Positions 1 to 40,286 of a DNA stretch of 40,286 nt are shown piece by piece. This stretch comes from a virus, in IMG/VR virus record IMGVR_UViG_3300049003_000123, positions 1 through 40,286 of that record. One strand, written 5' to 3'. The position numbers and the translations under genes were made by a program. Position 1 is the first letter of the stretch, and every line of letters starts with the position of its first letter. The notes beneath the pieces were generated by a model. That model saw nothing but the letters and a program-made list of their open reading frames with translations, had not been told where the DNA came from and made no database searches.

Positions 1-36
1 GGCGTCTCAGGCCCGCTCACTCGCCGAGGTGGAGAA

Positions 37-255
37 ATGATCGTCTTCCACGTCTCGACGGTGCTGTACCACGTACTCATCGCCGCGATCTCCGGCTTCA
101 TGGCTGCCGCGTCGTTCTCGTTTGCGCGTGACTCGTATTGCACGTGGAATCGAAGCTGGTACGAGTGGATCAAGGCGGTGTATCTCGCCTTCCTGGCGAT
201 GCTCTTCATCGCGTGCGCGATTGGCTTCTCCTGGTGCGCGTGGAGGCTCGCGTGA
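37..255 (+). CDS. small two-helix membrane protein, function unknown
   Basis: A 72-residue protein with two hydrophobic stretches, at about residues 5-28 and 47-68, separated by a short charged and aromatic loop. It is probably a two-pass inner-membrane peptide. A GAGGTGGAG purine tract at 26-34 sits just upstream of the ATG. Its TGA overlaps the GTG of the next gene, so the two are probably translationally coupled. I do not recognise a family. Holin-like or superinfection-exclusion roles are possible for phage proteins of this shape, but nothing in the sequence decides this. Confidence 0.6.
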   Translation: MIVFHVSTVLYHVLIAAISGFMAAASFSFARDSYCTWNRSWYEWIKAVYLAFLAMLFIACAIGFSWCAWRLA

Positions 256-539
256 GCGACGACATCCGCATCTGCAAAGGCCCAACGTGCGGCGCGACGA
301 TCCGCTTCGTAACCGTGGATGGTCGTCGGGTGCCTGTGAATGTAGCGCCCGATGCGGACGGATCAATCGTGGTCGTCGGCAAGGATTCCGGCGTCCGGAT
401 GACGGCGGACCAACGCGCGACGCTGCAGAACTGGAACGTCTACATGGAGCACAGCCAGACGTGCTCGGACATCGTGTGGCTGCGCCTGCGTCAACGTGAC
501 GCGCATCCGCAACAGCGATACGCGGGAGCACGCCGATGA
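252..539 (+). CDS. small zinc-finger-like phage protein
   Basis: A 95-residue protein. The GTG at 252 is preferred over start codons further upstream because it gives a GTGA overlap with the preceding stop, and because recognisable sequence begins right after it. An N-terminal CKGPTC pair is followed by the stretch GRRVPVNVAPDADGSIVVV and then a later HSQTC. This layout (Cys pair, a 'make it valid' beta strand with a PV-(N/D)-x-x-P motif, then His/Cys) matches a small family common in phage genomes and thought to bind one zinc. The role is unknown. It overlaps the next gene by four bases. Confidence 0.65.
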   Translation: MSDDIRICKGPTCGATIRFVTVDGRRVPVNVAPDADGSIVVVGKDSGVRMTADQRATLQNWNVYMEHSQTCSDIVWLRLRQRDAHPQQRYAGARR

Positions 540-757
540 CGCGATCGGCTGCGAAGCGGGCAAACGGTAATGCGCTGTCGGTCGTGAACGCGATTCCATC
601 GACGAAAGCTGACCAGTGGCGCGACGACAACGGTGCCTTCGATGAAGTCACCACGCGCGCACTAGCGAGAACTAATGGCGTCGCAGTGGACCGCGAAACC
701 AATTGGGCGTTCGCAGCAGAAATCTTGAATCGCCAGACGGCGGTGGAGTGGCTATGA
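536..757 (+). CDS. hypothetical protein
   Basis: A 73-residue soluble protein whose ATG overlaps the preceding TGA. It has a basic N-terminus and an acidic, aromatic middle (DQWRDDNGAF). I recognise no motif, membrane segment or cysteine pair. It is accepted as a gene because it fills the space between coupled neighbours in one strand and frame without a gap. Its own TGA (755-757) overlaps an ATG at 754 that could start the next gene. Confidence 0.5.
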   Translation: MTRSAAKRANGNALSVVNAIPSTKADQWRDDNGAFDEVTTRALARTNGVAVDRETNWAFAAEILNRQTAVEWL

Positions 758-771
758 AAAAGGAGAGGTCA

Positions 772-981
772 ATGAAAACGCAGCAGTTTCGCCAAGGAGA
801 CGTGCTCGTGCAGCGCGTCACGTCAATTCCGGAAGGTGACACTGCAGTCGCTCGCGACAACGGCCGCGTCGTCCTGGCGTACGGGGAAGTCACCGGCCAC
901 GCGCACGCGATCGCGGAAGCCGAAGTGACGAATGCGGGACGCTTTACCGTAAAGAGATCGACGGTGACGAACCGTTGGTGA
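772..981 (+). CDS. truncated GHAHAI-motif phage protein
   Basis: A 69-residue product. The start at 772 has an AGGAGAGG box at 761-768, while 754 is an alternative start six codons earlier. The N-terminal two thirds (QGDVLVQRV, DNGRVVLAYGEVTGHAHAI) match a small phage protein family of unknown function that I know by its GHAHAI motif. Those relatives normally continue for another 50 or more residues into a HEEH...YRVxRQREY ending. Here the match stops after about residue 46, and the rest reads as unrelated Arg/Thr-rich sequence to the TGA. The C-terminal half therefore appears lost, and the next reading frame carries a fragment of a different family. Confidence 0.6.
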   Translation: MKTQQFRQGDVLVQRVTSIPEGDTAVARDNGRVVLAYGEVTGHAHAIAEAEVTNAGRFTVKRSTVTNRW

Positions 982-1241
982 TGGTGCGTGTGCTGAACGC
1001 AACGCCCGAACCCGATGGAAGCCTCACTCGTGATGAAGCCCTTGCCGCCTTTCCTGGTGTGAGTGTGGCCGAGGTCAAGGACGACATCATCCGGATGATC
1101 CATGTCTCCGCGGCTTCCGCTGATGCACGGTTCAAAGACTACTTCCTGCGCGTCGATCCGAGCATCACCACTGCCCGCGCTGCAGTGGCGTGGACATTCG
1201 ATCTCCCGACGAAATCCTATCGCCCGTCCGTTCAGGCCTGA
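981..1241 (+). CDS. C-terminal remnant of a DUF6745-like protein
   Basis: An 86-residue reading from ATG 981; TTG 975 and GTG 978 are alternatives. The sequence VLNATPEPDGS, then FKDYFLRVDPSITTARAAVAWTF, then a Tyr/Pro ending matches, from memory, the C-terminus of DUF6745-type proteins. Those are usually several hundred residues long and have leucine-rich-like repeats in front. The match extends upstream in the same frame to about 924 (CGTLYRKEIDGDEPL), inside the preceding gene and without an obvious start codon, so the N-terminus is missing. About 34 extra residues are inserted between PDGS and FKDYF. It may be a decaying fragment or a re-started mini-gene coupled to the upstream stop by a TGATG overlap. 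Confidence 0.5.
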   Translation: MVRVLNATPEPDGSLTRDEALAAFPGVSVAEVKDDIIRMIHVSAASADARFKDYFLRVDPSITTARAAVAWTFDLPTKSYRPSVQA

Positions 1242-1257
1242 ACCCTCAAAAATTCGT

Positions 1258-1749
1258 ATGTCGAACTCCGCAAAGAAGCCGATGAAGGCGCTCTCGGTGC
1301 AGCAGCCCTGGGCGACCTTGCTCTCGATTGGCGCGAAGCTGATCGAGACGCGTTCGTGGTCGATCGCGTACCGCGGTGCGATCGCCATTCACGCATCGCG
1401 ATCGTATCCGGCGGAGATTCAGATGATCGAGCGGAGGCCGGAGTTCTACTCCGCGCTCCATCGTGATGGAAAGTACTCTGACCCGATTCGTGACGCTGGT
1501 TGCGTGATCGCCGTCGCGGATGTCGTCGGGTGCGTCGACGTTGCGTTCCTGCACAGCGGCAAGAGTCCACACGCGAAGCTTCTGACTGAGCGCGAGCTCG
1601 CCTTCGGGGATTTCTCGCCGCGGCGGTTTGGATGGGTGCTCGGCAACGTTCGGCGGCTGCAAAAACCGATTCCCTGCAAGGGCTCGCGATCGCTTTGGAC
1701 GCTTCCTCCGAACGTTGAGTTTCAGATCCTCGAGGAGTTGTGCGCATGA
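1258..1749 (+). CDS. ASCH-domain protein
   Basis: A 163-residue protein beginning MSNSAKKPMKALSVQQPWA. The early block, with a conserved Gln-Pro-Trp, IGAKLIETRSW and RGAIAIHAS, is the hallmark of the ASCH fold (PUA-like beta barrel). A later block (GCVIAVADVVGCVDV, then FGWVLGNVRRLQKPIPCKG) completes the barrel. ASCH proteins bind RNA or modified nucleosides, and some hydrolyse N4-acetylcytidine. Phage members are of unknown role. No ribosome binding site is convincing, and ATG 1282 is an alternative start. It overlaps the next gene by four bases. Confidence 0.8.
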   Translation: MSNSAKKPMKALSVQQPWATLLSIGAKLIETRSWSIAYRGAIAIHASRSYPAEIQMIERRPEFYSALHRDGKYSDPIRDAGCVIAVADVVGCVDVAFLHSGKSPHAKLLTERELAFGDFSPRRFGWVLGNVRRLQKPIPCKGSRSLWTLPPNVEFQILEELCA

Positions 1750-2201
1750 CGCTGCAGCGGCAGCGATTGAAACGGCCCGACCTTCCCGGGGAAGCGGAAG
1801 CGCGAATGGCTGCGCATCCGAAGCCGCAGTATCGAGAAGTCATTGTGGACGCGGGGATCGACACGCGGCGTCTGCAACTCCGAAAAGTTCATCCGGAACG
1901 TGAGCCGGATTTTCTCAACTATGTACGCGACCGCGCTTGTGAGATCGCCGGCCACGTTCTCCACCCGCAGTGCTGGAACGTCGATTGTGGCCGGAACCGC
2001 GCCGCCCATTGTGGCAAAGCGATCTCGGGTCGATTGAAGAGGACTGACCGCCAGGTGATCACTCTCTGTGACCTTGCTCATGACGAGCAGGAGCGGGACA
2101 TGGATCTCTTCGACAAAAAGTACGGCATCAACCGCTTCGAAATCGCGGACCGGCTTTGGGCCGAGTACTGCGCGTTGAAAGGAAGGGACGTCAATGGCTG
2201 A
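1746..2201 (+). CDS. DUF968-like / HNH-type phage protein
   Basis: A 151-residue protein whose ATG overlaps the preceding TGA (ATGA); GTG 1740 is an alternative start. The middle reads FLNYVRDRACEIAGH, then a CWNVDCGRNRAAHCG cluster, a RLKRTDRQVITLC strand and an AHDEQE helix. It ends in GINRFEIADRLWAEY. The order (Cys, Cys/His cluster, 'D-x-x-V-x-x-L-C', then a helix ending in ALW-like residues) resembles DUF968/NinG-type HNH-like proteins, which are probably DNA junction- or end-binding nucleases in phage recombination. The usual His-His pair is imperfect, so activity is uncertain. Confidence 0.5.
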   Translation: MTLQRQRLKRPDLPGEAEARMAAHPKPQYREVIVDAGIDTRRLQLRKVHPEREPDFLNYVRDRACEIAGHVLHPQCWNVDCGRNRAAHCGKAISGRLKRTDRQVITLCDLAHDEQERDMDLFDKKYGINRFEIADRLWAEYCALKGRDVNG

Positions 2202-2466
2202 TAAGAAACGCCGTAAGAGCTACACCACCGCCGAGGAAAAGCGGTTCCTTGTGTACACGGAGACGCACCTGCAAGAGGCCGTCGCCCATGCTGTCGAAGC
2301 CCCGCTCGAAGAGCGCCGCGGCAAACAACTCGTGGCGCGCGAGCTGATGGACCAGCGGGACAAGCTGGAACAGAACATCGAAGTTGGCGCCGAGTCGGTC
2401 GCGGAAGAAGTGTCATCGGAGCAGACGGAGCCTGGTAAGAAAAAGAAGGGCCGCGGCCAGTCGTGA
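2194..2466 (+). CDS. hypothetical charged protein
   Basis: A 90-residue, highly charged protein. The start overlaps the end of the previous gene by eight bases, with a GGAAGGGA purine tract at 2180-2187. It begins MADKKRRKSYT, has a long predicted helix rich in Glu, Gln and Lys (about residues 12-65), and ends with a lysine run. There are no membrane segments or cysteines. It may be a small DNA-binding or structural helical protein. I do not recognise the family. Confidence 0.5.
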   Translation: MADKKRRKSYTTAEEKRFLVYTETHLQEAVAHAVEAPLEERRGKQLVARELMDQRDKLEQNIEVGAESVAEEVSSEQTEPGKKKKGRGQS

Positions 2467-2675
2467 CGCTCGCTGAGGCCATTGACGCTCCGCGAAGTTC
2501 GGTGCCGACGCTGAGCACTTCAATGGCCTGCGCCGATTGTGAGTGCATTTTTCGGCGCGGTACCAAATGTCCCTACTGCGGATCGGCGTCCCTCATGAAC
2601 CTCGCTGAGGTGCTGAACCGAGGAAATCCAACAACGGGAGGTGAAGACCCGCCACAGAAGGAAATCGAATGCTGA
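2463..2675 (+). CDS. small zinc-ribbon protein
   Basis: A 70-residue protein starting at GTG 2463, which overlaps the preceding TGA as GTGA. Residues 23-41 hold CADC and, ten residues later, CPYCGS, a rubredoxin-like zinc-ribbon knuckle. A hydrophobic LMNLAEVL helix follows. Phages often carry such one-knuckle proteins, and their function is unknown. It overlaps the next gene by seven bases. Confidence 0.6.
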   Translation: MTLAEAIDAPRSSVPTLSTSMACADCECIFRRGTKCPYCGSASLMNLAEVLNRGNPTTGGEDPPQKEIEC

Positions 2676-3046
2676 TCGTCATCGAAGTAACCGTAGTTCT
2701 CCTTTTCATCCATCAGTACATCAACTTCAGGAGCATGAAGAAAATGAATGATACCGAACGGACACTCGTCAATAATCTCACCACAGCGTTCAACGACTAC
2801 AGCACCAAAGTCGGCAATGCGCAGCTCGCCGCAACGAAGCGGATCGAAGAGCTGCTCGCCGGGGACACGGACTCGGACGACTTCGTCGCGGCCGTGAACG
2901 AGCAGATCGCCACGATCAACTCCGCGGCGACGCACCTCGTCGATTTCAACGTGCCGCCCGCGACTCCGGAAGCGCCTGTCCCGGTGATCCCGCCGGCCGC
3001 GACGGAGCTGCCGCCGGCCGCTTCGACCGACGCGCCCGCGCAGTAA
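2669..3046 (+). CDS. membrane-anchored protein with Pro/Ala-rich tail
   Basis: A 125-residue protein. Residues 1-19 (MLIVIEVTVVLLFIHQYIN) form one membrane helix or uncleaved signal anchor. A helical, charged region follows (about 24-85), then a Pro/Ala-rich tail (about 90-125). An internal ATG at 2741 could give a soluble form beginning near MKKMNDTERTLV, but the upstream start keeps tight coupling to the preceding gene. The helical part resembles small tail- or membrane-associated helical bundle proteins. I recognise no specific family. Confidence 0.5.
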   Translation: MLIVIEVTVVLLFIHQYINFRSMKKMNDTERTLVNNLTTAFNDYSTKVGNAQLAATKRIEELLAGDTDSDDFVAAVNEQIATINSAATHLVDFNVPPATPEAPVPVIPPAATELPPAASTDAPAQ

Positions 3047-3059
3047 AGAAACTTCGGCT

Positions 3060-3140
3060 TCGACAGCGGCCTTGGAAGCTGTCGATCGCCGGTCGGGGGG
3101 AACGCAGAGTCCGCGTTGGAAGACCCTCGACCGCCGATCG
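3060..3140 (+). promoter_or_regulatory. overlapping leader hairpins ahead of the methyltransferase gene
   Basis: Two inverted repeats lie in the 121-base gap before the C5 methyltransferase. The first has perfect 8-base arms (TCGACAGC at 3060-3067 and GCTGTCGA at 3078-3085). The second pairs 3083-3099 with 3124-3140 with one mismatch and one G-U pair. They share bases 3083-3085, so they compete. There is no U-tract, so this is not an ordinary terminator. Regulation of methyltransferase expression is an inference from position. Confidence 0.4.
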
Positions 3141-3167
3141 ATCGAGTCCACGATCAAAAACCTGAGA

Positions 3168-5030
3168 ATGACCTCTTACCCTACAGCCACTGATCTATTT
3201 TGCGGCGCCGGCGGAAGCTCGCATGGCGCCGAACTCGCGGGCATTGAAGTCCGGCACGCGAGCAACCATTGGCAGCGCGCCGTCGATACCTACGCGAAGA
3301 ATCATCCCCTGACGGACGTCGATTGTGCTGATATCTCGAAGACAGATCCTCGGCGTTACGACCGCACCGACATCCTGATCGCATCGCCGGAGTGCACGAA
3401 CCACAGCCTGGCCAAGGGCGTACGACGGATCGCTTTGTCGCAGGATCAGATGTTCGGGTGCGACCTTTGCGCGCGGCATGGTGAATCGAACTGCCCGAAA
3501 CACTCCGATCCGATCGTGCGCTCGCGTGCCGGCGGTTGGGATGTGGTGAAGTTCGTCGAACATCACCGCTACTCGATCGTCATCCTCGAGAACGTTGTGG
3601 ACTGGCTCGAATGGGGAGACTTCCAACGCTGGTGGCGCACGATGGAGAACCTCGGCTACGTCGGCCAGAAGGTGTTCTTCAATTCAATGTTCGCGCCGCC
3701 GACGCCGCAGTCGCGCGACCGGCTCTACATCGTGTGGCATCGCAAGGGGAATCGAGCTCCGAATTGTGATCTCAGGCCGCTGGCGTTCTGCAATACCTGT
3801 GATCTCGACATCAACGCGAAGCAGGTGTTCAAGAACGGCTCGTCACCGAAAGCGCGCTACGGGAAACAGTACTTCTACGCCTGTTCGACCTGCCAAGCGG
3901 TTGTGCACCCTTACTACTTCGCCGCCGTAAATGCGATCGATTGGAGCATCCCGGCCGTGCCGATCGGCGAACGTGCGAAGCATGGTCTCCAGCCGCTGAA
4001 GCCGCGCACGATGGAGAGGATTCAGTACGGCATCGATCGATACGGCAGCAAGCCGCTCATTGTCACGGTGAACCAGACGAACCGGCTCGGAGGACGAGTC
4101 AGGCCGGCGAGTGGCGCGCTCTTCACTCAGCCCGGATGCTCGGTGACGGGGATGGCTTCGCCGTTCATGGTGGAAACAGCATTTTCGCACGCACCCCTGG
4201 GGCAAGGAGGTAGGGCTCGAGGCGTTGAAAGATCGTTGCCAACGCAGAGCGCTCGGCTGACCGGGGGCGTTGTTTCTCCGTTCGCTCTTCACATGCAGGG
4301 CTCATTGCGCGCACACGGGCTCGACGAACAGCTCTCGACGCAAGTGGCGAGTTGTCCACAGGACGCTCTGCTCTCGCCCGCGTTTATGCTGGCCGCGGGT
4401 AGCAATCCCTTTTCGCCGCGGTCGGTAGAAGAGACGATGCCGACGCTGACCGGATCGGATCGCGGGGCGTTTGCTTTCGCGCCGTCATTCATCGCGAATT
4501 TGCGTGGCACTGGTGATGATCAGGTTCGCTACACGTCATCAGGTCTGGACGAGAGTCTCGGCACAATCAGCGCCGGCGGCGTGCACGCGGCAATCGTGAA
4601 CCTTCGCGACTGGACATTCGCGCGGCAGCTCTGCACCGGAGTCGAGGCGCCACTGCCGACGCAGGTAGCCGGCGCGACGACCGCGCTTCTCTCGCATCGT
4701 TCTCCGTTCGTGGTCAGCTACTACGGCGGTCTGCAGGCGGCTGGCATCGACGAAGCGATGGGCACTATTCCAACGCGCGACCGCCACGCACTCGTCGTGC
4801 CGTCGATCGAGGAATGGTGCTTCCGGATGTTCAAGCCTCCCGAGATCGGAATCGGGATGGCTTTTCCGCCGACGTACATCGTGACGGGCAACGATCGCGA
4901 CCAGGTCAAGCAATACGGCAACGCGGTGACGCCGCCAGTGATGCGATGGCTGATCGCGATCTGCCTGGAATCGCTCTATCCCGAACGTCCCGCCTATGAC
5001 CCATGGGCGGAGTGGAGGACGGCCGCGTGA
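3168..5030 (+). CDS. DNA (cytosine-5) methyltransferase
   Basis: A 620-residue enzyme from ATG 3168, chosen because motif I (DLFCGAGGSS, residues 9-18) follows at once. Motif IV reads SPECTNHS (73-80) with catalytic Cys76, ENVV (141-144) is motif VI, QSRDRLYIV (181-189) is motif VIII and YGNAVTPP (583-590) is motif X. It transfers a methyl group from SAM to C5 of cytosine. A zinc-ribbon-like insert (Cys208/211 and Cys239/242) and about seven spaced repeats of an acidic-LPTQ or GTI type (about 315-545) form the target-recognition region. This kind of repeat is seen in phage C5 enzymes. It overlaps the next gene by four bases. The sequence recognised is unknown. Confidence 0.93.
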   Translation: MTSYPTATDLFCGAGGSSHGAELAGIEVRHASNHWQRAVDTYAKNHPLTDVDCADISKTDPRRYDRTDILIASPECTNHSLAKGVRRIALSQDQMFGCDLCARHGESNCPKHSDPIVRSRAGGWDVVKFVEHHRYSIVILENVVDWLEWGDFQRWWRTMENLGYVGQKVFFNSMFAPPTPQSRDRLYIVWHRKGNRAPNCDLRPLAFCNTCDLDINAKQVFKNGSSPKARYGKQYFYACSTCQAVVHPYYFAAVNAIDWSIPAVPIGERAKHGLQPLKPRTMERIQYGIDRYGSKPLIVTVNQTNRLGGRVRPASGALFTQPGCSVTGMASPFMVETAFSHAPLGQGGRARGVERSLPTQSARLTGGVVSPFALHMQGSLRAHGLDEQLSTQVASCPQDALLSPAFMLAAGSNPFSPRSVEETMPTLTGSDRGAFAFAPSFIANLRGTGDDQVRYTSSGLDESLGTISAGGVHAAIVNLRDWTFARQLCTGVEAPLPTQVAGATTALLSHRSPFVVSYYGGLQAAGIDEAMGTIPTRDRHALVVPSIEEWCFRMFKPPEIGIGMAFPPTYIVTGNDRDQVKQYGNAVTPPVMRWLIAICLESLYPERPAYDPWAEWRTAA

Positions 5031-7615
5031 GTGCGATCTTCAACCTCATACCGCCGGAGCGTCAGGCGGCGGCTGCCGCGTATCAATCCTTCCTGGAGGC
5101 GAAGATTGCGTCCGTGCCGTCGAGCGGCTTCGAGATAGCTGTGGGTGATGTGAACCCCGCGTGCAAGCCACACGTGCGCGCGATCGTGCCGTGGATGGTC
5201 GGGAAGGGGAGGGCGGGTTGCTTCTCGCTCTTCGGGATGCAGAAGACGTCGACGCAGCTCGAGGCCGTGCGACTGACGCGCGAGCTCGCCGGCGGGAACG
5301 CCCTCATCGTCTGTCCGTTGGGGGTGCGCCAGGAGTTTAGGCGCGACGCGATGGAGCTTCTCGGCTGGCCGCGGCCGCCGCGGTTCATCCGCTCGACTGA
5401 AGAGATTACGGACGAGGATGAAATCTACATCACGAATTGGGAGTCGGTCCGGGAGCGGAAGATTGATCCGCGCCGATTCACGGTGGCCACCTTCGACGAG
5501 GCCGACGCGCTGCGTTCTTTCGGATCAAAAACTTTCGGAGAGGTCGTCATTGGTCCGTGGCACGAGATCAAGTATCGCTACGTGGCCAGCGCCACCCCCG
5601 ATCCAAACGACTACATCGAACTCCTCGGTTACGCACAGTTCCTCGGCGTCATGGATATCGGCCAGTCAAAGACCCGCTTCTTTAAACGTGACTCAGAGCA
5701 CGCCGACAACCTGACGCTCTACCCTCACAAGGAGGCCGAGTTCTGGTTGTGGGTCGCGTCATGGGGACTCGTCATTCAACGGCCGTCAGACCTCGGATTC
5801 TCGGACGACGGATACCTTCTCCCGCCGCTCGACATTCGGTGGCACGAGATCCCTTCCGATCATCGCGACGCCGGCGAGGAGAAGAACGGGCAGCGACGCC
5901 TTCAAAAGGACGTCGCCGTTGGCGTTCGTCACGCGGCGAAAGAGAAGCGGGAAAGCCTACCAGCCCGAGTTGCGAAGATGTTGGAACTTCGCGACGAGGA
6001 TCCCGACGCGCACCGGATGATCTGGCACGACCTGGAGGACGAGCGCAGAGCGATCGAGGCGGCAATCCCCGACGTCGTCTCTGTGTACGGGACTCAGGCG
6101 CTCGAAGATCGGGAGAAGGCGGTCGCCGCGTTTGCCGACGGTCAGACCCGCGAACTCGCGTCGAAGCCGGTACTGCTGGGTGCCGGAGTTAACTTGCAGC
6201 GCCACTGTTCGTGGCAGATTTTTCTCGGCATCGGCTACAAGTTTCGCGACATCCTGCAGGCGCTGCATCGGCTCTATAGGTTCGGCCAGACCAAGCCGGT
6301 CCGCGTCGATTTCATCTACACCGAGGCGGAGCGCTCCGTTCGCGCCGGGCTGGAAGCGAAGTGGGCGCGGTACAACAAGCAGACCGCGAAGCTGGCCGCC
6401 ATCATCCGCGAACTCGGTCTGGCGGAGATCTCGATGGCGTCGCTGCTCACGCGATCGATGGGGATTGAACGGGCCGAGGTATCCGGCGAAAAGTTCTGCG
6501 TCGTCAACAATGACTGCGTCCTCGAAACCATGGCGATGGACGACGACAGCACGGATCTGATCTTCACCAGCCCACCGTTTTCAACTCAGTACGAATACAC
6601 GCCTTCATTCAACGACTTCGGCCACACCGACTCGACCGAGCACTTTTGGGCGCAGATGGATTTCCTGACGCCCGAGCTCTATCGGGTTCTTCGGCCGGGC
6701 CGAGATCTCGTGATTCACATCAAGGACCGCGTGGTGCCGGGCGGCATGACCGGCCTCGGTTTCCAAGTGGTGGACGCGACGCACGCCGACGCCATCGCTC
6801 ACTACAAGCGGCACGGCTTTGCCTTCTTAGGCATGAAAACAATCGTCACCGACGTCGTTCGCGAGAACGCTCAAACCTACCGCCTCGGCTACACGGAGAA
6901 CTGCAAGGACGGAACGCGGATGGGAGCCGGCCTGCCGGAGTACTTGCTGATCTTCCGAAAGCCGCCGAGCGACCGAAGCAACGGCTACGCCGATGTGCCG
7001 GTGGTGAAGAGCAAGGAGGAGTACTCCCGCTCGCGGTGGCAGTTCGACGCCCACGGCTTCATGCGGTCAAGCGGCAACCGACTGCTGACGCCGGAGGAGA
7101 TCGTCAGGCTGCCGTGGAAATCTATCTTTCGCATTTTTCGTGATCATTCGCTCAACGAGGTCTATGACTTCGAGCAGGATGTTGCGCTCGCCGAGGCACT
7201 CGAAAAATGTGAGCCGTCGCGGCTTCCTCCGGACTTCATGCTCCTACAGCCGGCGAGTCATCATCCCGATGTCTGGACCGACGTCGCCAGGATGCGAAGC
7301 CTGAACGGGTCGCAAGCAGCGCGGAGCCGCGACAAACATCTTTGTCCTCTCCCGTTCGATATCGTGCATCGAACGATCGTCCAGCGCTCACAGCCAGGCG
7401 AAGTTGTTTACGACCCGTTCTTGGGTCTAGGGACCACCGTGTATTGCGCGATCAAGTTAGGCCGCCGCGCCCGCGGGAGCGAGTTGAGCCCGCAGTATTT
7501 TAAAGACGTCGTCTATTACGCCAGGCTCGCCGTGGCTGAGCGCGCAACGCCGTCGCTGTTCGATGTTCTCGATGTTGAAGCTGAGGAGGTGCAGCGTGAC
7601 GCTCTCGCTGTTTGA
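5027..7615 (+). CDS. SNF2-like helicase / beta-class DNA methyltransferase fusion
   Basis: An 862-residue protein. GTG 5027 overlaps the previous TGA and has GGAGTGGAGG upstream. Residues 55-460 form a two-lobed SNF2-type ATPase: FGMQKT (69-74) at the Walker A position, FDEAD (156-160) as Walker B, SAT (188-190), and QALHRLYRFGQ (411-421) as motif VI. Residues about 490-835 form an amino-methyltransferase with TSPPF (514-518, motif IV) before DPFLGLGTT (796-804, motif I), the beta-class order. The MTase should methylate adenine N6 or cytosine N4, and the helicase may translocate or give processivity. The Walker A lacks the usual Gly before Lys (Gln72). Related helicase-MTase fusions occur in phages. 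Confidence 0.9.
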   Translation: MSAIFNLIPPERQAAAAAYQSFLEAKIASVPSSGFEIAVGDVNPACKPHVRAIVPWMVGKGRAGCFSLFGMQKTSTQLEAVRLTRELAGGNALIVCPLGVRQEFRRDAMELLGWPRPPRFIRSTEEITDEDEIYITNWESVRERKIDPRRFTVATFDEADALRSFGSKTFGEVVIGPWHEIKYRYVASATPDPNDYIELLGYAQFLGVMDIGQSKTRFFKRDSEHADNLTLYPHKEAEFWLWVASWGLVIQRPSDLGFSDDGYLLPPLDIRWHEIPSDHRDAGEEKNGQRRLQKDVAVGVRHAAKEKRESLPARVAKMLELRDEDPDAHRMIWHDLEDERRAIEAAIPDVVSVYGTQALEDREKAVAAFADGQTRELASKPVLLGAGVNLQRHCSWQIFLGIGYKFRDILQALHRLYRFGQTKPVRVDFIYTEAERSVRAGLEAKWARYNKQTAKLAAIIRELGLAEISMASLLTRSMGIERAEVSGEKFCVVNNDCVLETMAMDDDSTDLIFTSPPFSTQYEYTPSFNDFGHTDSTEHFWAQMDFLTPELYRVLRPGRDLVIHIKDRVVPGGMTGLGFQVVDATHADAIAHYKRHGFAFLGMKTIVTDVVRENAQTYRLGYTENCKDGTRMGAGLPEYLLIFRKPPSDRSNGYADVPVVKSKEEYSRSRWQFDAHGFMRSSGNRLLTPEEIVRLPWKSIFRIFRDHSLNEVYDFEQDVALAEALEKCEPSRLPPDFMLLQPASHHPDVWTDVARMRSLNGSQAARSRDKHLCPLPFDIVHRTIVQRSQPGEVVYDPFLGLGTTVYCAIKLGRRARGSELSPQYFKDVVYYARLAVAERATPSLFDVLDVEAEEVQRDALAV

Positions 7616-7892
7616 CCTTCCTCCGGCACGAGCGACTGTCGCCGCATCACCCACTGCGAAGGCCGAGTCAGACGATGTAATTCTCCGCGTCCGGCATAGG
7701 GATGGAGACTTCTATCACCTGACATCGGGAGGCGTCGTTGATCGTCAATTTCAAATCATCGTGCTGATGAATGGTCTCGTCTTCTTCGAATTCATCGACA
7801 ACAAAGAGCGGCGTCCTGACCACAGCCGGATCACGCGCGAGGTGATCGACTGGATGATGAAGATGGGGACGTGGCGTGAGGTGGTCTCGTGA
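7596..7892 (+). CDS. hypothetical protein
   Basis: A 98-residue protein. GTG 7596 has an ideal GAGGAGG box at 7583-7589 and lies inside the end of the methyltransferase gene. The N-terminus begins VTLSLFDLPPAR, a short hydrophobic/proline peptide like those that bind partner proteins. The rest looks like a small alpha/beta domain (FYHLTSGGVVDRQFQIIVLMNGLVFFEFID). No family is recognised. Its position between the two modification enzymes suggests an accessory role, which is only an inference. Confidence 0.6.
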   Translation: MTLSLFDLPPARATVAASPTAKAESDDVILRVRHRDGDFYHLTSGGVVDRQFQIIVLMNGLVFFEFIDNKERRPDHSRITREVIDWMMKMGTWREVVS

Positions 7893-8623
7893 TTTTCTTT
7901 CCGGGGCTTCATCAGCCATCGGACGCACAGCACTTTTCACGTGCGTTCATTAGTGTGAATCGTCTCCGTGACCGCGCGTCTGGCTTTGCCGTCAACGATT
8001 GGATCATGGATTCCGGCGCGTTCACGGAGGTGGCGCGCCACGGCGGTTACCGGCAAGGTGTCGAGCGGTACGCCTTCGATGTCGGTCGCTGGGCGAAGTG
8101 CGGCAACCTGCTCGCCGCGGCCGCGCAGGATTTCATGTGTGAGCCGTTCGTCGTCGCAAAGACAGGACTCAACATTCCGACGCACCAGCGTCTCACGATA
8201 GAGCGTTACGACGCACTGCTCGATTGCGACCCTCGCACGTACATCCTGCCGGTGTTGCAGGGATACGCACCGGGCGATTACGTCCGACACGTTGACTCGT
8301 ACGGCCAGCGTCTCGCTGAGGGCGCATGGGTTGGAGTCGGCTCGATCTGTAAGCGGAACGCGAGCGTGGGCTCAGTGGAGGCGGTGTTGCGTGCTATCCG
8401 GGGTGTCCGTCCTGATCTGCGACTCCACGGCTTCGGACTGAAGATTACAGCTCTTCAAAGCGACAGCGTCCGACGTTCTCTTTACTCTGCCGATTCGATG
8501 GCTTGGAGTTTCAGCGCGCGAATGCAGGGCCGGAACGCGAACGACTGGCGCGAAGCCGAGAGGTTCGCGGAGCGCGTGCGATCAGCACCAGCGCAGCGAT
8601 CGCTTCTCGGAGATGCGGCATGA
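7889..8623 (+). CDS. dpdA: DpdA-like 7-deazaguanine DNA transglycosylase (TGT superfamily)
   Basis: A 244-residue protein. Key motifs are MDSGAFT (40-46), a Gln-Asp pair at 80-81, PVLQG (121-125), VGVGSICKR (148-156), HGFGLK (180-185) and DSMAWS (202-207). This is the TIM-barrel pattern of tRNA-guanine transglycosylases as found in the shorter phage DpdA proteins, which swap guanine in DNA for a 7-deazaguanine (preQ0-type) base. Asp41 and Asp202 align with the two catalytic aspartates of TGT. The TGT Cys-rich zinc site is absent, which argues for DNA rather than tRNA as substrate. It overlaps both neighbours by four bases. No preQ0 synthesis genes are in the window, so the base would come from the host. 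Confidence 0.8.
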   Translation: MIFFPGLHQPSDAQHFSRAFISVNRLRDRASGFAVNDWIMDSGAFTEVARHGGYRQGVERYAFDVGRWAKCGNLLAAAAQDFMCEPFVVAKTGLNIPTHQRLTIERYDALLDCDPRTYILPVLQGYAPGDYVRHVDSYGQRLAEGAWVGVGSICKRNASVGSVEAVLRAIRGVRPDLRLHGFGLKITALQSDSVRRSLYSADSMAWSFSARMQGRNANDWREAERFAERVRSAPAQRSLLGDAA

Positions 8624-9606
8624 AAGTACTCCACCTGCGCTACGCGGCGAAGCTGCAGCACTACAAGGACCGGAACGTCCCCTGGCTGAAGATGTACACG
8701 GCCATCCTTGGAACGCACGCCATTACGCCGAGGACCGATAAAGAGGTCGTTGCGTACGCACAGGCGGTGTGGGCGCTGTCCGACATGGCGAAACTCGTCC
8801 TGCCGTATCTGGAAGCCTTGGGGAGCCGCCAGACGCCGATTAACCAGATCCCCTACCAGATGGGGTGGATCGCTCACGAGCTGCGCATCCTGAACCTCTC
8901 ATCGCAGCCGAGGGTGCTTTCCCGTGCCGTGCACGAAATCATCGATCAAGGTCTAGCGGAGTGTCTAGACATCACGTCTATCCATGAATCTAGACTGCCC
9001 CTCTCTTTCTCTGAAGGTGTTTCTCTGGGTTCTGACCTGGGAGGGGGTGCGGGGGAGGGTCCGTCGATCGGCGACATCGAACGCGAGGCTCCTGACTGGG
9101 CAAAAGTGTCGCCGGAGCTGCTTTTGGCAGTGGAGCACTACGAGCTTGCCATGCGGAAAGCGCCGTCGTGGCCGGCTGTGCGCCGCGGTGTGCTGCGCGA
9201 CCTCGGCCGCTACTTCGCCGAGGCGGATGGGAAGGTGCGCGACCTCGAGCCGGAGTTCGACTGGCTGATCTGCTTTGCCAGAGCGACCGAGCAGGGGATG
9301 GTTGCGGAGATCCCGGGCTTCGGTCTGGAGTGGTTCTTCCGCACGGAGAGCAACGGCGCCCGCCTCAACGCGCTGAAGGTGTGGGACTACGGCTTCGAGT
9401 CGCGTGAGGAGAAGAAGGCACGTCAGGGACGGCATGGCGACTGGCGCGACGGTGACTCGGATTTCGCGCGATCGAACGGCTACGTTGTCCGAATGGAGCC
9501 ATCTAACACGGCAGTTCGCCGTTTCGTTCGTAGCGATGAACAAGTGAGTTTCGCGTTCGCAGATGAGCCGCGAACTTCGCTGTTCGTTGTCGGAGGAAGA
9601 CGATGA
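8620..9606 (+). CDS. phage replication initiator / helicase loader-like protein
   Basis: A 328-residue protein; ATG 8620 overlaps the preceding TGA. Residues 11-30 (LQHYKDRNVPWLKMYTAIL) match the start of winged-helix phage replication proteins. The N-terminal domain runs to about 105, and a low-complexity Gly/Ser linker covers about 118-152. A second domain (about 155-260) may contact the helicase. It lies one small gene upstream of dnaB, as expected for an initiator or loader. The linker DNA holds iteron-like repeats and a G-quadruplex motif, like phage genes that contain their own origin. The family assignment rests on motif and context. Confidence 0.7.
   Translation: MKVLHLRYAAKLQHYKDRNVPWLKMYTAILGTHAITPRTDKEVVAYAQAVWALSDMAKLVLPYLEALGSRQTPINQIPYQMGWIAHELRILNLSSQPRVLSRAVHEIIDQGLAECLDITSIHESRLPLSFSEGVSLGSDLGGGAGEGPSIGDIEREAPDWAKVSPELLLAVEHYELAMRKAPSWPAVRRGVLRDLGRYFAEADGKVRDLEPEFDWLICFARATEQGMVAEIPGFGLEWFFRTESNGARLNALKVWDYGFESREEKKARQGRHGDWRDGDSDFARSNGYVVRMEPSNTAVRRFVRSDEQVSFAFADEPRTSLFVVGGRR
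8951..8995 (+). repeat. four iteron-like GTCTAGAC repeats (candidate origin)
   Basis: Four copies of a GTCTAGAC-like unit lie in one orientation: GTCTAG at 8951, GTCTAGAC at 8963, GTCTA at 8976 and ATCTAGAC at 8988. The copy-to-copy spacing is 12, 13 and 12 bases. CTAG is rare elsewhere in the window. The stretch 8941-9030 is about 48% G+C against roughly 60% around it. The repeats sit in the linker of the replication initiator gene, where lambda-type phages keep their origin. Origin function is inferred. Confidence 0.6.
9039..9059 (+). other. G-quadruplex motif inside the initiator gene
   Basis: Runs of 3, 5, 5 and 3 guanines are separated by loops of 1, 3 and 1 bases on the + strand (9039-9059). 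This meets the standard criterion for a stable intramolecular G-quadruplex. It lies 44 bases after the iteron-like repeats and encodes part of the Gly-rich linker. Some origins use such structures, but the role here is unproven. Confidence 0.5.
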
Positions 9607-9866
9607 ACGTGGACATCACCACCCTTGCGCTGAATCGCGCCATCACTGTGACTGAGTACGCAATTGTGATCGAGGAACAGATGCATCCGGGCCACGAGAT
9701 CGCATGGTCTATCTCGACCGGCAAAGTGAGTACCGGCGTGATGACGCTGCGCTGCCTGACATGCCAAGAGGAGTTCACGCACACGCTTGAGCGTCGTCGC
9801 CGAAGGCTGCATGTAAAACCCTACCGGGGATATGGGCCAGAGAAGCCAGTAAGGCGGAGATTCTGA
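9603..9866 (+). CDS. small basic zinc-knuckle-like protein
   Basis: An 87-residue protein whose ATG overlaps the TGA of the initiator gene. It has a Thr/Val-rich beta-like first half, then a single LRCLTCQEEFTH motif (Cys-x-x-Cys and a nearby His), and an Arg-rich C-terminus (about residues 66-87). Binding of nucleic acid through the basic tail is plausible. No family is recognised. It sits between the replication initiator and DnaB. Confidence 0.5.
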   Translation: MNVDITTLALNRAITVTEYAIVIEEQMHPGHEIAWSISTGKVSTGVMTLRCLTCQEEFTHTLERRRRRLHVKPYRGYGPEKPVRRRF

Positions 9867-9898
9867 TCGATCAACTCGACGTCGCGCTCGACCGGCCG

Positions 9899-11260
9899 TT
9901 GCCGCAGTCTCCGGATGCGGAGCGCGCGGTCCTCGGCTCGATTCTGATCAACAACCATGTGTTCTACCGTGTGGTCAGCACGATCACTACCGAGGATTTT
10001 TTTCGCGACGCGCATCGAACGATTTTCGCGACTATGCGCCGATTGGCGGAGCAGAGCCGCGAGATCGATCTGTTGACGTTGCGCGAAGAGTTAGCGAAGA
10101 ACGCCCAGCTCGAGCAGGTCGGCGGAACGGCGTATGTCGCGTCACTGGTGGATGGCATTCCCGATATCGCGAACGTCGAGCGCTACGCGCACATCGTCAA
10201 AGAAAAGTCGACGCTGCGGCGGCTGATCGTGATGGGCAATTCCGTGATGCGCGCGGCGCTCGACTCGCCCGGCGAGCCGGCGGACGTGCTCAACATCGCC
10301 GAAAAATCGATCTACGAAATCGCCGAAGGCTCCATCGAGAAAGGCTTCGTCGCCCTCGATCGGATCACGCGCTCGAACATGACCGCAATCGAGCAATTGC
10401 AGCACGCCGGAAAACTGATCACCGGCATCCCCACCGGCTACGACCGCTTCAACGAATTCACCTCCGGATTCCAGCTGCAGGACTTGATCATCATCGCCGG
10501 CAGACCCAGCATGGGGAAGACGGCGTGGGCGATGAATATCGCTGAATCGATCGCGATCCCTGATCGTGCCGGCGATCCTCACCGTCCTGCGCTACGGCTG
10601 TATGCGGTCGGCTTTTTCTCGCTGGAAATGTCGAAGGAGCAGATCGGGCTGCGCATCCTTTCGTCGGAATCGGGCGTGTCGAATCACCTCATCCGCGCGG
10701 GCATGCTCAGCGAGCGGAATTGGCGTGATCTCGCCGACGCCTCGGCGCGGCTGGCGAAGGCGAAGATCTTCATCGACGATTCTCCCGGCATCGACATCAT
10801 GGAGATGCGCGCCAAAGCGCGGCGCCTGAAGATGGAGGCGGGACTGGACATGATCATGGTCGACTACCTTCAGCTCATGTCGGTCAAGGGGAAGGTCGAG
10901 TCGCGCAACCAGGAGGTTTCGCAGATCTCGCGCGGGCTCAAAGCGATCGCGAAGGAACTGAACGTTCCGCTCATCGCGCTCTCGCAGCTGTCGCGGCGTC
11001 CCGAGCAGCGCACAGGCGATCACCGGCCGCAGCTCTCCGACCTCCGCGAATCGGGATCGATTGAGCAGGACGCGGACGTGGTCTGCTTCATCTATCGCGA
11101 TGAGGTCTACAACAAGGACACGGAAGAGAAGGGGATCGCCGAGATCATCATCGGCAAACAGCGCAACGGCCCCATCGGCGATTTCAAGCTGGTGTTCCGC
11201 AACGACATCACCAAATTCTTCAACTACGAGCCGACACCGGATTACGGAGCAGCAGCATGA
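9899..11260 (+). CDS. dnaB: replicative DNA helicase DnaB
   Basis: A 453-residue protein read from TTG 9899. The N-terminal domain starts PQSPDAERAVLGSIL and ends near residue 145. The RecA-like domain has Walker A GRPSMGKT (201-208), the LEMS block near 242-245, Walker B VDYLQLM (321-327), SIEQDADVV (387-395) and QRNG with the arginine finger (421-424). It unwinds DNA 5'-3' as a hexamer at the phage fork. No intein is present. The start is uncertain: no good box precedes TTG 9899. The frame is open upstream past an AAGGCGGAG box (9851-9859), with CTG 9863 or ATC 9866 as non-standard candidates overlapping the previous stop. Confidence 0.95.
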   Translation: MPQSPDAERAVLGSILINNHVFYRVVSTITTEDFFRDAHRTIFATMRRLAEQSREIDLLTLREELAKNAQLEQVGGTAYVASLVDGIPDIANVERYAHIVKEKSTLRRLIVMGNSVMRAALDSPGEPADVLNIAEKSIYEIAEGSIEKGFVALDRITRSNMTAIEQLQHAGKLITGIPTGYDRFNEFTSGFQLQDLIIIAGRPSMGKTAWAMNIAESIAIPDRAGDPHRPALRLYAVGFFSLEMSKEQIGLRILSSESGVSNHLIRAGMLSERNWRDLADASARLAKAKIFIDDSPGIDIMEMRAKARRLKMEAGLDMIMVDYLQLMSVKGKVESRNQEVSQISRGLKAIAKELNVPLIALSQLSRRPEQRTGDHRPQLSDLRESGSIEQDADVVCFIYRDEVYNKDTEEKGIAEIIIGKQRNGPIGDFKLVFRNDITKFFNYEPTPDYGAAA

Positions 11261-11481
11261 GCACTGCATGGAGACCTTTCCCGGTCACGCCTTCTGAGGT
11301 CGAAGCGATTCAGGATTCAGCTGAGGCGATCGCGGAGTCGAAGTTTGCGAAGGACGTTCATCACAAGATCATTCATACGATCGTTGTGCGGGCATGGCGC
11401 GATGCGTTGCGCTGGAGAGACGAGAACCCGGAGATTCCGAGCGGCGTCTATCAGCCGGGCGGGGAGATCGAGATCAAATGA
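11257..11481 (+). CDS. hypothetical protein
   Basis: A 74-residue acidic, mostly helical protein whose ATG overlaps the dnaB TGA. The central KDVHHKIIHTIVVRAWRDALRW segment would form an amphipathic helix. It ends in a short acidic tail. No motif is recognised. Coupling to dnaB suggests a replication-linked helper, but only position supports that. Confidence 0.5.
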   Translation: MSTAWRPFPVTPSEVEAIQDSAEAIAESKFAKDVHHKIIHTIVVRAWRDALRWRDENPEIPSGVYQPGGEIEIK

Positions 11482-11747
11482 ACGCCGCCGATCGCAGGAA
11501 GGTGCGGAAGCGTGGATTTCAACGCTTCCACATGGCGGACCAGCAGATCCTTCTCTTTGCCTTGGAAAACGTGCAAATGGTCAACGAGACGCCAGAGCAG
11601 ACCGCGCGGATCAACGACATGATCCATGAGCTCGGCCGCTTGACCAAGAGCGCCGTGGAGCGCCACCGAGGTCTCACTCCTCAACGGAGGAAGGTTTCCG
11701 GCTGCGTGCTCGCAATGTCTTATGTCCTGGACATAAGACATTGCTAA
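11478..11747 (+). CDS. hypothetical basic protein, last gene of the early block
   Basis: An 89-residue protein; the ATG overlaps the preceding TGA. The N-terminus is basic (DRRKVRKRGFQRF) and the middle is helical (QTARINDMIHELGRLTKSAVERH). The last 11 or so residues, ending MSYVLDIRHC, are encoded by a perfect DNA inverted repeat, so the C-terminus was probably shaped by that element, not selected as protein. No family is recognised. Confidence 0.5.
   Translation: MNAADRRKVRKRGFQRFHMADQQILLFALENVQMVNETPEQTARINDMIHELGRLTKSAVERHRGLTPQRRKVSGCVLAMSYVLDIRHC
11712..11744. repeat. perfect 16-bp inverted repeat with 1-base centre
   Basis: Arms GCAATGTCTTATGTCC (11712-11727) and its exact complement (11729-11744) flank a single T. 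It lies across the last codons of the 11478-11747 gene, at the boundary between the replication genes and the next block. There is no U-tract, so it is not a standard terminator. It could be an operator for a dimeric regulator, a recombinase site or a small palindromic mobile repeat. Confidence 0.75.
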
Positions 11748-11859
11748 TGGGGTTTCTCCTACCTCATAATCCCCATTGTCAAATCGTGTCTGAGAACGGC
11801 GCGTGCTGTCCAAGCGGCGCTGAAATCCACAAAACCAGTCGTAACTAAAAGTGGGGATT
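11746..11859 (+). promoter_or_regulatory. competing hairpins that could mask a ribosome binding site
   Basis: In the gap after the palindrome, AATGGGG (11746-11752) can pair with CCCCATT (11771-11777). An overlapping AATCCCCA (11768-11775) can instead pair with TGGGGATT (11852-11859), which contains the GGGGA box of the next gene. The two pairings exclude each other, as in attenuators and translational switches. The inference is from base pairing only. Confidence 0.4.
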
Positions 11860-11862
11860 GCT

Positions 11863-12423
11863 GTGGCAAGACCGCGCATCTTTACCGCCGAGGTTGAACT
11901 CCTGGAAGCGGAAGCTCGCCCAATCGTTCTCGCGTACAAGCGCCGAGTTATGGAAGAGGAAGGCAACACCCCTCTCCGTTCGTCGATGCCGCTTCTGATC
12001 GAGATTGTGCGCCGCGGTGTTTCCTACGGATCATCCTCGAGCGGGAATCCAGTTCCGATGACCCCGCGGCAGCAGTGGATCGTTTCTGTTCTCTGGGTGA
12101 TGAAGAGTCTCGGTGCTGTTTCATCGCACATTCTTCGCGAACGGCTTGTCGGCGGAGGCTCGTCGATTCAGGGTTCGTGGTCGCGCATCGCGGACGACCT
12201 CGAACATCAGACGTCCGGCCGGTTAACAATTTCAGCGAACGGCGTCAGAGATCTCTACCTCGCGGCGTTGCCGGCCTTCGTCGGTGCGCTCCGCGATCGA
12301 GGAATTACATGCGACTACGGATCGGCCACATCGCCATCGAACGATTGCGGCTTCATCGCGATCGAATCTGCTCGCGTGATTGACTCCATCGGAGATCACA
12401 TCGGCGCGTCCATGGTTGCCTAA
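11863..12423 (+). CDS. hypothetical protein
   Basis: A 186-residue protein. GTG 11863 (product begins VARPRIFTAEVE) is preferred because a GGGGA box ends six bases upstream; GTG 11851 in the same frame is possible. The N-terminal third is helical and basic (YKRRVMEEEG, PLLIEIVRRG). A Ser-rich link follows, then a mixed domain with HILRERL and RDLYLAALPAFVGALRDRG helices. A DNA-binding or regulatory role is conceivable given its position at the start of a new block, but I recognise no family. Its stop is directly followed by the ATG of the next gene. Confidence 0.55.
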   Translation: MARPRIFTAEVELLEAEARPIVLAYKRRVMEEEGNTPLRSSMPLLIEIVRRGVSYGSSSSGNPVPMTPRQQWIVSVLWVMKSLGAVSSHILRERLVGGGSSIQGSWSRIADDLEHQTSGRLTISANGVRDLYLAALPAFVGALRDRGITCDYGSATSPSNDCGFIAIESARVIDSIGDHIGASMVA

Positions 12424-12690
12424 ATGACAAGGCCGAAAGCTTCAACGTGGGGCAACGTCGCCCCGAGCTTTGCCGCGCGCGACAAACCGCTGGAAGAGTA
12501 TGTCGCCGAGGTCCGCGCGATCAAACAGGCGGAACGCGCAATCGAGCAGCGACGCTGTCCGAATGATGGCAAAGCGCTGAAGCGGAACGGTTGCACAACG
12601 TGCGGTTTCGCGCTGATCGTCGCGCCTCCACGCCATTCGACGCCGGACGCTGGATTCAATCGCCGTCCGACACCCGCGAAGCGGTTCTGA
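12424..12690 (+). CDS. small zinc-ribbon protein
   Basis: An 88-residue protein whose ATG follows the previous TAA without a gap. A helical, charged region (about residues 18-40) precedes a compact RRCPNDGKALKRNGCTTCGF segment with three cysteines in a C-x12-C-x-x-C arrangement. It looks like a minimal zinc ribbon, although one ligand is unclear. A Pro/Arg tail ends the protein. Function unknown. Confidence 0.5.
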   Translation: MTRPKASTWGNVAPSFAARDKPLEEYVAEVRAIKQAERAIEQRRCPNDGKALKRNGCTTCGFALIVAPPRHSTPDAGFNRRPTPAKRF

Positions 12691-12709
12691 ATTGAGGAGA
12701 GCGAAAACG

Positions 12710-13102
12710 ATGTCCCGACTCATGCCGTGGTACGCGGACTTCAATCAAGTCCCGGTTGCTGGATCGCTCGTCGGCATTACCGCGGCGTCGATTGCCGACG
12801 CGATCACTCCACATGCCGGAGATCGTTCCTTCCCTCCGTTCCTGCGCGTTCTCGTGATCTTCACAGGCGCAATCACGAATGCCGACATCACGATCAGCAT
12901 CGGCATCACGGACCAGAACGGAAAGACCGGCTGGACGCCTGGCGTCACGCAGGAAGTCCGAACGCTGCCTGGCGGCGGCGTAGTCGTTGGCATGTTCACG
13001 TTTCCAACTCTGCAGGGCGCGGCGATCAACATCGCGCTCGAATCAGCAATCACCGGCGGGGGCAGCGTGAAGCTGTACACCGCATTCACCGAAGAGCACT
13101 AA
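12710..13102 (+). CDS. hypothetical beta-rich protein
   Basis: A 130-residue protein. ATG 12710 is chosen over an in-frame upstream start because a GAGGAGAG box lies at 12694-12701. The sequence is rich in Val, Ile, Thr and Gly with alternating hydrophobics (FLRVLVIFTG, ITISIGITDQNG, GGVVVGMFTF), as in beta-sandwich virion proteins. It has no signal peptide. It directly precedes the fibre-like gene, so a fibre- or capsid-associated role is reasonable but unproven. Confidence 0.5.
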   Translation: MSRLMPWYADFNQVPVAGSLVGITAASIADAITPHAGDRSFPPFLRVLVIFTGAITNADITISIGITDQNGKTGWTPGVTQEVRTLPGGGVVVGMFTFPTLQGAAINIALESAITGGGSVKLYTAFTEEH

Positions 13103-13106
13103 AGAC

Positions 13107-15419
13107 ATGCGCAAATTCATCGTCGTCCTCGGCCTGCTGATCGCTGCCGGAACCTCGTTTGCTCAGGAGCCAGCTGTCTCCTCGCAGCTGAACGTGTGGA
13201 CCGCGCCGCAACGATTCAAGCGGCCGCTCGATCTCGATTGCCGCGTGCTGTCGATCGAGCCGCTGAGTGCCGCGGGTCGAGCCAAGGTCGGATGCGACTC
13301 GGCGTCGAACGCGCTGAAGATCTCCATCAACGGCGGCGCGTTTGCTACGTTCGGTGGAAGTGGAACGGTCACGACTCTCGGCACCGGCACGATCGCTTCG
13401 ATCTTTACCTTCTCCGTCACCAACCCCGCGACGACGCCTGCGATCTCGCTCAGCTTCTCCGCGCAGCTCGCGAACTGCATCCTGGCGGGACCGGTAAGCG
13501 GATCGGCTGCGGCCCCGACGTGTCGCGCGCTCGATCCGCTCGACATCCCCACGCTTGCACCGGCGAAGATCACCGGCACCGCGGTCATCGCTACGGACTC
13601 GCGACTCTCCGACTCGCGCACACCAACAGGACACGCGTCGACGCACGCGGCGGCCGGAAGCGATCCGGTCACGCTGATCGAGGCACAGACCACGAATCTC
13701 CTCGCCGACCTCGCCGCCAAGGCGGCGACGACGCGCTTGATTTCCACAACCTCGCCATTGAACGGCGGTGGTGATCTCTCCGCGAATCGCACGTTGACAG
13801 TTGACGCTGCAGGATCGGGTGTCGCGGGCGTGATTCCATCGACCGGCGTGACGGGCGGCATGATTTCGACTGGCGCTGTAACCGACGACAAAACCAGTCT
13901 GGCCGTGAAGCCAAGTTGTGGTGTCGTCGCAACGTCGAACATCACTCTTACGGGAGTTCAGACAATCGACGGAGTAGGTGGATCGGCAGGGACCACGCTT
14001 GTTCTCGCAACGGCTCAGACTACCGGCAGCCAGAACGGTCCATGGACGATGCAGTCAGGTGCGTGGACGCGGCCGGCGTGGTATCCGAGCGGCGGGACGA
14101 CCCAGGCGTTTCAGTTCATCACGACATTCGTCCGGTTGGGGAACACCTTCTCCGGAACGACCTGGCGCATCACCAGCGCCGGCGCGGTAACGATCGACAC
14201 CACGGCTACGACGTGGCAGGAAGCGCAACTTCACCTCGACGCGGCATCGACGACAGGCTCCGCACCGACGGCCGTTGCTCTCGCCTCAACCCCCACTGCA
14301 TGCTCGGCAGGCAGTTACGCGCGCGGAATCGATGTGAATGGAAACGCTGTGAACTGCACGGCCGTACCGGCGCCTTTCTCGGTATCAGGTACCGGTGTTC
14401 CGACGGTCACGTCCGGGGTGCTCGATTCCGCTGCTACGCCATTCACTCCGAACGCAACCGCCTCCACGATCGCTTCACGTGATTCCAGCGCGAACATGCG
14501 CTCGAACAGCTACATCGACGGGTACACAACGACAGCAACGGCGGCCGGAACGACGACGCTCACGGTGGCCTCGACAAAACTCCAGCTCTTCACTGGATCA
14601 ACGACGCAGACTGTCGTCCTTCCCGTTGCATCAACTCTCGTCACGGGTCAAGAGTATCGAATCATCAACCTAAGTACGGGCACTGTGACGGTCAACTCAT
14701 CCGGCGCGAATCTAGTGTTGTCGATGCCTGCGAATGCTGTCGCTCACTTTATGTGCATTCTGACCTCCGGTACTTCCGCGGCGTCGTGGAGCGCCGTTCC
14801 GTTGGCGCGAACGGACAACGTGTCGCAGAACTTCGCTGGTCCAATCACGTTTTCCAACAGCGGCACCTACTCTATGTCGCCCGGGAACCTCGCCGTTGCC
14901 GGAAGTGTTTCCGGAAATACCTTCGATATATCTGGCGCATTGCATGCGCAGGCTGGTCGCGTTGAGCTTGGAACGGACGTCTCACTGGTGTGGAACAAAA
15001 CGAGCGCGAATCAGGCAACCTTAGCCAGCGCTATGCAAGGTGGCGAGAAAGACCTCACGAACAACACCGCAACTGGATTCGTGAAAATCGGCCTCGCAAC
15101 CGATACCGTCGCTGCCGGGAAGATTGTCTACACGGTGCGCGTGCTCGACGCTACTAACCACTTGATGCAGGTTACTAGTGGAACCATTCCTTTCTCGGCG
15201 ATCAACGAAAACGGGACGGTTACGATCTCGTCATTGTCTGCGGTGAATACGAGCGCGACACTTCACGCGGCGAGCAGCGATGCGATCTCGTTCGATTCAA
15301 CATCTACATCGACCGACTTCACGGTCCGCGTGACATCGAATACGTCGCTGACTGCCACAACACACGTCATCAACTACATCGTTTTGTTGCCGGGCAACCG
15401 GACGATCACGCATTTGTAA
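13107..15419 (+). CDS. fibre-like protein with Sec signal peptide
   Basis: A 770-residue protein. Residues 1-20 (MRKFIVVLGLLIAAGTSFAQ) are a textbook Sec signal peptide. The rest is low-complexity, Ser/Thr/Gly-rich and beta-like. It contains segments I know from phage tail fibres: TPTGHASTHAAAGSDPV near 172-188 and a CSAGSYARGIDVNGNAVNCT block near 400-418. A C-terminal trimer-forming or adhesive domain is likely. A signal peptide is unexpected for a virion fibre that assembles in the cytoplasm. It lies upstream of terminase, far from the tail genes, so it may be an exported adhesin-like protein. Confidence 0.65.
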   Translation: MRKFIVVLGLLIAAGTSFAQEPAVSSQLNVWTAPQRFKRPLDLDCRVLSIEPLSAAGRAKVGCDSASNALKISINGGAFATFGGSGTVTTLGTGTIASIFTFSVTNPATTPAISLSFSAQLANCILAGPVSGSAAAPTCRALDPLDIPTLAPAKITGTAVIATDSRLSDSRTPTGHASTHAAAGSDPVTLIEAQTTNLLADLAAKAATTRLISTTSPLNGGGDLSANRTLTVDAAGSGVAGVIPSTGVTGGMISTGAVTDDKTSLAVKPSCGVVATSNITLTGVQTIDGVGGSAGTTLVLATAQTTGSQNGPWTMQSGAWTRPAWYPSGGTTQAFQFITTFVRLGNTFSGTTWRITSAGAVTIDTTATTWQEAQLHLDAASTTGSAPTAVALASTPTACSAGSYARGIDVNGNAVNCTAVPAPFSVSGTGVPTVTSGVLDSAATPFTPNATASTIASRDSSANMRSNSYIDGYTTTATAAGTTTLTVASTKLQLFTGSTTQTVVLPVASTLVTGQEYRIINLSTGTVTVNSSGANLVLSMPANAVAHFMCILTSGTSAASWSAVPLARTDNVSQNFAGPITFSNSGTYSMSPGNLAVAGSVSGNTFDISGALHAQAGRVELGTDVSLVWNKTSANQATLASAMQGGEKDLTNNTATGFVKIGLATDTVAAGKIVYTVRVLDATNHLMQVTSGTIPFSAINENGTVTISSLSAVNTSATLHAASSDAISFDSTSTSTDFTVRVTSNTSLTATTHVINYIVLLPGNRTITHL

Positions 15420-15484
15420 AAATCGTTAGGTCAGTAAATATTACCAATCACGGAAAAACAACGTACCCCATAGGTGACACGCGC

Positions 15485-15521
15485 GAAGCACGGCGCACTG
15501 CGGCGCCTGCGCCAGCGCTTC
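15485..15521 (+). terminator. interrupted GC hairpin after the fibre-like gene (weak terminator candidate)
   Basis: GAAGC (15485-15489) pairs with GCTTC (15517-15521), and GGCGCA (15492-15497) with TGCGCC (15508-15513), giving 11 pairs with a small internal loop. A short T-run (CTTTTT) begins a few bases later, not directly at the stem. This may be a leaky terminator, or it may mark a packaging site ahead of terminase. Confidence 0.35.
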
Positions 15522-15563
15522 ACAGAACTTTTTACGCTGGTTCTTGATCTTCAATAAAGCGTT

Positions 15564-15592
15564 TTGACGCAAGGGCTTACGAGCACTATTTT
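15564..15592 (+). promoter_or_regulatory. sigma70-like promoter for the packaging/late genes
   Basis: TTGACG (15564-15569) and TATTTT (15587-15592) are separated by exactly 17 bases. They lie in the 197-base gap between the fibre-like gene and the terminase small subunit. This is the best consensus-like promoter I found in the window and is well placed to drive the long late operon. Confidence 0.6.
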
Positions 15593-15616
15593 TTACTCGA
15601 ATGGAAACTTTTCAGA

Positions 15617-16132
15617 ATGGCAGGCGATCGAACAGAAGCTCGGCGGGCTCGTGTCAGGACGCTATGGGCGAAGCCTGACCGTAGGATTGCCGACATCCTG
15701 ATCGAGGAAGGATTCGGCGGAGCTTCTAAGCGAACGGCGGCGGGCAAAGCGACGCAGCTCTCTTCGATGATCCGCAACGTCTGGAACGACCGGGTCGCGT
15801 TGCGCAAGAAATGGCGCGAGCAAAAGAAAGCGACCGTCGAGGATGTCAACGAAACGCGCGGTGAGTACCTCGCGCGGCTCGAATCCTTCAGCTCTGACGC
15901 TCTGGAGATCCTCGAAGACGACAAGGTGAAGGGAACGCCGAGAGTTCAGGCTCTTTCCGAGCTCCGGCAGATCGAGCAGGCGAAGGCGAAGGCGTGCGGC
16001 GTTGACGTAGCAGTCGGCGAAGTCGATGCCGACGATGACGGCACACCCATGCGGCCAAAGATTCTCGTCTACGACGTCTCCAATTGCTCTGCTGAAGTGA
16101 AGAAACTATATGGCCTCGACAGCGCCGGCTGA
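15617..16132 (+). CDS. terminase small subunit
   Basis: A 171-residue protein in the canonical position just before the large subunit. The N-terminal 55 residues contain a probable helix-turn-helix region (RIADILIEEGFGGASKRTAAGKATQLSSMI). A coiled-coil-like middle (about 60-130) and a short C-terminal segment that may bind the large subunit follow. It would recognise the packaging site on phage DNA. The start lacks a clear ribosome box, so the N-terminus could be slightly different. It overlaps the next gene by 23 bases. Confidence 0.7.
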   Translation: MAGDRTEARRARVRTLWAKPDRRIADILIEEGFGGASKRTAAGKATQLSSMIRNVWNDRVALRKKWREQKKATVEDVNETRGEYLARLESFSSDALEILEDDKVKGTPRVQALSELRQIEQAKAKACGVDVAVGEVDADDDGTPMRPKILVYDVSNCSAEVKKLYGLDSAG

Positions 16133-17888
16133 AGACGCGCATGTTTTTCGCTTCAACTCGGAAACGCAGCTTCGAAGTCATTTTGAAGAATCACATTCTC
16201 TGATTCTTCTCGGTGGTGGTCTTGGAAGTGGGAAGACCGTGCTGCACGGCCACAACCTGGTTCGCCGCGCACTGCACGAGACCGATCAACTCGGCGGCAT
16301 TTTCACAAACACACAAACGACGCTCGAGAAAGGCGTCTTTGGTGAGATTTCAAAGCTCTTTAAACTGCTTGGCCTTGAGCAGCCGTCGTTCGACCATCGA
16401 CCGCCGCTCAGATGGGTAAGAGGATGGGTGCGCGACGGAATCGAGATTCCGCCGCTGCCTCGCTATCGAAATGTTCTTACGACGCAGCACGGCGTTCACG
16501 TCTTGTGCGGCACGCTCTCGTCAGTGCGAGCGATGCACCAATACGAGACGTTGCAGCTCGGATGGGTGAGGTTAGAAGAGGCGATCAATAACAGCCGAGA
16601 AGCGAACGACACGATGATTGAGCGCGTCCGCTGCAATACGGGCGGCGCGAGCAATCCTGAGTGCAAGAAATACCACAAGCACACACGGCATCTGATCTTC
16701 AATCCGCCGCGTCGAGGGCATCCATACCTGGTGCCGTATCTCGATGAGTTGGAAGAGGCGGCAAAGCCGTACTACCACGGTCTTAGAGACGGCGATACGT
16801 GCGGAGGTTGCCAGCATGCGATTGAGGATGAGACGACGCCGGCAGGTTTCGTCTACGTTTCAAAGGTTCACGGCCCGCAGCTGGATCATCGCGGCTGGCC
16901 TCTGCTCATTCAGGGTGTCGGTGAGGCGATCCTCATCAAGTCGAAGACTTCCGAGAACGCGCAGAACCTCGATCGCGGATATCGATCGCGGCTCGCCGCG
17001 AACATGTCGAGGGACACGGCGCGACGCAGGCTCGACGGGGAGATCGTTCGCGAGACGGCGGGCGGCGCCTACGTAGAGTTTTCCAAAGACAACATCCGGC
17101 CTGTGCCTTACGACGCGGACCGCACGTTGTACATGTTCCTCGATTTCAATCTGACGCCGCGGGCATCGGCGTTTGGTCATCCGCTGAACCCTGGGGAATA
17201 CCCCAAGGAATGGATGCGCGACGGCCTTTTACACATCGGCGTATTTGGGGAGTACTTCTATGCCGGCGAGATGTCGGACCGAAAGTTCGCCGAGGATCTT
17301 GTCCGTGGCGGGCGCGGTGACGGGTGCGACGAGCAGCCGAAATATCAAAGCGAAGAATTGCGAGGTCTTCCGCCGTCGTGCGATGAAACGTGCGAAAGCG
17401 TCTGCAACAAAGGTCATTGGAACGGTCTGCGGAAACACCGTGGTCCGATCATCGCGTTTGGCGATCAGCGTGGGACGCATCGGTCATCCCACTCCGATAA
17501 CCTCGGGTCGTCCTGGGACATTGTTGATGCCGTCTTCGGGCAACTCGAAAATTACAGCAAGAGTGTTCCGGAGTTTCAGCCATCTCCTGTTGCTCGCGTC
17601 GATTCGGTCAACGCGAAGCTCTGTAACGAGTTCGGAATTCGTTCGCTGCACTTCGACCCGCGCGTGGAGGAATGCCACCGTGACGGAGAACAGGTCGTAT
17701 GGGATGAAGACGGGAAATCGCTGAGAGAGTGGCGGTTCGGCCAGGAGCGGTTTCGCACGCACCTCTTTGACGGCATCGGCTACGGGATTCACCAACTCTC
17801 GCCGCTTGGCGCCGACGCTGATCCTCGATCCGACATTGAGGACGCATTCGGCGGGAGAGCGCGGCAGAAGGTTCATTGGAAACGATAA
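16110..17888 (+). CDS. terL: terminase large subunit
   Basis: A 592-residue packaging motor. Walker A is GGGLGSGKT (35-43), and a Walker B-like strand ends in Glu-Glu at LGWVRLEEA (150-158). The C-terminal RNase H-like nuclease shows Asp345 in FLDFN, Asp452 in FGDQRG and a late Asp in HLFDGIGYG. It pumps DNA into the prohead and cuts it. Two cysteine/histidine clusters are unusual: CGGCQH (231-236) and CDETCESVCNKGH (424-436), the latter between nuclease motifs. The gene starts inside the small-subunit gene and ends directly against the portal gene. Confidence 0.93.
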   Translation: MASTAPAEDAHVFRFNSETQLRSHFEESHSLILLGGGLGSGKTVLHGHNLVRRALHETDQLGGIFTNTQTTLEKGVFGEISKLFKLLGLEQPSFDHRPPLRWVRGWVRDGIEIPPLPRYRNVLTTQHGVHVLCGTLSSVRAMHQYETLQLGWVRLEEAINNSREANDTMIERVRCNTGGASNPECKKYHKHTRHLIFNPPRRGHPYLVPYLDELEEAAKPYYHGLRDGDTCGGCQHAIEDETTPAGFVYVSKVHGPQLDHRGWPLLIQGVGEAILIKSKTSENAQNLDRGYRSRLAANMSRDTARRRLDGEIVRETAGGAYVEFSKDNIRPVPYDADRTLYMFLDFNLTPRASAFGHPLNPGEYPKEWMRDGLLHIGVFGEYFYAGEMSDRKFAEDLVRGGRGDGCDEQPKYQSEELRGLPPSCDETCESVCNKGHWNGLRKHRGPIIAFGDQRGTHRSSHSDNLGSSWDIVDAVFGQLENYSKSVPEFQPSPVARVDSVNAKLCNEFGIRSLHFDPRVEECHRDGEQVVWDEDGKSLREWRFGQERFRTHLFDGIGYGIHQLSPLGADADPRSDIEDAFGGRARQKVHWKR

Positions 17889-19382
17889 ATGAAAAAGCGG
17901 GGAGAAACGAAGCGTGGCGTTCGCCGCGGCGGGGCGAAGCCTGCGCTGAAAGCGGTGGCGCCATGGGCACCGCGCGCTCGCGCCTCCTCGCAACGCAGTA
18001 TTGTCAGTCTCGTTCGTGAATCACAGCCTCGCGCGCCGATCGCGAAAGCGTCGGTGCTCGACGACAGCCGGTTTACGAATGTCCAGTACTCGACTGGCCG
18101 GTTGAATCCTTACTCCCTCTATCCGGGCGGCATTCTGCCGAATCCGGACGAGGTTTTGCGCGGCCGCCCGCCAGGTGACGTTTCGTACTACCGCGCCATG
18201 GATCAGCGGCATCCATGGCTGGCCGGCATCGCCGATCAGCGCGTAGAGAAGGCGAATAAGAAGCGCGTCATCGTCGCCGGGGATCCGAGCGATGAGCGAT
18301 CGCGCGAGATGGCGCTCGACATGAAGCGCGATTTCGAGGCGATTCCGAACCTTCCCGTCGTCAGTGCTCGCTGGCTGAGGGATGGGCGGATCGTGTGTGG
18401 TTACGGATTCCTCGAAAACATTTGGGGACGCAGTTCGCTGACCGGGAACATCAGCATTCTCCGGATGATCGACCGGCCGGCCGAGCTCGGACGGTACGAC
18501 GACGACGGCAACCTGTTCTTTCGCACCTTCGGCGATCCGTTCCGCGGCATTCCGGTGCCTCGATACAAGATGTCAACGCTCACCGGCGGGTCGCTGAACA
18601 CGAAGTACGGCGAGGCCGAATACAAGCACGTCGATATCGCTACATTCTGGATCGAGCAGGTGCTTGAGTTCGGCCTCGAGGCGCTGCAAGGGTTTGGGCG
18701 TCCAATTCCGACGCTTTACATTCCGCGCAACGGTCTGTCGAAGGCGGAGCGGGAAGAGGTCAAGGCAGCAGCGCGGGCGATTCACCCGCGCTTCCTGAGC
18801 GTTCCGACGAGCGACGCGCAGTTCAAAGTGGAATACCCGTCGAACTCGATGGGAGCTTCTGGCAACGTCGGAAACGCCGAGTTGCGCTACATCGAAATCT
18901 TCATCGCCTGGTCGTACATCCGCATCCTGCGCATCGTTCAGACGCTCAACAAAACGGGCGGCTCCCGCGCGCTCGAGGATACGCGCTACACCATCACCGA
19001 CGACGCGTCACGGCCCGATTGCGGGCTGCTCGACGCTGGCTTCAATGAGCACTTTGCCAAGCCGTACTGCGACATCAACTGGCCGGATGAGCCGAGCGAG
19101 TTGCTGCCGCGATTCGATACTCCGACGCGTTCGCAGACCGATCTGCAGGCGTATCACGATCAGTCGATGGACCTCATCGATCGCGGCGGCCGGGTGAGCA
19201 AGAAGGCGTACCACAACACGATGGGAATCCCGGAGGCCGAGGACGACGCGGACGTTCTCGGTCAGCCCGATGTGCGTGCGACGGTGCCGCTTGCGCCGCG
19301 AACGACCATTCCGACAAGTAATCCGGCTCCTGCCGAACCGCAGGACGACGGCAACGAACAGCAACAGGGGGCAGCAGCGTGA
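17889..19382 (+). CDS. portal protein (DUF935 / Mu gp29-like)
   Basis: A 497-residue protein whose ATG follows the terL stop directly. After a basic N-terminal extension (about 1-50) the sequence carries DUF935 landmarks: HPWLAGIADQRVEK, a GYGFLENIW segment, IPRYKMST-like and FGRPIPTLYIPRNGLSKAER, then NAELRYIEIFIAWSYIRILRI and NEHFAKPYCDINWPDEP. It should form the dodecameric channel at the capsid vertex through which DNA passes. A flexible Pro/Gln C-terminus ends the protein. It overlaps the protease gene by four bases (GTGA). Confidence 0.85.
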   Translation: MKKRGETKRGVRRGGAKPALKAVAPWAPRARASSQRSIVSLVRESQPRAPIAKASVLDDSRFTNVQYSTGRLNPYSLYPGGILPNPDEVLRGRPPGDVSYYRAMDQRHPWLAGIADQRVEKANKKRVIVAGDPSDERSREMALDMKRDFEAIPNLPVVSARWLRDGRIVCGYGFLENIWGRSSLTGNISILRMIDRPAELGRYDDDGNLFFRTFGDPFRGIPVPRYKMSTLTGGSLNTKYGEAEYKHVDIATFWIEQVLEFGLEALQGFGRPIPTLYIPRNGLSKAEREEVKAAARAIHPRFLSVPTSDAQFKVEYPSNSMGASGNVGNAELRYIEIFIAWSYIRILRIVQTLNKTGGSRALEDTRYTITDDASRPDCGLLDAGFNEHFAKPYCDINWPDEPSELLPRFDTPTRSQTDLQAYHDQSMDLIDRGGRVSKKAYHNTMGIPEAEDDADVLGQPDVRATVPLAPRTTIPTSNPAPAEPQDDGNEQQQGAAA

Positions 19383-20851
19383 CGACGAAAGACGAAGAGC
19401 AGATCGAGCATCGTCCGGCCGCGCGTGCTCTCGCAATGATCCGCGGCGAGCATTGGGCGATCACCGACGCCGGGCTTCACCAGGTTGAGTCCATCGCGGC
19501 GCGCGAAAATGTGGTCACGAAGGAAACGCTTGAAAAGATCGAATTGCACAAAGAATCTTTGGCCGCCAAGAAGGCTGCGCGCGTCGATGGCACAGTCGGC
19601 GTGCAGAAGCGTGAAGGTGGCGTCGCCGTAATCCCCGTTTCGGGACCGATCTTTCGGTACGCGAATCTTTTCACGGAAATCAGCGGTGCAACTTCAACAG
19701 AAAACCTTTCAACGGACTTCGACGCGGCAATCGAAGATCGTTCGGTCACAGCGATCCTTTTCGCATTCGAAAGTCCTGGTGGGATGACTGACGGAGCCAA
19801 CGAATTTCAGAACAGGGTTTTCGCTGCCCGCGGTAAGAAGCCGATCATCGCGTATGTGGGCGAACGTGCTTGCTCGCTTGCCTACCTCTACGCCAGCGCC
19901 TGCGATGAAATCGTGATTGATGCGATTGGCGAGGTCGGGGCGATCGGCGTGATGGCCAGAAGTCGCGCGGATACCCAAAGCGCATCGACGGTGACCGTGA
20001 AATCGCGACGGGCGTCACGCAAAAACCTTGACCCCGGAACAGAGGCCGGCAAGGCCGCGATGCTGGACACGGTCAACGCAATCGAGGATGTGTTCGTTGC
20101 CGCGATTGCTCGTAATCGATCGATGACGGAAGAAGCGGTCACGCAAGAAGAAGGTGCCGTGTTGATCGGTCAGCGGGCTGTCGATGCGGGTCTCGCCGAT
20201 CGCCTCGGCTCCTTCGAAGGTCTCATCGCAGAGTTGGGCGGCGCGTCGTCGGGCGTCCGGCCGGGAAGTTACGCATTCAACAAACAAGAGGAGAAAATCA
20301 TGGATAAGCCAAAAACCGCCGAGGAGCGGATCGCAGAACTCGAAGCGCTGTCCGCTTCACAGAAAACGGAGCTGGAGGCGTCGCGCAAGGTCAACGCCAC
20401 AGCGCTGGAGAGTCAGGTCACCGCCGAAGTGGCCGCGTTCATCGCGCCGCTGAAGCTCGCCGGCGAAGGTGGAGATCTTCGCTTCAATACGAAGGAGCTG
20501 ACCTCGATCGAGGGCATGCTGAAGGGCGCGAAGCTCGCCGCGCTCGGTATCGGTCCGCTGACCGACATCAAGACTCTCGGTGGTTTCTTCGCCACGGAGC
20601 TGACCGCGTACGTCGCCGCGAAGTCGCCGGCCGCGCCCGCGGGAGAGTTGCCGAAGGCCGCTGATCTCGATGCGGGGTCCACTCCGAGCGCCGCCGTGTT
20701 CAGCGCCGCGCTCATGGGCACGGACCGCGCCGCCGTGGCCACGGTCTCGGCGTTCATCGACAAGCTCTACGCCGCCGATCCGAAGAAGAACAAGACTCAG
20801 CATCTCGCCGAGGCCACCGCCGCCGCGAAGGCTGTCGCCGCCGTCAAGTAA
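19379..20851 (+). CDS. S49-family prohead protease with C-terminal scaffold domain
   Basis: A 490-residue protein from GTG 19379. Residues 80-300 form an S49 (SppA-like) peptidase: VIPVSGPI (84-91), ESPGG (131-135), GERACSLAYLYASACDEI (161-178) with likely nucleophile Ser166, and GAIGVMARS (187-195). Residues about 308-490 are helical and Ala/Glu-rich and act as a scaffold that the protease removes after prohead assembly. This fused layout, with a second internal start for the scaffold alone, is known from lambda C/Nu3. The capsid genes follow. Confidence 0.88.
   Translation: MTTKDEEQIEHRPAARALAMIRGEHWAITDAGLHQVESIAARENVVTKETLEKIELHKESLAAKKAARVDGTVGVQKREGGVAVIPVSGPIFRYANLFTEISGATSTENLSTDFDAAIEDRSVTAILFAFESPGGMTDGANEFQNRVFAARGKKPIIAYVGERACSLAYLYASACDEIVIDAIGEVGAIGVMARSRADTQSASTVTVKSRRASRKNLDPGTEAGKAAMLDTVNAIEDVFVAAIARNRSMTEEAVTQEEGAVLIGQRAVDAGLADRLGSFEGLIAELGGASSGVRPGSYAFNKQEEKIMDKPKTAEERIAELEALSASQKTELEASRKVNATALESQVTAEVAAFIAPLKLAGEGGDLRFNTKELTSIEGMLKGAKLAALGIGPLTDIKTLGGFFATELTAYVAAKSPAAPAGELPKAADLDAGSTPSAAVFSAALMGTDRAAVATVSAFIDKLYAADPKKNKTQHLAEATAAAKAVAAVK
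20286..20293 (+). promoter_or_regulatory. internal ribosome binding site for the nested scaffold
   Basis: AAGAGGAG at 20286-20293 lies six bases before an in-frame ATG (20300) inside the protease gene. Such a strong box within a coding region, exactly at the protease-scaffold boundary, is good evidence for a second start. Confidence 0.75.
20300..20851 (+). CDS. nested scaffold protein (in-frame internal start)
   Basis: A 183-residue product that shares frame and stop with the protease gene. It begins MDKPKTAEERIAELEAL, an Glu/Lys/Ala-rich coiled coil typical of scaffolds. It continues through a compact helical region (AAVFSAALMGTDRAAVATVSAFIDKL) to a Lys/Ala-rich end. It would be made in excess over the full protease and guide capsid assembly, as Nu3 does in lambda. 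The call rests on the internal ribosome box and on known phage gene architecture. Confidence 0.72.
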   Translation: MDKPKTAEERIAELEALSASQKTELEASRKVNATALESQVTAEVAAFIAPLKLAGEGGDLRFNTKELTSIEGMLKGAKLAALGIGPLTDIKTLGGFFATELTAYVAAKSPAAPAGELPKAADLDAGSTPSAAVFSAALMGTDRAAVATVSAFIDKLYAADPKKNKTQHLAEATAAAKAVAAVK

Positions 20852-20918
20852 ACCGCGCGGGCTTTGGCTCGATGCGACACCAGTCTCTGACTTTTCAACT
20901 CGATAGGAGAGAGTGAAA

Positions 20919-21605
20919 ATGGCAACCGAAAAGTACAACCTCGACGACCTCCTGCCGGCGTACACGCCTGCGGGGACGATTCGTGATCGTCGCGCGGTCC
21001 TGCGCGGCGCCGACGGAAAAACCGTGAAGGAATGCGACACGGCCGGCGCGAAGATCCTCGGCGTCAACGTTCAGGGACAGGTCGATGCAAAGTTCCCTCC
21101 GGGCATCATCGACGAGGACTTCCCTCTCGTCACGACGGGCGCCGCGTACAACGACCTCGAGCTTCTCACGCCCGACAATCAGGGCCGATGGGTCAAAGCG
21201 CTGCCCGGCGACTACGTAGGCGCAATCGCCGAGGAGCTGTCCGCCGGCGCCGATCTTCTGAAGCGCGTCCAATTGCTACCGATGGGCGTTTACCGACTCG
21301 GCCACGTGCGCGACACGCGCGTCGCGACGGTCACGCCGGTCACGATCGACGCTGTCACGGATGAAGTGATCGTCACCAATCTCGCAGTGGCCGGCGCCGT
21401 CGCCGTCAACCTTCCGGCCGGACGCAAGGGCATGATCCTCTTCATCAAAGACGGCAAGGGCGACGCGGGCGCCAACAACATCACCGTCACCCCGAATGGC
21501 GCCGACTTGGTCCATACCATCGACGGCGCCGCGACGAAGGTGATCAACGCGAACTTCGGCTCGCTGCGCCTGGTGCACAACGGCACCGAGTGGAACGTGC
21601 TCTAA
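20919..21605 (+). CDS. capsid decoration protein with fibre-type C-terminal domain
   Basis: A 228-residue protein. ATG 20919 has an AGGAGAG box at 20905-20911. Residues 1-125 have the layout of head-decoration proteins (a short N-terminal arm, GAKILGVNVQG, and DYVGAIAEELSAGADLLKRV). Residues about 140-228 (VAVNLPAGRKGMILFIKDG, ANNITVTPNG, LVHTIDGAA, FGSLRLVHNGTEWNVL) match a beta domain often found at the ends of phage fibres. The protein probably caps capsid capsomers and displays an extra adhesive domain. It sits between scaffold and major capsid, the usual position. Confidence 0.7.
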   Translation: MATEKYNLDDLLPAYTPAGTIRDRRAVLRGADGKTVKECDTAGAKILGVNVQGQVDAKFPPGIIDEDFPLVTTGAAYNDLELLTPDNQGRWVKALPGDYVGAIAEELSAGADLLKRVQLLPMGVYRLGHVRDTRVATVTPVTIDAVTDEVIVTNLAVAGAVAVNLPAGRKGMILFIKDGKGDAGANNITVTPNGADLVHTIDGAATKVINANFGSLRLVHNGTEWNVL

Positions 21606-21671
21606 TTCTGACCGCCTGACGATTCAGCAATCACGACATCTCGCAACTTCACAGATTTACCAACTCGCGCG

Positions 21672-21703
21672 GGCCGCCCACATGGGCGGCCTGTCGCGTT
21701 TTT
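21672..21703 (+). terminator. intrinsic terminator/attenuator before the major capsid gene
   Basis: Perfect 9-base arms GGCCGCCCA (21672-21680) and TGGGCGGCC (21683-21691) with a two-base loop are followed by TGTCGCG and five T residues (21699-21703). The short gap before the T-run suggests partial termination. The capsid gene's own AGGAG box starts right after it. Confidence 0.65.
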
Positions 21704-21717
21704 AGGAGAAAACGCAA

Positions 21718-22674
21718 ATGGCTGGCAACGAAAAACTCAACTCTTTTGCCCTGCAGGACCCGCTGCTCACTGGATGGATCGGCACTCAGCCTCCCGATGA
21801 GACGCGGCGCATCGCCACGCGCCTGGCGCCGCCGGCGCGCGTCTACACGCGCACGTTCAACTACGCGAAGTTCGGCAAGGAGAATCAGCGCAAGCAGTCG
21901 CGCAACCTTCGTCGTCCTCTCGGCGGCAATTTCGAGAAGATGACGGGATTGCAGCGCACTAAAGTCCCTGGATACGTGGAGGAGAAGGGGCTCGAAGCGA
22001 GTCTCGATCGCCGCGAGGTCACTGACGCAATCAACGGCGCCGGTCCGAACGCCGGAGACGCCGTGTTCGATCTCCGCACGTCGACCACCTTCGCCACGAA
22101 GTCGCAGGTCATGAACGGGCACGAGTACGAAAGCTCGGTCAAGCTGCAGGACCCGGCCAACTACGGCGCGAACCACGTCGCGCAGATTGCCAACTTCTCC
22201 GCCGCGGGCGTGCGCAAATGGCTCTTCAATCTGAAGACCACGGTGCGTCAGCGCGCGAACATTGCTCCGAACACGCTCTACCTCGCCGAAAACATCTACT
22301 ACGAGGCGATCGAGAACAGCGACATCCGCAAACAGTTCCCGGTGCGCGACGTGCCGATCGGCGAGGCCGAGCTCGCGGAGTACTTCCGCGTCAAAGAAAT
22401 CATCATCGGCGGCGATCACGTCCTCGACGACGCCGATGCCCCCATCGAGCTCTGGCAGAACACCGCCATTCTCTTCTACAACAACCCGGCGGCCGGGCTG
22501 CGCGGGGCGACGTTCGCGAAGACGTTCTTCGCGCACTTCGACAACAATCTGCCGTACTACGTCTCGTCCAACTTCGACAAGAATCAGAACGAAGAGCTGG
22601 TCTACGCCGAGCAGTACTCGCCCGACGGCTGCGAGATCACCTTCGCCGACTCTGCGATTCTCATCCACGCGTAA
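21718..22674 (+). CDS. major capsid protein
   Basis: A 318-residue protein with a TTAGGAG box upstream (21702-21708). It lies after protease/scaffold and decoration genes and is followed by a strong terminator, as expected for the most abundant virion protein. The sequence has an extended N-terminal arm (about 1-90), a helical spine region (AAGVRKWLFNLKTTVRQRAN) and a C-terminal region with ELWQNTAILFYNN and YYVSSNFDKNQNEELVYAEQYS. This agrees with the HK97 fold of lambda gpE-type capsids. The assignment rests on position, length and general features. Confidence 0.82.
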   Translation: MAGNEKLNSFALQDPLLTGWIGTQPPDETRRIATRLAPPARVYTRTFNYAKFGKENQRKQSRNLRRPLGGNFEKMTGLQRTKVPGYVEEKGLEASLDRREVTDAINGAGPNAGDAVFDLRTSTTFATKSQVMNGHEYESSVKLQDPANYGANHVAQIANFSAAGVRKWLFNLKTTVRQRANIAPNTLYLAENIYYEAIENSDIRKQFPVRDVPIGEAELAEYFRVKEIIIGGDHVLDDADAPIELWQNTAILFYNNPAAGLRGATFAKTFFAHFDNNLPYYVSSNFDKNQNEELVYAEQYSPDGCEITFADSAILIHA

Positions 22675-22686
22675 TTCGTTTCAAGA

Positions 22687-22727
22687 GGGGATGAGGCGTT
22701 TGCGCGCGCCTCATCCCCTTTTCTTTT
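22687..22727 (+). terminator. strong intrinsic terminator after the major capsid gene
   Basis: A perfect 12-base stem (GGGGATGAGGCG at 22687-22698 with CGCCTCATCCCC at 22707-22718) has an 8-base loop and is followed at once by TTTTCTTTT. It is a textbook Rho-independent terminator. The GGAG box of the next gene lies in its tail. Confidence 0.92.
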
Positions 22728-22737
22728 GGAGCTTGAA

Positions 22738-23175
22738 ATGCTGATCGACGACGCCTACCTGAACGCTTACGCGGAATCGGAGGTTGTCGATCTGTATTCG
22801 AAATCGAACCCCGCAGCACTGGCGGAAAAGATCGCCACGGCTGAAGAGATGATGCGCTCCGCGGCGCTCAACGACTACACCCAGGACTCATACGACGCGC
22901 TCACGGTATCGACGGCTCCGCGCGAGTTGAAGATCAACTGCGCGCGTCTCGTTCTGCACCTTCTCACCGAGTCAGACAGTGGCCGTCCCGACACCCTCGA
23001 CAAACTGGCGGCGGCGGCAAAGCAATACCTCAGTTTTCTTGCTGGTGGAAGTACGAACCTCCCCGCGCCGCTGGTCAAGCTCGGCGAGGGTGGCAGCTCG
23101 GGCATCGAATTCGTTGCTCCCCCATCGCCGTTCGGCTCCGACATGTGGAACCCGCGCAACCGGCCGGTGAGGTGA
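22738..23175 (+). CDS. head-tail connector protein (DUF1320 / Mu gp36-like)
   Basis: A 145-residue protein starting MLIDDAYLNAYAESEVVDL. ATG 22738 is chosen because GGAG sits at 22728-22731. The N-terminal helices, the DYTQDSYDAL segment, and a helix bundle ending in a flexible Gly/Ser/Pro tail fit the DUF1320 connector that attaches beneath the portal. The next genes are tail-completion proteins, which supports the role. Confidence 0.65.
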   Translation: MLIDDAYLNAYAESEVVDLYSKSNPAALAEKIATAEEMMRSAALNDYTQDSYDALTVSTAPRELKINCARLVLHLLTESDSGRPDTLDKLAAAAKQYLSFLAGGSTNLPAPLVKLGEGGSSGIEFVAPPSPFGSDMWNPRNRPVR

Positions 23176-23179
23176 GCGA

Positions 23180-23719
23180 ATGGCGCGCCACGTTGGAGCG
23201 CACGCGCAGTTCTCTCCGTCGAAGGAGTTTGAGGCTGACATCGCCGCGATGATCGGGCGCGTCGGTGATCTTTCGCCGGCGATGGAAAAGGGATCGAAGG
23301 TCGGTTACGACGACGTAACCGGGCGGCTCCGGGCGGGTGGTGATGGGGACTGGCGTGGCCATGCTGCTTCGACGGTGAAGCGGTGGGGACGGCATCCGCT
23401 CGGCGTCAACAAGGGCGGCGGTTTCGTCTCGACAATGAGGCGGGACTGGTCGAAGAAGAACTTCGTCGTATTCACCAGCGCGGCGCATGCGCATCTCTTC
23501 GGAGACGGCACGCTCGCGCATTTTGTCGGTGAGAAACGAACGTCGGTCTACAACTCGCGCCGGCGGCATTTGAGCCGCGGCGAGTCGCATCGGCGGATCG
23601 GAAGCACGAAATCGAAAGAGCAGCAACCCGCTCGGCAGTTCGCCTACTTCTCTCAGAAGGCGCGCGACCTGGTCGCGGACATCGTCATGTCGCATTTACT
23701 CGGAGAGTCCAAAGCATGA
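23180..23719 (+). CDS. tail-completion / virion morphogenesis protein (Mu gpG-like)
   Basis: A 179-residue basic protein that starts four bases after the previous stop. The pattern is an N-terminal helix, HAASTVKRWGRHPLGVNKGGGFVSTMRRDW, a VVFTSAAHAHLFGDGT strand-turn and then a very basic tail. It matches the HK97 gp10 / Mu gpG type of head-tail joining protein, in which 'L-x-x-S' and 'Y-A-x-x-H-x-F-G' blocks are typical. It would complete the connector or tail end. It overlaps the next gene by four bases. Confidence 0.6.
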   Translation: MARHVGAHAQFSPSKEFEADIAAMIGRVGDLSPAMEKGSKVGYDDVTGRLRAGGDGDWRGHAASTVKRWGRHPLGVNKGGGFVSTMRRDWSKKNFVVFTSAAHAHLFGDGTLAHFVGEKRTSVYNSRRRHLSRGESHRRIGSTKSKEQQPARQFAYFSQKARDLVADIVMSHLLGESKA

Positions 23720-24246
23720 GCCTTTCTCGCACCATCCGGACGCGCATGCTCGAAGCTCTCTGGATCGAAACGAAGAACTGCTTCGCGCGCGCTGAGCTCG
23801 GTCTCGATGGCCTCTACGGATTTCCCGACGCTCCGAACATTCATGCCCATCCGATCGCTCCTGATCAGCGCATCACCGCGCCGCGGCAGATCAACATCAG
23901 CCCGGCGCCGCGCGAGTTCAGGCAAGGGATTGGCGGCGTCTCTGATTCCGCGTATGACTTCGAGATCCTCTTCACCTTTCCTCGCGAGTTGCTCTACTAC
24001 AAAGTCGGCACGAATACATACCTCGACGAAACCGAGGCTCTGAGGTTGTACCTCTATGCGGGCGGATCGGTGCCGAACCGGTGCGGCCGGCTCGCCGATC
24101 CGGATCATCCCGGAACGGTCATCAATCAATCGATCACGCGTTGGTCCGAACAGGGATGGAGCTTGGCGCCAGGTAACGGCGGCGCCGAGGTGCCGATCAT
24201 CGTCTCGTTCGCAACGAGCGAGGACCAGCAGGGCAACCGAGTCTAA
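23716..24246 (+). CDS. probable tail terminator protein
   Basis: A 176-residue protein with ATGA overlap to the previous gene. It starts with a helix (SRTIRTRMLEALWIE), has mixed beta segments (AYDFEILFTFPRELLYYKV, VPIIVSFATSEDQQ) and ends soon after. Size, fold impression and position between the gpG-like protein and the tail tube suit a tail terminator that caps the tube at its head-proximal end. No specific motif is recognised, so the call depends on gene order. Confidence 0.5.
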   Translation: MSLSRTIRTRMLEALWIETKNCFARAELGLDGLYGFPDAPNIHAHPIAPDQRITAPRQINISPAPREFRQGIGGVSDSAYDFEILFTFPRELLYYKVGTNTYLDETEALRLYLYAGGSVPNRCGRLADPDHPGTVINQSITRWSEQGWSLAPGNGGAEVPIIVSFATSEDQQGNRV

Positions 24247-24326
24247 GAAAGCGTTCCTTCCCGGTCGTCGTTCGACGGACCGATTCGATTCACAGAAAAA
24301 ACGAATTCATTTTTGGAGGCAACACC

Positions 24327-26084
24327 ATGTCTCAGCAGAGCCAAGCTCCGACTGGAAGTCAGCTCGTCGTGTCCGCACGCTTCGCGCGCGACCATTTCGT
24401 TCCCGGAAGCAATTTCGTCTATGCGCGCCGCGCGAAATCGGCCAGCGGCTTCGTGGCGAAGCGGCCGCGCGAGCGCAACGAGAATCAGGACGCGTCCGCA
24501 CAGATGATCCGCGGCATCAACAGCAAGGCGGACATCCAGCCGAAGTTCGAGATCCAGCCGGACGTGGACTCCATCGTCCCGTTCCGCGCCGCTCATTGCG
24601 GCCGGTATGCCATCGGCGCTCCGGTTGGCACGACCATCGGCGCGGGGACGATCACGACCAACGGCACGACCGCGATCGTCGGCGTCGGCACCGCGTTCCT
24701 CAGCGCGATTGCCGTAGGCGATGTCATTTTCATCGCAGGCGAGACCGCGCGCGTCGTCACGGTCGTCACCGACGACACGCATCTCACCCTCAGCGTTGCT
24801 GCCGCCACGAACACCGCCGGCAACGCGTACTCCTTCGCGAAGAAAGCCGTCTATCCGTGGAGCTTCCGTCCACAGGAGCCGGTCGACGCTGCCCCGCCGT
24901 CCTACGTCGGATCGATGGACTTCGAGATCACGGACGGCGACGGCTTCCCCGTCGCGATCTACGAGATGGCGCAGCAGGACCTTGAGGTGAAGATCGCGGA
25001 CGGCAAGATCACGTCCATCACCGAAGGCTGGTTCGGATGCCTCGACACGTACATGAGCGAGGCGTCTGTCGTCAAAACCGCCGCGACGTACACCGGCAAT
25101 CCTTCGCTCTTCGGCCACATCAGCGCCGCGAATGCGGTGGCCGCGAAGCTTCCCTTCCGTGCCAAAGTGACCAACGCCGCCGGCGCCGGGTTCGACGGCA
25201 AGATGAAGTTCGCGCAGAACCGCCTTCTGACCGGCACGCTCGCGACGAACGGCACGACCGCGATCGTCGGCACCGGCACGTTGTTCACGGCGGAGCTTGT
25301 CGTTGGCGATTCGATCTACATCTTCGGCGAAGGGGTGCGCACGATCGCGGCCATCGCTGACAACACGCACCTGACCCTCAACGCCGCGGCAGTGACCGCG
25401 GCTCCCGGCCTGGTCGCGAACGCGGCCACCTTCTCCGGCAACGCGCTCCCGTTCTTGTTCGACATCGGCTTGCGCGTCGTCCTCGGCAATGGCACGAGCC
25501 TCGGCATCAGCCGATTCGAGGATTTCTGGATCATTTTCCCCTCCGGCGCGGGTGTGGTGAGCGTGAACGACGAATTCTCGTTCACGACCCCGCGCACGCT
25601 GGCCGCTCCGGTCTACTCGTCCCGCAACGTTCTTCACGCCGCGGGTGTGGAAGTGGTCATCGACGGGCAGCCGTACGGCGGTGTGCCGGGACAGTCGGGC
25701 TTCCACTCCATCACCATGAAGCTGACCAACCCGAAGAAGCAGAACTTCACCACCGGCGGGAAGTACTCGCAGGGCAATCAGCGGAACGGCCGCTGGATGG
25801 CGACGATCTCCTTCGATCGCGATCGCAACGACCGCCGCTTCCTGGAGAAGCTCATCGCGGCGTCCTCGCTCTCGATCACCGTCTCGATGTACGGCGATCC
25901 GTTCATGCTCGGTGTGGACGAGCTCTGGCAGTTTACGTTTGCGAACTGCGAGATCGCGGACGACATCCGCGACGTGGCCACGGAAAACACGCTGCCGGAA
26001 AAGATCGACGTCAACGCCGTCCGCGGCGAAGACGGCACACCGATCTTTACGGAGTTGATTTACTCGACTCGCGCGTCTCTGTAA
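24327..26084 (+). CDS. major tail tube protein with two inserted repeat domains
   Basis: A 585-residue protein with a TTGGAGG box ending nine bases before ATG 24327. Its position after the tail terminator and before the tape measure identifies it as the tube subunit. It is longer than usual (about 200-400 residues) because a domain of about 65 residues occurs twice, at about 105-170 and 300-367. Both copies share NGTTAIVG, (V/T)GD(V/S)I(F/Y)I and the NTHLTL/DTHLTL ending. Such inserts decorate tail tubes of other phages. A 24-base identical DNA stretch in the copies (24660-24683, 25248-25271) points to duplication. Confidence 0.75.
   Translation: MSQQSQAPTGSQLVVSARFARDHFVPGSNFVYARRAKSASGFVAKRPRERNENQDASAQMIRGINSKADIQPKFEIQPDVDSIVPFRAAHCGRYAIGAPVGTTIGAGTITTNGTTAIVGVGTAFLSAIAVGDVIFIAGETARVVTVVTDDTHLTLSVAAATNTAGNAYSFAKKAVYPWSFRPQEPVDAAPPSYVGSMDFEITDGDGFPVAIYEMAQQDLEVKIADGKITSITEGWFGCLDTYMSEASVVKTAATYTGNPSLFGHISAANAVAAKLPFRAKVTNAAGAGFDGKMKFAQNRLLTGTLATNGTTAIVGTGTLFTAELVVGDSIYIFGEGVRTIAAIADNTHLTLNAAAVTAAPGLVANAATFSGNALPFLFDIGLRVVLGNGTSLGISRFEDFWIIFPSGAGVVSVNDEFSFTTPRTLAAPVYSSRNVLHAAGVEVVIDGQPYGGVPGQSGFHSITMKLTNPKKQNFTTGGKYSQGNQRNGRWMATISFDRDRNDRRFLEKLIAASSLSITVSMYGDPFMLGVDELWQFTFANCEIADDIRDVATENTLPEKIDVNAVRGEDGTPIFTELIYSTRASL
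24639..24836 (+). repeat. tail-tube insert domain, copy 1
   Basis: Encodes about residues 105-170 of the tail tube protein. The protein matches copy 2 at most positions of the GTG-type core, and the DNA shares a 24-base identical block (24660-24683). Confidence 0.7.
25224..25427 (+). repeat. tail-tube insert domain, copy 2
   Basis: Encodes about residues 300-367 of the tail tube protein. It shares the core motifs and the 24-base DNA block (25248-25271) with copy 1. The copies are separated by about 130 residues of tube sequence. Confidence 0.7.
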
Positions 26085-26189
26085 TCCAACGCGGCGGGCC
26101 GGTAGGTATCGACCCGGGCCCATAACCCGAGGAACAAAGCGCGTTCAATTCGCGCCGCCGCAACCATTCGAAGAAGGGATATTCGGCAC

Positions 26190-26699
26190 ATGAAAGAACC
26201 GATCACCTGGTGGCGCGCCAACGAGGTGCGTGACATCGCCGAAGGGCTGATGCCGGAGTTCCACGAGCATCTTGCCGATCTGCGAATCCTCTACCTCTTC
26301 CGCTCCAAACACAGCGAGAAGAAGGGCCGCTCCACGCTCGGCACATGCCGGAAAATCGGTGGGCTGACCGCGTACCTCGCATTCCGGACGGAGTTGGAGG
26401 CGATCACCGCCGAGCGTCCTCCCGCTCCTGTGGCGGACTCGTTCTTCGTCGTCGAGATCGCGCACGACACGTGGGTTCATCTGTCGCCGTCGCAGCGAAT
26501 CGCACTCGTCGATCACGAGTTGTCGCACATCGGCGCGGACGCGGAAATGGTCGGCCACGATGTAGAGGAATTCGCGGCTGTAATTCAGCGCCACGGCGCG
26601 TGGAAGACGGACCTCAGCGCGTTCCTCGAAGCAAGCAATCAACAGCATCTCTTCAACGATCCGCAGCGTGTAAACGACCACACCGATCAGGTTCAATAA
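26190..26699 (+). CDS. putative phage metallopeptidase (HExxH)
   Basis: A 169-residue protein. VDHELSHIG carries His109-Glu110-x-x-His113, the zinc-binding HExxH signature, and GHDVEEFAAVIQRHG (122-136) follows, as in the family annotated 'putative phage metallopeptidase'. The conserved downstream Asp-Val-Glu-Glu would supply a further ligand. It occupies the place between tail tube and tape measure where tail-assembly chaperones normally lie. Whether it processes a tail protein or acts on the host is unknown. Its TAA overlaps the ATG of the tape measure gene. Confidence 0.75.
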   Translation: MKEPITWWRANEVRDIAEGLMPEFHEHLADLRILYLFRSKHSEKKGRSTLGTCRKIGGLTAYLAFRTELEAITAERPPAPVADSFFVVEIAHDTWVHLSPSQRIALVDHELSHIGADAEMVGHDVEEFAAVIQRHGAWKTDLSAFLEASNQQHLFNDPQRVNDHTDQVQ

Positions 26700-29296
26700 T
26701 GACCGACAAAAAGTACGTCGCCTCGTATCTTGTGGATACGGGTGCGTCCAAACAAAACATCCAGGAGGTTCAGGATGCTCTTGTTAAATCAGGGGATGCC
26801 GGTGTCAAGTCTGCGTCTCAGATCACGCAGGGGCTTCAGGGGATCGAGGGTGGATCGGAAAAGGCGCTTGGAAAGATCGCCAACGGAGCGCAGGTATCAG
26901 ATGCGTCGCTGAAGCAGCTGGCGGCGCGGTTTGTCGCGGTTGAAGATGGAGTCACCAAAGCCTTCGGGTCGATCGAGGCGGCGCCGGAAGCAATCAAGAC
27001 GGCGATGGCGACTGCTGAAGAGCAGATCGTTGCCGTGAACACGGCCGTCGTCGCTGGTGGAGAGAAGGTTGACCAGATGGCCGCGCAGTTCGCGGCTATG
27101 GGCCAAGCCGCAGCTTCCGCGAGTCAACAGGCAGCCGAAGGGGGCGCGACCGTCGAAGCGTCGATGACCGCCGCTAGCGAAGCGACCGCCGCCGCCGCAG
27201 AGTCAATGGCCGGCGCAGCAGAGGCCGCTGGCGCAGCAGCGGAGTCTGTCCAAACGGTCACATCCAACACGATAGATGCTGCTGCAGCGCTTCAGGACTT
27301 TTCAACAGCCACAGTACGTGCCACCGCTGCCGAGACGGAACTCGATAAGAGTAATCTCGCGCTCCTTGACAGCTACACGCTAATTCAGGAGCGCGCGGAA
27401 CTGATGTCGGAGCGCCTAGCGGATGTCACAGAGAAGATTGAAGCTGGCGACATTTCTATGCGTGAAGCCAGCATGACCGTAAAGCGTTTGGCGATTGACT
27501 ATCAGAATCTCGGAAGCACGATCAAGGCCGAGTTTGGGTCGGTCTCTGCTTCTGGTCAAGAAGTGTCGGCTGTCTATCGTGACCTTGGTGCAGAATTTTC
27601 CGTCGTGAAGGAGAAGGCGGGTTCCATGGCGTTGTCGGTGCGCCTGGCAGCCGACGAGGTCGCATTTGCGTCAGGCAAGGCTCTCAACGCAGAAAAGGCC
27701 TTCGCTATGATGGCCGGATCAATGGGGCCAGCCGTCGTGAAGGGATTTCTGTTCGCCTCAATGGCCGGAGTCGCGGCCATGGCGGCCGAAAAGCTAGCCG
27801 AAGCGATCGATGGAGACGCCCACGTTGTTGACAAGATAAAGGAGTCCTTTCACGGAGCGTCAGGGTCAATCGTACAAGACACGTATGACGCTTACGGTGC
27901 ACTCATGCATCTCGTGGGCGCTACGTTAAGTTTAGATGAGGCACAGAGAAAAGCTGCAAAAGAAGATTTCAGCTTTACTCTGGAACGCCAGAATGCTGCC
28001 GCAGCCGGTGACACGCAAGCACTAGACCTACTGAACGCCGCCCATGCGATGGGATTGAGGGTGGAGCAAACGCACAAGCTATCCGTCGCGCAGGCTGCGG
28101 AAGTAATGAAGTTCTACGCGACGACGCTTAAGATGGGTGAGACCGGAGTGCGTGAGTTAGCGCTGGTGCATCTGCAAGGCCGAGGAGAAATAGAGAAAGT
28201 TGTAGCGGCGATCAAAGAGAACTCAGCGGCGCTGGATGAGAACAAGGAAAAGTTGGAACATATCATCGAGGCGGAAAAGGAGCAGCAGATCGAGCTGACG
28301 GCGACGGAAAAGAAGATCCGCAGCAAGATCGAAGCCGTTGTCGAAGAGATTCGAAACGTGGAGCAGCAGATCAAACAATATGGCACAGAGGCGGAAGCCG
28401 AGCAAAAGCTGTTCGATCTTGAAAAGAAACGAATCGATTTGATCCTCAACCTCGAGGTTGCCACCAAGGGGAATACTAGATCGCTGGCCGAGCTCGAGAA
28501 TGCGATAAAAGATCACCTTCCTTACGGCGAGCGATACTCGCAGCAGTTGGCTGGCGATGGTGCCTTGATGTCATCTCTGATCGCCAAGACTGACGGTCTG
28601 ACCAGGGTGGAGCGCGCCCGCTTGACCACTATATCTGATTCCGCGATCGCTATTGGCAAGTCCGCAGGAGCCGCTGCTTCTCTCACAGCGCAGATCGATA
28701 AAGAGACCGACGCATTATTCGAAATGAAGGGTGCGGATCAGAAGGCGAAGGATGCTGCTTTAGAACACATTCAGGCGTTAGAACGTCAGAGAGATGCTCT
28801 AAGCGCGTCATCGATTGCCGCTAAGGCTTTGGGAGAAATTCAGAACGTTCAGGCGGCGGCGACCGTACAAGGAACGGAGGCGGAGGATCATTACGGAGTC
28901 GCAGCGACATCGACACTCACGCCTTTGGAGCAGGTGCGCGCCGCGATGGCAAAAATTGAAGAGGCCAGACGGTCAGGGACGACGGCCACAACCGCTGCCG
29001 CCGCTGCGGATACAACCGCTGCCGGTGCTGCGAAACATCACGCAGATGAAATCTCGGCTATAGGCGAAAGCTTTAAGGAAGTGGGCGCGGCGGTCAAGGA
29101 TCACCTGATATCGCAGCTCGATGACACGAAAAAGAAGCTGGATGAGATAAAGGTCGCCGCCGACAGCGCCACTGCATCAATTGTGAAGATGTCAAACTCT
29201 GTAAACGCCGTACCTGATGGCGGTGGAAACTCTACCCAGTACGATAAGCCTATCGGTCCCGAAAAACCCACGTACTTCCCACGTATTTACGGATAA
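26699..29296 (+). CDS. tail tape measure protein
   Basis: An 865-residue protein whose ATG 26699 overlaps the preceding TAA by one base. It is rich in Ala, Glu, Lys and Gln, with long coiled-coil stretches (about 20-220 and 490-620, the latter with KEQQIELTATEKKIRSKIEA). One hydrophobic region near 338-365 (MMAGSMGPAVVKGFLFASMAG) may insert into the host membrane. Its length would set a tail of roughly 130 nm at 1.5 angstrom per residue. G+C is lower here than in adjacent genes, and CTAG sites are more frequent, suggesting module exchange. Confidence 0.82.
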   Translation: MTDKKYVASYLVDTGASKQNIQEVQDALVKSGDAGVKSASQITQGLQGIEGGSEKALGKIANGAQVSDASLKQLAARFVAVEDGVTKAFGSIEAAPEAIKTAMATAEEQIVAVNTAVVAGGEKVDQMAAQFAAMGQAAASASQQAAEGGATVEASMTAASEATAAAAESMAGAAEAAGAAAESVQTVTSNTIDAAAALQDFSTATVRATAAETELDKSNLALLDSYTLIQERAELMSERLADVTEKIEAGDISMREASMTVKRLAIDYQNLGSTIKAEFGSVSASGQEVSAVYRDLGAEFSVVKEKAGSMALSVRLAADEVAFASGKALNAEKAFAMMAGSMGPAVVKGFLFASMAGVAAMAAEKLAEAIDGDAHVVDKIKESFHGASGSIVQDTYDAYGALMHLVGATLSLDEAQRKAAKEDFSFTLERQNAAAAGDTQALDLLNAAHAMGLRVEQTHKLSVAQAAEVMKFYATTLKMGETGVRELALVHLQGRGEIEKVVAAIKENSAALDENKEKLEHIIEAEKEQQIELTATEKKIRSKIEAVVEEIRNVEQQIKQYGTEAEAEQKLFDLEKKRIDLILNLEVATKGNTRSLAELENAIKDHLPYGERYSQQLAGDGALMSSLIAKTDGLTRVERARLTTISDSAIAIGKSAGAAASLTAQIDKETDALFEMKGADQKAKDAALEHIQALERQRDALSASSIAAKALGEIQNVQAAATVQGTEAEDHYGVAATSTLTPLEQVRAAMAKIEEARRSGTTATTAAAAADTTAAGAAKHHADEISAIGESFKEVGAAVKDHLISQLDDTKKKLDEIKVAADSATASIVKMSNSVNAVPDGGGNSTQYDKPIGPEKPTYFPRIYG

Positions 29297-29302
29297 GCGG
29301 CG

Positions 29303-30805
29303 ATGGCTATCTCGAACCTCATTGCCAACCTCTACACCGTTGAAGCGGCCGCAAACGCAGCTTCTTCTGCGCTCAGCGGAATCAGCGCCATAGGTGCCCC
29401 GTCCGGCGCCGCGCCGATCGACGACGCCACAGCGAAGCGCGCCGAGTTGAACATCATCGAGCTCGACGAAACCGCGGCGAAGATCTCCGCAGACGTCGAT
29501 CAGCACAAGGAACTCGTCAAGTCGGAGGAAGCGGTTGCAACGAAGATCGGCGAGCACATCTCCGATCTGCAGAACACGCTCACGGAATCGAATGACCAGC
29601 TCGCGAAGATGCGGGAGGCGGCGGGGCTCAGCGATTCGAGCGGAGTCGGTGCGGAAAAGAAGAAGCTCACGGACGATCTGAACGAAGCGCGCGCGCGGCT
29701 TCAATACCTCGAAGACAAATCGAAGGGAACGGCCGAGGATCTGAAGGCGATCGAGGAGCAAAAGAAAGCGGTCACCGATCTCACCGCGCAGCTCACGGAC
29801 GCGGAGAAGCGGCTTCGCATCGCCGATTACGAATTGACGCACAGCGACGCGTGGCAGAAGCAGTTGCAGGCCATTGCGGACCAGCAGGCGGTCATCAAAG
29901 CCGAGCAGCAGAAACAGGCCGACGAGAAAAAGCATCTCGACGAGATGAAGGAAGACCTGGCCGCGCGCGAAGCGAAGGCGCAGAAGGTTGCCGACGATCG
30001 CGCGGCGCAGCAGGCCATCCTCGATAAACAGCAGCAGGACGCGCAGGCAGCAGCGACCGCGCAGCGGAAGGCTGATCTGGAAAAGGAATTGGGCGACGTG
30101 GCCACGGTCACAACGGCGCGCGTCGGCATCATCCACGCCGCCGCGGCCGCGGCCGTGCAAACGGTGCAGACCGCGGTGAGTGATGCGGGGACGCAGCTGC
30201 AGGACGTCGCCGCGCAGGTCTCGACGACGATCGCCAACACGGCGACGCAGGCGGTGGAGACGGCGGGAACAGCGATCAAGGCGCAGGTATCGTCGGCGAT
30301 GAAGTCGCTGCTCGACCTGGTTGGCGGTGGATCTCAGACGTCGCAGGACGTGCAGGGCGGACCGGACAATCGCGACATCGGGAGCCAGTTCGCAGGGCAG
30401 TTCTTCGACGAGACCGGAAAGATCGCCGGCGGCTCGATCACGGACGCGACGTACGCCGATTACGTGAAGTCCTACGAAACGGCAAAGAAGCGCTATGCGG
30501 ACGACTACAAGAGCGGGAATCTGCAAGACCAGTTTGCCGAGGCGCGGCAAATGATGCAGCTCGAGATGATCTGGCAGCAGCTCGGCGGCTTCGCGCGCTT
30601 CAACTCCCAAACGCTCGAGCAGATCGTCTCAAAACTCAACGACACGAACAGCGCGATCAACAGCGTGCGTAGGACCGTCTCCGCGCCTCCGCCCCTTCCT
30701 CGCATGACGCCCGAACGCGCGCTGAGGTTCAAGCCAACGATCGCGCCGAAGAAGGATGACTCGAAAACGATGCTGCAGGTTTTGATCAGGACGGGGCAAC
30801 TCTGA
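29303..30805 (+). CDS. long coiled-coil tail protein
   Basis: A 500-residue protein starting six bases after the tape measure stop. Residues about 45-270 are an almost unbroken coiled coil rich in Ala, Lys, Glu and Gln. A Val/Thr/Ala-rich amphipathic region (about 275-335), a globular segment and a Pro-rich C-terminus follow. Position and shape suggest a second tape-measure-like or tail-tip-internal protein. No catalytic motif is visible. G+C is high here, unlike the gene before it. It overlaps the next gene by one base. Confidence 0.6.
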   Translation: MAISNLIANLYTVEAAANAASSALSGISAIGAPSGAAPIDDATAKRAELNIIELDETAAKISADVDQHKELVKSEEAVATKIGEHISDLQNTLTESNDQLAKMREAAGLSDSSGVGAEKKKLTDDLNEARARLQYLEDKSKGTAEDLKAIEEQKKAVTDLTAQLTDAEKRLRIADYELTHSDAWQKQLQAIADQQAVIKAEQQKQADEKKHLDEMKEDLAAREAKAQKVADDRAAQQAILDKQQQDAQAAATAQRKADLEKELGDVATVTTARVGIIHAAAAAAVQTVQTAVSDAGTQLQDVAAQVSTTIANTATQAVETAGTAIKAQVSSAMKSLLDLVGGGSQTSQDVQGGPDNRDIGSQFAGQFFDETGKIAGGSITDATYADYVKSYETAKKRYADDYKSGNLQDQFAEARQMMQLEMIWQQLGGFARFNSQTLEQIVSKLNDTNSAINSVRRTVSAPPPLPRMTPERALRFKPTIAPKKDDSKTMLQVLIRTGQL

Positions 30806-31497
30806 TGACGGCACGTGGATCCAAGGCGAGCGAGCCGGGCATCGTCGATCGATTCAGGATCAATGACGACACGTTCGACATGCCGGTCACTGGCGGGTAC
30901 GTCGCCGATGCCGCTCTGCAGCAGGCGGCATTTCAATCGATGGCCGGGGGCGGAACGTTATCGATGCCATTCCGTGGATCGGGCATGCCCGATCGATCGG
31001 ACCTCTACACGTTCGAACTGCCGTACGACATCGACGAGACGAACAGTCCGATGGCTGAGAAGTTGGAAATCGTCCGGGCGACGTTCGGACCGCACTTTTT
31101 CACGGATTGGAAGCAACGGCTGTACGTCTTCTCGTTCCGCGCGAACCAGGCGTTTGGGTATCTGCCCCGCGAGGACGCGTTCGCGCGATGGGGTGAAGGA
31201 ACCTCGGCCGAGATCACGGTCGGCGCGACTCCGGTGGCGACGATCGTCTACAAGCCGGCCGTCGCCGAGGCGGACGTTGTAACGGCCGGTGAAGCGTGGA
31301 TCGCATCGACGGCCGTTCGTCATCCTGTGAGTGGGCTGTACGTCGCACCGTTCAAGTTGGGAACGCCATCCGTGGCGGCGGCGCGGGTGATCGTTCGCTA
31401 TATCCCGGCGTTCCGCGGCGACGTCGTGAACATGCCGACGACGTTCTCCGCAACCGGACGTGAAGACAAGCACCTCTACTTCCAAGAGATCAACTGA
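30805..31497 (+). CDS. probable distal tail / baseplate protein
   Basis: A 230-residue protein whose ATG overlaps the preceding TGA (TGATG). It appears beta-rich (FRINDDTFDMPVTGGYV, RLYVFSFRANQAFG, ARVIVRYIPAF), without signal peptide or membrane segment. Distal tail proteins of siphophages come at this point, between tape measure and hub, and have similar size. The call is from gene order; I recognise no diagnostic motif. Confidence 0.5.
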   Translation: MTARGSKASEPGIVDRFRINDDTFDMPVTGGYVADAALQQAAFQSMAGGGTLSMPFRGSGMPDRSDLYTFELPYDIDETNSPMAEKLEIVRATFGPHFFTDWKQRLYVFSFRANQAFGYLPREDAFARWGEGTSAEITVGATPVATIVYKPAVAEADVVTAGEAWIASTAVRHPVSGLYVAPFKLGTPSVAAARVIVRYIPAFRGDVVNMPTTFSATGREDKHLYFQEIN

Positions 31498-33758
31498 TGG
31501 AACTCAATCCACTCCTGGCGCTCAAGGTTTCGACGCGAGCGCAGGCGAATGCTTTCGCTCCGGAGTTCGACGTGTCGACGCGCTCAGTGCGCTCGGCATC
31601 CGACGCGCTGGCGTGGACGCTCACCATCACGCGCGAGCTCGCAGCCGCGCTGGAGTCGTCGGAGCGGGTGATTGGGATCGTGATTGAGATCGACAAAGGG
31701 GACGGAGTACTCGTCCCGCTTCTTCAAACAGAGATCGATGGAACTGTGAACCTGAAGGCATCGCGCGACGGCTACGGTTCGCGCACGTTGTCGTTCACTG
31801 TGAAGGTGCCGCCATCGGAGTCGCCGTTTTACACGGCGTGGTCGCGCGCTCCGCACCGCGTGAAAATGACCGGATTCCTCGGCCTGCCAGGCACGATGCA
31901 GCCGCGGCCGATGTTCATCGGCCACGTGGCGCAGTGTTCGTGGGAAGCATATCCATCGCTGCTCCGGATCGATTGCCAGGACCTCTCCGCGCTGTTGTCG
32001 TCGGAGATGCTGGCCTACAACCTCGAGCCGGGATCGCTGCGCACGCGGAAGAGCGTTTTCCGCGAAATCTTCGAACCGTACCTCACGCTGCACGGCATCG
32101 AATTCGGCAGTCTCGATTTCGGCTCGAACGATGGGGGATTGCTCTACAAAGGGATCTCCGAGGGCGGCACGGTGAGCCTGCTGCAATGGGCGGCCGCGTT
32201 TCTGGCGCCGATCGCGCGCAGGCTGAACTTCGGAGACGGCTCATGCAACGTAGAGCCGTCGTACGTATCCAGTCCGGTGGTCCGGACGTACCGCGCGAAC
32301 GATATCGCCAACCTGACGGTCTCGTTGCCGGGGACGTCCGATCCGAATGCGGTGGTGATGTCGGGGACGGTGTTCGCGTACATCGGACCGAGCGGGCATC
32401 GCACGGAGATCGAGATCAAAGTCACGCGTGGCGTGTTCGCGCCGGCGAGCGCGCTACGGCGGCAGGATCATGGCACCGGGGTCATCTCTGATCTGGCCGG
32501 GGAGATCGCGGCAGTCGATCAGGAAGTGAGCCGCACGATCACAACGCGCATCTACAACGCTGGAACGATCGTCGGCACGTCGGAACAGGAGTGGGGTTGG
32601 TACTCAGCGCGTGCCTGTCTGAATGAGCAGCTGGCGGACGGCAGCATCACGTGGAATCACGCCTTCGATGTGTACCAATACGCCGATGGCTCGTGGCGGA
32701 TGGAAGCGCAGCAGCAGTACCAACTTCTGCGACAAACCGTAACGGAAAAGCGGTTCAGCGCAGGTAATCCAGCCGTCGTCAACGAGGAGTTGACCACGGT
32801 GCATCAGTTCAGCGCGTGCATCGTTCCGCTCGGCTTCATCGATGAGGCGGGAGTCGAGATGCGCTTCCCCGCATTTCTGACTGCCGACGGAATCGGGTGG
32901 TTTGCAGGTTGCGAGTTTTTCGAGGATGAAAGAGCGCCGGAGGGCTTCGGCACGTTGACAGTAGCGATCGACGCCACCGCGCTGGCTGCGAATGGACGTC
33001 GCCTCGCAAGCAACCATGGTTACTGCGCGACGCTACACCGTTTGGATTACGGATTTACAGAGTCTTCAGAAGCTGATGGTGCCTCCATCTCCAAAACGAC
33101 CACCCTTACACAGAGCTACGGGGCATTCTCTATCCCGTATGGCCCGCCGCCGATCGGCGCGAGCGCCTATATCTTCGGTCCGGTCTCGACGCCACGGTAC
33201 GGCCCGATGACTACAGCCTTCAACTATGTAGGTCTCGATCCGCAAGTCATCACGATCTTTGCGCCAATTGACGAGACATCGCACAGAGAGACGGTCGTCG
33301 TCCGAGATTTCGAACAGTGGATAGACGTTGACGCGTCGCGAATCGTTGCGATTCCTGTTGCGGGCGAGCGGATCGTGGCCGGCGCGATTCCGAAAATACA
33401 ACGCGCTACCGCAGGCCAGGCCGCGCAGCCCGCATCCGTGACGGTAGTCGACGCGGTCCGCGAAGCTCTGCTTGGAAAAGAGGTTGACGACCATCAGCAG
33501 AACGATTTCTGCGAGACGCTCGATGAGTTGAAGGTCTGCGCGCTCGAGCTGCTGCGCGAGAAAGCCCCGGCGGTGGAATTCGACGCGCTGATCGATTGGA
33601 CTGCTGCGCCGGGCAAAGCGATCGCTCTCCTGCTGCCCGATGCAATCCCCGCGGGTGAAGTGCTGACCGCGTGGGATCTCGAATGGGTGTTGAACGGCAT
33701 GACGGGCGAGAACAAACAGCATGTGATCGCGCGGTGGTTGCCGCAGGAGCTTCGCTGA
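31497..33758 (+). CDS. probable tail hub / tip protein
   Basis: A 753-residue protein, ATG overlapping the preceding TGA (TGATG). It has a mix of beta-rich and helical domains. The first 350 residues include SRTLSFTVKVPP-like strands and LLRIDCQDLSALLSSEML, as seen in phage hub proteins that cap the tube. The middle holds YADGSWRMEAQQQYQLLRQTV, and the C-terminal 120 residues are helical. No peptidase or muramidase motif is visible. Position after the distal tail-like gene and size support a hub or tail-associated protein. Confidence 0.55.
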   Translation: MELNPLLALKVSTRAQANAFAPEFDVSTRSVRSASDALAWTLTITRELAAALESSERVIGIVIEIDKGDGVLVPLLQTEIDGTVNLKASRDGYGSRTLSFTVKVPPSESPFYTAWSRAPHRVKMTGFLGLPGTMQPRPMFIGHVAQCSWEAYPSLLRIDCQDLSALLSSEMLAYNLEPGSLRTRKSVFREIFEPYLTLHGIEFGSLDFGSNDGGLLYKGISEGGTVSLLQWAAAFLAPIARRLNFGDGSCNVEPSYVSSPVVRTYRANDIANLTVSLPGTSDPNAVVMSGTVFAYIGPSGHRTEIEIKVTRGVFAPASALRRQDHGTGVISDLAGEIAAVDQEVSRTITTRIYNAGTIVGTSEQEWGWYSARACLNEQLADGSITWNHAFDVYQYADGSWRMEAQQQYQLLRQTVTEKRFSAGNPAVVNEELTTVHQFSACIVPLGFIDEAGVEMRFPAFLTADGIGWFAGCEFFEDERAPEGFGTLTVAIDATALAANGRRLASNHGYCATLHRLDYGFTESSEADGASISKTTTLTQSYGAFSIPYGPPPIGASAYIFGPVSTPRYGPMTTAFNYVGLDPQVITIFAPIDETSHRETVVVRDFEQWIDVDASRIVAIPVAGERIVAGAIPKIQRATAGQAAQPASVTVVDAVREALLGKEVDDHQQNDFCETLDELKVCALELLREKAPAVEFDALIDWTAAPGKAIALLLPDAIPAGEVLTAWDLEWVLNGMTGENKQHVIARWLPQELR

Positions 33759-35239
33759 TGATCAGCCTCGGTCAACATCTTGACGATCGCCAGAAACGGG
33801 GATCGGTCATTCATCCCGCATCCGTCGTCGCCAATCGTGCGGACGGTGACGTCGACGTGACGATCCGCCAGACGCAGAAGACCGTTCGAGCTTCGCGCGG
33901 AAACACCGGAGGAACGTACACGCCGAGGCAGTTGGTGCAGGTGAGCCGCACCGATGCGAGCGGAGTAACGAGCAACACCGGATGGGTGATCATCGGCCCT
34001 GCGCCATCGAGCATGCGCGGATCGTCGAAGGCCTCTCCGCTTTCCGATACCTCACGCAAGAGCGCCGCTGTGGTCACTCGCATCGTCCCCAATCCGGTGA
34101 TCATCACCGCGGGCGAAGTGGAGACGGTGACGCTCTATGGTGTGTTTCCGGAGGGAACGACGGTGACATACGGAAGTGTCGATCTCTCCAACGATGTGCC
34201 GCCGGTCGTCACGAGCTCGCAGATCACGCTCCGTGTTCGCGCGGCCGATGGCGCAACTGAGCAGCACGCGGACCTCTTGATTGATGGCGTTGTTGCTGCG
34301 CCGGAACTGTTTCATCTTGTCCCGGTGGGTTCACCACTGCACAGCATCTGGGCGCTCGTCTACAACGACGACTATGGGACGCAGGCTCTCGTCCGGATCG
34401 ACGCAGCGACGATGACAGTGTTTCATCAATACGATCTCGGCGGCTTCGTTGGTCTGACGTACATCAGCAATAAGAGCGGCACGATCTACGCGAAGTGCGG
34501 TCCGCAGTTTTTCAAGGTCAATGCGGCAACGGGCGCGATGCTCACTCCCGCGGCATGCACAAACAGCTTCGACGAACTGCAACTTGCCGACGCAGGAGAT
34601 TTTCTGCTCTACGGCCACGCATTCGAAGGTGCTCCAGTCCACCTGTTGTCGTTCAGCACCACGACGGATACCGAGGGCGGCTTCTTGCTCGCGAACACGA
34701 GCATGGTCAAAGGCTCCGTGATTGATTGGGATGGGTCGGTCGCGTGGATTGCAGTGGTTGCAGACCTCGGCGCAGGCTTCAACAGCGCCCTCATGAAATT
34801 CGATCTCTCGTCTGCGGTCGATACGAAATACGCCATACCGACAGAGAACATAGCCGCCGACGAGGGCGCGATTTTCGTCAGCGACGGAAGCAGCATCACC
34901 AAACTCGACACATCAACCCTCGTGGTGCTGGCAGGGCCGCACGCGATTACAGCGGGCGGTGGATACCTTGGGGCAGCCACGGAGATGAAAGTTGTCGGTG
35001 GGTATCTCTACGCAACGATTCAAGGCTCCTCGCGGTTCGTCAAGTTCGATCGCGCCTCATTGGCCGAGCTCGGATCGGTAGCGATCGGACATCAGCCGGT
35101 CAGCTTCGCATACGCCTCGGGCGTCTTCTACGTTGGCGACTGGGATGGCGGAATCACCCGCATCGACGCAGCATCGATGACGATCATCGACCGCACCACA
35201 TTCGCCACGAATGACGTCGGCGCCCTGCTGTACCTGTAA
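33758..35239 (+). CDS. tail protein with beta-propeller domain, candidate receptor binding
   Basis: A 493-residue protein with TGATG overlap to the hub gene. The N-terminal 120 residues look like a virion attachment region (TYTPRQLVQVSRTD), followed by an Ig-like segment (PVIITAGEVETVTLYGVFPEGTT). Residues about 195-493 contain about seven repeats of a beta-propeller type (VRIDAATMTV, FKVNAATGAM, MKFDLSSAV, TKLDTSTLVV, VKFDRASLAE, TRIDAASMTI). Such domains bind sugars or proteins, so receptor binding is likely. It ends 12 bases before the next gene. Confidence 0.65.
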   Translation: MISLGQHLDDRQKRGSVIHPASVVANRADGDVDVTIRQTQKTVRASRGNTGGTYTPRQLVQVSRTDASGVTSNTGWVIIGPAPSSMRGSSKASPLSDTSRKSAAVVTRIVPNPVIITAGEVETVTLYGVFPEGTTVTYGSVDLSNDVPPVVTSSQITLRVRAADGATEQHADLLIDGVVAAPELFHLVPVGSPLHSIWALVYNDDYGTQALVRIDAATMTVFHQYDLGGFVGLTYISNKSGTIYAKCGPQFFKVNAATGAMLTPAACTNSFDELQLADAGDFLLYGHAFEGAPVHLLSFSTTTDTEGGFLLANTSMVKGSVIDWDGSVAWIAVVADLGAGFNSALMKFDLSSAVDTKYAIPTENIAADEGAIFVSDGSSITKLDTSTLVVLAGPHAITAGGGYLGAATEMKVVGGYLYATIQGSSRFVKFDRASLAELGSVAIGHQPVSFAYASGVFYVGDWDGGITRIDAASMTIIDRTTFATNDVGALLYL

Positions 35240-35251
35240 AAGGAAAAACGA

Positions 35252-36814
35252 ATGCCTCCCACTCTCCAACTCTGGAACGCGCTGAAGAGCGCGCAGATCG
35301 TCGCACCCATCGCCACAGGTGACATCGACGGCGGTACGATGTTCGGACCAACCGAGTACTGGCTCTACAACGATCTCGGCGGCGCGTCTGCGGATACGAC
35401 CACCGCGCACAACGTCCGCCTGCAGCCCGCCGCGTCAGACGGCGTGTCGCGCGTCATGGGCGGCATTCCGATCCTCGATCAGCGCTGGATGCAGATCGCG
35501 GTCATCGACTTCGACAACACCGGCGACTCCACGATGGAGTTTCAGATCACCGACTACACGGCGATCGGCGCCGCGTATCCACTCATCCTTCGCGACATTC
35601 CAAAGAACTGCGGCCGCAAGATCATCATCCGGTTCGTCGTTCCGTCGGGAGCGAACACCGGCGCCTCGAGCGTGTTCCTGCTGCCGTCGATCGACGACTC
35701 CAGCATCCCCGCGCCCTTCGCCTTGGGAGCAATCAGTGGATCCGGTGTCATCGCAAGCGATCGCGACGCATCGGCGCGGATTCTCCTGCGCGGCCGCGGC
35801 CTCACCGCTGCGGGAACGGACGTGGTCACGATCACGAAAGGCGCCTTCGCGTATGACGGCGCACGGTTGAACGAGCTCGCCGCAACGAAGATCCTGAATC
35901 AGAACGCCGCCGATGGCGCCCTGGCCGCCGGTCAAAGTTACAAAGCCCGCCTCTCGCAGAAATCGGACGGCACAGTCACGGTCACGAAAAGCAACAAAGG
36001 CGCCGCGCCTGCGACTCCGAACGTTCCCGCGGGCGAGATCAACCTCGGCGTGGCCACGGTTGGGTATCAGGCCGGCGGAACCTCCGTCATCAACACGAAC
36101 AACCTCGACATGAGCGGGGTGACGTACGCGGACAACGTGGTCATCGCCGGCGTTGGTCTCATCGTGAGCATCGCGGGCGGGGAAGGGCTGTCGTCGATCG
36201 ATACGGCCACGATCAACGGCTCTGCCTCCGCGCTCAACGTCACCGACAACGCGACCAGCTACATCTGGCGGCTGCAAGACGGAACGTTCTCAGCGACAGC
36301 GTCACGAGTCGCGCCATCGGGCGGCGCCGCGCTGCTCGCGAAGGTCATCGCGGCGGCGGGCGCGATCACGTCGATCGAGGATCTGCGAACGTTCATCGAT
36401 CCAGCGATCTCGGAGCTGCCGGTAACGCTTCGCCTGGCCGGAAGTTTCAACGCAACGATCGACGACTTCGATTTCGCCGAGGCGCCGTGGGATTTCATGA
36501 TCACGCGGGTGCGGCTGATGATCGGGAAGAAGGGAACCTCGACGTCCGGATCATTCAAAGCCGACATTCTCCTGCGCTCGGCCGGGGCGGACCTCGGCGA
36601 CGCAGCCACGTCGATCTACACGTCATCCGGTACGGATGATCAGCGTCCCGCGATCGCGTTCAACGCCGCAGTCCTGAGCGCGGAAAGCATCGATCACGAA
36701 GTGCTTTACGGAGTACGCGGCCAACGTATCTCGGCAAGCCTCGTTGCGGTACCGGGAACGATCTCGGTCGATCCGCGCGACGTGCGCGTTGTTGTTTATC
36801 TGACGAAGCGGTAG
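35252..36814 (+). CDS. tail fibre-like structural protein
   Basis: A 520-residue protein preceded by an AAAAGGAAAA purine tract. It has a beta-rich N-terminal half with many Asp, Gly, Ser and Thr, and a middle segment (GVTYADNVVIAGVGLIVSIAGGEG) with repeat-like strands. A C-terminal beta domain contains VTLRLAGSFNATIDDF. Low-complexity, Ala/Thr/Gly-rich composition and position at the end of the tail operon suit a fibre or accessory baseplate protein. No enzyme motif is seen. Confidence 0.55.
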   Translation: MPPTLQLWNALKSAQIVAPIATGDIDGGTMFGPTEYWLYNDLGGASADTTTAHNVRLQPAASDGVSRVMGGIPILDQRWMQIAVIDFDNTGDSTMEFQITDYTAIGAAYPLILRDIPKNCGRKIIIRFVVPSGANTGASSVFLLPSIDDSSIPAPFALGAISGSGVIASDRDASARILLRGRGLTAAGTDVVTITKGAFAYDGARLNELAATKILNQNAADGALAAGQSYKARLSQKSDGTVTVTKSNKGAAPATPNVPAGEINLGVATVGYQAGGTSVINTNNLDMSGVTYADNVVIAGVGLIVSIAGGEGLSSIDTATINGSASALNVTDNATSYIWRLQDGTFSATASRVAPSGGAALLAKVIAAAGAITSIEDLRTFIDPAISELPVTLRLAGSFNATIDDFDFAEAPWDFMITRVRLMIGKKGTSTSGSFKADILLRSAGADLGDAATSIYTSSGTDDQRPAIAFNAAVLSAESIDHEVLYGVRGQRISASLVAVPGTISVDPRDVRVVVYLTKR

Positions 36815-36847
36815 GACGAATCCAATCCAACATTCGAGGTGACCTAC

Positions 36848-37192
36848 ATGACCGAGCATCATCGGCGTGGAGATGACGACGTGGACCCTGAAATGGCTGC
36901 CCTCGGCCGCGTGAAGTTCGCGACCTGGCGCCAGATCATCGGCGCGTTTATGTGGCTCGGCGCGCTGTCGGCCGGATCATCGGCAACGGCCGTCGCTGTC
37001 ACCCACAAACTCGACACGGCCACGTACAACATCCAGCGGCAGGACGATAGGGACTTGTTGTCCGCAAAGTTGGATGCGCTGGATCGCAGGCTCCAATCGA
37101 TCGAGACATTTCAGGCCCGTCAGGCTGCTGCTGCAGAACAAGCGGCGGCGATCGCGGCAGCCATCCGCGCGCAGCAACAGCCGAAGCCGTAG
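36848..37192 (+). CDS. membrane-anchored coiled-coil protein (possible lysis accessory)
   Basis: A 114-residue protein from ATG 36848, with a GAGGTGA box at 36836-36842. A basic/acidic N-terminus is followed by one membrane helix (about residues 28-50, IIGAFMWLGALSAGSSATAVAV). A coiled coil (about 60-105) and a Gln/Pro end follow. The layout resembles small holin-associated or XhlA-like proteins next to lysis genes. Function is inferred from position after the tail operon. Confidence 0.5.
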   Translation: MTEHHRRGDDDVDPEMAALGRVKFATWRQIIGAFMWLGALSAGSSATAVAVTHKLDTATYNIQRQDDRDLLSAKLDALDRRLQSIETFQARQAAAAEQAAAIAAAIRAQQQPKP

Positions 37193-37239
37193 CCGTAGCC
37201 GCGAAATCCAATCACGAATACAAAGGAGGGAACACCCGC

Positions 37240-37467
37240 ATGCGAAACCGCATCGTAGGCGCAGCTGTTTTCATTCTCATTGTGGCACTGGCGAAGTGTT
37301 CGGTCGCATCAAAGCCAGCTCCTTCCGGACCGTTCGTCCAATGCACGCTGATCGGGCAGACCTTCTACAAATCCGATCCGCCTCCTGAGTTCCCGCAAAA
37401 GCCGCTGCTCATCTACAGGTGCAGCAGAGCCGATGGGAGCGAGCAGACGGTGTACTCGCTTCCGTAA
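37240..37467 (+). CDS. small exported protein
   Basis: A 75-residue protein with a strong AAAGGAGGG box upstream (37222-37230). Residues 1-22 are a signal peptide (MRNRIVGAAVFILIVALAKC). A cysteine at its end resembles a lipobox, but Lys at -1 is wrong for it. The mature part has two further cysteines (FVQCTLIG and IYRCSRA) that may form a disulfide. Family unknown. Its place between putative lysis genes suggests an envelope role. Confidence 0.55.
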   Translation: MRNRIVGAAVFILIVALAKCSVASKPAPSGPFVQCTLIGQTFYKSDPPPEFPQKPLLIYRCSRADGSEQTVYSLP

Positions 37468-37548
37468 CCGTTCGTTAGTCGCCACTTCCCGGACCTGCCA
37501 TCCCGGCAGCGTTGGGATATTTCAAACAACAGAAAGGGTACATAGGTA

Positions 37549-37902
37549 ATGCAAGGTCAAAATAAAGCCGAAGTCATCAAGTTTGCAATGAATGAAGCGC
37601 CCGCCATCATCCAGGGAACGGAGAACGCCATGACGGGCGAACCGGGAGCGGACAAACACGAGATCGCGATGGCTGCGCTCTCGCTGGCCGTCTCCGGCGG
37701 GGAGACGGCAGTCATCGCCGCCAATCCGGCCTACGCCGGGTTCGTGCCGCTCTTCAACGCGCTGATCGGAGCGATCATCCGCGGCGCAGCGTTGCGCGGC
37801 AATCCGTTCAGGCCGCAACCGGTGGTCACGCCGGCTCCCGTCGCCACGCCTGTCGCCGTGGCCATGCCCGACATCGTTAACGGCGTGAGCGCGTCGTCGT
37901 AA
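37549..37902 (+). CDS. hypothetical protein with hydrophobic segment
   Basis: A 117-residue protein; a GAAAGGG tract lies upstream of ATG 37549. Residues 40-85 are rich in Ala, Val and Ile (IAMAALSLAVSGGETAVIAANPAYAGFVPLFNALIGAIIRGAAL), enough for one or two membrane passes or a hydrophobic helical hairpin. The C-terminus is Pro/Val-rich. It sits between a small exported protein and the DUF5675 gene, so a holin is possible. I do not recognise the family. Confidence 0.45.
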   Translation: MQGQNKAEVIKFAMNEAPAIIQGTENAMTGEPGADKHEIAMAALSLAVSGGETAVIAANPAYAGFVPLFNALIGAIIRGAALRGNPFRPQPVVTPAPVATPVAVAMPDIVNGVSASS

Positions 37903-37911
37903 GCGTCACCC

Positions 37912-37938
37912 GCGCGCCGCCGCGCATCGGCGGCGCGC
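37912..37938 (+). other. strong GC hairpin without T-run
   Basis: Perfect 11-base arms (37912-37922 and 37928-37938) enclose a five-base loop in the gap before the DUF5675 gene. No T-run follows, so it may stabilise the transcript or mark a processing site rather than stop transcription. Confidence 0.5.
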
Positions 37939-37965
37939 ATCATCAAGTCATCAGAAGGAATCCAA

Positions 37966-38376
37966 ATGAAACTGCAACTTCTCCGCGACACATTCGGCGA
38001 GTCGTTCACGCTCGGCAAGCTGACCGTAAACGATGCCGACTTCTGCGACACGCTCGAGGATCAAGTCCGGACAGGCCCGAAAGTTCCGCACGAGACGGCC
38101 ATCCCGGACGGCACCTACAAAGTGATTCTCGACATGAGCACGCGTTTCAAGCGGGTGATGCCGCACGTGCTCGATGTACCGGGCTTCGATGGCATCCGCA
38201 TTCACTCGGGCAACACCGACGCCGACACCGAGGGGTGCATCCTGGTCGGCAAGCGCACTGGCAAGGGTGACTTCATCGGTGAGAGCCGCGCCACGTTCGA
38301 AACGCTGCTATCGAAGCTGATGACAGCGAACGCGCACGGCGAAGAGATCACTCTCACCATCGCGCCGAAACCGTAG
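37966..38376 (+). CDS. DUF5675 family protein, candidate cell-wall enzyme
   Basis: A 136-residue protein with an AGAAGGA box. It begins KLQLLRDTFGESFTLGKL and carries DTLEDQVR, TAIPDGTYKV, SRFKR-like and VPGFDGIRIHSGN, then DTEGCILVG. The His80...Gly90-Cys91 pattern resembles the HxxN...TxGC centre of L,D-transpeptidase-like folds. DUF5675 proteins recur near phage lysis genes, and a peptidoglycan-active role is suspected but not shown. This is the only candidate lysis enzyme I found. A strong terminator follows it. Confidence 0.78.
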   Translation: MKLQLLRDTFGESFTLGKLTVNDADFCDTLEDQVRTGPKVPHETAIPDGTYKVILDMSTRFKRVMPHVLDVPGFDGIRIHSGNTDADTEGCILVGKRTGKGDFIGESRATFETLLSKLMTANAHGEEITLTIAPKP

Positions 38377-38403
38377 CACCTTTCCACATTCCTTCGACCC
38401 ATG

Positions 38404-38432
38404 GCCGCCCGGTTGGGCGGCTTTTTCTTTTT
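38404..38432 (+). terminator. intrinsic terminator after the DUF5675 gene
   Basis: GCCGCCC (38404-38410) and GGGCGGC (38415-38421) form a perfect 7-base stem with a GGTT loop, followed directly by TTTTTCTTTTT. It should end the late operon and isolate the two secreted-protein genes behind it. Confidence 0.9.
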
Positions 38433-38462
38433 CCGATCAATTTCGAACAGGAGACGTTCACC

Positions 38463-39395
38463 ATGAAAAGCACCATCCGCATCAGCCGCGCGTTCGTCCT
38501 GGCCATGTTCTGCGCCACGGCGATCACGCTCATCCCACACACCGCGATGGCGGGCAGCTCTTACCAGTACATCGACACGGCACAGGCCCGCGTCTACAGC
38601 GTCGACGTCGCGAACGTCGAACAGTTCGTCGCCGACGTGCGCGCCGATGGATCGATGTGGCGCCGGCCGAGTGTGACCGCGCAGACGTTCCGGCCCGCCG
38701 CGGCCGACACGTCCACGACCATTCCGCAACTCATCATCGGCGCGAATGCACAGTGGACCACCGACGGTTACTTCCTGAATCAGTCCACGGCCACGATCGT
38801 TCAGAAGGTCGGGCACAAAACGTTTACGAGCCCCGGCTTCGATCCGATCGTGCTCGAGCCGACAATCACTCTCCAGCCCGGAACGTGGACGATCGTCAAA
38901 CGGATCGATAAGAACTTCGATCCGGATTGGCATCAATACGGGCCGCAGTCCGCGCCTGGCTTGTACGGTCTCGCCGTCGATGCGCGGCTTCAGGCGGCAA
39001 CCTTCGACTCATTCAGCGACGGCGTTCAGAAGTTCGAGTGCCCGATGCTCACGAAGGCACTGACGCAGGGCGCCGGCGCTTCGCTCACGTTCAATTTGGT
39101 TCGAACCGACTTCGAACCGCACGTCGGCTCATACCCCACGATCCTGAACACGAACACCAGCCCCGTCCCGTACGAGTTGAAGGTCTGCACGAAAGCGGAT
39201 GATTGCGTCTTTGAGGCGCACTCCGCTGCGCCGGGCATTTCGCAGGTGGGCGTCGGCCGTCTCTGCGCAAACGGTTGCAGTGTGCAGATGTGCCTCTTCT
39301 CCTGCACGGCCGGCATCGCCGGATCGGTCTCCGGCGTCTACCCCTTCATTTCAATCGGCGACAGCGGAACGCAAGTCGTCAGACAGCCGCAGTAA
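38463..39395 (+). CDS. secreted cysteine-containing protein
   Basis: A 310-residue protein with a CAGGAGA box upstream of ATG 38463. The first 30 or so residues are a Sec signal peptide (hydrophobic core FVLAMFCATAITLIP, cleavage after the AMA of HTAMA). The mature part is beta-rich with WTTDGYFLNQ and QPGTWTIVKRID. It has a C-terminal cluster of cysteines (VCTKADDC, LCANGCSVQMCLFSC) likely to form disulfides outside the cytoplasm. Function unknown. It follows a strong terminator, so it may be separately transcribed. Confidence 0.6.
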   Translation: MKSTIRISRAFVLAMFCATAITLIPHTAMAGSSYQYIDTAQARVYSVDVANVEQFVADVRADGSMWRRPSVTAQTFRPAAADTSTTIPQLIIGANAQWTTDGYFLNQSTATIVQKVGHKTFTSPGFDPIVLEPTITLQPGTWTIVKRIDKNFDPDWHQYGPQSAPGLYGLAVDARLQAATFDSFSDGVQKFECPMLTKALTQGAGASLTFNLVRTDFEPHVGSYPTILNTNTSPVPYELKVCTKADDCVFEAHSAAPGISQVGVGRLCANGCSVQMCLFSCTAGIAGSVSGVYPFISIGDSGTQVVRQPQ

Positions 39396-39425
39396 GCAAT
39401 CCCACTTTAAGCATCGGAGGACTTC

Positions 39426-40286
39426 ATGAAACAAATTCTTGCCATCATCATCACCATCGGAGCGCTTTCGGCCTTCGGGCAGAAGGCGCCGTCTCGCTTT
39501 ACCTGCACCAGCGACATCGCGACGGGGACGGATTGCGCCGTGGTCAATCTTCAGATCGCCACCGCCGGCGCGACCGAGCTCCGCACCTGGCCGGGGACGG
39601 ATCACAATTACCAGAAGGCGCAGGCCGAGTGGTCGGCCGTTGACGATCGTCTCCGCCTCGACATCGCTTCGCGCGACATGACCGCGTACCGCCGTCACAT
39701 TTTGCAGCTCGCGTGGCGCGGCCCCGTCAGATGGTCGAACGCGGCTCACCTGTTCCGTCTGTCCTTCAAAGTTCACCGCCTGCCGGACTCCCGGCAGGCG
39801 GTGCAGGAGATTCCGACCGCGCGTACTCCGGGAATTCAGACCTGCAACGCTGTGGAGTACCGGAAGGCCGTAGCCGCAGGCTCGAGCACCGAGTATGACC
39901 TCGCCGCGAAACTCAATGAGCAGCCCTGTGCGATCTCCGTTCATTCGACGCGCGAGGATGCGTTGCTCTACTGGGGCAGGGCGTACCAACTGCTCTCATC
40001 TATCGACGCGAACGTCTGGCAGCCGTGGTATCTGAACCAAACCCACACCGCGCATCAGATCGCGAGGCACGACGCCTTTGTTCGATCGATCTCCACTCTG
40101 GATATCCTGAGGCGGTGGGAGTCATCCGGTACGCCGCCGTCGCGATGGCGAGAGGAGATTGAAGCATTCGCCTCCGCGGTCGATCGATCGAACACCGGTC
40201 CCGGCCGCATGGTCATGAACGACCGCTACGGGTGGATCTCTGCGAGCGCGGTCTACAACCCGTCGAACGGAAGGACCGGAACGTGA
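39426..40286 (+). CDS. secreted protein, function unknown
   Basis: A 286-residue protein that ends with the window. ATG 39426 has a CGGAGGA box. Residues 1-19 (MKQILAIIITIGALSAFGQ) are a signal peptide. The mature part is a mixed domain with cysteines at FTCTSD, TDCAVV, QTCNAV and QPCAIS, possibly two disulfides. Helical segments follow (EDALLYWGRAYQLLSSI, RHDAFVRSISTLDILRRW). No enzyme motif is recognised. Together with the preceding gene it forms an exported pair at the genome end. Confidence 0.6.
   Translation: MKQILAIIITIGALSAFGQKAPSRFTCTSDIATGTDCAVVNLQIATAGATELRTWPGTDHNYQKAQAEWSAVDDRLRLDIASRDMTAYRRHILQLAWRGPVRWSNAAHLFRLSFKVHRLPDSRQAVQEIPTARTPGIQTCNAVEYRKAVAAGSSTEYDLAAKLNEQPCAISVHSTREDALLYWGRAYQLLSSIDANVWQPWYLNQTHTAHQIARHDAFVRSISTLDILRRWESSGTPPSRWREEIEAFASAVDRSNTGPGRMVMNDRYGWISASAVYNPSNGRTGT

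Follow-up and report, generated by a model that had tools for sequence, protein, structure and literature searches.

Why should a phage place three different DNA-modification enzymes one behind another in a single block, and would they act together against host restriction? The question is raised by the IMG/VR virus record IMGVR_UViG_3300049003_000123, which was analysed over its whole length of 40,286 bp (referred to here as the window). Its terminase-like, portal, head maturation protease and major head protein genes mark it, on sequence grounds, as a tailed phage, and since its end falls inside an open reading frame (39426-40286) the record may be incomplete or permuted. Megablast of positions 1-20000 of the window against phages returned no close relative, and none was found in viral contigs when the portal protein, the major head protein and the product of the gene after dpdA were used as queries.

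Layout of the modification cassette

The cassette occupies positions 3168-8623 of the plus strand and consists of four genes, all with open frames, in the order C5-cytosine methyltransferase (C5-MTase), fusion of an SF2 helicase with an amino-methyltransferase (helicase-MTase), a 98-aa ORFan and DpdA. The initial annotation had named the three enzymes, described them as contiguous with one small gene between them, and estimated that about 5.5 kb of a 40 kb phage was devoted to them. All of this was borne out, the identities by family matches far beyond chance and the extent by a length of 5456 bp, or 13.5% of the record. The features of the block are the following.

3168..5030, plus strand: C5-cytosine DNA methyltransferase, 620 aa (PF00145, 9e-28; phrog_116, 8.9e-58; M.HhaI fold)
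3384..3395, plus strand: C5-MTase motif IV, reading SPEC and containing the catalytic Cys (alignment of 21 proteins, Cys76 invariant)
4218..4796, plus strand: array of six tandem 32-40-aa modules in the predicted target-recognition region, core consensus RSVDEPLPTVTAGGRHALV (self-comparison)
4917..4928, plus strand: C5-MTase motif X, GNAV, Asn kept (alignment; comparison with CmoX, PMC12783734)
5027..7615, plus strand: 862-aa fusion of an SF2 (SNF2-like) helicase with a beta-class amino-methyltransferase, GTG start (phrog_16, 4e-106; PF01555, 2.6e-19)
6569..6580, plus strand: amino-MTase motif IV, SPPF, residues 515-518 (motif alignment)
7412..7438, plus strand: amino-MTase motif I for AdoMet binding, DPFLGLGTT, with DPFLGLG at residues 796-802 (motif alignment)
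7596..7892, plus strand: small ORFan, 98 aa, GTG start (GAGGAGG upstream at 7583-7589)
7889..8623, plus strand: DpdA, DNA guanine transglycosylase, 244 aa (PF23859, 2.1e-38; phrog_1279, 5.7e-62)
8620..9606, plus strand: following gene of the apparent operon, encoding 328 aa (4-bp overlap with dpdA)

Three of the four junctions are 4-bp overlaps (5027-5030 between the C5-MTase and helicase-MTase genes, 7889-7892 between the small ORF and dpdA, and 8620-8623 between dpdA and the next gene) and the fourth, between the helicase-MTase gene and the small ORF, is a 20-bp overlap, in line with the earlier remark that nearly all junctions measure 4 bases; these lengths presuppose the GTG starts of the helicase-MTase at 5027 and of the small ORF at 7596. 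The cassette is probably translated as one coupled unit, and its enzymes would be co-expressed. A DnaB-like helicase of the phage replication region stands just after the gene block, and the cassette would be an early-region DNA-modification block. The small ORF gave no family match in any of four libraries (Pfam, PHROGs, NCBIfam and PADLOC) and had no homologue among the other loci fetched. The 328-aa gene behind dpdA likewise had no family match (Pfam, PHROGs and NCBIfam being among the libraries searched) and probably lies outside the modification set.

The C5 and helicase-linked methyltransferases

The C5-MTase carries motifs I (FCGAGG), IV (SPEC), VI (ENV), VIII (QSRDR) and X (GNAV) in order, and in the alignment of 21 C5 proteins Glu141-Asn142, Arg183, Arg185 and Gly584-Asn585 were invariant along with Cys76. 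The catalytic domain of its AF2 model superposes on M.HhaI with a Z-score of 24.2 over 259 residues. In motif IV an acidic residue replaces the Pro before the Cys, so that the Pro-Cys dipeptide is absent; in the alignment most helicase-linked phage C5-MTases read SP[E/D]C at this place. Because the Cys itself is kept, Glu-Cys or Asp-Cys would be the mark of a phage subgroup and not of non-membership in the C5-MTases. Carboxymethyl chemistry of the CmoX type was considered and rejected for this enzyme: in CmoX, a carboxymethyltransferase, Arg350 takes the place of HhaI Asn304 and motif IV reads SPPC (PMC12783734), while the cassette protein keeps Asn585 in motif X and has SPEC in motif IV. With Asn standing where CmoX has its Arg350, the C5 enzyme is expected to perform ordinary methylation.

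Between motifs VIII and IX-X lies the array of six modules, spaced 32-40 aa apart. The best self-match of this repeat region scored 48, against 23.7 +/- 3.9 for shuffled sequences (maximum 33), and a profile of the module found 5-9 copies, with the consensus RSVDEPLPTVTAGGRHALV, in 18 of 20 C5 homologues, counts that are lenient as the profile was iterated on the same 20 proteins. The homologues were collected by way of helicase-MTase loci; the C5 protein itself found nothing as a query in viral contigs. In the AF2 model pLDDT is below 50 at residues 291-549, that is, in the repeat region. The multispecific C5-MTases of Bacillus phages, which Trautner et al. reportedly described in 1996 (cited in PMC12707154), are said to carry consecutive small recognition modules on one catalytic domain. 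Since contiguous modules are known in those enzymes, the array suggests that the six units are recognition modules and that the C5-MTase has several target sequences. The arrangement of one catalytic domain with several small modules would be shared with the enzymes of phages SPR and phi3T, the likeness being one of general arrangement and not of repeat consensus or copy number (six modules here and 5-9 in relatives).

The helicase-MTase is covered over both halves by its match to phrog_16 ('DNA helicase'), and it has 80 relatives in viral contigs at 44-62% identity. Its helicase half contains a DEAD box and a motif VI of the form QxxHRxxRxGQ; the Walker A motif reads GMQKT and not GxGKT, and its relatives have GLGKT or GLHKT. 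The methyltransferase half matches PF01555 and has the beta-class order, in which motif IV ([DNS]PP[YF]) precedes motif I (FxGxG). TSIPF was found at motif IV in 63 of the 80 relatives and SPPF in none, and the SPPF of the cassette protein is nearer to the textbook motif than the SIPF of its viral-contig relatives. Ser in the first position of motif IV is typical of N4-cytosine amino-MTases. Because the motif here begins with Ser, we favour 4mC over 6mA as the product by odds a little under two to one; were the enzyme to make 4mC, all three chemistries of the cassette would act on G:C pairs.

The two methyltransferases are an ordinary phage pair. A C5 gene of the same kind occurs in 34 of the 80 helicase-MTase loci from viral contigs, and in 24 of these the two genes share a strand and are no more than 600 nt apart, the C5 gene being upstream 15 times and downstream 9 times. 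Pseudomonas phage YMC11/07/P54_PAE_BP carries the same two families as adjacent genes (gp01-gp02) with a 4-bp overlap, and its helicase is 57% identical to the helicase-MTase of the cassette, but there the helicase comes first and the C5-MTase second, the reverse of the order seen here, and no DpdA stands beside the pair. Arthrobacter phages Auxilium and Sakai also have a helicase-methylase with a C5-MTase. Given how many loci combine them, two of the three supposed layers are one known module. DpdA was present in one of 50 helicase-MTase phages, one without a C5 match, and is thus a rare addition to the pair.

DpdA and the supply of its precursor

The product of the last cassette gene scored 132.4 bits against PF23859, for which the curated cut-off is 27. 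Its AF2 model (pLDDT 89.9) has as its best fold match the preQ0 insertase DpdA (7ui4; Z 19.5, rmsd 3.4 over 225 residues), nearly tied by an archaeal tRNA-guanine transglycosylase (TGT; Z 19.3). Comparison with hhalign recovered DpdA of Enterobacteria phage 9g (E 8.5e-8); a profile comparison with E. coli TGT gave no alignment, and sequence searches of the PDB gave noise only. The 9g protein is active and homologous, though it is only about 21% identical and has 317 aa against 244 aa here; the motifs of the catalytic region coincide, namely Asp41-Ser42-Gly-Ala-Phe, Asp81, His180-Gly-Phe-Gly and Asp202-Ser. Asp41-Ser42, Gln80-Asp81, Gln124-Gly125, Gly149/Gly151, His180-Gly181-Phe182-Gly183 and Asp202-Ser203 were invariant in 18 aligned DpdA proteins. 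Asp41 and Asp202, the putative equivalents of the catalytic Asp residues of TGTs, are both Asp in 9g, and in a further alignment of 11 rows (A5) Asp41 is kept in all 11 and Asp202 in 10. His180 is the equivalent of 9g His196, the residue that separates DpdA from DpdA2, in which it is missing (PMC6884629). Sequence and model together identify the protein as a true DpdA, which would act by base insertion.

A search of the record for QueC, FolE and QueD found none of them, while the controls gave QueC in 12 of 14 control genomes, and FolE and QueD in phage 9g. In this the phage differs from Escherichia phage CAjan and from 9g, which encode the precursor pathway. With the three genes absent from the record, any 7-deazaguanine would have to come from the host or the medium. 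The cassette DpdA is thus a 'singleton' like those of the group 3 phages Orion and Salmonella 7-11 (Hutinet et al. 2019), which also have DpdA without preQ0 biosynthesis genes, but unlike theirs it stands behind two methyltransferases. Orion, whose host has no preQ0, contained no 7-deazaguanine and 7-11 contained traces only (0.02% dADG), and Hutinet et al. considered that singleton DpdAs may have diverged (PMC6884629). For CAjan, published work has shown dpdA to be essential for the modification, and the modification to protect from restriction enzymes.

A precursor taken up from outside could enter with the help of YhhQ, the preQ0 transporter (PMC6884629). A gene for it was looked for in the record and was absent. 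In Sinorhizobium phage phiLM21, a YhhQ-family gene (gp26; PF02592, 5e-14) lies directly behind dpdA and is followed by a methyltransferase, and YhhQ also lies directly behind dpdA in the lineage of three other loci (L002-L004). As YhhQ is a preQ0 transporter, DpdA in these relatives would be paired with precursor import, and its position in two related lineages supports, by analogy, the scavenging of a precursor.

Role of the cassette and alternative explanations

Multi-chemistry cassettes with DpdA recur, and their partners change. In one locus (L001), DpdA is accompanied by a D12 adenine MTase, a small ORF, a Mom-family protein and an N6/N4 MTase; in another (L017) it shares a 7-kb stretch with a Dam-type MTase and a C5-MTase from the same PHROG as the cassette enzyme; and in a third (L014) a C5-MTase lies 1.6 kb from DpdA. 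Rhizobium phage RHph_TM3_3_3 has a DUF4942-MTase and an MT-A70 MTase with its DpdA. The DpdA proteins of this phage and of phiLM21 are 56-58% identical to that of the cassette, with MTase genes within one or two genes, but these MTases belong to other families than the cassette's, and phiLM21 has the YhhQ transporter in addition. At least 6 of 19 distinct DpdA loci, the cassette included, have a methyltransferase within about 3 kb of dpdA, which we do not read as an enrichment since phages carry many MTases. The contiguous trio was found in no other locus examined; all three Pfam families occur, not contiguous, in 4 of 23 other DpdA records (G001, G003, G018 and Mwe-JY25). What is new is therefore the contiguous combination, every enzyme family being known already. 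In the loci compared the trio is not conserved as a unit elsewhere, and any functional coupling of the enzymes is putative.

We give a probability of about 60% to the reading that the block is a self-modification cassette against host restriction, combining multi-site 5mC with 4mC (or 6mA) and a host-derived 7-deazaguanine. The C5-MTase would transfer a methyl group from AdoMet to C5 of cytosine, and about six recognition modules would probably direct its single catalytic domain to several short sequences. The helicase-MTase would translocate on DNA or open it by ATP hydrolysis and methylate an exocyclic amine, N4 of cytosine being likelier than N6 of adenine. DpdA would swap guanine in phage DNA for a 7-deazaguanine, preQ0 or a relative, drawn from the host queuosine pathway or the medium as the phage makes none; this exchange is the weakest step of the picture. 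With these marks combined, the DNA would resist many restriction enzymes that differ in specificity. Against this reading speak the missing or trace modification in Orion and 7-11, the lack of YhhQ in the record, the GMQKT form of Walker A, the low pLDDT of the C5 repeat region and the absence of the trio as a unit from other loci. Counts of palindromes in the record gave no overall avoidance of 4-mers (3401 observed, 3400 expected), with 895 6-mers observed against 980 expected, and this lack of avoidance weakly fits a phage protected by modification. The initial annotation had proposed layered protection: anti-restriction is indeed the most likely role of the cassette, but the layering is less secure, as the C5-MTase and helicase-MTase make up one common module and DpdA comes without preQ0 genes.

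It is only slightly less probable than an even chance that independent anti-restriction genes simply gathered at one variable spot, each enzyme working alone. This overlaps with the self-modification reading, which needs no cooperation between the enzymes. The partners of DpdA do differ from cassette to cassette (Mom with D12 and N6/N4, C5 with Dam, DUF4942-MTase with MT-A70, YhhQ with an MTase) and no relative has the same trio contiguous, whereas the 4-bp overlaps here suggest translational coupling. The main rival account keeps two layers only, the C5-MTase and helicase-MTase, and leaves DpdA idle or nearly so for want of precursor, or drifted in function. This would agree with a singleton DpdA in a record lacking preQ0 genes, with the unmodified Orion and barely modified 7-11 and the divergence suspected by Hutinet et al., and with the phage records holding a related DpdA, which are mostly of mycobacteriophages at 35-40% identity. 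We consider it unlikely, though deserving of weight, since the core residues are invariant in 18 relatives from very different contigs, which would argue for retained catalysis, YhhQ stands beside dpdA in two related lineages, and preQ0 is made by many bacteria.

Two further explanations fare much worse. That the DpdA-like enzyme modifies tRNA and not DNA is suggested by the old annotation of phrog_1279 ('queuine tRNA-ribosyltransferase') and by the near-equal fold match of TGTs, but we regard it as very improbable: the profile comparison finds 9g DpdA and not E. coli TGT, the top fold match is a DpdA, the neighbours are DNA methyltransferases, and dpdA of 9g failed to replace tgt in E. coli (PMC6884629). 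The least probable of all is that the block is a restriction-modification or defence system, of the kind of a bacterial Dpd island or DISARM. A helicase with methyltransferases does resemble DISARM, and the C5 protein matches DrmMII in PADLOC (3e-34), but DrmMII is one of many general C5-MTase matches. No Drm model was among the 25 PADLOC matches listed for the helicase-MTase, DrmD appearing weakly in NCBIfam (E 0.064). Moreover, neither DrmA, DrmB or DrmC nor a nuclease or additional Dpd genes were seen in the cassette, DpdA and the unassigned neighbours have no PADLOC match, QueC is absent, and the block sits just before the DnaB-like helicase of the phage replication region.

As to self-modification, Hutinet et al. 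(2019) posed the question whether a phage that has DpdA but none of the precursor genes modifies its DNA at all, and the occurrence of such DpdAs in methyltransferase cassettes, together with the YhhQ neighbours in two related lineages, makes a scavenged precursor a testable answer to it. If that answer is true, the queuosine metabolism of the host would help to decide whether a phage escapes restriction. It is possible, though doubtful, that three chemistries at once on G:C pairs, namely multi-site 5mC, helicase-driven 4mC and scavenged 7-deazaguanine, would give very broad restriction resistance. The repeat-array C5 enzyme, with its 5 to 9 modules in relatives, may offer a natural series for how phages shift their methylation targets.

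Methyltransferases of the window

The C5-cytosine methyltransferase (MTase) and the helicase-MTase fusion were compared with relatives from 80 viral-contig loci found with the latter as query.

4218-4796: tandem modules of about 35 aa, recognition region of the C5-MTase (protein residues 351-543)
3384-3395: acidic residue (Glu) directly before the catalytic Cys of the C5-MTase
6569-6580: SPPF motif of the helicase-MTase

Relatives carry 5-9 copies of the module, and the tandem arrangement in the window enzyme possibly represents modular target recognition. The residue preceding the catalytic Cys is acidic in most helicase-linked phage C5-MTases (Glu; Asp in relatives), in place of the usual Pro. 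Where the window helicase-MTase reads SPPF, 63 of its 80 relatives have SIPF; its motif I is more canonical than the common DPFGGLMTV form.

An ASCH-domain-like protein (1102-1749; phrog_3193, 1.7e-38; Pfam ASCH score below cut-off) belongs to a family that, across many viral loci, turns up again close to genes for helicase-MTases. Separately, a 169-aa ORF (26190-26699) inside the structural-gene region matches phrog_513 'transposase' (4.8e-20).

Neighbours of dpdA in other viral loci

L100:8762-9292: YhhQ-family (PF02592) queuosine-precursor transporter gene, directly downstream of dpdA
L003:about 8700-9196: the same, directly downstream of dpdA
L001:2124-5771: modification cassette

No preQ0 biosynthesis genes were detected in the phages of L100 and L003. 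In locus L007, a DUF5131 gene (5133-6146; PF07505, 3e-91) lies just upstream of dpdA.

The L001 cassette comprises a D12 adenine MTase (PF02086, 8e-18), a small ORF, a Mom-family protein (PF25680, 2e-25), DpdA and an N6/N4 MTase (PF01555, 5e-22). With four modification enzymes within 3.6 kb of an 81-kb viral contig, it may be more remarkable than the cassette in the window.

Follow-up and report, generated by a model that had tools for sequence, protein, structure and literature searches.

The window analysed here is a whole stretch of 40,286 bases from one IMG/VR virus record. It contains a gene for a replication initiator, P0001, whose ORF (8620-9606) is followed on its 3' side by a small ORF and then by the gene for a DnaB helicase. 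Four short repeats lie inside the initiator gene. The features of this locus are as follows:

8620..9606, + strand: replication initiator gene P0001, 328 aa, with the N-terminal motif QHYKDRNVPWLKMY (family HMM, AlphaFold2 model)
8620..8979, + strand: predicted winged-helix DNA-binding domain, residues 1-120 (AlphaFold2; weak helix-turn-helix resemblances)
8951..8958, no strand: iteron 1, GTCTAGCG (seen in the sequence; CTAG core common to relatives)
8963..8970, no strand: iteron 2, GTCTAGAC, a perfect palindrome, of 10 bp when its flanks are counted (TGTCTAGACA) (seen in the sequence)
8976..8983, no strand: iteron 3, GTCTATCC, degenerate and without CTAG (seen in the sequence)
8988..8995, no strand: iteron 4, ATCTAGAC (seen in the sequence)
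8996..9033, no strand: pyrimidine-rich stretch after the iterons (CCCCTCTCTTTCTCT...TTTCTCTGGGTTCT), with TCT Ser codons (tract length P 0.125)
9899..11260, + strand: DnaB-type replicative helicase gene (Pfam DnaB N and C domains, C domain 1.2e-103; PHROG 19)

The initiator gene is directly preceded by a DpdA-like gene at 7889-8623 (Pfam PF23859; PHROG queuine tRNA-ribosyltransferase), a neighbour that suggests 7-deazapurine DNA modification. Two large DNA methyltransferase ORFs are located at 3072-7615: one is of the C5 type (652 aa), and the other (870 aa) matches a phage DNA helicase family and an N6/N4 methylase. A perfect 16-bp inverted repeat with a 1-base loop (GCAATGTCTTATGTCC / GGACATAAGACATTGC) is found at 11712-11744.

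An earlier note on this DNA had proposed a replication origin of four evenly spaced units in the linker of the initiator gene. The units are indeed present at 8951, 8963, 8976 and 8988, in steps of 12, 13 and 12 bp. Their positions are thus as described, but the same orientation that was ascribed to them says little, as GTCTAGAC is its own reverse complement. Their location in the linker is only partly correct: they encode residues 111-126, a segment that includes the final predicted strand of the N-terminal DNA-binding domain before running into the disordered linker. The CTAG core is rare, as had been stated, with 12 occurrences in the window versus 44 expected, and three of the 12 fall inside the 41-bp array stretch (P 0.00045 for three of 12 within 37 bp).

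Could such an array be an accident of coding and composition, produced by a low-complexity linker, a run of rare codons and an AT-leaning patch? When a four-copy statistic for any motif was applied, the cluster scored 35, a value reached somewhere in 65% of Markov-simulated windows. A cluster of this strength is therefore expected somewhere in 40 kb, and a repeat cluster of similar strength indeed occurs in a structural gene at 14512. Within the P0001 gene alone, compared with synonymously recoded versions, the same statistic gave a P of about 0.02. The array region uses the rare codons CTA, TCT and AGA, and its 16-codon rare-codon run ranks 91 of 10516, which is low but not extreme. Serine is encoded by TCT in six of six cases at 8950-9036 versus one of 16 elsewhere in the gene. 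Against an accident, permutation of the gene's own codons among synonymous sites gave a probability of 0.0007 for at least three CTAG and of 4e-5 for at least four TCTA (the motif was picked after being seen; the CTAG core was later obtained independently from relatives), and AT-tilted codon sampling gave at most about 0.001. Judged from its own sequence alone, the array is only suggestive, because clusters of some motif are frequent in simulated windows; the codon choice strengthens the case.

AlphaFold2 modelled most of residues 1-120 of P0001 with a pLDDT of about 90 (62-72 at residues 11-40), with helices at 41-51, 55-69, 81-88 and 97-109 and strands at 76-78 and 113-117; residues 127-162 were modelled as disordered. 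A Foldseek search with this model returned no significant match, and VIA-align found weak matches (Z at most 4.1), several of which are helix-turn-helix proteins. The protein matched nothing in Pfam and PHROG, nor the profile of PHROG 26426 even at E 10, a search in which the HMMER filters drop weak matches. Direct searches of IMG/VR, GenBank phages and GTDB genomes yielded no usable relative. The family was opened via weak matches that share the N-terminal motif QHYKDRNVPWLKMY, putative replication proteins of known phages, which were aligned with P0001. With this alignment as query, 59 relatives were found in IMG/VR; extending the search brought in 19 from bacterial genomes, among them Labrenzia, Mesorhizobium, Rhizobium, Sinorhizobium, Polynucleobacter and Nitrospira.

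The non-redundant relatives of the P0001 N-terminal domain number 68. An HMM built from their N-terminal domains, with the window left out, had the ORF at 8620-9606 as its sole match among the 577 ORFs of the window (E 4.7e-12), and P0001 carries the sequence QH[YF]KDR..PW.K by which the N-terminal domain of the family is recognized. All ten relatives that were scanned match PHROG 26426 'replication protein'; Xanthomonas phage PBR31 is a relative sharing the N-terminal domain. The C-terminal halves of several relatives match differing initiator or helicase-loader families, some of them 'O-like' PHROGs. In the N-domain tree, the branch of P0001 is long (2.42); the motif of the protein places it on the QHY side, its exact place being unsure. 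No close relative was found in the collections searched, including a query for the V-P-W subfamily, whose extra rows were hand-typed short motif variants. A phage related by its terminase (51%) differs in its replication region, where no matching initiator was seen.

In the wider family, nearly all members carry short arrays built on a palindromic core of six bases, located in the corresponding part of the gene: the linker DNA contains GCTAGC arrays in members with QHY and GATATC arrays in members with QHF. These were compared with a control that kept each peptide and its codon usage, using 50 non-redundant relatives (20 QHF and 30 QHY). GATATC occurs 55 times in the linkers of the 20 QHF relatives versus 13 in the control (maximum 19); of its 35 steps, 33 measure exactly 11 bp, and its copies are spread over the three reading frames (20/18/17). 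Its density is 13.7 per kb of linker versus 0.11 per kb in the rest of the locus, and the enrichment of the core words in general, linker over remaining locus, is about 60- to 120-fold. When prophages were added, at least two GATATC were present in 22 of 22 QHF members. In the 30 QHY relatives, GCTAGC was found 44 times versus 6.6 in the control (maximum 12), with steps of 11 or 12 bp or about double that, in two reading frames that encode Ala-Ser or x-Leu-Ala, and TCTAGA nine times versus 1.75.

The expectation that related phages would conserve repeats in the initiator linker was thus borne out: core and 10-12 bp step are kept far above the control, while peptides and frames differ. One word in several frames at a fixed step indicates conservation of, and selection on, the DNA itself, for which peptide constraint cannot account. 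The earlier note had explained the repetition by a DNA function and had named a conserved peptide without conserved spacing as its refutation; the relatives display the opposite. The core word also follows the protein. GATATC members form a single group in the N-domain tree (support 100/97), the core-word labels require nine changes on this tree versus 26 when shuffled, and the word tracks the N-terminal domain although the C-terminal halves vary in family. This tie suggests that the N-terminal domain recognizes the core.

Four QHY members (L016, L067, L070 and L075) lack both GATATC and GCTAGC within the searched region; in L070, TGCGTAGCA-type units take their place. An in-frame HNH endonuclease domain (Pfam PF01844) interrupts the initiator linker at its repeats in two relatives (L023:1220-2278 and L070:170-1276), and in L070 the TGCGTAGCA-type units flank the insertion on both sides. 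A scan of the collection for three GTCTAG units gave no match within any ORF that carries the initiator motif, and a second TCTAGA-type array was not found. The same scan returned many viral contigs (several of L087-L101) with long arrays of GGTCTN hexanucleotides.

The array of the window fits this pattern in that it consists of palindromic-core units at steps of about one turn just 3' of the DNA-binding domain, as in the PHROG 26426-like group. Its CTAG cores lie 99, 103 and 111 codons past QH, compared with a median of 85 (range 66-97) for the first core of the relatives; P0001 has an insertion in that domain. Several points speak against the origin reading besides the long branch of P0001 and its lack of a close relative in the collections searched: the unit is GTCTAGAC and not GCTAGC, the steps are 12/13/12 and not mostly 11, and CTAG is missing from unit 3. 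On sequence grounds, the array is a divergent CTAG-core version of the family arrays, with the flanks of GTCTAGAC and the 12/13/12 steps as its own traits. A PWM made from the CTAG iterons of the relatives scored two other sites above the array, 27174 (the best score of the window) and 27794; these were rejected as competing sites, being isolated and hundreds of bases apart. The ORF at 26345-29296 holds five of the 12 CTAG sites of the window (27174-28476), hundreds of bases apart.

The array had also been assigned to a soft stretch of DNA. The GC content of 8941-9036 is 47.9%, as described, but the softness is weak: the lowest 50-bp GC at the array (44%) is equalled by 41 other patches, so that 42 patches of the window, including the array, are equally AT-rich over 50 bp. 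A marked AT-rich unwinding element was looked for beside the array in the window and not found, and in the relatives the linkers do not exceed the remainder of their genes in AT content. The cumulative GC skew, suggested as a further check, does not turn near 9 kb and gives no origin signal. What usually, if not universally, follows the arrays of the relatives is a purine-rich tract on the 3' side, above the codon-control mean in 66 of 69 rows and reaching P 0.05 or lower in 45 of them. The window has no significant tract of this kind (tract length P about 0.13 on either strand). It is possible, though weakly so, that the pyrimidine-rich stretch at 8996..9033 is its opposite-strand counterpart. 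In a Nitrospira relative (L071:4001-4687), the tract after the GCTAGC array is pyrimidine-rich (CTCTTCTCTT), which places the purines on the opposite strand.

Lambda-like phages are an established case of iteron origins inside a gene, and the iterons of lambda are units of about 18 bp. In lambda ori, four iterons lie in the middle of gene O beside an AT-rich tract (PMC7466680). The window resembles lambda and its Stx phage variants in that the iterons are in the middle of the initiator gene. However, its core is 6-8 bp, its steps are 12-13 bp, a marked AT-rich tract is lacking, and P0001 gives no match to the lambda-O family in Pfam or PHROG. The analogy with lambda-type phages drawn in the earlier note consequently holds for the in-gene iterons and not for the AT-soft element. 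Since this element was sought and not found, and unit size and step differ, we did not file the array as a lambda-type origin; the best reading is that it is lambda-like in its working but not a lambda-O origin. Plasmid iterons usually measure about 17-22 bp, recur at close to two helical turns and lie outside the rep gene. Iteron plasmid origins are like the window in having arrays of repeats to which an initiator binds (as it presumably does in the window), but their units are longer, more widely spaced and not inside the rep gene. The initiators of PHROG 26426, for example that of Cylindrospermopsis phage Cr-LKS3, share with the window the N-terminal domain, the palindromic-core arrays and their position in the gene. 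The differences are that their words are GCTAGC or GATATC, that most steps are 10-12 bp and that a purine-rich tract is mostly present, whereas the window has GTCTAGAC-like units at 12/13/12 and no significant tract of this kind. We place P0001 in the PHROG 26426-like group as a putative divergent member, and regard the array as a candidate variant of the in-gene iteron origin.

We consider it probable that 8951-8995 is the iteron array of a phage replication origin inside the initiator gene, bound by the initiator that this gene encodes. It is the arrays of the relatives, and not the statistics of the window, that decide in favour of an origin. The relatives also make an accident of coding or composition unlikely, as their arrays lie at nearly the same position in the gene and their core word was found independently of the window. 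Slightly less probable still is that the array is an operator, through which the initiator or another regulator controls transcription of the replication genes and not the start of replication. Palindromic cores suit a dimeric regulator, and the array lies 5' of dnaB; the sites, however, are in the middle of a gene, and the change of the core word with the N-domain clade of the initiator points to recognition by the initiator itself. Autoregulation may exist alongside the origin function. That the conserved linker DNA is a recombination junction for swaps of the C-terminal domain, with the repeats as a by-product, is very improbable: C-terminal halves matching different initiator families and the two HNH insertions at this place agree with it, but it leaves the 11-bp steps, the palindromic cores and the association of the core word with the N-domain clade unexplained.

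If the array is an origin, the winged-helix domain (residues 1-120) would bind the four CTAG-core units, and their spacing of little over one helical turn would allow several initiator molecules to line up on the DNA. In the O/P pathway of lambda, the helicase is recruited after the initiator has bound. By analogy, the linker and the C-terminal part of P0001 could bring in the DnaB encoded nearby, and the DNA beside the array would then be opened. Both the binding of the initiator and the origin activity are inferred.

For the family as a whole, we lean slightly towards a joint proposal. According to it, this is a large group of phage initiators with self-encoded, clade-specific origins, in which arrays of palindromic hexamers at about one helical turn lie in the gene's own linker region. 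The word (GCTAGC, GATATC or TCTAGA-like) would switch with the N-terminal domain, so that each gene is a matched pair of protein and site, and the initiator would assemble on one unit in each turn, while the DNA that it opens would be a strand-biased purine/pyrimidine tract rather than an AT-rich element. A prior description of these arrays was not found in the open-access literature searched. A different and widespread initiator family would follow the same logic as lambda-like phages, with units that are shorter and spaced by about one turn, and with a core word that changes with the protein clade. As each gene combines a DNA-binding domain with its probable target, the family would provide a natural data set on how initiator specificity changes, as well as a simple rule to predict origins in many uncultured phages.
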